From: Candidatus Krumholzibacteriota bacterium | GTDB lineage: Bacteria; Krumholzibacteriota; Krumholzibacteriia; JAJRXK01 | Length of the DNA stretch: 48,421 bases | NCBI GenBank assembly: GCA_024276305.1 | Contig: JAJRXK010000081.1 | Location: forward strand, 1-48,421 | Direction: 5' to 3' | Part shown: positions 1-48,421 of the stretch, piece by piece | Layout: every line of letters begins with the position of its first letter | Numbering within the stretch: the stretch's first letter is position 1 | Notes under the pieces: model-generated | The model's database searches: none | What the model saw: the letters and a program-made list of their open reading frames with translations, nothing else | Told to the model about the DNA's origin: nothing | Made by a program: the position numbers and the translations under genes

Positions 1-120
1 CCCTGTCGCTCTCCGGAGGCCCCGGATCCGCATCCTCGTCACGCCATCGGGGCCTCGGCCGTAGTCCTCCCACGAATCCGAGCTATCATGTGGACTTCGC
101 CCCCACTCCACCGAGGAATC

Positions 121-1098
121 ATGACCAGCAGAACCACCGAAGAAGTCACCATCGATCTCTACCGAAACGCGGCCACCGAAGCAGACAGCACTCTGTGCTG
201 TGTCTCGACCCCGCCATGGACTCTGCCCGGACTGGTCGTTCCCCAGATCATGCTCGACATGAACTACGGATGCGGCTCGACGGTGCGGCCCTCGGACGTC
301 TTTGCCGGTTCGACGGTTCTCTACATCGGAGTGGGCGCGGGACTGGAGATCCTGCAATTCGCATTCCTCACCCGGAAACCCGGGGGAGTGATCGGCGTGG
401 ACGTAGTCGACGAGATGATCGAATGCTGCCGGACCAATCTGCGGCATGCGGCCCACGAAAACGAATGGTTGCAGGAGGATTTCGTGGACTTGCGCCGAGG
501 AGATGCCATCGACCTCCCCCTCGAGGATCAGAGTGTGGATCTGGTGGCCCAGAATTGCCTCTTCAACATCTTCGAGGCCGACCGCCTCGACGCAGCCCTG
601 CGGGAGGCCCACCGCGTCCTGCGAGACGGAGGACGTCTGGTACTCAGCGACCCCATCTGCGAAACCCGGCTTCCGGACGAAGTCCGCCAGAATCCCGAAT
701 TGCGGGCGGCCTGTCTCAGTGGGGCGATCTCCATGCAGGAATATCTCGATCGATTGGTCCACGCGGGATTCGGAACCATCGAAGTGCGGTCCCGCCGTCC
801 CTATCGGGCCCTGACTCCAGCCGCCCATGGGGTCGACGAAGTCACCCTCCTCGAGACCGTCGAAGTCGCCGCCATCCGAACGCCCGTCCTCGAGGACGGG
901 GCCTGCATCTTCACCGGTCGGACCGCGACCTATGTCGGCAGCGAAGAGTCCTTCGACGACGGCCACGGACATCTCCTGCGACGGCACATTCCCCTCGAGA
1001 TCTGCGACAAGACCGCGGCCGCCCTCGCGGAGCGATGCCCCGAAGATCTGGTCTTCACCGAGAGTACCTGGCACTACGGAGGAGGCGGCTGCTGCTGA
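121..1098 (+). CDS. arsM: Arsenosugar-type arsenite S-adenosylmethionine methyltransferase
   Basis: 325 aa cytosolic class I AdoMet methyltransferase. The glycine-rich AdoMet loop (VLYIGVGAG, residues 66-74), the acidic strand end (GVDVVDEM, 92-99) and a motif resembling AQNCLFNIF (143-151) are present. Cysteines that can bind arsenite include C26/C27, C51, C146, C180 and C198, and the protein ends in a GGGGCC tail. This whole pattern, including LCC near the N-terminus and STWHYGGGGCC at the end, is what I recall for the ArsM subfamily that feeds arsenosugar synthesis (the cyanobacterial type), not the ordinary detoxification ArsM. It would methylate As(III) to mono- and dimethylarsenicals, and ArsS would then add a 5'-deoxyadenosyl group. 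The ATG at 121 follows a GAGG five bases upstream; an in-frame ATG at 88 lacks this. Its expected partners are at 30.0-31.4 kb rather than adjacent. Confidence 0.9.
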   Translation: MTSRTTEEVTIDLYRNAATEADSTLCCVSTPPWTLPGLVVPQIMLDMNYGCGSTVRPSDVFAGSTVLYIGVGAGLEILQFAFLTRKPGGVIGVDVVDEMIECCRTNLRHAAHENEWLQEDFVDLRRGDAIDLPLEDQSVDLVAQNCLFNIFEADRLDAALREAHRVLRDGGRLVLSDPICETRLPDEVRQNPELRAACLSGAISMQEYLDRLVHAGFGTIEVRSRRPYRALTPAAHGVDEVTLLETVEVAAIRTPVLEDGACIFTGRTATYVGSEESFDDGHGHLLRRHIPLEICDKTAAALAERCPEDLVFTESTWHYGGGGCC

Positions 1099-1110
1099 GC
1101 GCCCCCTGGT

Positions 1111-1353
1111 TCAGAGCTTCCAATGAGCTTTGACCCAGTGGTACTGGCCGTTCTGGTAGGCCCACTTCCCCTTGACCCAAATCGCATGAGGATGGGGACG
1201 CTGCTGCGCCAGCCGGCTCCGTCCCGCGTCTTCCTGCAGCTGCGGACCGGGGGCGCAACCGGCGAGGGCCGCCACCGCAACCAAGAGGACCAGTCCTGGC
1301 CCTCCCAGGAGACCCGGACCGGGGCGTCGAATTCGTCCTGGGCGCTCGGACAT
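1111..1353 (-). CDS. Small lipoprotein with YXWGXW-like repeat
   Basis: 80 aa. The N-terminus is basic, then hydrophobic, and ends in a lipobox (VAALAGC), so the mature protein should be a lipid-anchored peptide of about 45 residues. The mature part contains aromatic-rich HAIWVKGKW and QYHWVKAHW segments, resembling the short YXWGXW repeat found in small exported proteins, whose function is unknown. The start at 1353 was chosen because GAGGT lies a few bases upstream and it places the lipobox correctly; the reading frame is open further upstream but that part looks non-coding. It converges on arsM with 12 bp between the stop codons. The gene is small and only the lipobox and repeat support it. 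Confidence 0.7.
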   Translation of the reverse strand: MSERPGRIRRPGPGLLGGPGLVLLVAVAALAGCAPGPQLQEDAGRSRLAQQRPHPHAIWVKGKWAYQNGQYHWVKAHWKL

Positions 1354-1679
1354 GGCGCACCTCTTTCCTCTGCCGACCTTCCCCCGACCGATCTCCCACC
1401 CCTCGGCGCAAGGACTGCGCCACCGATCACCGCCCATCCGAAGATAACCCCGAGGGAAGCAGAAGGCCGGATGGTCCCCGGTTCTTCCCCCGGACCGAAG
1501 TCGCTTCCCCACGAGGGAGTGCAGGGTGCGGCGTGCCTTGCCTTCGGATGCAACTCATCCCCGCTTGCCCGGAAAGAACCCATCCCGTAGCCTTCGGCAC
1601 CGCCCGCCCGATCATCCCGCCGCTCCACGAGCGCCGGCGCCCGTGCCGTGGCGCCACGCCACCACAGGAGGCATCCACC
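1354..1679. other. Divergent intergenic region without a gene
   Basis: About 325 bp separates the divergent small lipoprotein gene and the beta-barrel gene. I see no convincing coding sequence on either strand. A perfect 6-bp inverted repeat (GGCGCA, five-base spacer, TGCGCC) lies at 1405-1421. Promoters for both neighbours must lie here, but no clear -35/-10 pair stands out. Confidence 0.5.
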
Positions 1680-2513
1680 ATGACGCGAATGAGTCGCACC
1701 CGACAGACCCCTGGCTGGTCTCGGTCTTACTTTCCCCTTCTCGTTCTCTCTCTGGTTCTCGCCTTCGCCTCCCGCACGGAGGCCCAGGAAACTGCGCCCG
1801 CCGCCGATCGGTCGACCACCGCTTCCGCCTACACCACCACCAACGACCTCCGGGACGTACGGCCCTTCCAGGCCTGGATGGTCGATGCGACCTGGAGTGA
1901 GGGCATCGATGTGGAACCGGTGGCCGAATTCACCAATCTGGACAATGCCAGCGGCTACTTCATCGGAGCCCAGGGAGCTTTCTGGGTCCTCGAGGGCTTC
2001 GAAGTCGGGGGACGTCTCGGCCTGTCCGGCGTCGATCCCGATGGGATGAACAGCCGGTCGGGAATCAGCGACCTCGACGTCTACGGCCGCTACCGTCTCG
2101 ACCTGGGCGCCGCCGGCACGGACATCGCCATCGGGGTGTTGGCATCCCTGCCCATCGGAGACGCGGAGGTCGGGGCTTCGAATTTCGACTTCTTGGCCTT
2201 CGGCGCCCTCCGCTACGAAGCCAACGAGGGCATCACCATCCTGGGCCACGCCGGCATCGACAGTCGAGAGGTCGGCAACGACCGCAGTATGGGGATCGCC
2301 TTGGGAGGCGGGGCGATCCTTCCCATGACCGAGGAGTTGGCGGCAATCGTCGAACTGGATTTGACTACTGCCGTCGACTTCGCGGTGGTCTCGGCCGGAG
2401 TCGACTACGAGCTGCCGCCGGGGGGGCACCTCCGCGCGGCCATCGCGCTCGGTATTGACGATGTCGCCCCTGACGCCGAATTGCGTCTGGGCTTCTCCAT
2501 CCCGGTGTACTGA
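1680..2513 (+). CDS. Predicted outer-membrane beta-barrel protein
   Basis: 277 aa. The signal peptide (hydrophobic LVLSLVLAFAS, cleavage probably after TEA) is followed by a protein made of alternating polar/hydrophobic strands with glycine and aromatic girdles, ending in the hydrophobic-aromatic strand FSIPVY typical of barrel proteins. The fold resembles the 'meta-pathway'/transporter-type barrels, but I do not recognise a specific family. An AGGAGG seven bases before the ATG at 1680 fixes the start. It lies 53 bp upstream of pruA on the same strand, so the two may be co-transcribed; no functional link can be read from the sequence. Confidence 0.75.
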   Translation: MTRMSRTRQTPGWSRSYFPLLVLSLVLAFASRTEAQETAPAADRSTTASAYTTTNDLRDVRPFQAWMVDATWSEGIDVEPVAEFTNLDNASGYFIGAQGAFWVLEGFEVGGRLGLSGVDPDGMNSRSGISDLDVYGRYRLDLGAAGTDIAIGVLASLPIGDAEVGASNFDFLAFGALRYEANEGITILGHAGIDSREVGNDRSMGIALGGGAILPMTEELAAIVELDLTTAVDFAVVSAGVDYELPPGGHLRAAIALGIDDVAPDAELRLGFSIPVY

Positions 2514-2566
2514 TACGGCACCGACCTCTTTCTTCGATGGCGGCCACCCCGCCAGGAGGAACCTCC

Positions 2567-4198
2567 ATGTCGAACGGAATGCTGCGAGTTCCCTTCCCCG
2601 CCAACGAACCGGTTCGCGCATATGCGCCAGGGAGCCCCGAGCGGGAATCGATCAAGGCCACCCTCGATGCGATGCTGGCCCAGGAGATCGAGATCCCGCT
2701 GATCATCGGCGGCGAAGAGGTGCGCACCGGCAATCTCGGCGAATGCCGCTGCCCTCACGACCACGGACATCTACTGGGGACCTACCACAAGGCGGGGCGA
2801 GCCGAAGTCGAGCAGGCCATCGACGCCGCCCGCAATGCCTACGACCAGTGGAGCGAGATGCCGTGGGAGGCGCGGGTTGCGGTCTTTCTCAAGGCTGCGG
2901 ATCTCCTCGCGGGGCCCTACCGCGACACCGTGAACGCGGCCACCATGCTTGGTCAGAGCAAGAATGTCTTTCAGGCCGAGATCGATGCCGCCTGTGAACT
3001 CATCGACTTCTGGCGCTTCAACGCTTCCTACCTCGAGGAGGTCTACAGCGAGCAGCCCGACTCCGCACCGGGGATGTGGAATTATGTCGAGCACCGTCCT
3101 CTCGAGGGCTTCGTCTTCGCAGTGACTCCGTTCAATTTCACTTCGATTGCGGGAAATCTCCCCACAGCCCCCGCCATCATGGGCAACGTGGCCCTTTGGA
3201 AGCCGGCCAGCAGCTCGGTCTTCAGTGGCTACTATCTCATGAAGATCCTCGAGGAAGCAGGACTGCCCAAGGGCGTGATCAATTTCATTCCTGGAAGTGG
3301 AGGTGAAGTCGGCGATCCCGTATTGGAGAGTCCCGAATTCGCAGGTTTGCACTTCACCGGCAGCACCGCCACCTTTCAGGCCATGTGGAAGAAGATCGGC
3401 GCCAACATCCACAATTACCGCAGCTATCCGCGCATCGTCGGCGAGACCGGAGGCAAGGACTTCGTCTTCGCCCACCCCAGCGCCGACGTCGAGTCGCTGG
3501 TCACCGCCCTGGTCCGCGGAGCCTTCGAATTCCAGGGGCAGAAGTGTTCGGCAGCGAGCCGTGCCTTCATTCCGGCCAGTCTCTACGAACAGGTCGTGGA
3601 TCTGCTCACCGAGCAGATGAAGGAAATCGACATGGGCTCACCCCTCGACTTCCGCAACTTCATGTGCGCGGTCATCGACAAGGCCGCCTTCACTTCGATC
3701 CGCGGGTACATCGACCACGCCCGCGAGAGTGATGACCACACGATTCTCGCCGGTGGCGGTTACGACGACTCGAAGGGGTGGTTCATCGAGCCCACTCTGG
3801 TCGAAGCGACTTCACCGACGGCAAAACTCATGGTCGAGGAAATCTTCGGACCGGTGTTGACGATCTACAAGTACGACGATGCTCGAATCGACGAAACCCT
3901 CGATGCTCTCGACACTGCATCGGCCTACGCCTTGACCGGCGCGATCTTCGCGCAGGATCGGGCGGTGATCTGCGAACTCGCCCGACGTCTGCGCAATGCG
4001 GCCGGAAACTTCTACATCAACGACAAGCCCACCGGGGCGGTGGTCGGGCAGCAGCCCTTCGGCGGCGGTCGAGCCAGTGGAACCAATGACAAGGCAGGAT
4101 CGGTCCTCAACCTGGTGCGCTGGGTCTCACCCCGGTCGGTGAAGGAGACCTTCGTCCCTCCCACCGATTTTCGTTACCCTCACATGGACGAGGAGTGA
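2567..4198 (+). CDS. pruA: L-glutamate gamma-semialdehyde (delta-1-pyrroline-5-carboxylate) dehydrogenase
   Basis: 543 aa, the usual length for the stand-alone ALDH4A1-type enzyme that oxidises glutamate semialdehyde to glutamate with NAD+, the second step of proline breakdown. The general-base region GETGGKDFVF, the catalytic cysteine in GQKCSAASRAF, the FGPVLT(V)Y-type motif and the C-terminal QPFGGGRASGTNDKAG block are all intact. A strong AGGAGG precedes the ATG at 2567; an upstream in-frame ATG at 2537 lacks such a site. No proline dehydrogenase (putA/prodh) is seen in this window, so the first step must be encoded elsewhere. The gene ends at a strong terminator. Confidence 0.95.
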   Translation: MSNGMLRVPFPANEPVRAYAPGSPERESIKATLDAMLAQEIEIPLIIGGEEVRTGNLGECRCPHDHGHLLGTYHKAGRAEVEQAIDAARNAYDQWSEMPWEARVAVFLKAADLLAGPYRDTVNAATMLGQSKNVFQAEIDAACELIDFWRFNASYLEEVYSEQPDSAPGMWNYVEHRPLEGFVFAVTPFNFTSIAGNLPTAPAIMGNVALWKPASSSVFSGYYLMKILEEAGLPKGVINFIPGSGGEVGDPVLESPEFAGLHFTGSTATFQAMWKKIGANIHNYRSYPRIVGETGGKDFVFAHPSADVESLVTALVRGAFEFQGQKCSAASRAFIPASLYEQVVDLLTEQMKEIDMGSPLDFRNFMCAVIDKAAFTSIRGYIDHARESDDHTILAGGGYDDSKGWFIEPTLVEATSPTAKLMVEEIFGPVLTIYKYDDARIDETLDALDTASAYALTGAIFAQDRAVICELARRLRNAAGNFYINDKPTGAVVGQQPFGGGRASGTNDKAGSVLNLVRWVSPRSVKETFVPPTDFRYPHMDEE

Positions 4199-4260
4199 TC
4201 GCGGAGCTTCACCACTCCGCGATCTCGCAGAAGACGAGGCCTCCCCTCGGGGAGGCCTTT
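4197..4260 (+). terminator. Tandem hairpins after pruA, second one terminator-like
   Basis: Two inverted repeats follow the pruA stop codon. The first pairs GATCGCGGAG (4197-4206) with CTCCGCGATC (about 4215-4224). The second pairs AGGCCTCCCC (4237-4246) with GGGGAGGCCT (4249-4258) around a two-base spacer and runs into TTT. The second is a good Rho-independent terminator stem, though the T-run is short. Confidence 0.75.
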
Positions 4261-4325
4261 GGCCTGGGTGCCAATGCCCGCGGTCGGACTTAGCTTGGAG
4301 AGCGTCCACTCCCCGGAGATTCTCC

Positions 4326-5261
4326 ATGCTCTCTTCCGCTCACCCTGCGACCCCACGGCCCCGCCCCACTCACCTCCGGGCTCCGCGGCCACTGCAACAC
4401 CTCTTCCGGATCGCGCATCGTCTGGCTCCCGGGCCCACGGTTCGTCTGGCCGCTGACGTCTTCGGCCGACCGACGCGTCGCGACCTCACTCCGCACGAAG
4501 CCGAGCTGGTGCGGGGAGGGCGAGATCGCTGGTTGAAGGTTGCGACACACCGACTCCGAGCCTGGGAATGGGGAGATCCGTCCCTGCCCACGGTCGTCGC
4601 CCACCATGGCTGGGGCGGAAGAGGCGCCCAGCTCGCGGCCTACGGCCCCCCACTCGCCGCCGCCGGATTCCACTTCCTGTGCTACGACGCCCCCGCTCAC
4701 GGAGGGAGTTCGGGCCGCCGGACCAATCTCGTGGACATGACCGACATCCTGATCGAAGTCGTGGACCGGATGGGCGAGGTGCGCGCCGTGGTCACCCACA
4801 GTATGGGCGGGATGGTCGCGGCTCGGGCCCTCAAGGCGGGCCTGCCTGCAAACGCCCTGGCCAGCATCGCTCCCCCGGGGTCCATGCTCCCCTACCTGCG
4901 AATCTTCGCCCTCGCCCTGGGAATGGGCGCAGAACTCGAAGAGGGAGTGCTGGGAGAGATTCACCGGAAACTGGGACTGAGGCCCGAAGACCTCGACTGC
5001 AAGTCGATGATCCCCGACCGCGAGATTCCCTTCCTGCTGGTCTACGACGAGGACGATCGAGACGTCCCTCCCGATCACGCCCGCCGATGGGCCACTCATT
5101 GGCCCCGTGCTCGCGTCCACCGGAGCCGCGGTCTGGGTCACCGAGGCATCCTCCGCGACGCCCGCGTTCAGGAATCGGTGCTGAATTTCCTACTCGAGGA
5201 GATCCGCGACCCGGGAGAGTCAGTTGCCCGCGAAGAGGGTCGCCAGATCGATCCGGCGTGA
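4326..5261 (+). CDS. Alpha/beta hydrolase
   Basis: 311 aa, cytosolic; no signal peptide. Oxyanion-hole segment HHGWGG (93-98), nucleophile elbow THSMGG with Ser159, acid in YDEDDRDVP (Asp244 or Asp246) and His272 in GLGHRGIL make a complete catalytic triad. The substrate cannot be read from the sequence; similar enzymes include esterases and acyl-transfer hydrolases. The ATG is preceded by GGAG at good spacing. Its last 42 bp overlap the 3' end of the convergent barrel gene, so the C-terminal tail after the last helix (rich in E/R/D) is also antisense to that gene. Confidence 0.85.
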   Translation: MLSSAHPATPRPRPTHLRAPRPLQHLFRIAHRLAPGPTVRLAADVFGRPTRRDLTPHEAELVRGGRDRWLKVATHRLRAWEWGDPSLPTVVAHHGWGGRGAQLAAYGPPLAAAGFHFLCYDAPAHGGSSGRRTNLVDMTDILIEVVDRMGEVRAVVTHSMGGMVAARALKAGLPANALASIAPPGSMLPYLRIFALALGMGAELEEGVLGEIHRKLGLRPEDLDCKSMIPDREIPFLLVYDEDDRDVPPDHARRWATHWPRARVHRSRGLGHRGILRDARVQESVLNFLLEEIRDPGESVAREEGRQIDPA

Positions 5262-6140
5262 CAGACCCAGATTCCAGAGGATCGAAGAGGGATGGCCTTC
5301 GCTCCCGAGGGCATTGCCGGCCGAGATCTCCACGAAGACCACGGACAAGTCCACCATCAGCGTGAGATCGACCTGGTCGAAATTGCGGCTGAGCGAAGCA
5401 CCGGGGGCAAAGAAATTCAGACTCGAATCATCACCCCGCGCCGCCTGCCACGCAGCCTTGAGTCCGACTCGACCTCTGGAGTCGAGAGCCCACCCCGCTT
5501 CCATGGACCAGATCCACTCGTCGCCCGGATCGAAGTCGAGTTCGGTGTCCTCGAGCCGGATCCGATAGCCGAATTCGGCCCCCACCCAACTCAGAGCACG
5601 ACCCAGGGAATGTCCCCACTGCAACGATGTCTCGACATCCGCTTGGTTCTCCCCGATGGGAATCTGCCCCGTCGAGACCGAGAATCGCCCGGTGGGAAAC
5701 TTCACTGCATTGCGAAGAGTCAGGCGATGTCCCCCGGTGAGCAGGGCGAATCGACTCACCGCACGCATGTCACCCCAGCCCCAACTCCGCGTGACCTGGA
5801 CCCGATCCTCGAAGCGCAGATCTTTCCACGGCGCCTGCACTCCGAGGGTCCATCGATCGGTCAGGCCGACCTCGGCCTCCATCCAGAGAACCCGCTGCCG
5901 GCTCGAGCCATCCTCGTCATAGGGCCGAGACTCTCCGGGCTCCACCACTCGACCTCCGGGGAGGACCACCCGATCGTTGGCGTAGAACTCGTCGGAGAAT
6001 TGGTAGATCCCCGCGACCTTGAACCACACCTCGCCCCGGGGCTGGGTCCACGCCCCCGCTCGAACGCTGTCCCGAGTCGAGAGCATCACCAACAGGAACA
6101 CGATCACGGACAGGAGACGACCGGTCGGGGCGGATTGCAT
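5220..6140 (-). CDS. Predicted outer-membrane beta-barrel, transporter-type
   Basis: 306 aa from the chosen start. A clean signal peptide (MQSAPTGRLLSVIVFLLVML, cleavage near VRAGA) precedes a protein of amphipathic strands with many W, Y and G residues, e.g. LTDRWTLGVQAPW and HRLTLRNAVKFPTGRFS. The conserved layout 'LGVQAPW...FPTG' resembles the DUF3187/'transporter' barrels often placed with meta-pathway proteins; substrate unknown. An in-frame ATG at 6176 would add 12 residues but has poorer ribosome-binding sequence than AGGTG ahead of 6140. Tail-to-tail with, and overlapping, the hydrolase gene by 42 bp. Confidence 0.75.
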   Translation of the reverse strand: MQSAPTGRLLSVIVFLLVMLSTRDSVRAGAWTQPRGEVWFKVAGIYQFSDEFYANDRVVLPGGRVVEPGESRPYDEDGSSRQRVLWMEAEVGLTDRWTLGVQAPWKDLRFEDRVQVTRSWGWGDMRAVSRFALLTGGHRLTLRNAVKFPTGRFSVSTGQIPIGENQADVETSLQWGHSLGRALSWVGAEFGYRIRLEDTELDFDPGDEWIWSMEAGWALDSRGRVGLKAAWQAARGDDSSLNFFAPGASLSRNFDQVDLTLMVDLSVVFVEISAGNALGSEGHPSSILWNLGLSRRIDLATLFAGN

Positions 6141-6307
6141 ACGCGGCAACACCTGAGTGGGGGCGAGAGTAGCCATGCGGTGCGAACTACGTCTCTCCCG
6201 GGAAGGGTGTGACCCCGCGAGGTTTGCCGGATCGTCGCCGAGGATCTAAACTGGGCCAACTCCGCCCAACTGCATTCCGATTCTCCCTTGAGCCTGTAGG
6301 AGAGCCC

Positions 6308-7984
6308 GTGGCCCACCAGTATGTCTTCACCCTGCAGCAGCTCCGCAAGGTCGCGCCCCCCGACAAGATCATCCTCGATGGGATCAGCCTGCAATTCCTT
6401 CCTGGAGCCAAGATCGGGATCATCGGCCACAACGGGGCGGGCAAGTCCACCCTGTTGAAGATCATGGCCGGCATCGACACCGACTACCAGGGCGAGGCCT
6501 GGGCCGCCGACGGGATCCGGGTGGGGTACCTGGCGCAGGAACCGGAACTCGACCCGGAGAAGGACGTCCTCGGCAATGTCGAGGACGGCGTGCGCGAGAT
6601 CCGTGATCTGCTCACCCGATTCGAAGAGATCTCGGCCAAGTTCGCCGAACCCATGAGCGACGAGGAGATGAATCAGCTCCTCGAGGAGCAGGGCGATCTG
6701 CAGGATCGGATCGATGCCGTCGACGCATGGAATCTCGACCGTACGGTCGAGGTGGCCATGGATTCACTCCGGCTCCCGCCCGGCGACGCCGATGTCTCCA
6801 AGCTCTCCGGAGGAGAGATCCGCCGGGTCGCACTCTGCCGGCTCCTGCTGGAAAAGCCCGACATGCTCCTGCTCGATGAGCCCACCAATCACCTCGACGC
6901 CGAATCGATGGCGTGGCTCGAGGGTTATCTCAAGAACTACTCCGGCACCGTGATCGTGATCACTCATGATCGCTATTTCCTCGACAATGTCACCGAGTGG
7001 ATCCTCGAGCTGGATCACGGCAAGGGATACCCCTGGAAGGGCAACTACTCGAGTTGGCTCGATCAGAAGCAAGAGCTGCTGGCGCGCAGTGAAAAGGAAG
7101 AGTCCAAGCGGCGACGCACCCTCCGCCAGGAACTGGAGTGGATTCGGATGACCCCCAAGGCTCGTCAGACCAAGAGCAAGGCCCGGATCCGAGCCTACGA
7201 AGAGATGGTCAAAGAGGACCAGAAGATCCGGGCGGCCAAGGTGGAGATCCTCATTCCCAATGGACCGCGGCTGGGCGACCGGGTCATCGACGCCCACAAG
7301 CTCACCAAGGGTTACGGAGATCGCCTACTCATCGACGAGCTCGACTTCCAGATCCCGCCCAATGCCATCGTGGGGGTCATCGGAGCCAATGGTGTGGGCA
7401 AAACCACTCTCTTCCGGATGATTGTGGGACAGGAGAGTCCGGACGCGGGCAAGCTCGAAATCGGGGACACCGTGAGCTACGCCTATGTCGACCAGAGCCG
7501 GGCCGAACTCGACGGAGAAAAGACCGTGTGGGAGGAGATCTCCGGAGGGCTCGAAGAAATCGAGTTGGGGAAGCAGCGGGTCAACAGCCGCGCCTATGTC
7601 TCGAGCTTCGCCTTCAAAGGTTCGGACCAGCAGAAGCGGGTCGGCCGTCTCTCGGGCGGGGAGCGCAACCGCCTGCACCTGGCCAAGCTGCTGCGGAGCG
7701 GAGGGAATGTGCTCTTGCTCGACGAGCCCACCAATGACCTCGACGTCGACACTCTTCGCGCCCTGGAGGAGGCCCTCCTCAACTTCGCCGGCTGCGTGAT
7801 GGTGATCAGCCATGATCGCTGGTTCCTCGACCGGGTGGCCACTCACATTCTGGCCTTCGAAGGCGAGAGTCGGGTCTGTTTCTTCGAGGGAAACTTTCAC
7901 GACTACGAGAATCGCATGCGCGAAGAGCTCGGCGACGCCTACGATCGTCCCCACCGGGTGAAGTTCAAGAAATTCCACGCCTGA
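6308..7984 (+). CDS. ettA: ABC-F translation factor, energy-dependent translational throttle protein
   Basis: 558 aa, nearly exactly EttA length (about 555). Two ABC domains are fused: Walker A GHNGAGKST, signature LSGGE and Walker B LLLDEPTNHLD in the first; GANGVGKTT, LSGGE and LLLDEPTNDLD in the second. They are joined by a charged helical linker (roughly residues 245-310) that in EttA contacts the P-site tRNA. No membrane segments are present, so it is a soluble ribosome-associated ATPase gating the first peptide bond according to energy charge. The N-terminus (HQYVFTLQQLRKV) matches EttA. The start is GTG at 6308 with TAGGAGAG five bases upstream, preferred over upstream in-frame starts. 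Confidence 0.95.
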   Translation: MAHQYVFTLQQLRKVAPPDKIILDGISLQFLPGAKIGIIGHNGAGKSTLLKIMAGIDTDYQGEAWAADGIRVGYLAQEPELDPEKDVLGNVEDGVREIRDLLTRFEEISAKFAEPMSDEEMNQLLEEQGDLQDRIDAVDAWNLDRTVEVAMDSLRLPPGDADVSKLSGGEIRRVALCRLLLEKPDMLLLDEPTNHLDAESMAWLEGYLKNYSGTVIVITHDRYFLDNVTEWILELDHGKGYPWKGNYSSWLDQKQELLARSEKEESKRRRTLRQELEWIRMTPKARQTKSKARIRAYEEMVKEDQKIRAAKVEILIPNGPRLGDRVIDAHKLTKGYGDRLLIDELDFQIPPNAIVGVIGANGVGKTTLFRMIVGQESPDAGKLEIGDTVSYAYVDQSRAELDGEKTVWEEISGGLEEIELGKQRVNSRAYVSSFAFKGSDQQKRVGRLSGGERNRLHLAKLLRSGGNVLLLDEPTNDLDVDTLRALEEALLNFAGCVMVISHDRWFLDRVATHILAFEGESRVCFFEGNFHDYENRMREELGDAYDRPHRVKFKKFHA

Positions 7985-8013
7985 CGAAGCGGCGCTCCGG
8001 GAATGCGGGTGAG

Positions 8014-8586
8014 ATGCACAGCTCCTGCCGGGATTCGATTCGCGAGTTGCTCGCGACCTACACCCCGTCGGACCGAGCCGACAGTGGCTACGCCGATGCC
8101 ATGCAAAGCCTGGTCGAGGGGCCGGGGGACCCGCTCTCCCGTCACTTCTTCGATCCCGGACACTTCACGGCCAGCGCCTTCGTCCTGAGCCCCGACCGAC
8201 GACGACTCCTGCTCATCCATCATCACAAGCTTGGACGATGGCTCCAACCCGGCGGGCACATCGAGGGCCACGATCCGGACGCACGGGCCGCGGCCGAAAG
8301 GGAGGTCGCGGAGGAGACCGGTCTGGTCCGATCGGACTTGGTTCCCCTCGAAGAACCGGCGCGGCTCCTCGACGTGGACATCCACACCATTCCCGCCCAC
8401 GGGAAGGAACCGGCCCATGCCCACTACGACCTGCGCTTCGGCTTCGTGGCCCGAAACGCGACCACCTCTATCGGCGACGGGGTGGGCGAAGTGCGGTGGG
8501 TGGAATTCGAAGAAGTCGACCGGCTCTCCCCTGGAGCATCGATTCGCCGGGCCCTCCTGGCCCTGCGCGGTCGGGCTCACGACTAG
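8014..8586 (+). CDS. Nudix hydrolase
   Basis: 190 aa, cytosolic. The Nudix box occupies residues 80-104: GGHIEGHDPDA, then REVAEETGL. It carries the one-residue-longer loop common in the GGHIEPGD-type Nudix group, and the catalytic REx2EE glutamates are intact, so it should be an active Mg2+-dependent pyrophosphohydrolase. Preceded by a roughly 50-residue alpha-helical N-terminal extension with a conserved HFxPGHFTASAFVL segment. The substrate is unknown. It begins 29 bp after ettA and could be read through from it. The ribosome-binding site is weak; its stop overlaps the convergent glycosidase gene by 4 bp. Confidence 0.85.
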   Translation: MHSSCRDSIRELLATYTPSDRADSGYADAMQSLVEGPGDPLSRHFFDPGHFTASAFVLSPDRRRLLLIHHHKLGRWLQPGGHIEGHDPDARAAAEREVAEETGLVRSDLVPLEEPARLLDVDIHTIPAHGKEPAHAHYDLRFGFVARNATTSIGDGVGEVRWVEFEEVDRLSPGASIRRALLALRGRAHD

Positions 8587-9614
8587 GGCCTTCGCCAGAC
8601 GCTTCGGATCGACTCCAGCAGGGCCGGCACCGCGAGCTGGAAATTGCGCCCGACCGGATGCGGTTCCGGAAACCACTTCCAGAGAAAGACCCCCAACACC
8701 GCCGGTTCGCTTTCGATGACCGAGAGCGCGACCCTCAGACAACGCGCCTGCAGGACTTCCGCCTCCGGCCCGTCCACCTCGTAGGTCCAGGGTCGCGCTG
8801 CGGCCTGCCAACTGCGGTTGTATCCCAACTCGGTGAAGACGATGGGGCGGCGCTGGGACCGCGAGTAGAGACGAAGGGTCTCGAGGCGTCGCTCCCACCC
8901 CGCTCGCAGCTCCGCCTCGTCGGGGTCGGCAACCTCGGTGATGGGGAAGTAGGCCTGGATCCCGATCACATCGAGGGCGTCCCAGAAGGTCACTCGCCGG
9001 TAATCGCCCCAATTCGCAGCATAAGTCAGCGGTGCATCGATCCGACTGCGGACCACCTCGATGCACTCTCTCCACCTTTGGACATGGGCCAGAGTGGCAT
9101 CGAGCTCGGTTCCCACGCAGAAGGCGTCCGCGCCCTCCGCCGCGGTCGCCAGAACCCCCATCCATTCGATGTACGAATCGAAGAATCGCGTCCATTCTTC
9201 GGCCTGGTCGAAGTGAATCTCACCTCGCCAGGCGAAGCCCGAACCCCAATAGCCGAGATGGGGCTTGATCAGGATCTTCAGGCCCTGTCGATGAGCTTCC
9301 TCGATGGGGCGAGTCACCGACCGCGGGGTCTGATCTCCCTCGAAGCCTCGAAAGCGAACCTCCCCCTGGGGGCTGATCCACGCGTAGGGATGGATCGCCA
9401 CCCAGTTGGCCCCGGTCTCGGCGATGCGCTCGAAGGTGGGGACGATCTGATCCGATCCCCACTCCTGGCCCGCCCGGTGAGTGCTGAGAGTGATGCCCCG
9501 GACAGGGGTGAGATCGAGGGGATCCGCCGCGGATCGACCCGCCATGCAGAAACCCAGGAGGGCGATCCAGCCGCAGCGGGAGAGGAGCGCGCGCCCAAAG
9601 AGATCGGTGATCAC
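8583..9614 (-). CDS. Secreted GH113-like glycoside hydrolase
   Basis: 343 aa. A signal peptide (hydrophobic WIALLGFCMAG, cleavage after SAA) precedes a TIM-barrel enzyme. The GTEL motif (acid/base Glu170) is followed by LTYAANWGDYRRV, FWDALDVIGIQAYFP and the FTELGY motif (nucleophile Glu262). This order and spacing match the GH113 beta-mannanase-like family. The enzyme should therefore retain a 4/7 superfamily retaining mechanism in the periplasm or outside the cell; the polysaccharide target is not decidable. Start chosen at GTG 9614, which has GGAGG eleven bases upstream and gives a good signal peptide; a TTG at 9662 is less likely. Confidence 0.82.
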   Translation of the reverse strand: MITDLFGRALLSRCGWIALLGFCMAGRSAADPLDLTPVRGITLSTHRAGQEWGSDQIVPTFERIAETGANWVAIHPYAWISPQGEVRFRGFEGDQTPRSVTRPIEEAHRQGLKILIKPHLGYWGSGFAWRGEIHFDQAEEWTRFFDSYIEWMGVLATAAEGADAFCVGTELDATLAHVQRWRECIEVVRSRIDAPLTYAANWGDYRRVTFWDALDVIGIQAYFPITEVADPDEAELRAGWERRLETLRLYSRSQRRPIVFTELGYNRSWQAAARPWTYEVDGPEAEVLQARCLRVALSVIESEPAVLGVFLWKWFPEPHPVGRNFQLAVPALLESIRSVWRRP

Positions 9615-9733
9615 CTCGAAAGATTCCTCCGTAGGGGAAGGAGTGCCGTCGGAATCTAGCAAATCCCTTGAGGGAAGCGAAGACTCGGTCCAGAGTTCCT
9701 CCCACCAAGTTCACTTCTGCCGCGAGGATTGTG

Positions 9734-10978
9734 ATGGCTTCTCTGAACGATTGGTGGGTCCGACAACTGGAGAGCTGGGGTGGCCCAGCGTGGATGGGCA
9801 CGGTCATCATGACCGTCGGCATCGCCACCATCATGTGGATGAGCACCTGGATCACCCGGCGCATTCTGCTCCGAGTCGTCGAACGCTTCGCGGCGCGAAC
9901 CACCACCCGCTACGACGACATCCTGGTCGAAGAACGAGTCTTCCACCGGATCGCGCACCTCGCGCCCACCATGGTCCTGCGCTGGGGAGCTCCCTTCACC
10001 TTTGCCGCCTATCCCATCGGCATCGAGGTTCTGGAGACCATCGCGGATCTCTACTCCGTTCTGATCACCGTCTCGGTGTGCTTCGCCCTCCTCAATTCTC
10101 TCCTGCGCATCTACGAGACCACCCGCTTCGCCCAGCGGCTGCCCATCAAGCCGATCATCCAGGTCCTGAAGGTCCTGGCCGCCTTCGCCGCCACTCTCGT
10201 CGTGGTGTCCATGCTCTTCGGACGTTCGCCCATGGTCCTGCTCAGCGGATTGGGGGCATTCACTGCCGTCCTGATCTTGGTCTTCCGCGACCCCATCCTG
10301 GGGCTGGTGGCCGGAGTACAGCTCGTGAGCAACGACATGGTCCGCCCCGGAGACTGGATCGAAGTACCCAAGTACGGAGCCGACGGCGACGTCATCGATG
10401 TCTCCCTGACCACGGTCAGCGTTCAGAACTGGGACAAGACGATTTCGTCCATTCCGACCTACGCCCTCCTGTCCGATACCTTCCGGAACTGGCGGGGGAT
10501 GACCGAGTCCGGGGGCCGTCGGATCAAGCGGTCGATTCACCTCGACATGAGCAGCATTCGCTTCTGCGACCAGGAGCTCCTCGACCGACTCCGCCGCATC
10601 GAAGCGGTGCGAGAATACATTGGTCGGAAACAGGAGGAGATCGAGGCCCACAACCGCGCCCACGGCATCGACACCTCTTCTCCGGTGAACGGACGACGGC
10701 TCACCAATGTCGGAATCTTCCGGGCCTACCTTCAGGCCTACCTACGGCAGAACGAGGCCATCCACGACCGGATGACCTTTCTCGTCCGGCAGCTCCAACC
10801 CACACCGCAGGGCCTTCCCATCGAGATCTACGTCTTCAGTTCCGACCAGCGATGGCCTCAGTACGAAGCGATCCAGGCGGACATCTTCGACCACGTCCTC
10901 GCCGCGATCGAAGTCTTCGATCTCCGCATCTACCAGGAGCCGACCGGTTGGGATCTGCGGTCGCTGCGCTCTTCCTGA
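9734..10978 (+). CDS. ybdG: Mechanosensitive channel, YbdG/MscM-type
   Basis: 414 aa, matching the length of E. coli YbdG. Five or so transmembrane helices occupy about residues 20-185, then the conserved pore-lining helix and beta domain appear: SGLGAFTAVLILVFRDPILG, VSNDMVRPGDWIEVPKYGADG, NWDKTISSIPTYAL and NWRGMTESGGRRIKRSI. The C-terminal half, including IEIYVFSSDQRWPQYE and QADIFDH, also follows YbdG. It should gate in response to membrane tension under osmotic downshock, in the inner membrane. ATG at 9734 follows GAGG by seven bases; a GTG immediately upstream is equally possible. Tail overlaps the convergent NlpC/P60 gene by 49 bp. Confidence 0.92.
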   Translation: MASLNDWWVRQLESWGGPAWMGTVIMTVGIATIMWMSTWITRRILLRVVERFAARTTTRYDDILVEERVFHRIAHLAPTMVLRWGAPFTFAAYPIGIEVLETIADLYSVLITVSVCFALLNSLLRIYETTRFAQRLPIKPIIQVLKVLAAFAATLVVVSMLFGRSPMVLLSGLGAFTAVLILVFRDPILGLVAGVQLVSNDMVRPGDWIEVPKYGADGDVIDVSLTTVSVQNWDKTISSIPTYALLSDTFRNWRGMTESGGRRIKRSIHLDMSSIRFCDQELLDRLRRIEAVREYIGRKQEEIEAHNRAHGIDTSSPVNGRRLTNVGIFRAYLQAYLRQNEAIHDRMTFLVRQLQPTPQGLPIEIYVFSSDQRWPQYEAIQADIFDHVLAAIEVFDLRIYQEPTGWDLRSLRSS

Positions 10979-11478
10979 TGGGCAAGGCCGACGCGCCTCC
11001 CCCCCACGAAGTGGTCTCGGAACCACCGCGAGGCCGAAGAATCCTCGACCACCCCCCGGCTCGAGCTCGCGTGGATGAACTGGCCGTCTCCAGACCAGAT
11101 TCCCACGTGATTCACCTGGCCGTCCGGATTCGCGAAGAAGACCAGATCCCCGGCCCGCAGCTGCGTCCGGGAGACCGGGAGCCCCCAGAGGTATTGCTCC
11201 GCGCTGTTGCGCGGCAATTGGAGTCCGTGCCTCCCGAAGACCGTGGCCACCAGCCCCGAGCAATCGAATCCCCCATCTCCGGTCCCGCCGAATCGGTAGT
11301 CATAACCCAGGTATTCGCGGGCGGTATCGATCACACTCTTGCCCAGGGGGGGCGGCGGATCGGCCGCCCGGGGCGCCTCCGGCGAGGGGCTCACCGTGGG
11401 GGCGGGAGGCGGCGCGCACGCGACCGCCAGGAGCAGCACCGCGAGAGGCCACCGGAAGAGAACGCGCAAGCCGATCAT
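10930..11478 (-). CDS. NlpC/P60-family lipoprotein, cell-wall endopeptidase
   Basis: 182 aa. Lipobox LLLAVAC places the acylated cysteine at residue 21; a proline-rich linker (22-45) leads to a compact NlpC/P60 domain. The catalytic cysteine is C73 in DCSGLV, with histidines H124 in NHVGIW and H136 in FIHASS as the expected catalytic His and third polar position. Such enzymes cut the D-Glu to diaminopimelate bond in peptidoglycan stems. The region after residue 165 (EERSDRRSQPVGSW) lies in the 49-bp overlap with the mechanosensitive channel gene and looks like unconstrained tail. GAGGTGG precedes the ATG. Confidence 0.9.
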   Translation of the reverse strand: MIGLRVLFRWPLAVLLLAVACAPPPAPTVSPSPEAPRAADPPPPLGKSVIDTAREYLGYDYRFGGTGDGGFDCSGLVATVFGRHGLQLPRNSAEQYLWGLPVSRTQLRAGDLVFFANPDGQVNHVGIWSGDGQFIHASSSRGVVEDSSASRWFRDHFVGGRRVGLAHQEERSDRRSQPVGSW

Positions 11479-11697
11479 GGGCCCACCTCGGAAAGGATTC
11501 TGAACTACTCCTCTCCCCTATGCAAGAAACGTGATCCTCACCTCCGTCCCTCCCGGGGAGACGGACAAAACGTTGACACTGGCCCCTATCCTTGTTTTGT
11601 TCCCCGGGTTGCGGGCTTCCCGCCCCTACCCGCCGGGACCCTCCGCGCTCAACATCTCTACATTTCGAGACCCTGACCCGACCGATCGGGAGCGACG

Positions 11698-12393
11698 ATG
11701 CGACGCGTACTCACGCTCTATTCCACGACAATCGGTAAGAAGGTCGTGATGGCCGTGACGGGAATCCTCCTGGTGGGATTCGTCCTCGGACACATGATCG
11801 GAAACCTCAAACTCTACTTGCCGGCCCACGACGGAATGGCCGCCATCGACCACTACGGTGAGGGCCTCCGGTCATTCGGGGCTCCCTTCCTGGCCCATGG
11901 CCAATTCCTGTGGATCGCCCGCTCGGTGCTGATCCTGGCGGTGGGACTCCACATCTGGTCCGCGATCTCCCTGAAGGTCCGCTCCAATGCCGCACGTCCG
12001 ATCGCGTACAAGCGCGTGGCCTACGAGGACTCGACCCTGGCCTCGCGCACCATGATCTGGGGCGGAGTCCTGCTCCTCGCATTCATCGTCTTTCATCTTT
12101 TGCATTTCACCACCGGCACCATCACTCCGGGCTTCGATTTCGAGCACGGAGCCGTCTTCGCCAATGTGACCGGTGGCTTCTCGAATGTCGGCGTCGCCAT
12201 CTTCTACATCGTCGCGATGGTGGCGTTGGCCATGCACCTCTACCACGGCGTCTGGAGCATGCTCCAGACCCTCGGGGCAAACCACCCCCGCTACAATTCC
12301 TGGCGCAAGAAACTCGCTCTGGCGATCGCGATCATCGTCGCAGTCGCGAACATTTCCTTTCCCGTCGCGGTCCTGACCGGACTGGTGGGCTAA
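11698..12393 (+). CDS. sdhC: Succinate dehydrogenase cytochrome b subunit, b558 type
   Basis: 231 aa membrane anchor with five predicted transmembrane helices and histidines in helices ([34 protein letters not shown]) that can ligate two haems. Length and motifs match the single-subunit, di-haem b558 family found in Bacteroidota, delta-type bacteria and Bacillus, where no SdhD exists. It passes electrons from SdhB to quinone. First gene of sdhCAB; GGGAG lies five bases before the ATG. 32 bp separate it from sdhA. Confidence 0.93.
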
Positions 12394-12425
12394 CCCGATC
12401 TCCCACGAATCGACCGAGGACGACC

Positions 12426-14339
12426 ATGGAACTCGATGCCAAGATTCCCGAAGGACCGATCGCAGAGAAATGGGACCAGCACCGCTTCGAAATGAAGCTG
12501 GTCAACCCCGCGAACAAGCGCAAACACGAGGTCATCGTCGTCGGGAGCGGTTTGGCCGGGGCGTCGGCCGCCGCGTCGATGGCCGAGCTGGGCTACGACG
12601 TGAAGTGCTTTTGCTTCCAGGACTCCCCGCGCAGAGCCCACTCCATCGCCGCCCAAGGCGGAATCAACGCGGCCAAGAACTATCAGAACGACGGCGACAG
12701 CGTGTTCCGGCTGTTCTACGACACGGTCAAGGGAGGCGACTTCCGCTCGCGTGAGGCCAATGTCCACCGCCTGGCCCAGGTGAGTGTGAACATCATCGAC
12801 CAATGCGTGGCCCAGGGCGTTCCCTTCGCCCGGGAATACGGGGGACTCCTGTCGAATCGCTCCTTCGGCGGCGCGCAGGTCTCTCGCACCTTCTACGCCC
12901 GAGGCCAAACCGGGCAGCAGCTGCTGCTTGGCGCCTATCAGGCCCTCCAGCGGCAGATCGGCGCCGGCAAGGTCAAGATGGTGCCCCGCTCCGAATTGCT
13001 GGAGATCGTGATCATCGAGGGCGCGGCCCGCGGAATCGTGGTCCGCGACCTGGTGACCGGTGAAATCAGCAGTCACTGTGCCGATGCGGTCTGCCTGGCG
13101 ACCGGTGGCTATGCGAACGTGTTCTACCTCTCCACGAACGCGATGAATTCGAACGTCACCGCAACCTATCGGGCCTACAAGAAGGGCGCATTCTTCGCCA
13201 ATCCCTGCTACACGCAGATTCATCCCACCTGCATTCCCGTCAGCGGAGACCATCAGAGCAAGCTCACCCTCATGAGCGAATCTCTGCGCAATGACGGGCG
13301 AGTCTGGGTCCCGAAGAATGCCGGCGACACCCGCCCGCCCGATCGGATTCCCGAGAGCGAGAGAGATTATTATCTCGAACGCAAGTATCCGAGCTTCGGA
13401 AACCTCGTCCCGCGGGACATCGCCTCTCGCAATGCCAAGGAAGTATGTGACGCCGGTCACAGCGTGGTGCCCGGCGGCCACGGAGTGTACCTCGATTTTG
13501 CCGATGCGATCGGGCGCCTGGGTCAGAAGACCATCGAAGAGCGCTACGGAAACCTCTTCGAGATGTACGAACGGATCACCGGCGACAATCCCTACCGCAC
13601 TCCCATGAAGATCTACCCCGCCCCCCACTACACCATGGGCGGCCTCTGGGTGGACTACAACCTCATGAGCACGATCCCCGGGCTCCATGTCCTGGGTGAA
13701 GCCAATTTTTCCGACCACGGCGCGAACCGTCTGGGAGCGAGTGCTCTCATGCAAGGGCTCGCCGATGGCTATTTCGTCATTCCCTATACCATCGGCCACT
13801 ATCTCGCGACCTCCAAGCTCGAGAAGGTCGACACCGGCCACGCTGCGTTCCGGGATGCGGAACGCGAAGTGCGTGAAAAGACCGACCGACTGCTGGAGAT
13901 TCGTGGCCGCCGCACCGTCGACGACTTCCACCGCGAACTCGGAAGAATCATGTGGAACAACTGCGGGATGTCGAGAAACAAGGCCGGTCTCGAGAAGGCC
14001 CTCGAAGAAATCCCGCGCCTGCGTGAAGAATTCTGGAAGGACGTCCGAGTCCTCGGCGCGAGCGAATCGATCAATCAGTCGCTGGAGAAGGCCGGACGGG
14101 TGGCCGATTTCCTGGAATTCGGCGAGATCCTGTGCCACGACGCGCTCGACCGCGAAGAATCCTGCGGGGCTCACTTCCGCGAGGAGCACCAAACCGAGGA
14201 AGGGGAGGCGCTCCGCCACGACGAGGACTACACCTACGTCTCGGCCTGGGAATACAAGGGCGTCGGAAACGCACCGGCGCTTCACAAAGAGCATCTCGAG
14301 TTCGAAAACGTTCACCTCGCAACGAGGAGCTACAAGTGA
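12426..14339 (+). CDS. sdhA: Succinate dehydrogenase/fumarate reductase flavoprotein subunit
   Basis: 637 aa, typical of the long SdhA that pairs with b558 SdhC. FAD-binding Rossmann motif [19 protein letters not shown] (38-56), the covalent-FAD histidine H72 in [13 protein letters not shown], substrate-binding region QIHPTC and the [10 protein letters not shown] block are present. It oxidises succinate to fumarate in the TCA cycle on the cytoplasmic face, or works in reverse in anaerobes. ATG at 12426 follows GAGG by six bases. It ends by overlapping sdhB by one base (TGATG), indicating translational coupling. Confidence 0.95.
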
Positions 14340-15094
14340 TGAAGCTGAAGTTGCACATCTGGCGTCAAACGAGCCAAGACGCTCCCGGCGCCTTCGCGGA
14401 TTATGAACTCGACGATGTCTCGCCGGACATGTCCTTTCTCGAAATGCTCGACGTACTCAATGAGCGTCTCATTCTCGATGAGCAAGAGCCGGTTGTCTTC
14501 GACAACGATTGCCGCGAAGGAATCTGTGGCGCTTGCGGCATGGTCATCAACGGCCACCCCCATGGCCCGCAAAAACTCACCACCACCTGCCAGCTCCACA
14601 TGCGCAAGTTCCGCGACGGCGATGAACTCTGGATCGAACCCTGGCGGGCCAAGGCCTTTCCGGTACTCAGAGACCTCATGGTCGACCGCTCCGCGCTCGA
14701 CCGAATCATCGAAGTCGGGGGCTATGTCTCGGTGAATACCGGAGGCGTTCCCGACGCCAACGCGATCCCCATCGGCAAGGGCGTCGCCGATCTGTCGATG
14801 GACGCGGCCGCCTGCATCGGGTGTGGCGCCTGCGTCGCGGCCTGTCCCAATGCATCGGCAAGCCTGTTCACCGCAGCCAAGATCACCCATCTGGGCGTAC
14901 TCCCCCAGGGCGAGATCGAACGCAACACCCGGGTCCAAGAGATGGTGGCTCAGATGGACGAAGAGGCATTCGGACATTGCACCAACCACGGCGAATGCGA
15001 TGCTGCCTGTCCCAAAGGAATCAGCGTGGACTTCATCGCGCGGATGAATCGGGACTTCGTGCGGGGAGTCACCCGGGAGCCCATCACCCGGTGA
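14339..15094 (+). CDS. sdhB: Succinate dehydrogenase/fumarate reductase iron-sulfur subunit
   Basis: 251 aa. The N-terminal plant-ferredoxin-like [2Fe-2S] domain carries [10 protein letters not shown]; the C-terminal domain carries [13 protein letters not shown] and [14 protein letters not shown] for the [4Fe-4S] and [3Fe-4S] clusters. It relays electrons from SdhA to the haems of SdhC. GAGGAG within the end of sdhA is its ribosome-binding site. Last gene of the sdhCAB operon; a GC-rich hairpin follows. Confidence 0.95.
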
Positions 15095-15132
15095 CCGAAG
15101 CGATGTTCTCCTCTGTTCGTGGCGATTCTTCG

Positions 15133-15160
15133 ACGCCCCCGCATCAACTCACGGGGGCGT
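15133..15160 (+). terminator. Hairpin after sdhB
   Basis: A perfect 9-bp stem, ACGCCCCCG at 15133-15141 and CGGGGGCGT at 15152-15160, with a ten-base loop, lies 38 bp after the sdhB stop. It lacks a proper T-run afterwards, so it may be a weak terminator or an mRNA-stabilising stem. Confidence 0.55.
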
Positions 15161-15203
15161 TGGCGCAACGGAGGCGGCCTGGTGATGATGGCCTGGCCGA
15201 CGG

Positions 15204-16112
15204 ATGAACCGAGACTTCTCCGCCATCGCCCACATCGGTGAGATCTTCGCGCTGGCCGCTCCGATCACCTGGTCCATTGCAATCATTCTCTTTCGCAAGA
15301 CCGGCGAGACCGTGCCTCCTCTCGCCCTCAATCTCTTCAAGAACTTCCTTGCGACCGCCCTCTTCGCAGCGACGATTCTGGTCAGCGGCTGGTCGTTCTA
15401 CGATCACGCCCCACATTCCCAGTACCTCTGGCTGCTCTCGAGCGGAGCCATCGGAATCGGCATCAGCGACACCTTTTTCTTCCTCTGCCTCAACCGCATC
15501 GGGGCGGGACTCCAGGCGATCGTCACCACGAGCTATAGCCCGATCATCATCGCTCTCAGCTTTCTCTTTCTGGGGGAGCGACTGACCTGGATCCAACTCG
15601 CGGGAGCTGTCGCCATCGTCGGGGCCGTCCTTGCCGTATCCTTCACCCGGGGACCGACCCGCGTGTCGACCCCGGGGCGGAGACTTGGAATTCTCTTCGG
15701 AATCATCGCCACCGCGACCCAGGGGGTTTCGATCGTCATGATCAAGCCCCTCCTCGACCATTCTCCGATCCTGTGGGTCACCTTCTGGCGCCTGGTCGGA
15801 GGACTGGTGATCGGCGCCCTTCTCTTCGGAGCGATGCCCGCTCAGCGACGCACGCTTCAGAGTCTCCGCAATCCGAAGGTCTGGCCGGTGATGATTCCAG
15901 GATCGATCATGGGCAGCTATATCGCCCTCTTCTTCTGGATCGGCGGCATGAAGCATACCCAGGCCTCCATCGCCGCCGCCCTCAACCAAAGCTCGACGCT
16001 GTGGACATTTCTGCTGGCGGTGCTCATTCTCAAGGAGCCCTTCACCCGAAGACGCGGAATCGGAGTGTTCCTCGGCCTGGCCGGGGTACTTCTCGTGACC
16101 CTGGGAGGCTGA
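15204..16112 (+). CDS. EamA-family (drug/metabolite superfamily) membrane transporter
   Basis: 302 aa with ten predicted transmembrane helices arranged as two EamA repeats (about residues 8-145 and 160-300). Recognisable features include the conserved ITWSIAIILFRK start and the repeat ends SYSPIIIALSFLFLGERLT and LNQSSTLWTFLLAVLILKEP. Such proteins export metabolites or amino acids; the substrate is not predictable. There is no strong ribosome-binding site at the ATG. Its end carries the GGGAGG that serves the downstream S4 gene, which starts 3 bp later. Confidence 0.88.
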   Translation: MNRDFSAIAHIGEIFALAAPITWSIAIILFRKTGETVPPLALNLFKNFLATALFAATILVSGWSFYDHAPHSQYLWLLSSGAIGIGISDTFFFLCLNRIGAGLQAIVTTSYSPIIIALSFLFLGERLTWIQLAGAVAIVGAVLAVSFTRGPTRVSTPGRRLGILFGIIATATQGVSIVMIKPLLDHSPILWVTFWRLVGGLVIGALLFGAMPAQRRTLQSLRNPKVWPVMIPGSIMGSYIALFFWIGGMKHTQASIAAALNQSSTLWTFLLAVLILKEPFTRRRGIGVFLGLAGVLLVTLGG

Positions 16113-16115
16113 TCG

Positions 16116-16343
16116 GTGGAATACCTGCTGCACCGCGAACCCATCGCCCTCATCCAATTGCTGAAGGCCGCCGGGATCTGCATGACCGGAGGAGAGGCCA
16201 AGATCCTCGTAGAGGGGGGAGAGGTCCGCGTGGACGGCGAAATCGAGGTGCGCAAACGTCGACAGCTCTTCGGAGGAATGGTGATCCAAGTGGGCGACAC
16301 CCGAATCGAACTCCGATTCGATCTGGATTCGCCCAATTCGTGA
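16116..16343 (+). CDS. Small S4-domain RNA-binding protein
   Basis: 75 aa, almost entirely an S4 fold of the YbcJ/YaaA type: LIQLLKAAGICMTGGEAKILVEGG followed by EVRVDGEIEVRKRR. These small proteins bind structured RNA and are often linked to ribosome assembly or tRNA metabolism; the partner here is unknown. Start is GTG at 16116 with GGGAGG eight bases upstream, inside the preceding EamA gene, so the pair is probably translationally coupled. Confidence 0.88.
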   Translation: MEYLLHREPIALIQLLKAAGICMTGGEAKILVEGGEVRVDGEIEVRKRRQLFGGMVIQVGDTRIELRFDLDSPNS

Positions 16344-16458
16344 CCACCCCGCTCTTTACAGATGCACCCCACACGTCTATAGAATGACCCTGCGGATTCC
16401 TCCGGGTCCCACCCCGAACCCGGCTCTCCCCCTCCCCACCCCGCGACGTTGGAGCGCT

Positions 16459-18315
16459 ATGAGTCTCCACTGCCCAGGACCGGCCGGTGTCCTCTGGCGT
16501 CGCGCCCGGTGCCGTTTCCTATTGCCTACCCTTGCGGTCTTCGCCTTCGCGGCCACCACCGCCCTCGACGCTCAAAGTCAAGACGACCCCGATCCGCGCA
16601 TTCACGTCGTCCGCCGGGGAGAGAGCCTCAGCACGATCGCCCAGCGCTACCACACCACCGTGCGCACCCTTCGCGAGTGGAATGAACTGAGCGGCAACCG
16701 GATTCTGATCGGACAGGAACTCCGGGTGCCCACCGATGGTCGCGAGTACGTGATCGTGCGACGCGGGGATACTCTGGCCAAGATCTCGCGGCGCCATGGA
16801 GTCCCCGTCGATCTTCTGCGTCAACTCAACCGGACTCACCGTGACCGGATCTACGTGGGCCAGAAGCTCAAGCTCCGACCCTCCCACCGAGACGAAGTAG
16901 TCCATGTGGTGGAGCGCGGACAGACTCTCATCGAGATCGCAAAATCTCACGGCCTCTCCCTCGCGGAACTGCGGGAGCTCAATGGCATTCGGGGAGATCG
17001 AATCTATCCGGGACAGAGCATTCGGCTACGTGAGGTCGCTCAGGAGATCCACGTGGTCGAGAGGGGTGACGCTCTGTGGGAGATCGCCCGCGCCTACGGA
17101 ATGAGCGTGGATGCGCTGAAGAAGCTCAACGGCCTGCGGGGCAATCGAATCTATCCCGGCCAGGAATTGCGAATCCGACGCAGCGGCGATCATCCCACTC
17201 CGGACGCGGTCTACGTGGTTCGACGTGGCGATACTCTCGGAGAAATCGCCCAACTCCATCAGATGAGTCTGGCCGAGCTCCGGCGCAAGAACTCCTTGCG
17301 GGGCAATGTGATCCATCCCGGGCAGCAGTTGAAAGTGCGACCTCTTCTCGGCGGTACGGATCGATCCGAGATCGCCACCCTCGAGGAGGTGCCCTGGAAC
17401 GACCTGCTGCCCCGCATCGATGCGGTTCCAGCCATCGCCCTCGAGAATGGGCCTTACTACTACCGCCACCCCACGGCGAAGGTCCAATCGAGTGATCACT
17501 ATCTCGAGGCCCCTACTCGCCGTCCCGCTTCCACCTATGCCCGCGCCGAGGCCCTCTGGAAGGCTTTCGAGAAGAGAGTCGAGAGTCTTGGGTACCTGAG
17601 CCATACTCTCGACGGCTGGCATGTGGTCCTCGATCCCGGACACGGCGGCCTCGATCCGGGGGCCATCGTCGAATCGGTGGATGGAAACGGCAATCCCACC
17701 TATGTGGTGGAAGACGAATACGTCTTCGACGTCGCGCTCCGCACCTACGTTCTTCTCAAGCTCCACGGTGCCGACGTGGACCTCACTCTCATCAGTCCCA
17801 ACCATCTCATTCGAGGAAACGAACCGGCGACGGCGACCTTCGTCCACGAGCAGAACGAGGTATTCCACAGCGGGTCCATCAACCGTCAGAATCGTTCGAG
17901 CAGTTGGCCTCGAGGAGGGCCCCAGGGGTTGAAACGACGACGGGACCTCGCGGCGACCTTCTTCCGCAGTACCGCTCCCGGACGGCGAATCTTCGTGAGT
18001 CTTCACGCGGACAATGCGCCCGCCGCACCCGAAGCCAAGTCGGTGCTGTTCTATCAGGACCGCCGCCGTCGCGATCGTGCGTCGGAACGATTCGCGAAAG
18101 CCCTGCTCCCCGCCCTGGGGGCCGGCTCGCGAGTTCGAGGTCAGAATCTAGGAGTTCTGCGGGGCAATCCGGCCGACGTTGCGGTCCTCATCGAGGTCCG
18201 CAACGTCGCCTATCAGTACGAAGCCTGGGCTCTCCGTTTCGAGCAACTCCGCCAACGCGATGCCGAGAAGATCGTCAAGGGCATTCTCGACTGGGTCGGA
18301 CATCGTTCGGGCTGA
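16459..18315 (+). CDS. Secreted N-acetylmuramoyl-L-alanine amidase with five LysM domains
   Basis: 618 aa. A signal peptide (LLPTLAVFAFAATTALDAQ) is followed by five tandem LysM peptidoglycan-binding modules at roughly 48-92, 96-140, 145-190, 195-238 and 247-292, each with the VxRGDTLxxIA and NGLRGNRIYPGQ-like halves. After a 100-residue linker comes an Amidase_3 (AmiC-like) catalytic domain from about 395. Zinc ligands are the His of LDPGHGG, the Glu of VEDEYVFDV and the His of VSLHADN; the catalytic Glu is in VLIEVRN. It would split septal or lateral murein between MurNAc and L-Ala. The ATG at 16459 has GGAG five bases upstream; an ATG at 16384 is less likely. Confidence 0.93.
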   Translation: MSLHCPGPAGVLWRRARCRFLLPTLAVFAFAATTALDAQSQDDPDPRIHVVRRGESLSTIAQRYHTTVRTLREWNELSGNRILIGQELRVPTDGREYVIVRRGDTLAKISRRHGVPVDLLRQLNRTHRDRIYVGQKLKLRPSHRDEVVHVVERGQTLIEIAKSHGLSLAELRELNGIRGDRIYPGQSIRLREVAQEIHVVERGDALWEIARAYGMSVDALKKLNGLRGNRIYPGQELRIRRSGDHPTPDAVYVVRRGDTLGEIAQLHQMSLAELRRKNSLRGNVIHPGQQLKVRPLLGGTDRSEIATLEEVPWNDLLPRIDAVPAIALENGPYYYRHPTAKVQSSDHYLEAPTRRPASTYARAEALWKAFEKRVESLGYLSHTLDGWHVVLDPGHGGLDPGAIVESVDGNGNPTYVVEDEYVFDVALRTYVLLKLHGADVDLTLISPNHLIRGNEPATATFVHEQNEVFHSGSINRQNRSSSWPRGGPQGLKRRRDLAATFFRSTAPGRRIFVSLHADNAPAAPEAKSVLFYQDRRRRDRASERFAKALLPALGAGSRVRGQNLGVLRGNPADVAVLIEVRNVAYQYEAWALRFEQLRQRDAEKIVKGILDWVGHRSG

Positions 18316-18319
18316 TCGT

Positions 18320-19615
18320 TCAGAAACTCAGACGGATGCGGCCGTAGACGCTGTCGTTCTGGTCGTTCATCCCGAAGAGGGTTCGTGAGTCCTTCCCCTG
18401 GAAGAGATTGGCTCCCGCCGTCAACTTCAGCTGGTCGCTGTAGTCGTAGTCCGCGGTCAACCGCACATAGCTGTCTTCATCCGTAGGGCTGTAGAAGCCG
18501 AAGACACCGAGGGTCAGAGTCTGATAGAGAAGCTGTTGGCGGAGACGCACCGTCAGCAGAGTGCGGTTCTCGTCTTTGAGGAAGGCCTGGGGACCGAATG
18601 CGGCGTCCAACGAGCTTCGGGCCGCGGCATAGTCCTGCATTCCCTCCCAGTAGAACTGCATTCCTCCGGTGAAGTCGGACCACCAGCTCCTCTCGTAGCC
18701 CACCATGCCGCGCCATTCGGAGTTGGGCACTAGAGGATCGACGCCGTCGGGATCGTCCGCCGAGTCGTAGTAGGCCCCTTCGGCCCAAGCCACCCCACCG
18801 AAGAGCGGCCCCCGCAGGCTTCCACCCCATGACCGCAGCTCGGGATAGTAGAACCCCACCGGCGAGGATGCCTCGACCCGCATCCCCAGCGGTGACTTCC
18901 AAAAGCCGACGTAGCCGTAGAATGCGGCATTGATGCTGCCGAAGTATCGGTTCAGTCGCAGCGCGAACTCACCATTGCCCAACTCGGAGGTAGGCAATTG
19001 AGTGGGCACGAAGGCCGGGGCCCAGAAGGCCAACCGCTCGCCCTGGGGAAGGTTGTCCGCCGTGAACTGGGGCGTGTAGACCAGATCCACTCCCACCGGA
19101 AGACCGTAGATGCCCAGACGCACTGCATCGGAGGGCAGCTTCAAGTACTGGTCTTCGCGTCCGATGAAGAAACTGACCCAGTCCTTGGGGAAGAGATCGT
19201 TGATGAAGAGGAGATCTCCCGTTCCCCAGGTCGTGGGCTGGCGCCCCGCTCTCACCTCCAAGTGATCGCCGAGAGCATTGAATTTCACGTATCCCTCTCG
19301 GAGGGTCATCTCTGCCGAACCCTGACGGAGACCATCTTCCAGCGCGTCCATCACGAAGTGGGCCTCCCCAACGTCTCCGTAGAGATCACCCCGGAGCTGC
19401 AGACGGGCTTCCCGCATCAAGAAGTCCTGAGGGCCGGCCCACACCGCGGGCAATTGGCCCGCCGGGACCGAACCCCATTCCGCCGGCACTCCCCCCACGT
19501 CACCGAGGCGCACTGCGGTCCCCGATTCCACGAATCCATGGAGCTCGAGCTGGGCTCGGCTCGCGGCCGGCCAGAGCACCAGGACGAGTCCAACCATCCA
19601 AACGCTGCGTTTCAT
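18320..19615 (-). CDS. Outer-membrane beta-barrel of the MMPL/LolA-like operon
   Basis: 431 aa. Signal peptide MKRSVWMVGLVLVLWPAASR-A, then LELHGFVESGTAVRLG and a series of long amphipathic strands ending in VYGRIRLSF, the terminal aromatic signature of outer-membrane proteins. The REARLQLRGDLYGDVGEAHFV and LREGYVKFNALGDHLEVRAG segments, with RQPTTWGTGD, resemble DUF1302-like barrels that accompany RND transporters and LolA-like proteins; I am not certain of the family name. As the last gene of the operon it probably forms the outer-membrane exit or acceptor. A GGAGGAGG precedes the ATG. Its stop is 4 bp from the convergent amidase stop. Confidence 0.82.
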   Translation of the reverse strand: MKRSVWMVGLVLVLWPAASRAQLELHGFVESGTAVRLGDVGGVPAEWGSVPAGQLPAVWAGPQDFLMREARLQLRGDLYGDVGEAHFVMDALEDGLRQGSAEMTLREGYVKFNALGDHLEVRAGRQPTTWGTGDLLFINDLFPKDWVSFFIGREDQYLKLPSDAVRLGIYGLPVGVDLVYTPQFTADNLPQGERLAFWAPAFVPTQLPTSELGNGEFALRLNRYFGSINAAFYGYVGFWKSPLGMRVEASSPVGFYYPELRSWGGSLRGPLFGGVAWAEGAYYDSADDPDGVDPLVPNSEWRGMVGYERSWWSDFTGGMQFYWEGMQDYAAARSSLDAAFGPQAFLKDENRTLLTVRLRQQLLYQTLTLGVFGFYSPTDEDSYVRLTADYDYSDQLKLTAGANLFQGKDSRTLFGMNDQNDSVYGRIRLSF

Positions 19616-19635
19616 GACCTGTCCTCCTCCGTCAT

Positions 19636-20445
19636 CTACTCTTGGATGTACTCGCGCGGCGGGCTCTTGAGGAATCGTTCGCTGAAGACCTTGGCATCGA
19701 TTCCCACGTTGTAGGAGATGTCCCCGAAACTGAGTTCGGTCACGTTCTTCTTCTTGGGAGTCGACATCCGGCGCTTCACCGCCGTGGTGATGCCATCGAT
19801 CACCTTGATCTCCAGAGTCTCGAAGACCTTTTGCAACCGATCCTTGGAATCGTAGTATTCTTCGCGCAGGATCAACGAGGAGTCCTTGTCGATCCACGTC
19901 AGCTTTCTTGCGAAGTAATCCTTCTTCTTCGGCTTGCTCTCGATCACGTAGGTCGGATGGCCATCGAGTTCCTCTTCCTTCAGGAAGGTGTGAACATCGT
20001 CGGTCCAAGGACGACCACTGACATCCTCGTAGCTGAAGTCCGACCCCACGAAACTGCTCTTCTTGTCGTTGGCCGAAATCGGCTTCACCAAGTCCAGAGC
20101 CGGAATGTAGATCCATCGCGAGTCGTCGGCATCGGGATTCTTCCACGCCATGAAGGTTGTGCGTCGCACGTCGTTGGGCTCGAAGAAATAGACGTAGTAT
20201 CTCTGCTCGCCGCCCTCCTCCCAATCCTTGCGAAGGATGACGAATTTCCGCGTTCGGGTCTTCCCACGTTTGTCGGTGATGCGCATGTCGACTTTGGCCA
20301 CACCGTCATCACCGGGATAGTACATGTTCAAGTGAGCCGTTTTCATGAGCTCGGTCGCATCGGGGGTCTGGGCCCCAGCGATACCGGCCACCCCTACCCC
20401 ACTCACGACGATCATCATCAGAAAGAGTACGAAACTGCGTTTCAT
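19636..20445 (-). CDS. LolA-like outer-membrane lipoprotein-sorting protein
   Basis: 269 aa. Signal peptide (MKRSFVLFLMMIVVSGVGVA, cleavage after AGA) followed by the LolA_like fold: MYYPGDDGVAKVDMRITDKR, FVILRKDWEEGGEQRYYVYF, RRTTFMAWKNPDADDSRWIY and SFVGSDFSYEDVSGRPW. These 'outer membrane lipoprotein-sorting' proteins usually occur beside MMPL transporters and are thought to carry a hydrophobic ligand through the periplasm. GAGGT lies eight bases before the ATG. 35 bp after the transporter gene and 20 bp before the barrel gene, so all three are one transcription unit. Confidence 0.9.
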   Translation of the reverse strand: MKRSFVLFLMMIVVSGVGVAGIAGAQTPDATELMKTAHLNMYYPGDDGVAKVDMRITDKRGKTRTRKFVILRKDWEEGGEQRYYVYFFEPNDVRRTTFMAWKNPDADDSRWIYIPALDLVKPISANDKKSSFVGSDFSYEDVSGRPWTDDVHTFLKEEELDGHPTYVIESKPKKKDYFARKLTWIDKDSSLILREEYYDSKDRLQKVFETLEIKVIDGITTAVKRRMSTPKKKNVTELSFGDISYNVGIDAKVFSERFLKSPPREYIQE

Positions 20446-20480
20446 GAGATCTACCTCACCTTCTGGCCGTGTGCGGCCGA

Positions 20481-22799
20481 TCAACTTTCGGAGCGCGCGC
20501 GACCCGAGATCGTGCGAGCCGGGAAGAAAGACAAGGCCGCAGGCATGGTCAAGAAAGTCGCGCTGCCGCTCACCAGCATGATCGCGAAGAAGAACATACC
20601 CACGGTCACATAGGGAACCAGAGTCGCAAAGAACATCGGCAAGAACCCGAGAGCGATCACGACGATGTTTCGCAGCAGTGCATTTGCCGGCTCGTCGAAG
20701 AAGACGATCATCGCGCGCTCGAAATCTTCGTCCTCCCTGCGGAAGATGTCCCGCGTGCGTTGGAGGAAGTGGATCGCGAAGTCGATCGACAATCCCAGCG
20801 ACAGACTGCTGAGCACCGCAATCGGCATATCGTAGTTTCTTCCCGAGAATCCCACATATCCGTAGATCAGGAGTATCGTCGCGGTCAGAGGGACCATCGC
20901 CAGCACGCCGAGGCGGAAGCTGCGGAACAAAGCGATCATCATCAGCAAGACGACGACGTAGGATCCGGCGAGGGCTTTGCCCATGCCCGATACCATCAGG
21001 TTCTGCCATTCGACGTTGATGTAGCTCAGCCCACCCCACCTCAAGTTCATTCCCTCGGGCATGGGATGATCGCGAACGAATTCCTCTACTCCCTGAATCA
21101 CTTCGCTCACCCGCTGATTGTCGCCCTGGTGCATCTGAATCCAGAGATTGATGCTGTTCTGTCCCGGAGTGATGAACTTGAAGAGATCATCTGGCGACCC
21201 ACCACTCATCTCGTAGAGGAAGAGGTACTGGGCGATCTTTTCCCGGCTCCCTGCGAGTTGATTCGAGCCAGGAGCTCGGTCGAGGAGTTCGTATTGCACT
21301 TTCTTGAGCACATCGACCACCGAACTCACGCCTCCGACATTCGGCTCTTCGAAGAGCGAGGTCTGGAGTTCGTCGGCCCATCGCATCCACTCCGGATCGA
21401 GGAATGCCTGATCCTCGTCTCCGCTCAGACTCAGGTAGGCCAAATAGGTCCCGGCGATGTGTTCGTTCATCACCCGATCCGCTACTCGCAGCGGACTGCC
21501 GGGCTTGAACCAGTTCACCGGATTGTCGTTCACCACGATCTGGCTGACACCGTAGCCGGCGACGACCATGAGAAGACCCAGTCCCACCAGCAGAGCAACC
21601 CGGAAGCGCCGAGAGAAACGATAGATCGCGAAGAGGCGACCAGGAGCCGCAGCATGATCGTCTCGGCGCTGCGCGAAGGACGCCAGCATCCCTTGTGGCA
21701 GGACCATCGCATAAGCGGGAATGAATACCATCGAGAGAATCCAGGCGAAGAACACACCCAGGGCAACGAAGGCCCCGAAGACCTGCACCGGAGGAATGGG
21801 CGTGGCCACCAACGACGCGAATCCCACGATGGTCGTCAGCGAGGTGAAGGCCATGGGCAGGAAGAGATCGTTGACCGTGTGTTCGAGGGTGTCCTCCACC
21901 GATCCCTTGCGATGGTAGTGGGCGTGGATCGAGCTCAGAATGTGAATGCTGTTCAGCACTGCGATCGGGATGAGAAAGATCGGAATCATCGAGCTCATAA
22001 TGTGGACCGTATAGCCCATTCCGATCAACAGTCCCATGGTCCACACCACGGTCACGATCGCCAGGAGCATGGGAGCCAAGACCACCATCGGTTTGCGGAA
22101 GAAATAGAGCATGAGCAAGAAGATGAGGACGAAGGCGGCGGGCGCGGAGTAGGCCATCTGCGAGAACATCGCCGCCCCGAAGGTGTCCTGGGCCACCGGC
22201 TGGCCGGCCAGGAAGTACTGCTCGTCCCCGTGGTCCGCGTCGATCAGTTCCTGGATCTTCCGACCCACTTCCATCGCCACATCCTTGGACTCGAGCGGGA
22301 TGAAGATCGCCAGAGCCTTGCCATCTTCCGACGCCAGCTTTCCCTTGAGAATCGGATTGGACTTGATCTGGGCCAAGACCACCTGAGCTTCGGCATCGGT
22401 CTCGGGGACCGACTCCATCAGGGTCTGAACTCGAATGCCCCCGCCCTCTTGGGGTTGGATGTCGTCGACTTCGCTCGGTGCCAGAATGTCATCCACGATG
22501 ACCCCATCGATGTCGTAGAGGGCATCGGTGATGCGCTGGACCCGCTCGAGGATCTCGGGCGTGAAGACTGTCTGGTCATCGACAATGCCCACGACCAGGA
22601 AATCATGGAGTCCGAACTCCTCCTTGATCGCGGAATGCACCAGCCGCACTTCTTCATCGGCGGGCAGCATGTTCTCGGGATCGGTGTCGATCTTGATCTT
22701 TGGGAATTGCAGACCCGCAGCAATCGTGAGAACGAGGATCAGACCGAGGACCATCCTGGGGTGATGGATCGACGGACGGAGAAGGAGTTTCGCGATCAT
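20481..22799 (-). CDS. MMPL/RND-family transporter
   Basis: 772 aa with the duplicated RND plan: helix 1 (MVLGLILVLTIAAGLQF), a large periplasmic loop, a five- to six-helix bundle, helix 7 and a second loop and bundle. The sterol-sensing/MMPL bundle segments include SMIPIFLIPIAVLNSIHILS and AFTSLTTIVGFASL, and in the second half LSLGLSIDFAIHFLQR. The N-terminus IKIDTDPENMLPADEEVR is the standard one for this HpnN-like group. Proton-driven export of lipids or hydrophobic compounds from the inner membrane is likely by family; the substrate is not known. GGGAG precedes the ATG. It follows the DUF2892 gene by 64 bp. Confidence 0.92.
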   Translation of the reverse strand: MIAKLLLRPSIHHPRMVLGLILVLTIAAGLQFPKIKIDTDPENMLPADEEVRLVHSAIKEEFGLHDFLVVGIVDDQTVFTPEILERVQRITDALYDIDGVIVDDILAPSEVDDIQPQEGGGIRVQTLMESVPETDAEAQVVLAQIKSNPILKGKLASEDGKALAIFIPLESKDVAMEVGRKIQELIDADHGDEQYFLAGQPVAQDTFGAAMFSQMAYSAPAAFVLIFLLMLYFFRKPMVVLAPMLLAIVTVVWTMGLLIGMGYTVHIMSSMIPIFLIPIAVLNSIHILSSIHAHYHRKGSVEDTLEHTVNDLFLPMAFTSLTTIVGFASLVATPIPPVQVFGAFVALGVFFAWILSMVFIPAYAMVLPQGMLASFAQRRDDHAAAPGRLFAIYRFSRRFRVALLVGLGLLMVVAGYGVSQIVVNDNPVNWFKPGSPLRVADRVMNEHIAGTYLAYLSLSGDEDQAFLDPEWMRWADELQTSLFEEPNVGGVSSVVDVLKKVQYELLDRAPGSNQLAGSREKIAQYLFLYEMSGGSPDDLFKFITPGQNSINLWIQMHQGDNQRVSEVIQGVEEFVRDHPMPEGMNLRWGGLSYINVEWQNLMVSGMGKALAGSYVVVLLMMIALFRSFRLGVLAMVPLTATILLIYGYVGFSGRNYDMPIAVLSSLSLGLSIDFAIHFLQRTRDIFRREDEDFERAMIVFFDEPANALLRNIVVIALGFLPMFFATLVPYVTVGMFFFAIMLVSGSATFLTMPAALSFFPARTISGRARSES

Positions 22800-22863
22800 T
22801 TTCGTGCTCCCATGGAGTATCGTGAGATTGGAATTCCAGCTTGTCTCGTGAATGACCGTGGGC

Positions 22864-23118
22864 TCATGGATTGGTCGCGGTCTGCCTCGACGACCGACGC
22901 TCCAAGGCCCGAAGCATGTTCTCCAAAGGACAGAATCCTGTGAAGCTCGATTGCAGAAGATTCACGCCCACGAAGGCGGTCAGGCCCAACCAACGGGGAT
23001 CGACCTTCCAGGCCAGCAGGAGCGAAGCGAGGATGAACACTCCTGCAAAACGCCGAATCTTCCGTTCCATGGGCGACGTCGTCGCGCAGAGGGCCTCTTT
23101 CGGGGAATTCTTGGCCAT
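22864..23118 (-). CDS. DUF2892 small inner-membrane protein
   Basis: 84 aa with two transmembrane helices (RRFAGVFILASLLLAW and RWLGLTAFVGVNLLQSSFTG) followed by FCPLENMLRALE. The CP motif after the second helix is typical of DUF2892, the membrane module also fused to rhodanese in YgaP. Its function is unknown; in several bacteria it is controlled by ArsR-type repressors that sense sulfide or redox state. It is the first gene of the MMPL operon and lies immediately across an AT-rich operator region from an ArsR gene. AAGGAGA eight bases before the ATG. Confidence 0.88.
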   Translation of the reverse strand: MAKNSPKEALCATTSPMERKIRRFAGVFILASLLLAWKVDPRWLGLTAFVGVNLLQSSFTGFCPLENMLRALERRSSRQTATNP

Positions 23119-23277
23119 GACGGGGTCTCCTTTCGAGTCTGAATCCAGCACCGGGTACTCTCCGGGGCCCTTGGGGTATTGACAACTATATCGTTTTGTC
23201 GTTGAATAGCTATATAGTTTTTTATTTGAGCATGTCAACCCGAGAGCCCAGCCCAAGGGGGAATCGAGATCAAATCC
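23119..23277. promoter_or_regulatory. AT-rich divergent promoter/operator with inverted repeat
   Basis: The 159-bp gap between the divergent DUF2892 and ArsR genes contains a strongly AT-rich core at about 23177-23227, in contrast to the GC-rich surroundings. An 8-bp inverted repeat AACTATAT (23184-23191) and ATATAGTT (23212-23219), with half-site centres 28 bp apart, is centred between the two start codons. A TTGACA hexamer overlaps the left arm at 23179-23184. This is the expected place for the ArsR-family repressor to bind and control both operons; the exact promoter hexamers are not certain. Confidence 0.6.
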
Positions 23278-23640
23278 ATGCACCACAAGAGTTTGACTCT
23301 CATCGCGGAGCGGTTCCGGCTCCTGGGCGACCCCCTGCGCCTCGAGATTCTTCACCGCCTCGGGGAGGGTGAGGAGACGGTGACCGCACTCGTCGAGGCG
23401 GTGGGGGCCAGCCAGGCGAATGTCTCCAAACACCTCCAGCTCCTCCGGCGGGCGGGACTCGTCGAACGTCGCAAGGAGGGGCTACACGCCTACTATCGAG
23501 TGTCCGATCCCTCGATCTTTCGTCTCTGCGATCTGGTCTGCGGCAGCATGGCGGCGGAATTCCAGTCGGGGATCGATGCCATCGAGAGTCTGCACCTCGA
23601 AGAATCCCAAAGTTCGGCCCCCGAATCGGGGTCGAAATGA
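23278..23640 (+). CDS. ArsR-family winged-helix transcriptional repressor
   Basis: 120 aa. A winged HTH spans about residues 7-80, with recognition helix QANVSKHLQLLRRAGLV and wing RRKEGLHAYYRV. It lacks the canonical ELCVCDL arsenic motif of helix 3. Instead it has C84 and C88 (FRLCDLVC) in the C-terminal helix, which could form a metal site or redox/sulfide-sensing pair. It sits immediately beside the AT-rich inverted repeat and probably represses its own operon and the divergent DUF2892-MMPL operon. Its stop overlaps the next start by 4 bp (ATGA). Confidence 0.9.
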   Translation: MHHKSLTLIAERFRLLGDPLRLEILHRLGEGEETVTALVEAVGASQANVSKHLQLLRRAGLVERRKEGLHAYYRVSDPSIFRLCDLVCGSMAAEFQSGIDAIESLHLEESQSSAPESGSK

Positions 23641-24086
23641 GCAGGCGAGGCCCAGGAGAGGCGCTTTTCGCACTGGGACAATTCGCCTTCGCGGTGGCCC
23701 TGACTCTGGCCGCCACTCAGACCCGGGCCACGGGAAGCAGTCTTCGGCTCGGTCTCGCCCTGGCGCTGGGCTGGGGTTCCGTCACCCTGGCCCTGGTGGC
23801 TTTCCGGCAGCTCCGCCACAGCTTCCGCGTCGCCCCCTCGCCTCGCCGCGACGGACGCCTCGAGCGCGGCGGAATCTATCGCAAGTTGCGCCACCCGATG
23901 TACGTGGCGGTGCAGACCATGACCCTGGCCCTCCTGCTCTGGCGCAGCTCCGGCTCCCTGCTGGTCCTCGCCGGATTGCACTATCTCTTCTACTGGTCCA
24001 AGGCTCGCTACGAGGAACGACAGCTGATGCGCCACTATCCCGACTACCGGGACTATCGCCGCCAAACCCTGGGGCTCTGGCCCTGA
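23637..24086 (+). CDS. Isoprenylcysteine carboxyl methyltransferase-like membrane protein
   Basis: 149 aa with about four transmembrane helices and the ICMT/PEMT C-terminal signature: GIYRKLRHPMYVA then HYLFYWSKARYEERQLMRHY and YRDYRR. The RHPxY and EE residues bind AdoMet in this family. Bacterial members methylate lipids or small molecules, seldom true isoprenylcysteine. ATGA overlap with the ArsR gene makes them one transcription unit, so this enzyme is likely part of the ArsR-controlled system. Ends 19 bp before the convergent peptidase gene. Confidence 0.85.
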   Translation: MSRRGPGEALFALGQFAFAVALTLAATQTRATGSSLRLGLALALGWGSVTLALVAFRQLRHSFRVAPSPRRDGRLERGGIYRKLRHPMYVAVQTMTLALLLWRSSGSLLVLAGLHYLFYWSKARYEERQLMRHYPDYRDYRRQTLGLWP

Positions 24087-24105
24087 GTTCCGCGGAGTCG
24101 AGTGG

Positions 24106-26676
24106 TCAACGCAGGAGTGCGTTGAAGAGCAGCTTGTAGGTCCCCTCGGTCTGACCACGCCGTTGCGGACTGAAGGCGAAGAGGACGACCCGTCCACTGC
24201 CGACGGGAATGTCGACCAACGCCGGCCGCCCTGCGAGTTTCTCTGCACCGTGGAGGAAACCCGCCAAGCGAGTCTCGGTCCTGGCATAGGTCGCCACGAC
24301 CTCGGTCTTCTCGGGCCAGGCCAGCGGACGCAGGGTATAACCCGAGGCGAAGTAGAAGGCCGCCTCTTCGGGCATCCCCCAGCTCAGAGGGTGGCTCAGG
24401 TCCAACCTCGCTCGAACCAGAGTTCCGGGGGCGTAGAATTCATTGCGGTCCACTCCGTCGAGGCCCACGACCACCGGCAATCCCAGATTCTCCACCGCCC
24501 AGGGCACCGCGTGGTTGAGGACGATCAACTCGCCCCCGGCCGAGACAAAGGCCTTGAGGGCCGCCCCCGCTTCGGTTCCTCCCAGGCCTCGCCGAAATCG
24601 CTCGGGCCACAGGGCATCCTGAAGGCGTGGCTCTCCCTCGGTCTGAATTCCGGAGCCGAGCTGCGAACTGTCGACCGAAGGCAGGATGACCACATCCATG
24701 CGCTGAGCCAACCGAACTCCATCCTCGGGGCTTGCGAGTTCGGGCTGCCCCGGACGCAGGCGCCGCAGGGAGAAGCCGAAGCGCTCGAGCACCATCCGAG
24801 TCCACCCCTCGTCCATGCTGCCCCCGAAGGGAGCGAAGATCCCGACTCGAGGGGCCCGCACCACCTCCGACCGGCCGGCATCGGATTCTGAAGGGAGTCG
24901 CACTCTCCAACTCTCGCTGCGGATCTCCACTCCGGATGCGCGCAGCTCCTCGGCGCGGACCACGAAGTCTCCGACTTCGCCCTCTTCGCCGTGGCTCAGC
25001 CTTCGGACTTCCACTCCTGCACCCAACATCCGGCACGCATCCCCGAAACTGCGCAGATCCCGGGCGGAGAGCTGCAACCATCCCCGCTCCAGTTCGGGTC
25101 GGTGCCCTTCGGGATCGACGCCGACGGTCACCTGATCGAGACTTCGAAGATCGGTGACACGAAGGACCTTCGCTCCCAGCAAGAGGGGAAGATTCCACGC
25201 CGTGACATCGTAGGGACGGATCACCTCGCCCGCGTCGTCGAGGACCATGGGGTACTCCGGTCGATCCAACATCTCCAGGAGGAAGGGGCGGAAGGGTTGG
25301 TCGGCACGGACGATCCACGCGCCTCCACGCACCGAGCGTCCTTCGAATTCCAGATCGTCGGCCGTGAACCCCACTTCCACTCCCCCGGCGCGCAGAATCT
25401 CGACCACTCGCCGCGCCGAGCCTCGGTCGAGCTGTTGCGAGGCCGGAATGACAAAGGCGTAGGGAGGCTCGGACTGCCCCTTCTGCACCGCATCGCGATT
25501 CATCTGCCAGAAGTGCAGGAGGAGGTCCTCCTTGTGCTGAGAAGCCCAGCGCAGGAATCCACGGGTGAGATCGACCTCGATGTCCATGATGTCTCGCAGG
25601 CGCCACCATCCCCCAGGCCAGGGCTCGAGGAAATTCGTCCGACGGTCGTACTCACTCAATCCGCGTCCACGGGCCTGGAGGCTCCCCGGGGCGAAGTGCA
25701 GAGGCGTCGCCAATCGCGCGCTGGCCACCTCGCTCAGGATTCCCAGCATGTTGTGCCAGAAGGCCGTTGAACGCACACTCCCCGGCCACTCGGCGGTGAA
25801 GATCGTCTCGGTCACGATCCCCCGGTACCCCAGAGCGGTGAGGTCGCTGACCACCTGCTGGCCCGCGGCCGCGAGCTGGCTGTAGACCAAGGGATGAACG
25901 GAGTCGCTGATCGGATCGTCGAAGGGCGGGAGAAAGAGCCGGGGGCCGCTGGTCCCCATCTGGTGCTCGTCCACGATCATCTGGGGCAACCAGTCGTGGT
26001 AGAGGACTCGCGACCAATGAGAAGTCTCTCGGAGGTTGTTGAAGAAACCGTCGCGGTTGTTGTCGTGGCCCGCATAGGGATGGTAGAGATCCAGCGGAGG
26101 AGAGCCCTCGGCAGGCGTACCCTTGGTCTGTTCGTACCACTCCCGCACGATCTCGAGACCGTCGGGATTCATGCAGGGGACGATCAGGATCAGGAGATCG
26201 CGGCGAATCGCCTGTCCTCGAGGGGATTCATCGGTGACGATGCCATAGACCATCTCCAGACTTGCCTGTGACGCCCCCACTTCTGTGGAATGCACCCCGA
26301 GGGAAAAGGCCACGATCGCCTTTCCTTCGGTGGCGATCTTCCGGGCCCGATTCTCGTCGCTTCGATCGACAGCGTAGAGTTCCCGAACCATGCCTCGGTA
26401 GGCGTCGGATCGCGCGATTCCCTCCTCGTCCGAAAGCACCATCATCACGAAGGGACGTCCCTCGGTGGTCGGACCGAGGTCCACCATCGTCGCCCGGTCG
26501 CTCTCCTCGCTGAGATCGCGAAGATAGTCTAGAATGCGATCCCAGCTCAGGAGTTCCCGATCCTGGCCCACCGGATGACCGAAGAATTCCTCGGGGGATC
26601 GCACCTCGGCCGCGACCGAAGTTCCCAGGACCAAGCACAGGATTCCAAGCGCGACCGCGGGGCAGGATCTCTTCAC
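24106..26676 (-). CDS. Large secreted M14-family zinc carboxypeptidase-like protein
   Basis: 856 aa. Signal peptide (PAVALGILCLVLGTSVAA) then an M14 peptidase domain from about residue 40 to 370. Zinc ligands H129 and E132 in GVHSTEVG and H238 in DEHQMG are visible, with NPDG (170-173) and NNRDG (206-210) substrate-binding segments. A C-terminal glutamine-amidotransferase-like region (about 600-856) contains LVVLPSVDSSQL-like and GGELIVLNHA-like stretches. This long form (around 850 aa) is common in soil and FCB bacteria; substrate unknown. Start is GTG at 26676 with GAGGAG six bases upstream, giving a clean signal peptide; the open frame upstream to 26838 overlaps the next gene and is likely non-coding. 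Confidence 0.88.
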   Translation of the reverse strand: MKRSCPAVALGILCLVLGTSVAAEVRSPEEFFGHPVGQDRELLSWDRILDYLRDLSEESDRATMVDLGPTTEGRPFVMMVLSDEEGIARSDAYRGMVRELYAVDRSDENRARKIATEGKAIVAFSLGVHSTEVGASQASLEMVYGIVTDESPRGQAIRRDLLILIVPCMNPDGLEIVREWYEQTKGTPAEGSPPLDLYHPYAGHDNNRDGFFNNLRETSHWSRVLYHDWLPQMIVDEHQMGTSGPRLFLPPFDDPISDSVHPLVYSQLAAAGQQVVSDLTALGYRGIVTETIFTAEWPGSVRSTAFWHNMLGILSEVASARLATPLHFAPGSLQARGRGLSEYDRRTNFLEPWPGGWWRLRDIMDIEVDLTRGFLRWASQHKEDLLLHFWQMNRDAVQKGQSEPPYAFVIPASQQLDRGSARRVVEILRAGGVEVGFTADDLEFEGRSVRGGAWIVRADQPFRPFLLEMLDRPEYPMVLDDAGEVIRPYDVTAWNLPLLLGAKVLRVTDLRSLDQVTVGVDPEGHRPELERGWLQLSARDLRSFGDACRMLGAGVEVRRLSHGEEGEVGDFVVRAEELRASGVEIRSESWRVRLPSESDAGRSEVVRAPRVGIFAPFGGSMDEGWTRMVLERFGFSLRRLRPGQPELASPEDGVRLAQRMDVVILPSVDSSQLGSGIQTEGEPRLQDALWPERFRRGLGGTEAGAALKAFVSAGGELIVLNHAVPWAVENLGLPVVVGLDGVDRNEFYAPGTLVRARLDLSHPLSWGMPEEAAFYFASGYTLRPLAWPEKTEVVATYARTETRLAGFLHGAEKLAGRPALVDIPVGSGRVVLFAFSPQRRGQTEGTYKLLFNALLR

Positions 26677-26791
26677 GAAAACTCCTCGGATGGGGAACGC
26701 TCTCAAGATGACACGGGATCCCCTCGGCGACAAGAATACGAGAACGAGGAATCCTCCTCGCCCTCTTTGGGAATCCAGCGATCTCGGGGAC

Positions 26792-28780
26792 TCAGCGCAC
26801 GAGACTGATGCGCTGGGTGAAGAGCTGTCCTCCCGCACTCATCCGCACGACGTAGGTCGCGCTGGCCACGCGACTGCCCCGGTCATCCCGGCCCTCCCAG
26901 ACCACCGAATGCGTGCCGGCGCGCATGGACCGGTCGACCAGGGTGCGGACCACTCGTCCACGCAGATCGAAGACTTCCAGTCGCACGGAAGAGGGGTCGG
27001 ACAATTCGAAACGCAGAGTGGTGCGGGGGTTGAAGGGATTGGGCACATTCGGCAGCAGGCGGGTGATGCCCAAGGGCGCCGACGGCGCGGGGGTCCCCAC
27101 CGCTTCTACGGTCGCGGTCAATTCCACCGTCAAGGTAGTGCGATTCTGCGAGCCGCTCACCGAGGGGTCGTCCCGCGTCGAGAGACTGAGAGTGGCGGTG
27201 TAGGTCGTGCCCCCCGTTGCTCCGCTGTCATCGAAGCCGAGATTGACCGTCGCCGACTCCGGGGCAGCTCCGACAAGCGTCGGCGCAAAACCCAGGACCG
27301 CGAAGCGGGATGCATCCGGACCGGTCAACTGAGCGGCATAGATCTCCAGCTTGGCCGGGAGCGCGGCACTCGAAGCATTGAACACCTGAACGCCGAGATT
27401 CGAGAATTGCCCTACCGGATGCTGGCCGAAGTCCGCATTGGAAGCGGTGACCTCCAACGCGGCATCGAAGGAAGGCAGGGAGGGACTCACCACCGTCACC
27501 GACACCGGAAGAGCCTGATCCGAGAGATCCACCGCATCGGAGTTCACCTGGACCGATCCCGCATAATTGCCCTCGACGGAGCTATCCGCCACGATCGAGA
27601 CCGACGAGGACCCACCCGCATTCACTTGGAAGGTCAGGGGAAAGGCGGCGAAGGGAGCCGAGGTGGCCACAGTCGCGTCGAGCTCGTCGGATCCCCCAGG
27701 CGCAGGATTGGACACCGTCATCGTGGCCTGGGCCGGAGTCCCGACCAGCACTTGCCCCATGGCGAGAGAACCACTCAGCGCCAGCTGCGCCGGAAGTTGC
27801 AAGTCTACGACGACGGGAAGGTGATCACTCGCCCTCCGAAGACTATTCGCCAGAGCTTGTCCCACCGCGGCATTGGTCGGAGCAGCATTCAGGTCGGAAT
27901 TGAAGTGCAGGCCATCCTGTCCGAAGGCCTTGTAGGTCGATTCGAGAAGGTCGAGGCCCTCGTTGTCGAGGAGATCGTCGTTGGCGAGTACGAAATCGAA
28001 GCGATCGTCCATGCCTCCGGTAGCTCCACCATCCCCCAAGGAGACCGTCCTCGTCGACTGAGTGTGGATATCCGCGAACGCGGGGTTGTCGTGCCAACTT
28101 CCCACTCGATTGATCGGATCGAAGAGCTGGCCGGAGTTGTTGGCCTGCGAACCTGTGAGTTCGGCCCACGCCGGCTCGCCGCTGTCGTAGAGATTGAAGT
28201 CCCCCGCCACCACGAAATTGGAGTTGGGAGGCAGGGTCTCGAGGTAGTTCCGCAGGATCTGCACTTCGGCGAATCGCTTGGCTTCGTTCGTACTGCCGGT
28301 CGAAGCCTTGAGATGCACCACGAACACGTAGAGATCTGCGGCGGAGGAGGAATAGCCCACCGGCGACATTCTCCACCACTCGATCGTGCGCAGCGCGGTG
28401 GTGATCTGCCCGTGCGCGAGTTCCGAGAAGGCACTGCTCTTGTAGTAGAGAGCCCGCTCGGAATCATTGCTCAATGTGAACTGAGCCATGGTCCACTCTC
28501 CCGGCTGGGCCACTTCCAAGACATTGTCCCGGAATTGCAGGGCCCCGACGGTGTCGCGGATTTCCTCCGTCACCAGGAGATCCGGATTCACCGCCGTGAT
28601 CACCGCTCGAAACTCGGGCTCGCGAATGGCGCTCGTGGATCCGGGAAAGTTGAGGGTATTCCAGGACATGAAGCGGGCCGCGGATGCGGGTGAGCCCAGG
28701 AGGGACACCCCCGCCAGAGCCACGATCAACAGGCAAGAACTGCGTTGAGCCCCGCAAATGCGGGATCGGAGGGGAGGCAT
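26792..28780 (-). CDS. Secreted endonuclease/exonuclease/phosphatase with T9SS-like C-terminal domain
   Basis: 662 aa. Signal peptide (CLLIVALAGVSLLGSPASA), then an EEP-fold domain (about 35-330) with MSWNTLNF, TEEI, VVAGDFNLYD and ASDHLPVV, the conserved active-site set of DNase I-like enzymes. Two Ig-like 'choice-of-anchor D'/ASH-type domains follow (about 335-440 and 450-565). The C-terminus, from LPNVPNPFNP to the final FTQRISLVR, is a FlgD-Ig domain of the type used as a sorting signal by type IX secretion in FCB bacteria. It would act on extracellular nucleic acids or phosphoesters. AAGGA precedes the ATG. Confidence 0.9.
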   Translation of the reverse strand: MPPLRSRICGAQRSSCLLIVALAGVSLLGSPASAARFMSWNTLNFPGSTSAIREPEFRAVITAVNPDLLVTEEIRDTVGALQFRDNVLEVAQPGEWTMAQFTLSNDSERALYYKSSAFSELAHGQITTALRTIEWWRMSPVGYSSSAADLYVFVVHLKASTGSTNEAKRFAEVQILRNYLETLPPNSNFVVAGDFNLYDSGEPAWAELTGSQANNSGQLFDPINRVGSWHDNPAFADIHTQSTRTVSLGDGGATGGMDDRFDFVLANDDLLDNEGLDLLESTYKAFGQDGLHFNSDLNAAPTNAAVGQALANSLRRASDHLPVVVDLQLPAQLALSGSLAMGQVLVGTPAQATMTVSNPAPGGSDELDATVATSAPFAAFPLTFQVNAGGSSSVSIVADSSVEGNYAGSVQVNSDAVDLSDQALPVSVTVVSPSLPSFDAALEVTASNADFGQHPVGQFSNLGVQVFNASSAALPAKLEIYAAQLTGPDASRFAVLGFAPTLVGAAPESATVNLGFDDSGATGGTTYTATLSLSTRDDPSVSGSQNRTTLTVELTATVEAVGTPAPSAPLGITRLLPNVPNPFNPRTTLRFELSDPSSVRLEVFDLRGRVVRTLVDRSMRAGTHSVVWEGRDDRGSRVASATYVVRMSAGGQLFTQRISLVR

Positions 28781-28979
28781 GGCGAGATCCTTTCCGGCTG
28801 GAAGTGCATACGGATTATAGCACTCTCCGCCACCGCACGCCGCTTCCCCGACCCCATGGACCGGATTCTGGGTCGACAGATGAACCTTTCCCCGCTCTCA
28901 TGCGTCTAGGTGAGAGGGCCGCGCCCGAGAAGGGGCACCAGGCGGTCGAGTCGTTCCCCCCACCCTCCGGAGTATTGGG

Positions 28980-29933
28980 ATGAATCGCGTCGGAAAAGTG
29001 GCCCTGGGCTGCCTTCTCTTTCCCATCGGACTCCTCGTCCTGACGGTGATCGTCTTCCTGGGAGCCCGGGCCACGGGCGTCCCCGAGCCTCGGCTCACGC
29101 AGACCGAGTTGAGTCAGCCGGTGGAGGAGTCGATCCCGCAGACGGCGCTTCGTCGGTCCGAGGGTTTCGACGGCCCCGAATCCGCAGAGGTCGAACCAGA
29201 GATCGTAGTGATCCTGGAAATGGAAGAAGGCCGCTTCACCGTCGCCTCCGGACCGGCCGAGGAGGGAATCCGCGTGCAGGCGGATTACGACGAGGCCACC
29301 TACCGCTTGCAGAAGAACTATGACCTCGAAGGCGAGACCCCGGTCTTTCGTCTCCGTTTCCGCTCCACGGTGAGTCTGCTCCGCCGCCTGGCCCAGGACG
29401 GATCCTTCTCGGACGATGACGTGGACCAGAACCAGATCGACGTGATCTTGCCCCAGAACGTGGCCATGAAGCTGATCCTCCGATTCAAGAAAGCGGAGGC
29501 GGAAATCCACCTCGATGGCCTCGCTCTCACCGATCTGGTCACAGAATTTCGCATGGGGGAGTATTCTGTGCTGTTGGACGAGCCCAATCCCGTCCCCATG
29601 CGCGCCTTCGTGGGCGACTTCGCGATGGGGGAATTCGAGATCGAAGGCCTTGCGAATTTCCGGGTCCGGCGTGCGAAGGTGAAGGGGCAGCTCGGAGAAT
29701 GCCGGATCGACTTCCGGGAGTCGCTGCTTCGAGACACGGAGATCGGGGTCCACTGGAAGATGGGAGAGGTGAACCTCCGAGTGCCGGCGGACGCGTTCTG
29801 GGACCCGAGCAGCAGTGTCACCGCCAGTCTGGGGGAAGTGACCACCGATCGCGGCCGCCCCGACCAGGACTTCGATCCCGAGGTGACTCGACGATTGAAG
29901 GTTGACGCCTCGATCTTCATGGGGGAAATCTAG
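28980..29933 (+). CDS. Membrane-anchored toast-rack/LiaF-like protein
   Basis: 317 aa. One N-terminal transmembrane helix (VALGCLLFPIGLLVLTVIVFLG) anchors a long extracytoplasmic beta-rich domain. The repeating GEYSVLLDE, GDFAMGEFEIEG, GEVNLRVPAD pattern and the final VDASIFMGEI are typical of toast-rack (DUF4097/LiaF) proteins, whose exact function is mostly unknown. ATG at 28980 follows a GGAG at usable spacing. The downstream AhpD-like gene starts 73 bp later. Confidence 0.72.
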   Translation: MNRVGKVALGCLLFPIGLLVLTVIVFLGARATGVPEPRLTQTELSQPVEESIPQTALRRSEGFDGPESAEVEPEIVVILEMEEGRFTVASGPAEEGIRVQADYDEATYRLQKNYDLEGETPVFRLRFRSTVSLLRRLAQDGSFSDDDVDQNQIDVILPQNVAMKLILRFKKAEAEIHLDGLALTDLVTEFRMGEYSVLLDEPNPVPMRAFVGDFAMGEFEIEGLANFRVRRAKVKGQLGECRIDFRESLLRDTEIGVHWKMGEVNLRVPADAFWDPSSSVTASLGEVTTDRGRPDQDFDPEVTRRLKVDASIFMGEI

Positions 29934-30006
29934 ATACTGGAGAATCGACCGCGAGGAGCCGAGATCCGTTGAGCTCCCGCGCCCTCACCGCCCGGGAGTT
30001 CAGGAA

Positions 30007-30342
30007 TTGAGTGACCACTACTACCGCCGCGAGGACTTGCCTCGCTTCGAGACCATGGGCGAAGATGCGCCGGAACTCTGGCGACGCTTCAATCAATGGT
30101 ACGGGCCCGTCTTCGAGGATGGCGCCCTCACTGCCCGGGAGAAATCCCTCATCGCGCTTGCCGTCTCCCATGCGGTCCAGTGCCCCTACTGCATCGACGC
30201 CTACACCCAGGACTGTCTGCAGAAGGGTTCCGACCTCGAGCAGATGACCGAAGCGGTCCACGTTGCCGCCGCAATCCGCGGCGGAGCGACCTTGGTCCAC
30301 GGGGTCCAGATGCGAAACACCGCCGAAAAACTCTCGATGTAG
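30007..30342 (+). CDS. Arsenosugar biosynthesis-associated AhpD-like protein
   Basis: 111 aa single-domain alkylhydroperoxidase-like (CMD) protein. The redox pair C59/C62 in QCPYCIDAYT and the downstream His-containing helix are intact. The SDHYYRREDLPRF start and overall sequence match the small peroxidase-like family that regularly accompanies ArsS in arsenosugar clusters; its biochemical job there is unproven. The likely start is TTG at 30007, with GGGAG eight bases upstream and family-matching N-terminus; an ATG at 29902 would overlap the preceding gene. It is followed 15 bp later by arsS. Confidence 0.88.
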   Translation: MSDHYYRREDLPRFETMGEDAPELWRRFNQWYGPVFEDGALTAREKSLIALAVSHAVQCPYCIDAYTQDCLQKGSDLEQMTEAVHVAAAIRGGATLVHGVQMRNTAEKLSM

Positions 30343-30357
30343 AAAGAGACGGCCCCG

Positions 30358-31419
30358 ATGGCTCTCAACCCCAGCATGCTCCGCCGCGATCACCCTCTCG
30401 CCTCCGCTCCGGCGCAGGTAGACTACCTCGAGAAGAGTGAGGCGGGGCCGCTCTTCGAGGAGAAACTCCTCGCCTCCGGCCTCATTCCCTACCGTCCGCT
30501 GAGCCTCGAGGTGCTGCAGCTGAATGTGGGCCGACGGTGCAACCAAACCTGCGCACACTGCCATGTCGACGCGGGCCCCGATCGCAAAGAGGAGATGTCG
30601 GACCGAGTTCTCGAAGCCTGTCTGACCTTCCTCGAGCAGACCGACACCACGACTCTCGACATCACCGGGGGAGCCCCTGAGCTTCACCCACGATTCCGTG
30701 AGCTCGTCACCCGCGGCCGTGCGATGGGACGAAGGGTCATTCACCGCTGCAACCTGACCGCGATTCTCCTCCCGGCCTACGCCCATATCCCCGAGCTTCT
30801 GGCCGAGCACGGTGTCGAGGTCGTGGCCTCTCTCCCCAACTATCTCCCCAAACAGACGGACCGGCAGCGAGGGGAAGGGGTCTTCGACTCCTCCCTGGAA
30901 GGCCTGCACCGGCTCAATGAACTCGGTTACGGTCGAGAGGGCACGGGACTCGTCCTGAACCTGGTCACCAATCCGGTGGGCGCATTCCTGCCTCCGCCCC
31001 AGGCCAGTTTGAACCGGGACTGGAAAGCACAGCTCCAGGCACGATATGGCATCGTATTCAACGAGGTCTTCACCATCACCAACATGCCCATCTCTCGTTT
31101 CCTCGAGTTCCTCGTCGACTCGGGAAACTTCGACGGCTATCTGCAGAAGCTCCAGAGCGCGTTCAACCCCGCCGCTGCCGCCGCCACGATGTGTCGGTCC
31201 ATGATCTCCGTCGACTACGATGGAAACCTCTACGACTGCGACTTCAACCAGATGCTCCAACTCCGGGCGAAGATTCCGGTGGCGAACATCGTGGACCAGA
31301 ACCCCGAAGAACTCGCCACCAGCCTTCTCGAACGTGACATTCGAGTCAGCCGGCACTGCTTCGGCTGCACCGCGGGCGCAGGCTCGAGCTGCGGCGGAGC
31401 GGTGGCCGACGAGGGCTGA
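30358..31419 (+). CDS. arsS: Arsenosugar biosynthesis radical SAM enzyme
   Basis: 353 aa. The radical-SAM [4Fe-4S] cysteines are C61, C65 and C68 in CNQTCAHCHVDAGP. The C-terminal cysteine-rich module (C334, C337, C345; CFGCTAGAGSSCGG) matches the DUF3641-type region that characterises ArsS. By family, it transfers the 5'-deoxyadenosyl moiety of AdoMet to dimethylarsinous acid, giving the precursor of arsenoribosides. Further cysteines near residue 280 (ATMCRSM and YDCDFNQML) are also family features. Forms a unit with the AhpD-like gene. Its stop is 3 bp from the convergent thiD stop. The matching methyltransferase is at 0.1-1.1 kb. Confidence 0.93.
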   Translation: MALNPSMLRRDHPLASAPAQVDYLEKSEAGPLFEEKLLASGLIPYRPLSLEVLQLNVGRRCNQTCAHCHVDAGPDRKEEMSDRVLEACLTFLEQTDTTTLDITGGAPELHPRFRELVTRGRAMGRRVIHRCNLTAILLPAYAHIPELLAEHGVEVVASLPNYLPKQTDRQRGEGVFDSSLEGLHRLNELGYGREGTGLVLNLVTNPVGAFLPPPQASLNRDWKAQLQARYGIVFNEVFTITNMPISRFLEFLVDSGNFDGYLQKLQSAFNPAAAAATMCRSMISVDYDGNLYDCDFNQMLQLRAKIPVANIVDQNPEELATSLLERDIRVSRHCFGCTAGAGSSCGGAVADEG

Positions 31420-31422
31420 AGC

Positions 31423-32235
31423 TCAGGGCAGGCCCTCGCCTCCATAGTACTCCCAGAAGAGATGGGGAATACGCATCGGGGACCAGCCAATGAAGTAGCT
31501 GGAATCGATCGCGGCATGGACGAAGGTCTTGGCTTCGCCCACCGCATCTTCCATCCTCCGACCTCGGCTCAGAAAGCATGCGACCGCCGAAGACAGGGCA
31601 CAGCCGGTCCCGCGGGCGGGAAGACCGCCGATCCGAGGCGCAGCGAAGTCCTGCACCACGCCCGCGTCGTTCAGAAGGAGATCCTGGGCCAGTTCCCCTT
31701 CCCGATGGCCTCCCTTGAGAAGCACCGCCCGGGCACCCAGGGACAGAAACTCCCTTCCCGCATCGACCAGGGCCGGTGGGTCGGGGGCCACCGACCGGCC
31801 GAGAAGGGTCTCCATCTCCGGATGGTTCGGGGTGACAAGGTCCGCACGGGGCACCAAGAGATTCATGATCGCCCGGTCCACACCCTCATCCACCAGAGCG
31901 GGGCCACTGCTCGCCCTCAGAACCGGATCGAGGACCACCGGGGTCGTCGCGTGGCGCTCCAGATAGTCTCCAACCTCTTCGACGAGGGAGACTTCCGACA
32001 ACAATCCGACCTTGATCGCTGCGGGCTCGACGGTCGCGTCGACGGCCTCGAGCTGAGCCCGTAGGGTTTCGACCCCCACCGAACCGGTCCCGGCCACCTC
32101 AACCGCAGACTGGGCGCTGACCGCACTCACCGCCAACGTGGCGTGAACCCCCAGGGCGGAACAAGTGCGGAGATCCGCCGCGAGCCCGGCGCCGCCCGTC
32201 GGGTCCGAACCGGCGATGATCAGAACCGTGTGCAT
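31423..32235 (-). CDS. thiD: Hydroxymethylpyrimidine/phosphomethylpyrimidine kinase
   Basis: 270 aa ribokinase-like enzyme. The N-terminal IAGSDPTGGAGLAADLRT loop and the catalytic/anion-hole motif GLPARGTGCALSSAVAC (about 217-233) are intact; KVGLLSE and VVLDPVLRASSG complete the pattern. It phosphorylates HMP and HMP-P for thiamine synthesis. A GGGAGAAG sequence precedes the ATG. Standing alone here without other thi genes. It is divergent from the EamA transporter with about 68 bp between the starts, and convergent with arsS. Confidence 0.93.
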   Translation of the reverse strand: MHTVLIIAGSDPTGGAGLAADLRTCSALGVHATLAVSAVSAQSAVEVAGTGSVGVETLRAQLEAVDATVEPAAIKVGLLSEVSLVEEVGDYLERHATTPVVLDPVLRASSGPALVDEGVDRAIMNLLVPRADLVTPNHPEMETLLGRSVAPDPPALVDAGREFLSLGARAVLLKGGHREGELAQDLLLNDAGVVQDFAAPRIGGLPARGTGCALSSAVACFLSRGRRMEDAVGEAKTFVHAAIDSSYFIGWSPMRIPHLFWEYYGGEGLP

Positions 32236-32303
32236 GGATTCGCTTCTCCCGGAATACGCGGAACCGGTGGCTGGCCTGGAAGGTTGAGCCTACCCTGCCC
32301 CGC

Positions 32304-33200
32304 ATGCGTATCGACAAGGTCACCTCCGCCCTCCTCCTCGTCCAGCTTCTCTTCGCGATGCACTACGTGGCATCGAAGTGGCTCCTGGGAGAGATACCGG
32401 CCCGAGCCTGGGTCGCCCTGCGAGTCGGCGGGGCGGCGATCTTTCTGCTCCTCTTCACCCGGCGGTGGTGGCCTCGCTACCGTGAGATCCGTCCACATCT
32501 GGGCCGTCTGATCTTGCTCAGCCTCTTCGGAGTGTGCCTCAATCAGATTCTGTTCCTGGAAGGGCTTTCGCGGACGGTCCCCTCGCACAGCGCGCTGATC
32601 AACACCTCGATCCCCGTCGCCACGCTCTTGGTGGCCGTGGTGGCGCGTCAGGAACAGCTGGGCCTGCGAAAGGTCCTCTCCATCGCCCTCTCCCTCGGAG
32701 GCGTGCTACTCCTGCTGGGCGTGGACCAACTGGACTTCCGGAGCACCGGAGTCGTCGGAGACGTCCTCTGCCTGGCCAATGCCACTTCCTTCTCAGTTTT
32801 CCTCGTGCTCTCCCGGCCGGTGATGCGAGAGCTCCCCCCCACCGTGGTCACCCCGGTGATCTTCACCTTCGGAGCCTTGGGGGTGGGACTCTACGCGGCA
32901 CCCTCTCTCGCCGCCGTCGAATGGATGCAGCTTCCCGCCTCGGTGTGGTGGATCGGATTGGCCATCGTTCTCGGACCCACGGTCGGCGCTTACTTCCTCA
33001 ACCAATGGGCGCTCTCCCGAGTGGAGTCGTCCCGGGTCGCGCTCTTCATCTACCTGCAGTTCCTGATGGCCGCTCCCCTCTCCTACTTCTTTCTCTCGGA
33101 ATCTCTGAGCTGGCGCCTTCTCCCCGCCGCCGCCCTGGTCTTCGCCGGAGTGGCCCTCTCGACCTCCACCCCCCCTCGAAAGACAGAGGCGACTCCCTGA
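32304..33200 (+). CDS. EamA-family membrane transporter
   Basis: 298 aa with ten transmembrane helices in two EamA repeats. Helix starts such as LLLVQLLFAMHYVASKWLLG, PSHSALINTSIPVATLLVAV, VYLQFLMAAPLSYFFLSESL-like and final LVFAGVALSTSTPP show the repeat pattern. Substrate unknown. Distinct from the EamA gene at 15.2 kb, with little local identity. Its stop lies inside a perfect-looking hairpin that probably ends transcription. Confidence 0.88.
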   Translation: MRIDKVTSALLLVQLLFAMHYVASKWLLGEIPARAWVALRVGGAAIFLLLFTRRWWPRYREIRPHLGRLILLSLFGVCLNQILFLEGLSRTVPSHSALINTSIPVATLLVAVVARQEQLGLRKVLSIALSLGGVLLLLGVDQLDFRSTGVVGDVLCLANATSFSVFLVLSRPVMRELPPTVVTPVIFTFGALGVGLYAAPSLAAVEWMQLPASVWWIGLAIVLGPTVGAYFLNQWALSRVESSRVALFIYLQFLMAAPLSYFFLSESLSWRLLPAAALVFAGVALSTSTPPRKTEATP

Positions 33201-33245
33201 GGAGCCGCCTCTGTTGCGAGGATGGAACTCGGCGCGACCGAGTTC
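33186..33245. terminator. Two hairpins between convergent genes
   Basis: GAGGCGaCTCC (33186-33196) pairs with GGAGcCGCCTC (33201-33211) around the stop codon of the EamA gene, and GAACTCGG (33225-33232) pairs with CCGAGTTC (33238-33245). Together they can stop transcription from both sides, the second one serving the minus-strand gene that ends at 33260. Confidence 0.65.
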
Positions 33246-33259
33246 TGCACCCAATTCCC

Positions 33260-33877
33260 TCAGTACTGGGACTTCACCTCACCCCAACTCGACTCGTCGG
33301 TCGGCACGATCGGCACCTGAGGTTCCGTCTTGCCATCCCAATTCTCGTCGTAACCGGGTTGGGTCACCGTGCTTCGAGTACTGATGCCACTGAGGAAGGA
33401 CCATCCCAGACGATCTGCCGGGGCGATCTCGTCGATCCTCGACCCTCCGCTCCAATCGACCGACCCGCTGACGCTTCCCATGCTCGAGGTGAACATGGTT
33501 CGACCCAGCGAAACCAGACTCCCGCTGAGCAACGCCACTCCATCGCTGAAGGTCGCCGGAGCCGTGTAGTCTCCGGGAGTCGCCGCATCTTCATAGATCA
33601 CCACGGTCCCGCCGGCATATTGCTGCGTGAAACCGGTGGCCAGAAGATTGAGATTCGTGACCACGATGGTGTACTCGAAATTTGCGAAGTCGAGGGGCAG
33701 GGGAGTGTCCACCTGCCCGTTGTTGTTGATCACACCGTAGAGAGTGAGATTGCCCCCCACGGTGTTGGGAACGAGAACCTGCGCGTTGAAATCGAAGTAC
33801 TGTTGAGCGCTGGCAGGTCCAACGGCGATCACGCAGAAGGCGAGGCTGATGATCGCGATTCGTTTCATGTCCAACAT
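33260..33877 (-). CDS. Secreted protein of a tandem paralogous pair (copy B)
   Basis: 205 aa. Signal peptide (KRIAIISLAFCVIAVGPASA) then a compact, G/T/S/Y-rich all-beta protein. Blocks YTIVVTNL, GGTVVIYEDAA, FSDGVALLSGSL and GSVSGSVDWSGGS line up with IYITGLVSG, GGTIEVYDDPS, FTNGALLLQGNF and GSYQGNIDGVGGT of the neighbouring gene, so the two are diverged copies. No PEP-CTERM or sorting tail is seen. No family I recognise. The start codon at 33877 is ahead of a GGAGG at slightly long spacing; an ATG nine bases downstream is the alternative. 35 bp after its neighbour. Confidence 0.65.
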   Translation of the reverse strand: MLDMKRIAIISLAFCVIAVGPASAQQYFDFNAQVLVPNTVGGNLTLYGVINNNGQVDTPLPLDFANFEYTIVVTNLNLLATGFTQQYAGGTVVIYEDAATPGDYTAPATFSDGVALLSGSLVSLGRTMFTSSMGSVSGSVDWSGGSRIDEIAPADRLGWSFLSGISTRSTVTQPGYDENWDGKTEPQVPIVPTDESSWGEVKSQY

Positions 33878-33912
33878 TGCGTCTGAATACCTCCGGACGG
33901 GTAACGCGCGGT

Positions 33913-34584
33913 CTATTCGTAGAGCGCCTTGATGGCGCCGAAGCTCAGGTTCTCGGTGGGCACCGCCGCATCGACTTCGAGAGTGCCATCGATCTGCAGG
34001 TCGTAGCCGTTGGGCAGTTGCGCCCCCGCACCCTTGGTGAAGGCGCCACCGAAGGTGTAGGCACAATTGGCCCCTCCATTACAGAGCTGGGCCACCGTAC
34101 CCCCGACTCCGTCGATATTTCCCTGGTACGAACCCGCCCCCGCACTATTGAGCACCAACGTGAAGTCGGTGAAGTTGCCCTGCAGCAGCAAGGCACCATT
34201 GGTGAAGGTGGAGAGCTGCGTATTGGGAGGCAGAACGCCCCAATCATGGTCCTTGGAGGGGTCGTCGTAGACCTCGATGGTCCCCCCGGTATAACCGATG
34301 AAGGTGAACCCGCTGACGGGATCGAAGGTCTCTCCACCGGAAACGAGGCCCGTGATGTAGATGGTCACCTCGGAAACACCCAGATCCACCCCGAAGAGGG
34401 GATCGAGTGCCACTGCAACTGCACTGATCGAGAGTACGTCCCCCGCCACACTGTGCGGGATGCCGCCGGTCTCCCAACCGAATCCAGAATAGTCCATCAA
34501 CAGGACGGTCTGAGCCATGGCCGGTGCAGCCACCAAACTGAGGACGACAGCCAGGGCTGCAATCCGCGTGAACCAACGAAACAT
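33913..34584 (-). CDS. Secreted protein of a tandem paralogous pair (copy A)
   Basis: 223 aa. Signal peptide (RIAALAVVLSLVAAPAMA) then an all-beta secreted protein with the blocks shared with the downstream gene. A single disulfide is possible between the two cysteines of LCNGGANCAYTF, which the other copy lacks. Function unknown. GAGGAG seven bases before the ATG is a strong ribosome-binding site. The pair forms a minus-strand operon and probably encodes secreted structural or matrix proteins; this is only a guess from composition. Confidence 0.68.
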   Translation of the reverse strand: MFRWFTRIAALAVVLSLVAAPAMAQTVLLMDYSGFGWETGGIPHSVAGDVLSISAVAVALDPLFGVDLGVSEVTIYITGLVSGGETFDPVSGFTFIGYTGGTIEVYDDPSKDHDWGVLPPNTQLSTFTNGALLLQGNFTDFTLVLNSAGAGSYQGNIDGVGGTVAQLCNGGANCAYTFGGAFTKGAGAQLPNGYDLQIDGTLEVDAAVPTENLSFGAIKALYE

Positions 34585-34905
34585 GTAGTGCTCCTCTCGG
34601 CGGCCCCAAATTCTCCCGGAGGAGAATGGGACTCGGGGCTCAGGGCTGCGAGGGGAATGCCCCGCAGGGGATCAGGAATGAATCATCTTTGGAGCCTTGG
34701 AACCGGGCCGTGCACACTTCGAGGCTCTGCGCACCAATCCAGTGCCGGAACTGTAGCACAAGTCACGATCGGAAAGAAAGCGGCCGTGTGGACCACGGCC
34801 GGGAATTCTGGGGAAAGACGGACCCCCGGAGAGGTGGTTTCGATCCAAGTCGCGAGGGACAGTGAACAAAAAGAAGAAATCGGAGAGCGCACCGACCCCT
34901 CGGGC
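34585..34905. other. Gene-free region with an arcC-side terminator
   Basis: Between the secreted-protein pair and carbamate kinase I find no gene on either strand. It holds the terminator described for carbamate kinase. The promoter of the secreted pair must lie in the part near 34590-34700, but none is obvious. Confidence 0.5.
34772..34801 (-). terminator. Rho-independent terminator after carbamate kinase
   Basis: A perfect 8-bp stem CGGCCGTG (34781-34788) and CACGGCCG (34794-34801) with loop TGGAC. Read on the minus strand the stem is followed by CTTTCTTTCC, giving a pyrimidine-rich tail. It lies about 105 bp beyond the carbamate kinase stop, in the right orientation for that gene. Confidence 0.65.
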
Positions 34906-35916
34906 TCAAAGGCGACCCACGAAATGGGTCCCCGCCTGCCCGTCGAGGGCGTCGACGAGAGACTCCGCGTCGGTCACCAGAGCCCGGTCCCCTCCTCCGC
35001 GGAGAAAATCGACCACCGCATCGACCTTGGGCCCCATGCTCCCGGCGGGGAAATGCCCCTCGGCCTTGAGAGCCTCGATCTCCCGGAGGGTCACTGCTCC
35101 CAGAGCCCGCTGCTTCGGCCCGTTGAAGTCCAAGTAGACCTGAGGAACCGCAGTCAGAATCACGAAGATCTCTGCCCCGATCTCCCGAGCGAGGACGCTG
35201 CTGGTGAGATCCTTGTCGATCACCGCCTCGACTCCCTCGTAGCGTCCGGTCTCCGCGTTGACGCAGATCGGAATCCCACCTCCGCCGCAGGCGAGGACGA
35301 TATGCCCCTCGGCCACGCTGTCGCCGATGCTCTGGCGCTGAATCACCCGCTTGGGGCGCGGTGACGGAACCAACCTTCTCCAACCTCGACCGGAATCCTC
35401 ACGCACATGCCATCCGAAGTCCTTGGCCCTCTGCTTGGCCACTTCCTCGGTGAGGAAAGGTCCGATGGGCTTGGTCGGATTCTCGAAGGCCGGATCGTCG
35501 GCATCCACCACCACCTGGGTCACGACGGTCTCCACGAAACGACGAATCTCCCGACGACGCAGATGGTTCAAGAGAGCTTGCTGCAGGATGTAGCCCAAGC
35601 TGCCTTGGGTCTGCGCCACGAGGACATCGAGGGGCATCGCGGGGACGTCGCTCGTGCAGGTCTCCTGCTGCAGGAGAAGATTCCCCACTTGTGGCCCGTT
35701 CCCGTGAGTGAGAACGAGGTTGTACCCGCGCTCGATGAGATTGATCAGACAATCGCAGAGCTGGTCCGCATTGTGCGACTGCTCCTCGTAACTCCCGCGC
35801 TCCCCCTTCTGGATGAAGGCATGTCCCCCCACCGCGATGACGGCGGTGGGGCGGTTGCGGCTGAGGCGTTCCGGAGTCTGAACCTCCGCTTTGGCGAAAT
35901 GAGGCTGCTGTGCCAT
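34906..35916 (-). CDS. arcC: Carbamate kinase
   Basis: 336 aa, slightly longer than the usual 310. Amino-acid kinase fold with AVGGHAFIQKG, THGNGPQVGNLLLQQE, ACGGGGIPI and the late AGSMGPKVDAVVDFL segment, all diagnostic. It uses carbamoyl phosphate and ADP to make ATP in arginine fermentation, or runs in reverse. No arcA (deiminase) or arcB (ornithine carbamoyltransferase) is nearby, so its pathway context is unclear. Start ATG 35916 has GGAG about 12 bases upstream; the open frame continues upstream but looks non-coding. Confidence 0.92.
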   Translation of the reverse strand: MAQQPHFAKAEVQTPERLSRNRPTAVIAVGGHAFIQKGERGSYEEQSHNADQLCDCLINLIERGYNLVLTHGNGPQVGNLLLQQETCTSDVPAMPLDVLVAQTQGSLGYILQQALLNHLRRREIRRFVETVVTQVVVDADDPAFENPTKPIGPFLTEEVAKQRAKDFGWHVREDSGRGWRRLVPSPRPKRVIQRQSIGDSVAEGHIVLACGGGGIPICVNAETGRYEGVEAVIDKDLTSSVLAREIGAEIFVILTAVPQVYLDFNGPKQRALGAVTLREIEALKAEGHFPAGSMGPKVDAVVDFLRGGGDRALVTDAESLVDALDGQAGTHFVGRL

Positions 35917-36155
35917 GAGTCGCAATATCTCCAGCAGAATAGAGGATCGGGGATCTCGCCACCATCGACCCCGGAATCGGAGCCCTCCTCGCGGCGCGCA
36001 ACGCTCATGATGCAGCATCTTTCGGGTCTCCGCCACACCCGTCCCCGGCTCCTGCTCGTCCTCTCGAGCACAAGCGACCGATGGATTTCGGGACAAGTGG
36101 CCTTCGGCTTGCTATCTTGGCCAGAAGAAGACTCGATCTCCGAGGGGGAAAGACC

Positions 36156-36710
36156 ATGTCGAGAGAACCGGACATCCAGGCCATCGGCACCCCGAATCCG
36201 CGGAGTGTGAAATTCCTCACCGACCGAACCCTCCTGGCCTCGGGCAGCGCGGACTTCCGGAGTCCGGATCACGCCATCCGCTCTCCCCTCGCCCATCGCA
36301 TCTTCGACCTCGAAGGGGTCGAGGGAGTCTTCATCTGTCAGAACTTCGTCACCGTGACCGCGATCGACGATGGGATGTGGTCTCGTCTCACCCCGGAGAT
36401 CACCGAAGCAATGAAGGCGTTCCTCGTGAGCGGTGAGGACATCGTCCAACCCTCTGCGACCGACCAGAACGCGCCGGAGGCCACCGAGGTCGAAGCCCGC
36501 ATCAAGGACATCCTGGACACTCAGATCCGGCCGGCCGTGGCCATGGACGGTGGAGACGTCGTCTTCGTCAGCTTCGAGGGCGGAGTCGTGAACCTGAAGA
36601 TGCAAGGGGCCTGCGGTGGGTGCCCCAGCGCCACCATGACCCTCAAGCAGGGCATCGAATCCCGCCTCCGTCATTTCGTCCCCGAAGTCCGCAGCGTCGA
36701 AGCGGTCTAA
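36156..36710 (+). CDS. nfu: Nfu-type iron-sulfur cluster carrier
   Basis: 184 aa. An N-terminal Nfu domain (about 8-95, starting QAIGTPNPRSVKF) is joined to a C-terminal NifU-type domain whose CGGCPS (C153, C156) binds a bridging [4Fe-4S] cluster. This is the domain order of mitochondrial and FCB-type Nfu proteins, not IscU. It delivers clusters to apoproteins and may serve SdhB, NadA or ArsS, all encoded in this window. A purine-rich GAGGGGG lies eight bases upstream of the ATG. Followed by the rhomboid gene after 13 bp. Confidence 0.92.
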   Translation: MSREPDIQAIGTPNPRSVKFLTDRTLLASGSADFRSPDHAIRSPLAHRIFDLEGVEGVFICQNFVTVTAIDDGMWSRLTPEITEAMKAFLVSGEDIVQPSATDQNAPEATEVEARIKDILDTQIRPAVAMDGGDVVFVSFEGGVVNLKMQGACGGCPSATMTLKQGIESRLRHFVPEVRSVEAV

Positions 36711-36723
36711 CAGGCGGAGGGTC

Positions 36724-37566
36724 GTGCGCCAGACCGAAGGAAGCGTCGTCTGTCCGGAGTGCGGACGCCTCGTGGCCATCGATGCCCCGGAATGTCCACA
36801 TTGCGGACGGTGGAGGCCCGGATTCTACGGCTTGGCTCCGGCCATCCAACGCCTCTTCGGCCCCCTCGAAGTGACGCAGGTATTGATGTGGGCCTGCGTC
36901 CTTCTCTACGCGGCCTCCCTCGCCCTCGATCCCGCCGGAGCGATGCGCAATTCCTCCCGGGGCTTTCTCGGCATTCTCTCGCCCGGCGGCAAAGCCCTCT
37001 ACCAACTCGGAATGACCGGTGGCTACGCGCTCGAGATGGGAGCTTGGTTCACGATCTTCTCTGCCACCTTCCTCCATGGTTCCCTGCTCCACATCTTCTT
37101 CAACATGATGTGGCTGCGATCGATCGGTCCCCTGGTGGAGGACCTCCTGGGGCCGGCTCGATTCTTCACCTTGTTCTCCGTGGCCGGCGCGGCCGGATTC
37201 GCACTCTCCAACTTCGCCAGTGGCACCCCCACCATCGGGGCCTCGGGCGCGATCTTCGGTCTCCTCGCGGCGGGAGTGGTCCTGGGCCGACACCACGGCG
37301 GCAGTTGGGGCGAACAGATCTCCCAACAGGCCATGATGTGGGCCGGACTCATCTTCGTGTGGGGACTCCTCTCCCCCTCCACCAACAATTGGGCCCACGG
37401 CGGCGGCTTCATCGCGGGTTGGCTGCTGACGCAGTTCTACCTCCGCCGCCCCCAGCGGACCGAGGGCGCGATCGACCAGCTCATCGCTCTGATCCTGGGA
37501 GTGCTCAGCGTCGGCGCCGTCCTCATCTCCTTCTGGCGGATCTCGTCCCAACTCTGGTTCCGCTGA
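36724..37566 (+). CDS. Rhomboid intramembrane serine protease with N-terminal zinc ribbon
   Basis: 280 aa. The N-terminus has a CPEC...CPHC zinc ribbon (C10, C13, C24, C27), then six or seven transmembrane helices. HGSLLHIFFNMMWLRSIG, GASGAIFG (nucleophile Ser174) and HGGGFIAGW (His225) supply the rhomboid dyad. It cuts transmembrane substrates within the bilayer; the zinc ribbon faces the cytoplasm and may regulate it or bind a partner. The start is GTG at 36724, directly after a GGAGG. Co-oriented with nfu, which starts its operon. Confidence 0.93.
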   Translation: MRQTEGSVVCPECGRLVAIDAPECPHCGRWRPGFYGLAPAIQRLFGPLEVTQVLMWACVLLYAASLALDPAGAMRNSSRGFLGILSPGGKALYQLGMTGGYALEMGAWFTIFSATFLHGSLLHIFFNMMWLRSIGPLVEDLLGPARFFTLFSVAGAAGFALSNFASGTPTIGASGAIFGLLAAGVVLGRHHGGSWGEQISQQAMMWAGLIFVWGLLSPSTNNWAHGGGFIAGWLLTQFYLRRPQRTEGAIDQLIALILGVLSVGAVLISFWRISSQLWFR

Positions 37567-37584
37567 GCACTCGGACCACGCAAG

Positions 37585-37615
37585 AGGGCCCACCCCGAGG
37601 GGTGAGCCCTTTCTC
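37585..37615. terminator. Terminator between rhomboid and YceI genes
   Basis: AGGGCcCACCCC (37585-37596) pairs with GGGGTGaGCCCT (37599-37610), with one internal mismatch, followed by TTCTCTC on the plus strand. It serves the rhomboid gene and, read the other way, can end transcripts of the convergent YceI gene that stops at 37641. Confidence 0.75.
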
Positions 37616-37640
37616 TCGAGACCCGAAGCAACGAACGAGG

Positions 37641-38240
37641 TCAGCGCCCTGGCTCGTCCTCCACCGCCTCGATCTCGATCTCGATCTGTACGTCCTCGCC
37701 CAGCACCATGCCGCCCTGATCGAGAGCCGCATTCCATTCGATCCCGAAGTCCTTGCGTTGGATGGTCGTGGCCGCAGTGAATCCCGCGCGCTGACCACCC
37801 CAGGGATCGGGACCCGCGCCCAGGAACGAAAAGGTCATTTCGACCGGACGTGTCTGGCCGTGCAGGGTCAGGTCTCCGATCATCACCCACTGGTCGTCAC
37901 GCTTCTCGACCTTGGTGCTGCGGAATTCCAAAGTGGGGTACTGCTTCACGTCGAAGAAGTCCTTGCTGCGGAGATGCTTGTCGCGTTGGTCGTTCCCAGT
38001 ATCAACGCTATTGGCGACAATCTTCACCTCGGCCGAGGTCTGAGAGAGATCCGAGGCGTCGAATTCGATCTTCCCCTCCCAATCGGTGAACTGTCCCGTC
38101 ACCTTCGAGAAGAGGTGGCGAACTTTGAAACTCACGGTCGAGTGGGCGGTATCGACCCGCCAACTGCCGGCGGTCGCAACCTCGCCGAACCCGACGACGA
38201 GGACGAGAGCCACAAGGCTCGTGAGAGAGAATCGGTGCAT
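37641..38240 (-). CDS. YceI-family periplasmic protein
   Basis: 199 aa. Signal peptide (TSLVALVLVVGFGEVATAG) followed by the eight-stranded lipocalin-like YceI fold: WRVDTAHSTVSFKVRHLF, VDTGNDQRDKHLRSKDFFDV, YPTLEFRSTKVEK, LTLHGQTRPVEMTF and FGIEWN. YceI proteins bind long isoprenoid chains such as ubiquinone-type polyisoprenoids. An AAGGAG eight bases before the ATG supports this start. Divergent from the ABC exporter gene. Confidence 0.92.
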   Translation of the reverse strand: MHRFSLTSLVALVLVVGFGEVATAGSWRVDTAHSTVSFKVRHLFSKVTGQFTDWEGKIEFDASDLSQTSAEVKIVANSVDTGNDQRDKHLRSKDFFDVKQYPTLEFRSTKVEKRDDQWVMIGDLTLHGQTRPVEMTFSFLGAGPDPWGGQRAGFTAATTIQRKDFGIEWNAALDQGGMVLGEDVQIEIEIEAVEDEPGR

Positions 38241-38565
38241 GCTATTGGCTCCTTGGTATTGGGACCTCCTGGACTGCATCAGCGCGGCATCATCTAGGGA
38301 CGCCGATGCGTCGTCGGAGGTGGGCTATGTATACACCCACCTACTCGGCTCACCACGAGCTGAGACCCGTGGACTCTCGGATCCGGGGCGGACATCGGCG
38401 CAACATGTTGGGGAGCGGAAGCTTCGGCCGCTTGTCAAAGTCGCGTCAACTCTTGGTTCGGCCCGCTCCGGACTTCACTCCGGCAATCCTGGTCTCGGCC
38501 ACGCCGGACAGAAGAGCCGAATCCCCCGAGACGAAATCGGTGTTTCGCGCTAGCTTCGCTCGATC
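38241..38565. other. Divergent gene-free region
   Basis: About 325 bp between the divergent YceI and ABC exporter genes. The only open frames (near 38306-38671) lack a sound ribosome-binding site and any recognisable domain, so I call no gene. Promoters for both genes should be here. No strong repeat or palindrome found. Confidence 0.5.
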
Positions 38566-40335
38566 ATGGAAGCTCTGTCTCGGGCCACCGCGCCCAGTCC
38601 CGCGAATCGACGCCTTCTCGGCCTGGCTCGACCCTGGTTGGGACGACTGCTCGTCGCGAGCGGACTCATGATCCTCGGGAGCGGAATCGGACTGGTGACG
38701 CCCATGGTCGCCGGGCGAGTAGTGGATGCTGCGCTGGTGGACGGCAACCTCCACCGACTCAACCGGATCGTGGTCTCGCTCATCACTCTCTTAGCCGCGC
38801 TGGGCCTGATCAGTTTTCTGGAGCACCTCCTACTGCGCACGGCGGGCGCGCTCATGCTGCAGCGCTTGCGCTCGCAGCTCTTCCATCACCTGCTCTCGAT
38901 GAGCCCCTCCTTTTTCGAGAATCGTCCCACCGGTGAGTTGATCTCCCGTATGGGCAGCGATCTGACCAAGGTCCAGGGAGCTCTCACCCAACAGATTCCC
39001 AACGGCATCCAAGCCCTCCTCAACTTCGTGGGAACGCTCATCTTTCTATTGGTGCTGCAGACCCGGCTCACCGTCCTGGCCCTCGCGGTCGTGCCCCCGG
39101 TGATTCTCATCGCGGTCGCATTCGGCAAACGCGTGGAGAGACTCTCACGGCAAGAGCGTGACGCGACCGCCGATGCCAGCGCAGTGGCCGAAGAGGCGAT
39201 GAGCGGGATCCACACCGTGCAGGCCTTCGATCAGGAGGATCACGAGAACCAACGATACCGTAGACGCTTGGATGGGCTCCTGTCGGTGCAGATCCGCAAC
39301 GCGCGCATCGAGGGAGCCTTCGCGGGTTCGGTCCAATTCGCGGCCTTCTCCGCCTTCGCAATCGTGCTCTGGTACGGAGGGCGGTTGATGCTCGAGGGCG
39401 CGATGACCCCAGGCCAGCTGACCTCCTTTCTGCTCTACACCTTCTCGATCGCCATCTCGGTGGGAACTCTCGGCGCCCTCTACGCGGCGTGGCGGGAGCT
39501 CAAGGGAGCCAGCGCCCGGATCTTCGAGCTTCTCGACACCCCGTCGGACATCCGGGAGGTCGACCGTCCCACTCCGCTCGGATCGGTCAGCGGCCGCATC
39601 CGCTTCGACTCCGTCTCTTTCGCCTATCCCAGTGATCCCGACCGCCTCGCCCTCGATCGCGTCGAGGTCCAGATCGAACCCGGCGAGGTGGTCGGCCTGG
39701 TCGGACCCAGTGGCGCCGGCAAGAGCACGATCTTTTCCCTCTTGCTCCGATTTCACGATCCCAACGAGGGCCGAGTTCTCCTCGACGGCATCGACCTGCG
39801 CGAACTCTCGATGAGTGAACTCCGGCGAAGCATCGGAATCGTGCCTCAGGACATTTTTCTCTTCTCGGGAACGGTCCGCGAGAACCTTCACTATGCCCGC
39901 CCCGAAGCCACTCAGGCCGAAGTCGAACGCGCGGCGGAACTCGCCGGTGCTCACGAATTCATCGAGCGGCTCTCCCAGGGATACGACACTTCGATCGGGC
40001 AGCGCGGAGTCCGACTCTCGGCTGGCCAGCGACAACGCATCGCCATCGCGCGGACCTTTCTCAAGGACCCTGCGATTCTGCTCCTGGACGAAGCGACCAG
40101 CGCCCTCGATCCCGACTCCGAACAGCGAGTTCAGGATGCGCTGAACGAACTCCTGCGCGGGCGTACCACTCTGGTCATTGCCCACCGACTGGTGACTGCA
40201 CAACGGGCCGATCGCATCTTGGTTCTGGAGGAGGGAAGAGTCGCCGACGTCGGTCACCACCGAGAGCTCTTCGAGAAGAACGAACTCTACCGCCGCTACT
40301 GGAAGTTGCAGTCCCTGCAGCGAGAAGCCGGCTGA
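38566..40335 (+). CDS. ABC exporter of the MsbA/lipid-flippase type
   Basis: 589 aa half-transporter with six transmembrane helices (about 20-310) fused to an ATP-binding cassette. Walker A GPSGAGKST, Q-loop VPQDIFLF, signature LSAGQRQRIAIARTFL, Walker B LLLDEATSALD and switch His in IAHRL are intact. It works as a homodimer. Candidates by family are lipid A/lipid flippase or drug export, but sequence alone cannot decide. The ATG has no obvious ribosome-binding site. It stops 2 bp before the downstream transporter start. Confidence 0.9.
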   Translation: MEALSRATAPSPANRRLLGLARPWLGRLLVASGLMILGSGIGLVTPMVAGRVVDAALVDGNLHRLNRIVVSLITLLAALGLISFLEHLLLRTAGALMLQRLRSQLFHHLLSMSPSFFENRPTGELISRMGSDLTKVQGALTQQIPNGIQALLNFVGTLIFLLVLQTRLTVLALAVVPPVILIAVAFGKRVERLSRQERDATADASAVAEEAMSGIHTVQAFDQEDHENQRYRRRLDGLLSVQIRNARIEGAFAGSVQFAAFSAFAIVLWYGGRLMLEGAMTPGQLTSFLLYTFSIAISVGTLGALYAAWRELKGASARIFELLDTPSDIREVDRPTPLGSVSGRIRFDSVSFAYPSDPDRLALDRVEVQIEPGEVVGLVGPSGAGKSTIFSLLLRFHDPNEGRVLLDGIDLRELSMSELRRSIGIVPQDIFLFSGTVRENLHYARPEATQAEVERAAELAGAHEFIERLSQGYDTSIGQRGVRLSAGQRQRIAIARTFLKDPAILLLDEATSALDPDSEQRVQDALNELLRGRTTLVIAHRLVTAQRADRILVLEEGRVADVGHHRELFEKNELYRRYWKLQSLQREAG

Positions 40336-40337
40336 GA

Positions 40338-41582
40338 GTGCGGGCCCGATTCTCGGCCATCGGCCCCGGCATCGCCATCGCGGCGACGGGAGTGGGGGCG
40401 GGAGACCTCCTGGCGGCCATGATCGCCGGTGCCGAAGTGGGACCGGTCCTGCTGTGGGCCATCGCCTGGGGAGCCCTCCTCAAATTCGTCCTCAACGAGG
40501 GCATCGCCCGATGGCAACTCGGCACCGGAGAGGCCTTCCTCGAAGGGTGGTTCGCACGCACTCCGCGCTGGGCCCAGCTCTACTTCATGACCTACCTCGG
40601 ACTCTGGGGAATCATCGTCGCGGCGGGCCTGATGAGCGCCTGTGGAGTGGCCGCCCAGGCCCTCACCGCTTGGGGCCGTCCCGCCCCCTGGGCCATCGCC
40701 CACTCCCTCCTCTGCCTGGCCTTGGTCCTGCGGGGAAGCTACGCCTCGTTCGAGACCATCATGCGCTGGCTCGTGGGGATCATGTTCGTCACCCTGGTGG
40801 GCAGCCTGGTGCTGCTCCGCCCCGAGTCGAGCGCCCTGGTCACGGGACTGGTGGTGCCTCGCATGCCCTCCGGATCGGCGGCAGCGCTGCTCTCGCTGAT
40901 GGGAGGAGTGGGGGGCAGCGTCACCCTGCTGAGCTATGGCTATTGGATCCGGGAGAAGGGGTGGCGAGGGAAGGAATCGCTGGCCAAGGTCCAGCTCGAC
41001 CTCGCCACGGGCTATTTGCTCACCGGGATCTTCGGAATGGCCGTGCTCAGCCTCGCCTCGATCGCCCTCGCGGACCACCGCGGAGTCTTCCCCGCCGGCA
41101 GTGCCGGGTTGGTGGTCTGTGCCGACGCGATCGGAGCCGCGGCCGCCCGGGATCTGGGACCCAGCGCGGGCCCCGTCCTCCGATTCCTCTTCCTAGTGGG
41201 AGTCTGGGGAGCCGTGGCCACCAGCACCCTGGGGGTCTGGCAGGGAGTCCCCTACCTCTTCTCCGATGCCTGGGGCGCCTTCCGCCGGAAGCCCGCCGGC
41301 CGAGTCGACCCCCGCGGCCGGCGCTACCGGCTCGGACTTCTCTACCTCGCGCTGCCTCCCATGCTCCTGCTCATCGCCGAAAGGCCGGTCTGGATGATTC
41401 GCACCTACACCCTCACCAGTGCCCTCTTCATGCCCCTCCTCGCCTCCAGCCTCCTGTGGATGAACGGGAATTCCGAATGGGTGGGAACCCTCCGCGCCGG
41501 GCGCCTGGCCCGAGGGGCCCTGGGCGCCGTCCTCCTGCTATTCTGCGCCATCCTCTTTCGCAAGGTCCTCGACTTGTTGTAG
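40338..41582 (+). CDS. Nramp-related transporter with altered metal-site motifs
   Basis: 414 aa, about eleven transmembrane helices, clearly in the Nramp superfamily by the pattern GPGIAIAATGVGAGDLLAAM, LNEGIARWQLGTGEAFLEGW and the later IREKGWRG. The TM1 DPGN metal-binding motif is replaced by TGVGAGD, and the TM6 MPH-type motif by GGVGGSVTLLSYGYW. This variant group occurs in several non-proteobacterial phyla; it probably does not carry Mn/Fe in the usual way. Start is GTG at 40338, 2 bp after the ABC exporter stop, so translation is probably coupled. Confidence 0.85.
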   Translation: MRARFSAIGPGIAIAATGVGAGDLLAAMIAGAEVGPVLLWAIAWGALLKFVLNEGIARWQLGTGEAFLEGWFARTPRWAQLYFMTYLGLWGIIVAAGLMSACGVAAQALTAWGRPAPWAIAHSLLCLALVLRGSYASFETIMRWLVGIMFVTLVGSLVLLRPESSALVTGLVVPRMPSGSAAALLSLMGGVGGSVTLLSYGYWIREKGWRGKESLAKVQLDLATGYLLTGIFGMAVLSLASIALADHRGVFPAGSAGLVVCADAIGAAAARDLGPSAGPVLRFLFLVGVWGAVATSTLGVWQGVPYLFSDAWGAFRRKPAGRVDPRGRRYRLGLLYLALPPMLLLIAERPVWMIRTYTLTSALFMPLLASSLLWMNGNSEWVGTLRAGRLARGALGAVLLLFCAILFRKVLDLL

Positions 41583-41692
41583 AGTGGAAGCAGTCCCTGT
41601 TCTTCCGCTGACCAACCTGTCCTCCCCGGTCCGTTTCGGTGCCCCCCGTAACGTGGTCGCAGTGCTGCGGCCACGTGGATGAGGAGTCGACG

Positions 41693-42982
41693 ATGCAGCA
41701 TTCTATCTGGCGCCCTCTCTCGGCGCTCTCTCTCCTTCTGTTCTCACTGTCCTTCGTTCCGGGCTGTTCCGAGCCCACCGCCCCGTTGACGCCTCCTCCC
41801 CCCGAGGGCACGGCGATCTTCCAGGGATCCTTCGGCGGGGCGGAGTTCGTCCTCCAGCGCCTGGACCAAACCGGCCCCGACGGGAGCTTCGTTCAGATCG
41901 AGCTGGTGGGGAAGAATCTCGCCGTCGACGACACCGGAGACGGGGTCACCATCGATGTCGCGGTGCGCAACCTGGCGGACCGGAGGGGAGCCCGGGTCAA
42001 TCTCTACCCGCAGTTGGTGGTCTGGTTGGAGAATCTTCGACCATCGGAAGTTCGGGTGACCAACGCCGACTTCGTGCTGCCCGATTCCCTCGCAGTCCTA
42101 CCCATCCTCCCCGGCGATTCGGTCTGGGGATTCGACTACAGCGACGAGCTGGGAGACGACGGCGTCCTGAGTCCGGGAGAGACCAGTGGATATCGCAGCT
42201 GGCACTTCTTGGACCCCGGCCTGGTCTCCTTCTCCTTCCGGGCGAATCTGCAATTCGGTCTCCAGCCCAATCGACCGACCGTCGGAGGCGTGGTGTTCAC
42301 CGACCTCAACCGCAACGGGATCTTCGACGGCGCCGAAGAGGGCACTCAACTGGGGAGTGTCCAGCTGGACCGTCCCGACGGAGGCCGCCAGATGGTCGAT
42401 GTCGGCCTCGACGGAAGCTGGTCCCTGCCGGCCAAGGAGGCGGGGCTCTACACCGTCACCTACCATCCTCCTCCCTTCGCCACCCCACTGCCCTTCTGCC
42501 TCACCACTCCCAATCCTCTCCGCGTCCTGCTGGCCCCGGCCCCCGAGGGCGGAGCCCGCTCCTACGACCAGGCCAATTTCGGGATCGATCCCGCGCCGTG
42601 TGTTTCCTCCGCGTTTCCTCCGGTGATCCTTCGGGACCGTCGGCCGGCCGACGTCCCTCGAGATCCCTATCAGCTCTTGGAGGTCCAGCTTCAGGACCGT
42701 CACCTCCTCCGCCTCCGCATCGGCTTCAGCGGGTGTAGCGGCGATCACCCCATCCGTCTCTTCGCCGGCGGACAATTCGCCGAGACCTCCCCCGAACAGA
42801 CCTGGGCCCTGCTCTCCCATGATTCCCGAGGAGAGCTCTGCCTGGCCTACTTCGAAGAGGAACGGGTCTTCGACCTCTCTCCCCTCATTCAGCGGCACCT
42901 GGACCAATACGGCAGCCGAGGTCCCTTCGACCTGGTCCTCGAGGACTTCTCCGGGGCCCAGCATCGGATCCGCGTACCCTAG
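41693..42982 (+). CDS. Large lipoprotein with an SdrD-B-like domain
   Basis: 429 aa. Lipobox SFVPGC acylates C25. An N-terminal beta-sandwich region (about 40-195) with LGDDGVLSPGETSGYRSW-like layout precedes a SdrD B-type module: GGVVFTDLNRNGIFDGAEEG (about 203-222), DGSWSLPAKEAGLYTVTY. A C-terminal part holds cysteines and GCSGDHPIRLFAG. Such Ca2+-binding B-domain repeats act as extended stalks in surface proteins. The function is unknown. AGGAG six bases before the ATG. A terminator follows. Confidence 0.75.
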   Translation: MQHSIWRPLSALSLLLFSLSFVPGCSEPTAPLTPPPPEGTAIFQGSFGGAEFVLQRLDQTGPDGSFVQIELVGKNLAVDDTGDGVTIDVAVRNLADRRGARVNLYPQLVVWLENLRPSEVRVTNADFVLPDSLAVLPILPGDSVWGFDYSDELGDDGVLSPGETSGYRSWHFLDPGLVSFSFRANLQFGLQPNRPTVGGVVFTDLNRNGIFDGAEEGTQLGSVQLDRPDGGRQMVDVGLDGSWSLPAKEAGLYTVTYHPPPFATPLPFCLTTPNPLRVLLAPAPEGGARSYDQANFGIDPAPCVSSAFPPVILRDRRPADVPRDPYQLLEVQLQDRHLLRLRIGFSGCSGDHPIRLFAGGQFAETSPEQTWALLSHDSRGELCLAYFEEERVFDLSPLIQRHLDQYGSRGPFDLVLEDFSGAQHRIRVP

Positions 42983-43023
42983 GCCCTTCGAAGGACCCGA
43001 CCCTCCTTCCCGGCCTGAAACGC

Positions 43024-43060
43024 GAGCCGCCCGCCACCTCCGACGGGCGGCTCGTTCCTT
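43024..43060 (+). terminator. Rho-independent terminator after the SdrD-B lipoprotein
   Basis: A perfect 10-bp stem GAGCCGCCCG (43024-43033) and CGGGCGGCTC (43044-43053) with a ten-base loop, followed by GTTCCTTG. It lies 42 bp after the lipoprotein stop and separates it from the nrtR promoter. Confidence 0.75.
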
Positions 43061-43100
43061 GCCGAGACCACCGAAATGGCCTAGATTGATCTCGTATTCA

Positions 43101-43121
43101 TTTGTGTCCCCGAGACACCAA
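43101..43121. promoter_or_regulatory. Candidate NrtR operator (21-bp palindrome)
   Basis: TTTGTGTC, five bases, GACACCAA: 7 of 8 positions pair. NrtR regulators typically bind a 21-bp palindrome; this one lies 42 bp upstream of the nrtR start and would control nrtR-nadA. The exact consensus in this lineage is unknown to me. Confidence 0.55.
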
Positions 43122-43163
43122 ACGTCCGGGCAACCACACCCACTCCCCCGGCCGGAGTCTTCC

Positions 43164-43889
43164 GTGACCGATCCTCTCATCAGTCCTCCCGCAGCGGAAC
43201 GGCATCGCTCCGCCGACCTCCCGCCGCTGCCGGTGACCGTGGATACGGTGATCTTCACGGTACTGGGAGAGGAGCTCCGAGTGTTGCTGGTTCGCCGGGC
43301 CGAATCGCGTTTCTTGGGGCTGTGGTCCTTGCCCGGAGGTTTCGTGCGCCCCGAGGAAGCCCTCGAGGCCGCGGCCCTGCGGGAGCTACGGGATGCGACC
43401 GGGGTGACCGACGTCTACCTCGAACAGCTCTACACCTTCGGCGACCCCGATCGAGACACCCGCGGACGGGTGATCAGCGTCGCCTACGTCGCTCTGCTGG
43501 CCGCGGACCGCTGTCCTCTCGTGCCCCACGAACTCGAAGCCGAAGCCCAATGGTTCAGCGTCTATGAACTGCCCGCCCTGGCCTTCGATCATCCCCGCAT
43601 GATCCAATCCGGACTGGAGCGCGTCCGCACCAAGCTCGAGTACACCACCATCGGATTGCAGTTGCTCCCGGCCACTTTCACTCTGGGGGAACTCCAGCGG
43701 CTCTACGAGATCATCCTCGATCGCCGCCTCGACAAGCGGAATTTTCGCCGCAAGCTCAAGCTCCTCGAGCTGGTCGAAGAGACCGGTCAGAAGAGGAGTG
43801 ACGGCAGAGGGCGCCCAGCGGCCCTCTATCGCTTCCGCCGCATCGATTTCGTCCAACTCCGTGAGCGTGGAATCCACGTTCCCTTTTGA
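43164..43889 (+). CDS. nrtR: NrtR-type Nudix-related regulator of NAD biosynthesis
   Basis: 241 aa. An N-terminal Nudix-like domain (about 22-150) is followed by a C-terminal winged helix (about 170-241; FTLGELQRLYEIILDRRLDK then FRRKLKLLELVEETG). The Nudix box is degenerate: GGFVRPEEALEAAALRELRDATG has RELRDATG where a hydrolase has REx2EExG, so it is likely a sensor of ADP-ribose-type ligands and not an enzyme. The position directly before nadA and a 21-bp palindrome upstream fit control of NAD synthesis. GTG start at 43164 with GGAG six bases upstream. Confidence 0.9.
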   Translation: MTDPLISPPAAERHRSADLPPLPVTVDTVIFTVLGEELRVLLVRRAESRFLGLWSLPGGFVRPEEALEAAALRELRDATGVTDVYLEQLYTFGDPDRDTRGRVISVAYVALLAADRCPLVPHELEAEAQWFSVYELPALAFDHPRMIQSGLERVRTKLEYTTIGLQLLPATFTLGELQRLYEIILDRRLDKRNFRRKLKLLELVEETGQKRSDGRGRPAALYRFRRIDFVQLRERGIHVPF

Positions 43890-43918
43890 ATCCCTTCGGC
43901 CCTTGGCCTGGAGCCACC

Positions 43919-45052
43919 ATGAATCCCACGACCTACACGCCGCTTCCCGAGTCCATCACGGCCCTGAGCCCGGAGCAGATGCGGATCCGGATCATCGAGG
44001 CCAAGAGAAAGCTGGGCTCGGAGGTGGTCCTCCTCGGGCACCACTACCAGGCCGACGAAGTCATCTGCCACGCCGATGCCACCGGAGACAGTTTCAAGTT
44101 GGCCCAGCACGCCGCCGCGCAGAAGGATGCGCGCTACGTGGTGTTCTGTGGAGTGCACTTCATGGCCGAGAGCGCGGACATCCTGACCGATGAGGACCAG
44201 AGCGTGATCCTCCCCGACATGGGGGCCGGATGCTCGATGGCGGACATGGCCGAGATCGACGATGTCGAAGACGCCTGGGAGATCCTCGAGGAAATGGGGG
44301 TCGACGAGATCATCCCCATCACCTACATGAACTCGACCGCAGCCATCAAGGACTTCGTGGGCCGGCGAGGGGGCATCGTCTGCACCAGTGGAAATGCGGT
44401 GAAGGTTCTGGAGTGGGCCTTCGCCCGGGGCAAGCGAGCTTTCTTCCTCCCCGACCAGCACCTCGCACGCAACACCGGTCATGCCATGGGAATTCCCCTC
44501 GATGCGATGCCTCTCTGGAGCCCTTATGCGACCCAGGGGGGAGCCTCCATCGAAGACTACCGCCGCAGCCGCATCATTCTGTGGCAGGGCCACTGCAGTG
44601 TGCACATGAAGTTCACCGCCGATCATGTGCGCCGACTCCGGGCCGCCCACCCCGAGATCCGGATTCTCGCCCATCCCGAATGCAGTTTCGACGTGGTCCA
44701 GGCGGCGGACGAAGTCGGAAGCACCGAATACATCCGCCGGGTGATTCGAGAATCTCCCCCCGGAAGCGAATGGGCCATCGGTACCGAATACCATCTCGTA
44801 CACCGCCTGGCCCAGGACTATCCGGACCGGAGCATCGTCTCACTCAGTGGGATTCAATGCGCTTGCTCCACCATGTATCGGATCGATCCCTCGAACCTGC
44901 TCTGGGTTCTGGAGAATCTGGTGGAGGGAAGGGTCGTCAATCGCATCCGCGTCCCGGATGACATCGCCGAAGGAGCGATGCTCGCCTTGGAGCGGATGCT
45001 CGCCCTCAAGGGTGACGGAGCGGTGGTGAAGAAGCAGGTGGCACAATGTTGA
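43919..45052 (+). CDS. nadA: Quinolinate synthase A
   Basis: 377 aa. Condenses iminoaspartate with dihydroxyacetone phosphate to quinolinate in de novo NAD synthesis. The three [4Fe-4S] ligands are C105 (GAGCSMAD), C226 (WQGHCSVHMKF) and C316 or C314 (GIQCACSTM). HHYQADE, ITYMNSTAAIKDF and FLPDQHLARN motifs are intact. Transcribed with nrtR (29 bp apart); nadB is not in the window. GGAG six bases before the ATG. Its last 47 bp overlap the convergent lipoprotein gene. Confidence 0.95.
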   Translation: MNPTTYTPLPESITALSPEQMRIRIIEAKRKLGSEVVLLGHHYQADEVICHADATGDSFKLAQHAAAQKDARYVVFCGVHFMAESADILTDEDQSVILPDMGAGCSMADMAEIDDVEDAWEILEEMGVDEIIPITYMNSTAAIKDFVGRRGGIVCTSGNAVKVLEWAFARGKRAFFLPDQHLARNTGHAMGIPLDAMPLWSPYATQGGASIEDYRRSRIILWQGHCSVHMKFTADHVRRLRAAHPEIRILAHPECSFDVVQAADEVGSTEYIRRVIRESPPGSEWAIGTEYHLVHRLAQDYPDRSIVSLSGIQCACSTMYRIDPSNLLWVLENLVEGRVVNRIRVPDDIAEGAMLALERMLALKGDGAVVKKQVAQC

Positions 45053-46238
45053 TCCGCAGATTCCGATCCACCTGGTAGATCTGGTCGAAGACCAGGATCT
45101 CGTGGTCTCTCAATTCGAGGCGATAGCTTCCCGCGTCGACGAAGACCAAGGCCGTGGAATCCGGATCCAGGGGGAATTCGTACCACAGAAAGCTCGAATC
45201 CCGCAACCGAGCTTCGAGACTGCTCTGGGGCGACCACCCGCCACGGGCCGAGATCTCCATCCAGTACTGTTTCAGATGGATCGTCGCAAGCGAAGTGGCG
45301 CCGGCTTCGAATCCGAGGGGGCCAAAGCGGTCGTTGCCCCGGACATTGGGGACATCCACCCAGAACATGCCGGATCCCGAAGGCAAGAGGAGAGCCCCGG
45401 GCCAAGTCTGCGAATCCCAGACTTCGTGCACTTCGAGCCCATCGAAACGCCCATCCGCGCTGCTCCCCGAGGTCGTGGTCTTGAAGGTCAGCGGAGCGGG
45501 AAGAGAATCCGGCCACACGATGGTCGCCGGAACCCTCCGCAACTGGGATGCGGCATCTGCGAAGAGCTCGACGCTGAGGCGGGAGGAATCGGCAACATCC
45601 ACTCCAAACCGACTCCCCTCCGCGGTGTAAAAAGCGGCTTGAATCCTCCAGAGCCCCGGCCCGATCCAACCGGTCGCGACCAATCGATCATCCAGGCTCA
45701 ACACCACGTGATCGCTGTAGGGATCCAGTTCCCCCGGGCGCCGCCTTCCCTGCCACGCATCGATCTCTCCCCGCACCGCCGGAAAACGAGAAAGCAGTGC
45801 CGGTCCCAGATCGAGCTCCGCCTTTCTCAGGTCGTGGACCAGAACCCAGGCATCCTCTCCCTCGTCGAATTCGCGGTCGGAGTTCAGACCCAGAACCCAG
45901 TAGGAAGGGACTTCGAAATCCGCAGGCGTGATCTCCAGATCCGCCATTTGTCCGGGGATCCACACCCACTCTCCGCGCCCTTCCGCGTCGAGGGAAATCC
46001 GGAATTGGACCCCATCGCTGGGATCTGCAACATATTGCCGATTGTCGAAGAGCAACTCTCCATGGCTCACCGGACGGCCGTTGGAGAACTCGACCTTCAC
46101 CCGACCGAGGAACGAGAGCTCGTTGCCCTCGCGCCCCAAGTCGGGCGCGCTGAGCTCGCGGCAGGAAGACAGAGCCAGGCCCGAGACCAGGGCCGAGGCC
46201 AGAGCCATCATCCATCCCCCCGACCACCACCACCTCAT
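45006..46238 (-). CDS. Large surface lipoprotein, last gene of the barrel-lipoprotein operon
   Basis: 410 aa. Lipobox GLALSSC (C26) then an extended all-beta protein of 380 residues rich in W, G, D and S. It ends in ALVFVDAGSYRLELRDHEIL, which resembles AVIYLNAGSYGFRSGTAFL in the gene before it, so both may share an Ig-like end module. No known family. Its start overlaps the preceding stop by four bases. AAGGAG precedes the ATG. The 3' end overlaps nadA by 47 bp, tail to tail. Confidence 0.72.
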   Translation of the reverse strand: MRWWWSGGWMMALASALVSGLALSSCRELSAPDLGREGNELSFLGRVKVEFSNGRPVSHGELLFDNRQYVADPSDGVQFRISLDAEGRGEWVWIPGQMADLEITPADFEVPSYWVLGLNSDREFDEGEDAWVLVHDLRKAELDLGPALLSRFPAVRGEIDAWQGRRRPGELDPYSDHVVLSLDDRLVATGWIGPGLWRIQAAFYTAEGSRFGVDVADSSRLSVELFADAASQLRRVPATIVWPDSLPAPLTFKTTTSGSSADGRFDGLEVHEVWDSQTWPGALLLPSGSGMFWVDVPNVRGNDRFGPLGFEAGATSLATIHLKQYWMEISARGGWSPQSSLEARLRDSSFLWYEFPLDPDSTALVFVDAGSYRLELRDHEILVFDQIYQVDRNLRINIVPPASSPPLRHP

Positions 46239-47413
46239 GGAGTCTCCTTCAGCACCACCATCGTGTCGCTGGTCACGAAGGAACGGAGGAATGCCGTACC
46301 ACTGCGAAAGCCATAGGACCCAGCATTGAGGTAGATCACTGCCTCACCTTCCCAGCCCGAGCGAATCACCATCGATGCCAGGTCGCCGGAGAGTGGACTG
46401 ATCGTGACGTCGGTGAACGGAAGGGGTTGGTCCCCGGCATCCCGAAGCAGGATCCTCACCCCGAACTCCCCCAATTGCACCTCGACGGTATCGCCCGAGG
46501 CCACGGAGACCCACCGGCTCTGTCTCATGACCGCCCGCGACAATCCGAAGCGAGGTGTGAATTCGAGGGTCGAGGCCCCCGCCCCCTTGGCCACGCCGAA
46601 GGTCAGGAAGGTCTCACCCCGCCAGGACCGCTGCAGATACACATCCTCCCATGCCCCCGCCTCTTCGGTCACGATCTTGAAGCTCCCCGACACCCCCGGC
46701 CAGAAGTCGAAACCCGCCACCACGTGCAGGGTGATGGCTTCCACTTCGAGGACCAGATCCAAGGAGTCCGGAGCCGTGAAGCTTTGACCCCACTTCGCCC
46801 CGACCCACTCGAAGGGGGCCGAATCCTCCCCCTTCCACTCCAAGTCCACGCGCGCCGGAGCCGAGGGCAAGTGAACCACGAGGGTCGACTCGCTCGCGGT
46901 GGAATACGCACGGGTCGTGAATGTCTGGAAATCCGACCCGAAATCGGCGGAGACCTCCTGCACCTCCGCGCCGAGATCGACTCCCCGGAATACGAGCGCG
47001 GTCTTCACCTCGACATTGGGCCGGCGCAGATCGAAGTCCAGAATCTTGGTCCCGAGTTCCAAGGGACCGTAAATCCATCGCTGACTTTCCCAGTTCGAAC
47101 CGCTCCATTCGAAATCCACGAAATAGTTCGTAGAGGTCAAGTTCTCCAGGGTCACCCAACCCTCGGGGTCGAGGAGAAGGGCCTCCTCGCGATAGAGTGC
47201 TGATTCTCGGCCGACCTCGAATCGGTTGTCGTAATGCAGTCGGACACGCGTACGGTCGTGGATCTCCGGAAAGAGGACCCGCAAGGTCGTGGAATGGGTT
47301 TCCACCCCACCATCCCCACGGAGGGCGGTGGGTGCGTTGATGCGTCGGCACCCCGCTGCACCGAAGGCCAATGCCACGGCCCAAACGGTCGGGAGAACGA
47401 GCCTAGAATGCAT
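46235..47413 (-). CDS. Large surface lipoprotein, third gene of the barrel-lipoprotein operon
   Basis: 392 aa. Lipobox AFGAAGC (C22), then a 370-residue beta-rich protein built from Ig-like stretches such as LTSTNYFVDFEWSG and DTVEVQLGEFGVRILLRDAG. Weak similarity at the end with the next gene suggests a shared domain type. Function unknown. It overlaps its downstream neighbour by ATGA and its own start lies within the end of the barrel gene (11 bp overlap), marking a tightly coupled operon. Confidence 0.72.
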   Translation of the reverse strand: MHSRLVLPTVWAVALAFGAAGCRRINAPTALRGDGGVETHSTTLRVLFPEIHDRTRVRLHYDNRFEVGRESALYREEALLLDPEGWVTLENLTSTNYFVDFEWSGSNWESQRWIYGPLELGTKILDFDLRRPNVEVKTALVFRGVDLGAEVQEVSADFGSDFQTFTTRAYSTASESTLVVHLPSAPARVDLEWKGEDSAPFEWVGAKWGQSFTAPDSLDLVLEVEAITLHVVAGFDFWPGVSGSFKIVTEEAGAWEDVYLQRSWRGETFLTFGVAKGAGASTLEFTPRFGLSRAVMRQSRWVSVASGDTVEVQLGEFGVRILLRDAGDQPLPFTDVTISPLSGDLASMVIRSGWEGEAVIYLNAGSYGFRSGTAFLRSFVTSDTMVVLKETP

Positions 47414-47999
47414 AGTCCAAACCGACTTGGACCAGCCGAGACCAACGATAGCCGGTCTCTTCTCCCCTCCCGACCGGTCGCCCCTGCGCGTCGATCTTCA
47501 CCAGGTTGAAACTCTGCATCCGTGAAAGGAACTCTCCGCGCAACGACCATCTCGGCCGAATCCTCCACTGGGCGCCCACGGTGAGATCGAGACCTTCGGC
47601 CACCGCATCGAAACGGTCACTGTCCTCGAATCCCATGAAGGAGACTCCCACCCCGAAGAGGGGGGACCACCGGTCCAGAGGACGGAGCACCACCCTCGAT
47701 TGGATCGACGCGACCGCCACGCTCTGCCACCGATCGAGTTCGCGGTCCCGGGCCGAGATGCGATCGATCTGGAGACCGAGATACCAGCCGGGATGCAGCT
47801 CGGCCAAGGCCCGGATGCCGATGGCGTTGGCGTCGTCGAAGCGATTCTCGCGGGCGAAGTCCACCCTCGATGCCACCAGCCCCAGATCGAAACGCTGGGT
47901 GGGCTCCGAGCCGGCCAGAACGGACGAGGCCGCGCCCACCCCAATCCATACCCCCACACCGAGAGCCAACGCGAAGCGGGTCCAAGGGCTAGAACACAC
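47403..47999 (-). CDS. Small outer-membrane beta-barrel, downstream tandem copy
   Basis: 198 aa. A signal peptide (RFALALGVGVWIGVGAASSV, cleavage near LAG) precedes a small barrel ending in the aromatic strand RLVQVGLDYAF. The region GVGVSFMGFEDSDRFDAVAE then LDLTVGAQWRIRPRWSLRGE aligns with GGAMVFLDDSEDPDAWGDAF and LGAGMAWELHSKWLLRVE of the previous gene, so the two are tandem paralogs, probably eight-stranded OmpA/OmpX-like barrels. Start is GTG at 47999, overlapping the previous stop by 11 bp. Confidence 0.75.
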   Translation of the reverse strand: MCSSPWTRFALALGVGVWIGVGAASSVLAGSEPTQRFDLGLVASRVDFARENRFDDANAIGIRALAELHPGWYLGLQIDRISARDRELDRWQSVAVASIQSRVVLRPLDRWSPLFGVGVSFMGFEDSDRFDAVAEGLDLTVGAQWRIRPRWSLRGEFLSRMQSFNLVKIDAQGRPVGRGEETGYRWSRLVQVGLDYAF

Positions 48000-48421
48000 G
48001 GCTCACCCCCAGGGTGACACTTCGACCCCAGAGGGTGCGCGCACTCTCCCTCAACACGCTGGTGTCCAAGGGATCCTCTTCGAGGAATTGCACCGCCTGT
48101 CTCCGCAATATCCACTCCACTCGCAGAAGCCATTTCGAATGGAGTTCCCACGCCATCCCCGCCCCGAGGTCGAAGGCATCTCCCCAGGCATCGGGATCTT
48201 CGCTGTCGTCGAGGAAGACCATCGCCCCACCCACCAGAGCATAGGGCCGAAGCCCCCAGGACCGGGGCTCGAAACGCCCTCGCAAGCTGAGGCTGACCTG
48301 ACGAGCTCGATTGTCGGTGATCTTCCGGGAGGTGTAGACCTCGTCGAAGGCCCCCTCCACCACCATCCAGGGGTTCAGCCGAACTCCCAGCCGCGCTCCG
48401 AAAAAGGCAAAGTCCTCGAAG
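47989..48421 (-). CDS. Outer-membrane beta-barrel, upstream tandem copy (5' end cut by window)
   Basis: The frame is open from the window edge, so the start and any signal peptide lie outside. About 143 residues are visible, all amphipathic strands (LGVRLNPWMVVEGAFDEV, LSLRGRFEPRSWGLRPYALV), ending in WGRSVTLGVSRVF with the aromatic C-terminus of barrel proteins. Paralog of the following gene; shares the D/S-rich loop and the LLRVEW strand. First visible gene of a four-gene operon with two large lipoproteins. Confidence 0.72.
   Translation of the reverse strand, partial: FEDFAFFGARLGVRLNPWMVVEGAFDEVYTSRKITDNRARQVSLSLRGRFEPRSWGLRPYALVGGAMVFLDDSEDPDAWGDAFDLGAGMAWELHSKWLLRVEWILRRQAVQFLEEDPLDTSVLRESARTLWGRSVTLGVSRVF

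Follow-up and report, generated by a model that had tools for sequence, protein, structure and literature searches.

A recurring MMPL, LolA-like and outer-membrane barrel gene cassette beside thiol-type regulators: a candidate stress-inducible trans-envelope exporter

Results

Within a 48,421-nucleotide stretch of Candidatus Krumholzibacteriota DNA (contig JAJRXK010000081.1; hereafter the window), we find a gene cassette encoding an inner-membrane transporter, a periplasmic carrier and an outer-membrane barrel opposite an ArsR-type regulator, and this grouping recurs in several phyla. We infer that it is a conserved bacterial gene group for moving a hydrophobic molecule out through both membranes, with cargo and direction predicted; on balance it is probably a trans-envelope exporter of hydrophobic cargo induced by reactive sulfur or thiol stress. 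A search of the open-access literature found no description of the full cassette.

The cassette spans positions 18320-24086 and comprises four close-set minus-strand genes divergent from two plus-strand genes. Counting outward from the shared gap, the minus strand encodes a YgaP-type two-helix membrane protein with a DUF2892 domain (84 aa, 22864..23118), an MMPL/HAE3 inner-membrane transporter of the RND superfamily (772 aa, 20481..22799), a LolA-like periplasmic carrier (269 aa, 19636..20445) and an outer-membrane beta-barrel protein (431 aa, 18320..19615), with intergenic gaps of 64, 35 and 20 bp, respectively. The plus strand carries arsR (120 aa, 23278..23640) and a gene for an ICMT/PEMT-like membrane methyltransferase (149 aa, 23637..24086), which overlap by ATGA. 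The gene order, strands, spacings of 20-64 bp and ATGA overlap reported in the initial annotation were all reproduced from the open reading frames. The divergent gap (23119-23277, 159 bp) is AT-rich, with a core G+C of 28% against about 60% in its surroundings, and holds an AT-rich putative operator, to which no strand is assigned, at 23179..23230. This element combines two direct near-copies that are 80% identical, CTATATCGTTTT (23186-23205) and CTATATAGTTTT (23210-23229), with the inverted arms AACTATAT (23184-23191) and ATATAGTT (23212-23219), and a scan of the gap for sigma-70-type promoters and terminators gave no match. Upstream of homologous arsR genes, ACTATAT is present in 17 of 60 cases, compared with 0.8% of control stretches from the same loci and 3.2% of shuffles. 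Because this motif is enriched upstream of arsR homologues and other genera and phyla also carry the cluster, the grouping is not due to chance.

The transporter is a member of the MMPL/HAE3 group: PF03176 matched in two stretches (101 bits, cut-off 20.5; 7e-29), MMPL domains cover most of the protein, and the HAE3 model TIGR00921 covered residues 15-756 at 184 bits, under its cut-off of 351.9. The proton-relay residue D673 in TM10 is conserved, and TM4 carries N283 where most subfamily members carry D. Depletion of pump cysteines was considered as a mark of a sulfur-reactive environment and rejected, as it is not subfamily-specific (mean 0.8 vs 1.5 Cys, p = 0.38). The carrier is a clear LolA_like protein (PF17131, 180.8 vs 30 bits; 2.8e-53) with a weak DUF1329 match, and almost every relative has its gene next to that for the MMPL transporter. 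The barrel protein, encoded by the last gene of the cassette, has a signal-peptide-like N-terminus and gave no significant match in a Pfam search; its AlphaFold model (mean pLDDT 78.7) is a beta barrel of about 18 strands that Foldseek matches to porins and AlgE, with TM up to 0.55. Orthologues are present in 12 relatives, in which the motif GRQxxTWGxxD is invariant.

All three families handle hydrophobic cargo, which would suit export of an envelope lipid (hopanoid, sterol, glycolipid or similar); in that case the methyltransferase would modify the lipid, and the sensor would do no more than report on envelope or redox state. For example, a Thalassolituus MMPL protein with a LolA-like domain and an adjoining porin-like protein respond to long-chain alkanes (PMC6304351), and the overlap of the methyltransferase gene with arsR points the same way. 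We nevertheless regard lipid export as unlikely. The NCBIfam equivalog models for HpnN and BstA scored far under their cut-offs against the transporter (80 vs 752 and 20 vs 1400 bits), so that the sterol and hopanoid analogy drawn initially holds at the superfamily level only. The cassettes share no recurring lipid-biosynthesis gene, no cargo-specific gene was found in them, and distant homologues of the trio lack thiol-type regulators. The methyltransferase itself (PF04191, 4.9e-11) shows an RHPxY...YEE signature with invariant RHP and YEE residues and passes only the broad PEMT and ICMT Pfam domains; among NCBIfam equivalogs it fell short of isoprenylcysteine carboxyl methyltransferase (36.7 vs 160 bits) and of MddA (17.9 vs 270 bits), and we therefore rejected the name MddA (methanethiol S-methyltransferase). 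Only the window and a sister species, both of one genus, have its gene next to the cassette. The earlier idea of lipid modification coupled to export thus depends on a lineage-specific neighbour and was not borne out.

Conservation of the remaining genes is considerably broader. The window transporter falls within a 26-row subfamily clade with support of 100/100 that spans several phyla. Among genomes sampled by MMPL similarity, with ten control loci having flanks of 1.5 kb only, an ArsR-type regulator lies beside the pump in 17 of 30 subfamily loci and in 0 of 16 outside the subfamily (Fisher 7.7e-5). Similarly, DUF2892 occurs in 13 of 28 subfamily loci versus 0 of 16 outside (Fisher 1.3e-3), although in roughly half of the cassettes it is missing or was not seen, and its position varies. 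The outside comparison included Calditrichia-side genomes, where only 24-28% homologues occur, with the trio and without ArsR or DUF2892. A search for relatives on plasmids gave only an Ilyobacter protein (42.5%) and homologues at 21-25%; the Ilyobacter trio adjoins selD/yedF/DUF3343. A lack of conserved clustering in related genomes had been named beforehand as grounds for rejecting the system, but all except one of the six genes, that for the methyltransferase, proved to cluster. These neighbourhoods therefore uphold the original proposal of a trans-envelope system under ArsR control and establish DUF2892 as a true part of the cassette. They also make it very improbable that the divergent operons are unlinked in regulation, with constitutive export genes and an ArsR that controls no more than its own expression and that of the methyltransferase. 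Cassettes L120, L156, L161-L163 and L167 are without ArsR, and L161, L162, L163 and L167 would fit such an arrangement; however, ArsR-pump adjacency extends over several phyla and different ArsR types, whether the genes are divergent or co-directional, and the putative operator motif sits in the shared gap.

The regulators of these cassettes are of several kinds: the alpha5-CxxxC ArsR of the window, ArsR-rhodanese fusions, SqrR/HlyU-type ArsRs in which both diagnostic cysteines align (L157, L158, L160, L164 and L165), a further ArsR type, and an ECF sigma factor with a zf-HC2 anti-sigma factor bearing an Hx3Cx2C zinc finger. Most of these kinds have links to the sensing of sulfane sulfur or thiols, and they are interspersed on the MMPL subfamily tree. 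Several exchanges of the regulator appear to have taken place among sensors of the thiol or sulfur type. SqrR/HlyU-type ArsRs are persulfide sensors (PMC10509353), and sulfane-sulfur ArsRs adjoin RND pump genes (PMC12423496). The sigma/anti-sigma class points to general thiol or redox stress rather than to sulfur alone. A membrane-anchored rhodanese gene follows one cassette (L159); the window's genome has just two rhodanese-domain genes, neither of them in the cassette cluster.

The window ArsR is by family a repressor (HTH_5/HTH_20) and scores 86 bits against the metalloregulator-type model NF033788 (cut-off 55). Its only cysteines, C84 and C88, form a CxxxC pair in helix alpha5 (residues 79-112; model pLDDT 86), and it lacks the alpha3 CxC arsenic motif of canonical ArsR/SmtB metal sensors, as the initial annotation had claimed. 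Both cysteines are strongly conserved (83 and 84 of 87 aligned rows, respectively) and invariant in a 24-row set. Alignment with SqrR (6o8l) and HlyU (4k2e) places a histidine at the alpha2 position, so that the protein lacks the two-cysteine arrangement of SqrR/BigR/HlyU/YgaV, and the BigR model NF040642 gave 44 bits, under its cut-off of 155. Together with the SQANVSKHL recognition helix and the ACTATAT-type operator, the alpha5 pair places it in what we define here as a CxxxC ArsR subfamily, and suggests that ArsR-superfamily thiol sensors come in a second architecture. Since it is without the alpha2 cysteine of every characterised SqrR-group persulfide sensor, persulfide is here no more than a candidate inducer.

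A CxxxC pair within one helix could bind metal, and the cassette might instead answer a thiophilic metal, metalloid or organometal, the alpha5 pairs of the dimer binding a soft metal (As(III), Cd, Cu(I), Hg or organotin) and the pump exporting a hydrophobic metal complex or the cassette repairing metal damage. The ArsR fold is equally close to SmtB, CzrA and SqrR; in atypical As(III) sensors every ligand lies in alpha5 (PMC10509353); YgaV was initially identified as a repressor that tributyltin derepresses (PMC9774250); and L156 carries, next to an AcrB-like pump, a divergent gene that resembles a metal-efflux component. We hold this metal response to be doubtful, given that the regulator has two cysteines only and no alpha3 CxC, that other cassettes use SqrR/HlyU-type or rhodanese-fused ArsRs, and that the neighbourhoods of its homologues are not those of metal genes. 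Indeed, of 80 loci with window-ArsR homologues, 28 contain DUF2892 and 21 rhodanese-type domains, and genes for persulfide-dioxygenase-like MBL-rhodanese, TauE and YeeE-type proteins are also found; cyanobacterial homologues mostly lack sulfur neighbours. The conserved neighbourhoods thus favour the redox- or sulfide-type switch proposed earlier over classic arsenic sensing. None of 12 tested genomes carrying ArsR homologues had a close MMPL homologue; therefore the regulator and pump families travel separately.

The DUF2892 protein is a YgaP-like_TM member (PF11127, 45.9 vs 25.3 bits; 6.2e-12) with a cysteine, C63, in the FTGFCP motif of TMH2, and all 12 of the relatives found in cassettes keep this FCP cysteine. 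With PF11127 as its only domain and no rhodanese domain, it is not a YgaP sulfurtransferase. In Azospira suillum, a DUF2892 transcript rises about 10-fold under H2S, and several RND pumps rise as well (PMC5358917). The cassette offers a testable partner for DUF2892 outside its rhodanese context.

Discussion

In the thiol-stress model that we favour, ArsR bound at the AT-rich operator would keep the two divergent operons repressed until its alpha5 thiols were modified, most likely by sulfane sulfur (persulfide or polysulfide) or another thiol-reactive species, and it left the DNA. The MMPL pump would then use proton flow to pull hydrophobic cargo out of the inner membrane, the LolA-like protein would ferry this cargo through the periplasm, and the barrel would either insert it into the outer membrane or let it pass through, with the YgaP-type DUF2892 protein as a predicted inner-membrane accessory acting on or beside sulfane-sulfur chemistry. 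A bolder version, in which the cargo is itself reactive sulfur in hydrophobic form (elemental sulfur, organic polysulfanes or persulfidated lipids), delivered into the membrane as sulfane sulfur by DUF2892, removed by the MMPL-LolA-like-barrel line and read as persulfides by the new ArsR class through its alpha5 CxxxC, strikes us as rather improbable.

Bacterial sulfide defence is usually described as oxidation (SQR, persulfide dioxygenase, rhodanese) with export of sulfite or thiosulfate across the inner membrane. That the cassette repeatedly adjoins regulators of the reactive-sulfur or thiol-stress type points to an uncharacterised branch of this defence. Likewise, the recurrence of one export line under apparently swapped sensors suggests that sulfide or thiol stress also requires moving something hydrophobic across the periplasm.

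A close regulatory parallel is the sulfide-responsive ygaVP of E. coli (PMC9774250, PMC4730233), in which YgaV, a sulfide-responsive SqrR/BigR-type repressor, controls ygaP (PMC9774250). There too an ArsR-family repressor adjoins a YgaP-type transmembrane protein with a conserved TMH2 cysteine. However, ygaVP has no pump, carrier or barrel, YgaV uses an alpha2/alpha5 cysteine pair where the window ArsR has the alpha5 CxxxC, and YgaP joins a rhodanese domain to DUF2892. The SqrR/BigR/HlyU group shares the fold of the window ArsR, which fails that group's two-cysteine test, and regulators of the group's type occur in other cassettes of the same MMPL subfamily. BstABC sterol and HpnN hopanoid transport resemble the cassette in using an RND-superfamily pump to carry hydrophobic cargo towards the outer membrane, but their models score far under cut-off, and the cassette has a LolA-like carrier and a barrel with no sterol or hopanoid genes nearby. 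DUF2892 also adjoins an RND-superfamily pump and ArsR in AcrB-type loci (L028, L045, L056 and L203-L207), including some in the same phylum; these, in contrast, encode a tripartite HAE1/AcrB-type pump with an HlyD-type adaptor and another outer-membrane partner, and the same-phylum loci have a different ArsR type. Finally, although the alkane-induced TOL_3187/3188 of Thalassolituus are reported with MMPL and LolA domains in one protein and with no thiol regulator or DUF2892, they encode together the same three functions as the cassette: MMPL, LolA-like and porin-like (PMC6304351).

Gene content and conservation of the putative export cassette

Re-reading of the window's open reading frames bore out the six genes, and their spacings, of the initial annotation, which had proposed ArsR-controlled export coupled to lipid modification by a membrane methyltransferase. 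Searches of Pfam and NCBIfam agreed with its families (YgaP-like_TM, i.e. DUF2892, MMPL/HAE3-like, LolA_like, ArsR and a PEMT/ICMT-like protein), and returned no significant family match for the sixth, putative outer-membrane protein (OMP). The AlphaFold model of this OMP, built from 13 orthologues, predicts a barrel of approximately 18 strands, with porins and AlgE as its nearest structures. Two further genes flank the group: one encoding a 643-aa protein with five LysM repeats and an N-acetylmuramoyl-L-alanine amidase domain (16384-18315, plus strand), ending 5 bp from the OMP gene end on the opposite strand, and one for an M14-family zinc carboxypeptidase-like protein (24106-26703, minus strand), convergent with the adjoining methyltransferase gene.

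Clustering in related genomes, the absence of which the initial annotation had named as a refutation, was indeed found: the MMPL, LolA-like and OMP genes (the trio) lie together in nearly all informative relatives. The MMPL protein was detected at E<=1e-120 in 12 of 80 genomes of the phylum, and sampling around Acidobacteria, Gammaproteobacteria and Rhodothermus records added members in 8/297, 9/398 and 1/296 genomes, respectively. An Ilyobacter polytropus record also carries the trio (MMPL identity 42.5%); there, on pILYOP01 (4555-10577 of locus L120), it directly follows selD, yedF and DUF3343, a selenium/sulfur-transfer cluster. Another relative (L155, 12052-14501) bears a partial second ArsR-rhodanese/MMPL/OMP copy in tandem after its first cassette. 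A search of the open-access literature, with subscription papers outside its scope, found no description of the whole cassette.

Of the 80 genomes of the phylum, 5 encode a homologue of the methyltransferase, and the gene stands beside the cassette in just two of them, the window's own and that of its sister species. It is best regarded as a passenger of the regulator operon, specific to this lineage. The protein retains RHPxY and YEE residues but scores below the ICMT and MddA cut-offs; its substrate could as well be a thiol as a lipid. General lipid export by the cassette is a live alternative to the function proposed below.

Probable regulator exchange around a distinct pump subfamily

In a tree of 38 MMPL proteins the window's pump fell within a 26-member clade with a long stem and support of 100/100. 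Loci were picked by MMPL similarity, each species being represented by a single genome. Of the 30 informative subfamily loci, 17 have an ArsR-type gene next to the pump, vs 0 of 16 more distant trio loci (Fisher 7.7e-5). DUF2892 is clustered in 13/28 vs 0/16 (Fisher 1.3e-3), where ten control loci had 1.5-kb flanks, in which a pump-adjoining regulator is visible and a distal DUF2892 could be missed. DUF2892 lies upstream of the pump in the window and relative locus L103, between pump and carrier in L111, and after the barrel in L106, L109, L110, L114, L157, L159, L161, L162, L164 and L165; this reshuffling with linkage kept argues for a functional tie to the cassette. The YgaP membrane domain reacts to thiocyanate close to C159 (PMC4730233), and the cognate cysteine is seemingly kept in all cassette DUF2892 proteins, where the FCP motif marks it as the putative counterpart of C159. 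Loci L203-L207, from family f5 of this phylum, carry a second pump class with the DUF2892 accessory: an AcrB-type RND pump (TPREEEPQI kind), an ArsR (LCKTLSN motif) nearby and, in some loci, an IspH-like gene in between.

Within the pump itself (20481-22799), the TM4 proton-relay position is Asn (N283, LNSIH) in the window, L103 and L106-L110, and Asp (VDSVH) in most other subfamily members; D673 of TM10 is invariant, and the window's pump may run on one carboxylate.

The regulators beside the pump differ in kind and are similar in character. These include ArsR with CxxxC in alpha5 (window, L103, L104, L113), ArsR fused to rhodanese (L110, L111, L151, L153, L155), ArsR with two cysteines aligning with those of SqrR and HlyU (L157, L158, L160, L164, L165), further ArsR with a single conserved cysteine (L150, L152, L154), and a sigma-70-type (ECF-like) factor with a zf-HC2 anti-sigma carrying Hx3Cx2C (L105-L109, L112), as zinc anti-sigma factors that respond to redox state do. 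Upstream of MMPL in L106-L109 and L112, which belong to one family of the phylum, the sigma/zf-HC2 pair stands in place of ArsR. Because the pump tree shows these types intermingled, the regulator has probably been swapped several times with a thiol- or sulfur-type input retained. The proposed function rests chiefly on this pattern: the cassette most likely moves a putative hydrophobic cargo out through both membranes, with reactive-sulfur or thiol stress as the predicted inducer.

The window's ArsR and known sulfur-responsive systems

The DUF2892 gene starts at 23118 (minus strand), and the divergent gap before arsR (23119-23277) has a core down to 28% G+C with two direct copies, 80% alike, and an inverted pair, AACTATAT / ATATAGTT. 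The ACTATAT core of this putative operator recurs upstream of 17 of 60 non-redundant arsR homologues vs 0.8% of control stretches. The repressor belongs to a broad subfamily keeping C84 in 83 and C88 in 84 of 87 aligned rows. Within 6 kb, 28/80 loci of its homologues have DUF2892 and 21/80 have rhodanese-type domains, other neighbours being MBL-rhodanese-YgaP proteins, TauE and YeeE-type transporters, and AcrB-type pumps with DUF2892.

A response to soft-metal stress is the other live rival. Similarity-network (SSN) work defined alpha2/alpha5 persulfide sensors and also alpha5 As(III) sensors (PMC10509353), and in the structure model of the window's ArsR both cysteines fall within alpha5 (residues 79-112), the fold being equally near SmtB, CzrA and SqrR. 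By the cysteine test this ArsR lies outside the SqrR group, and its inducer is one that we infer. Reactive-sulfur or thiol stress as the signal has parallels in known systems: E. coli ygaVP is controlled by YgaV, a sulfide-responsive SqrR/BigR homologue (PMC9774250), RND, TauE and YeeE genes adjoin sulfane-sulfur-responsive ArsRs (PMC12423496), and in Azospira suillum H2S lifts a DUF2892 transcript ~10-fold together with several RND pumps, while Bar-seq data implicated an operon in which SQR is joined by RND parts (PMC5358917).
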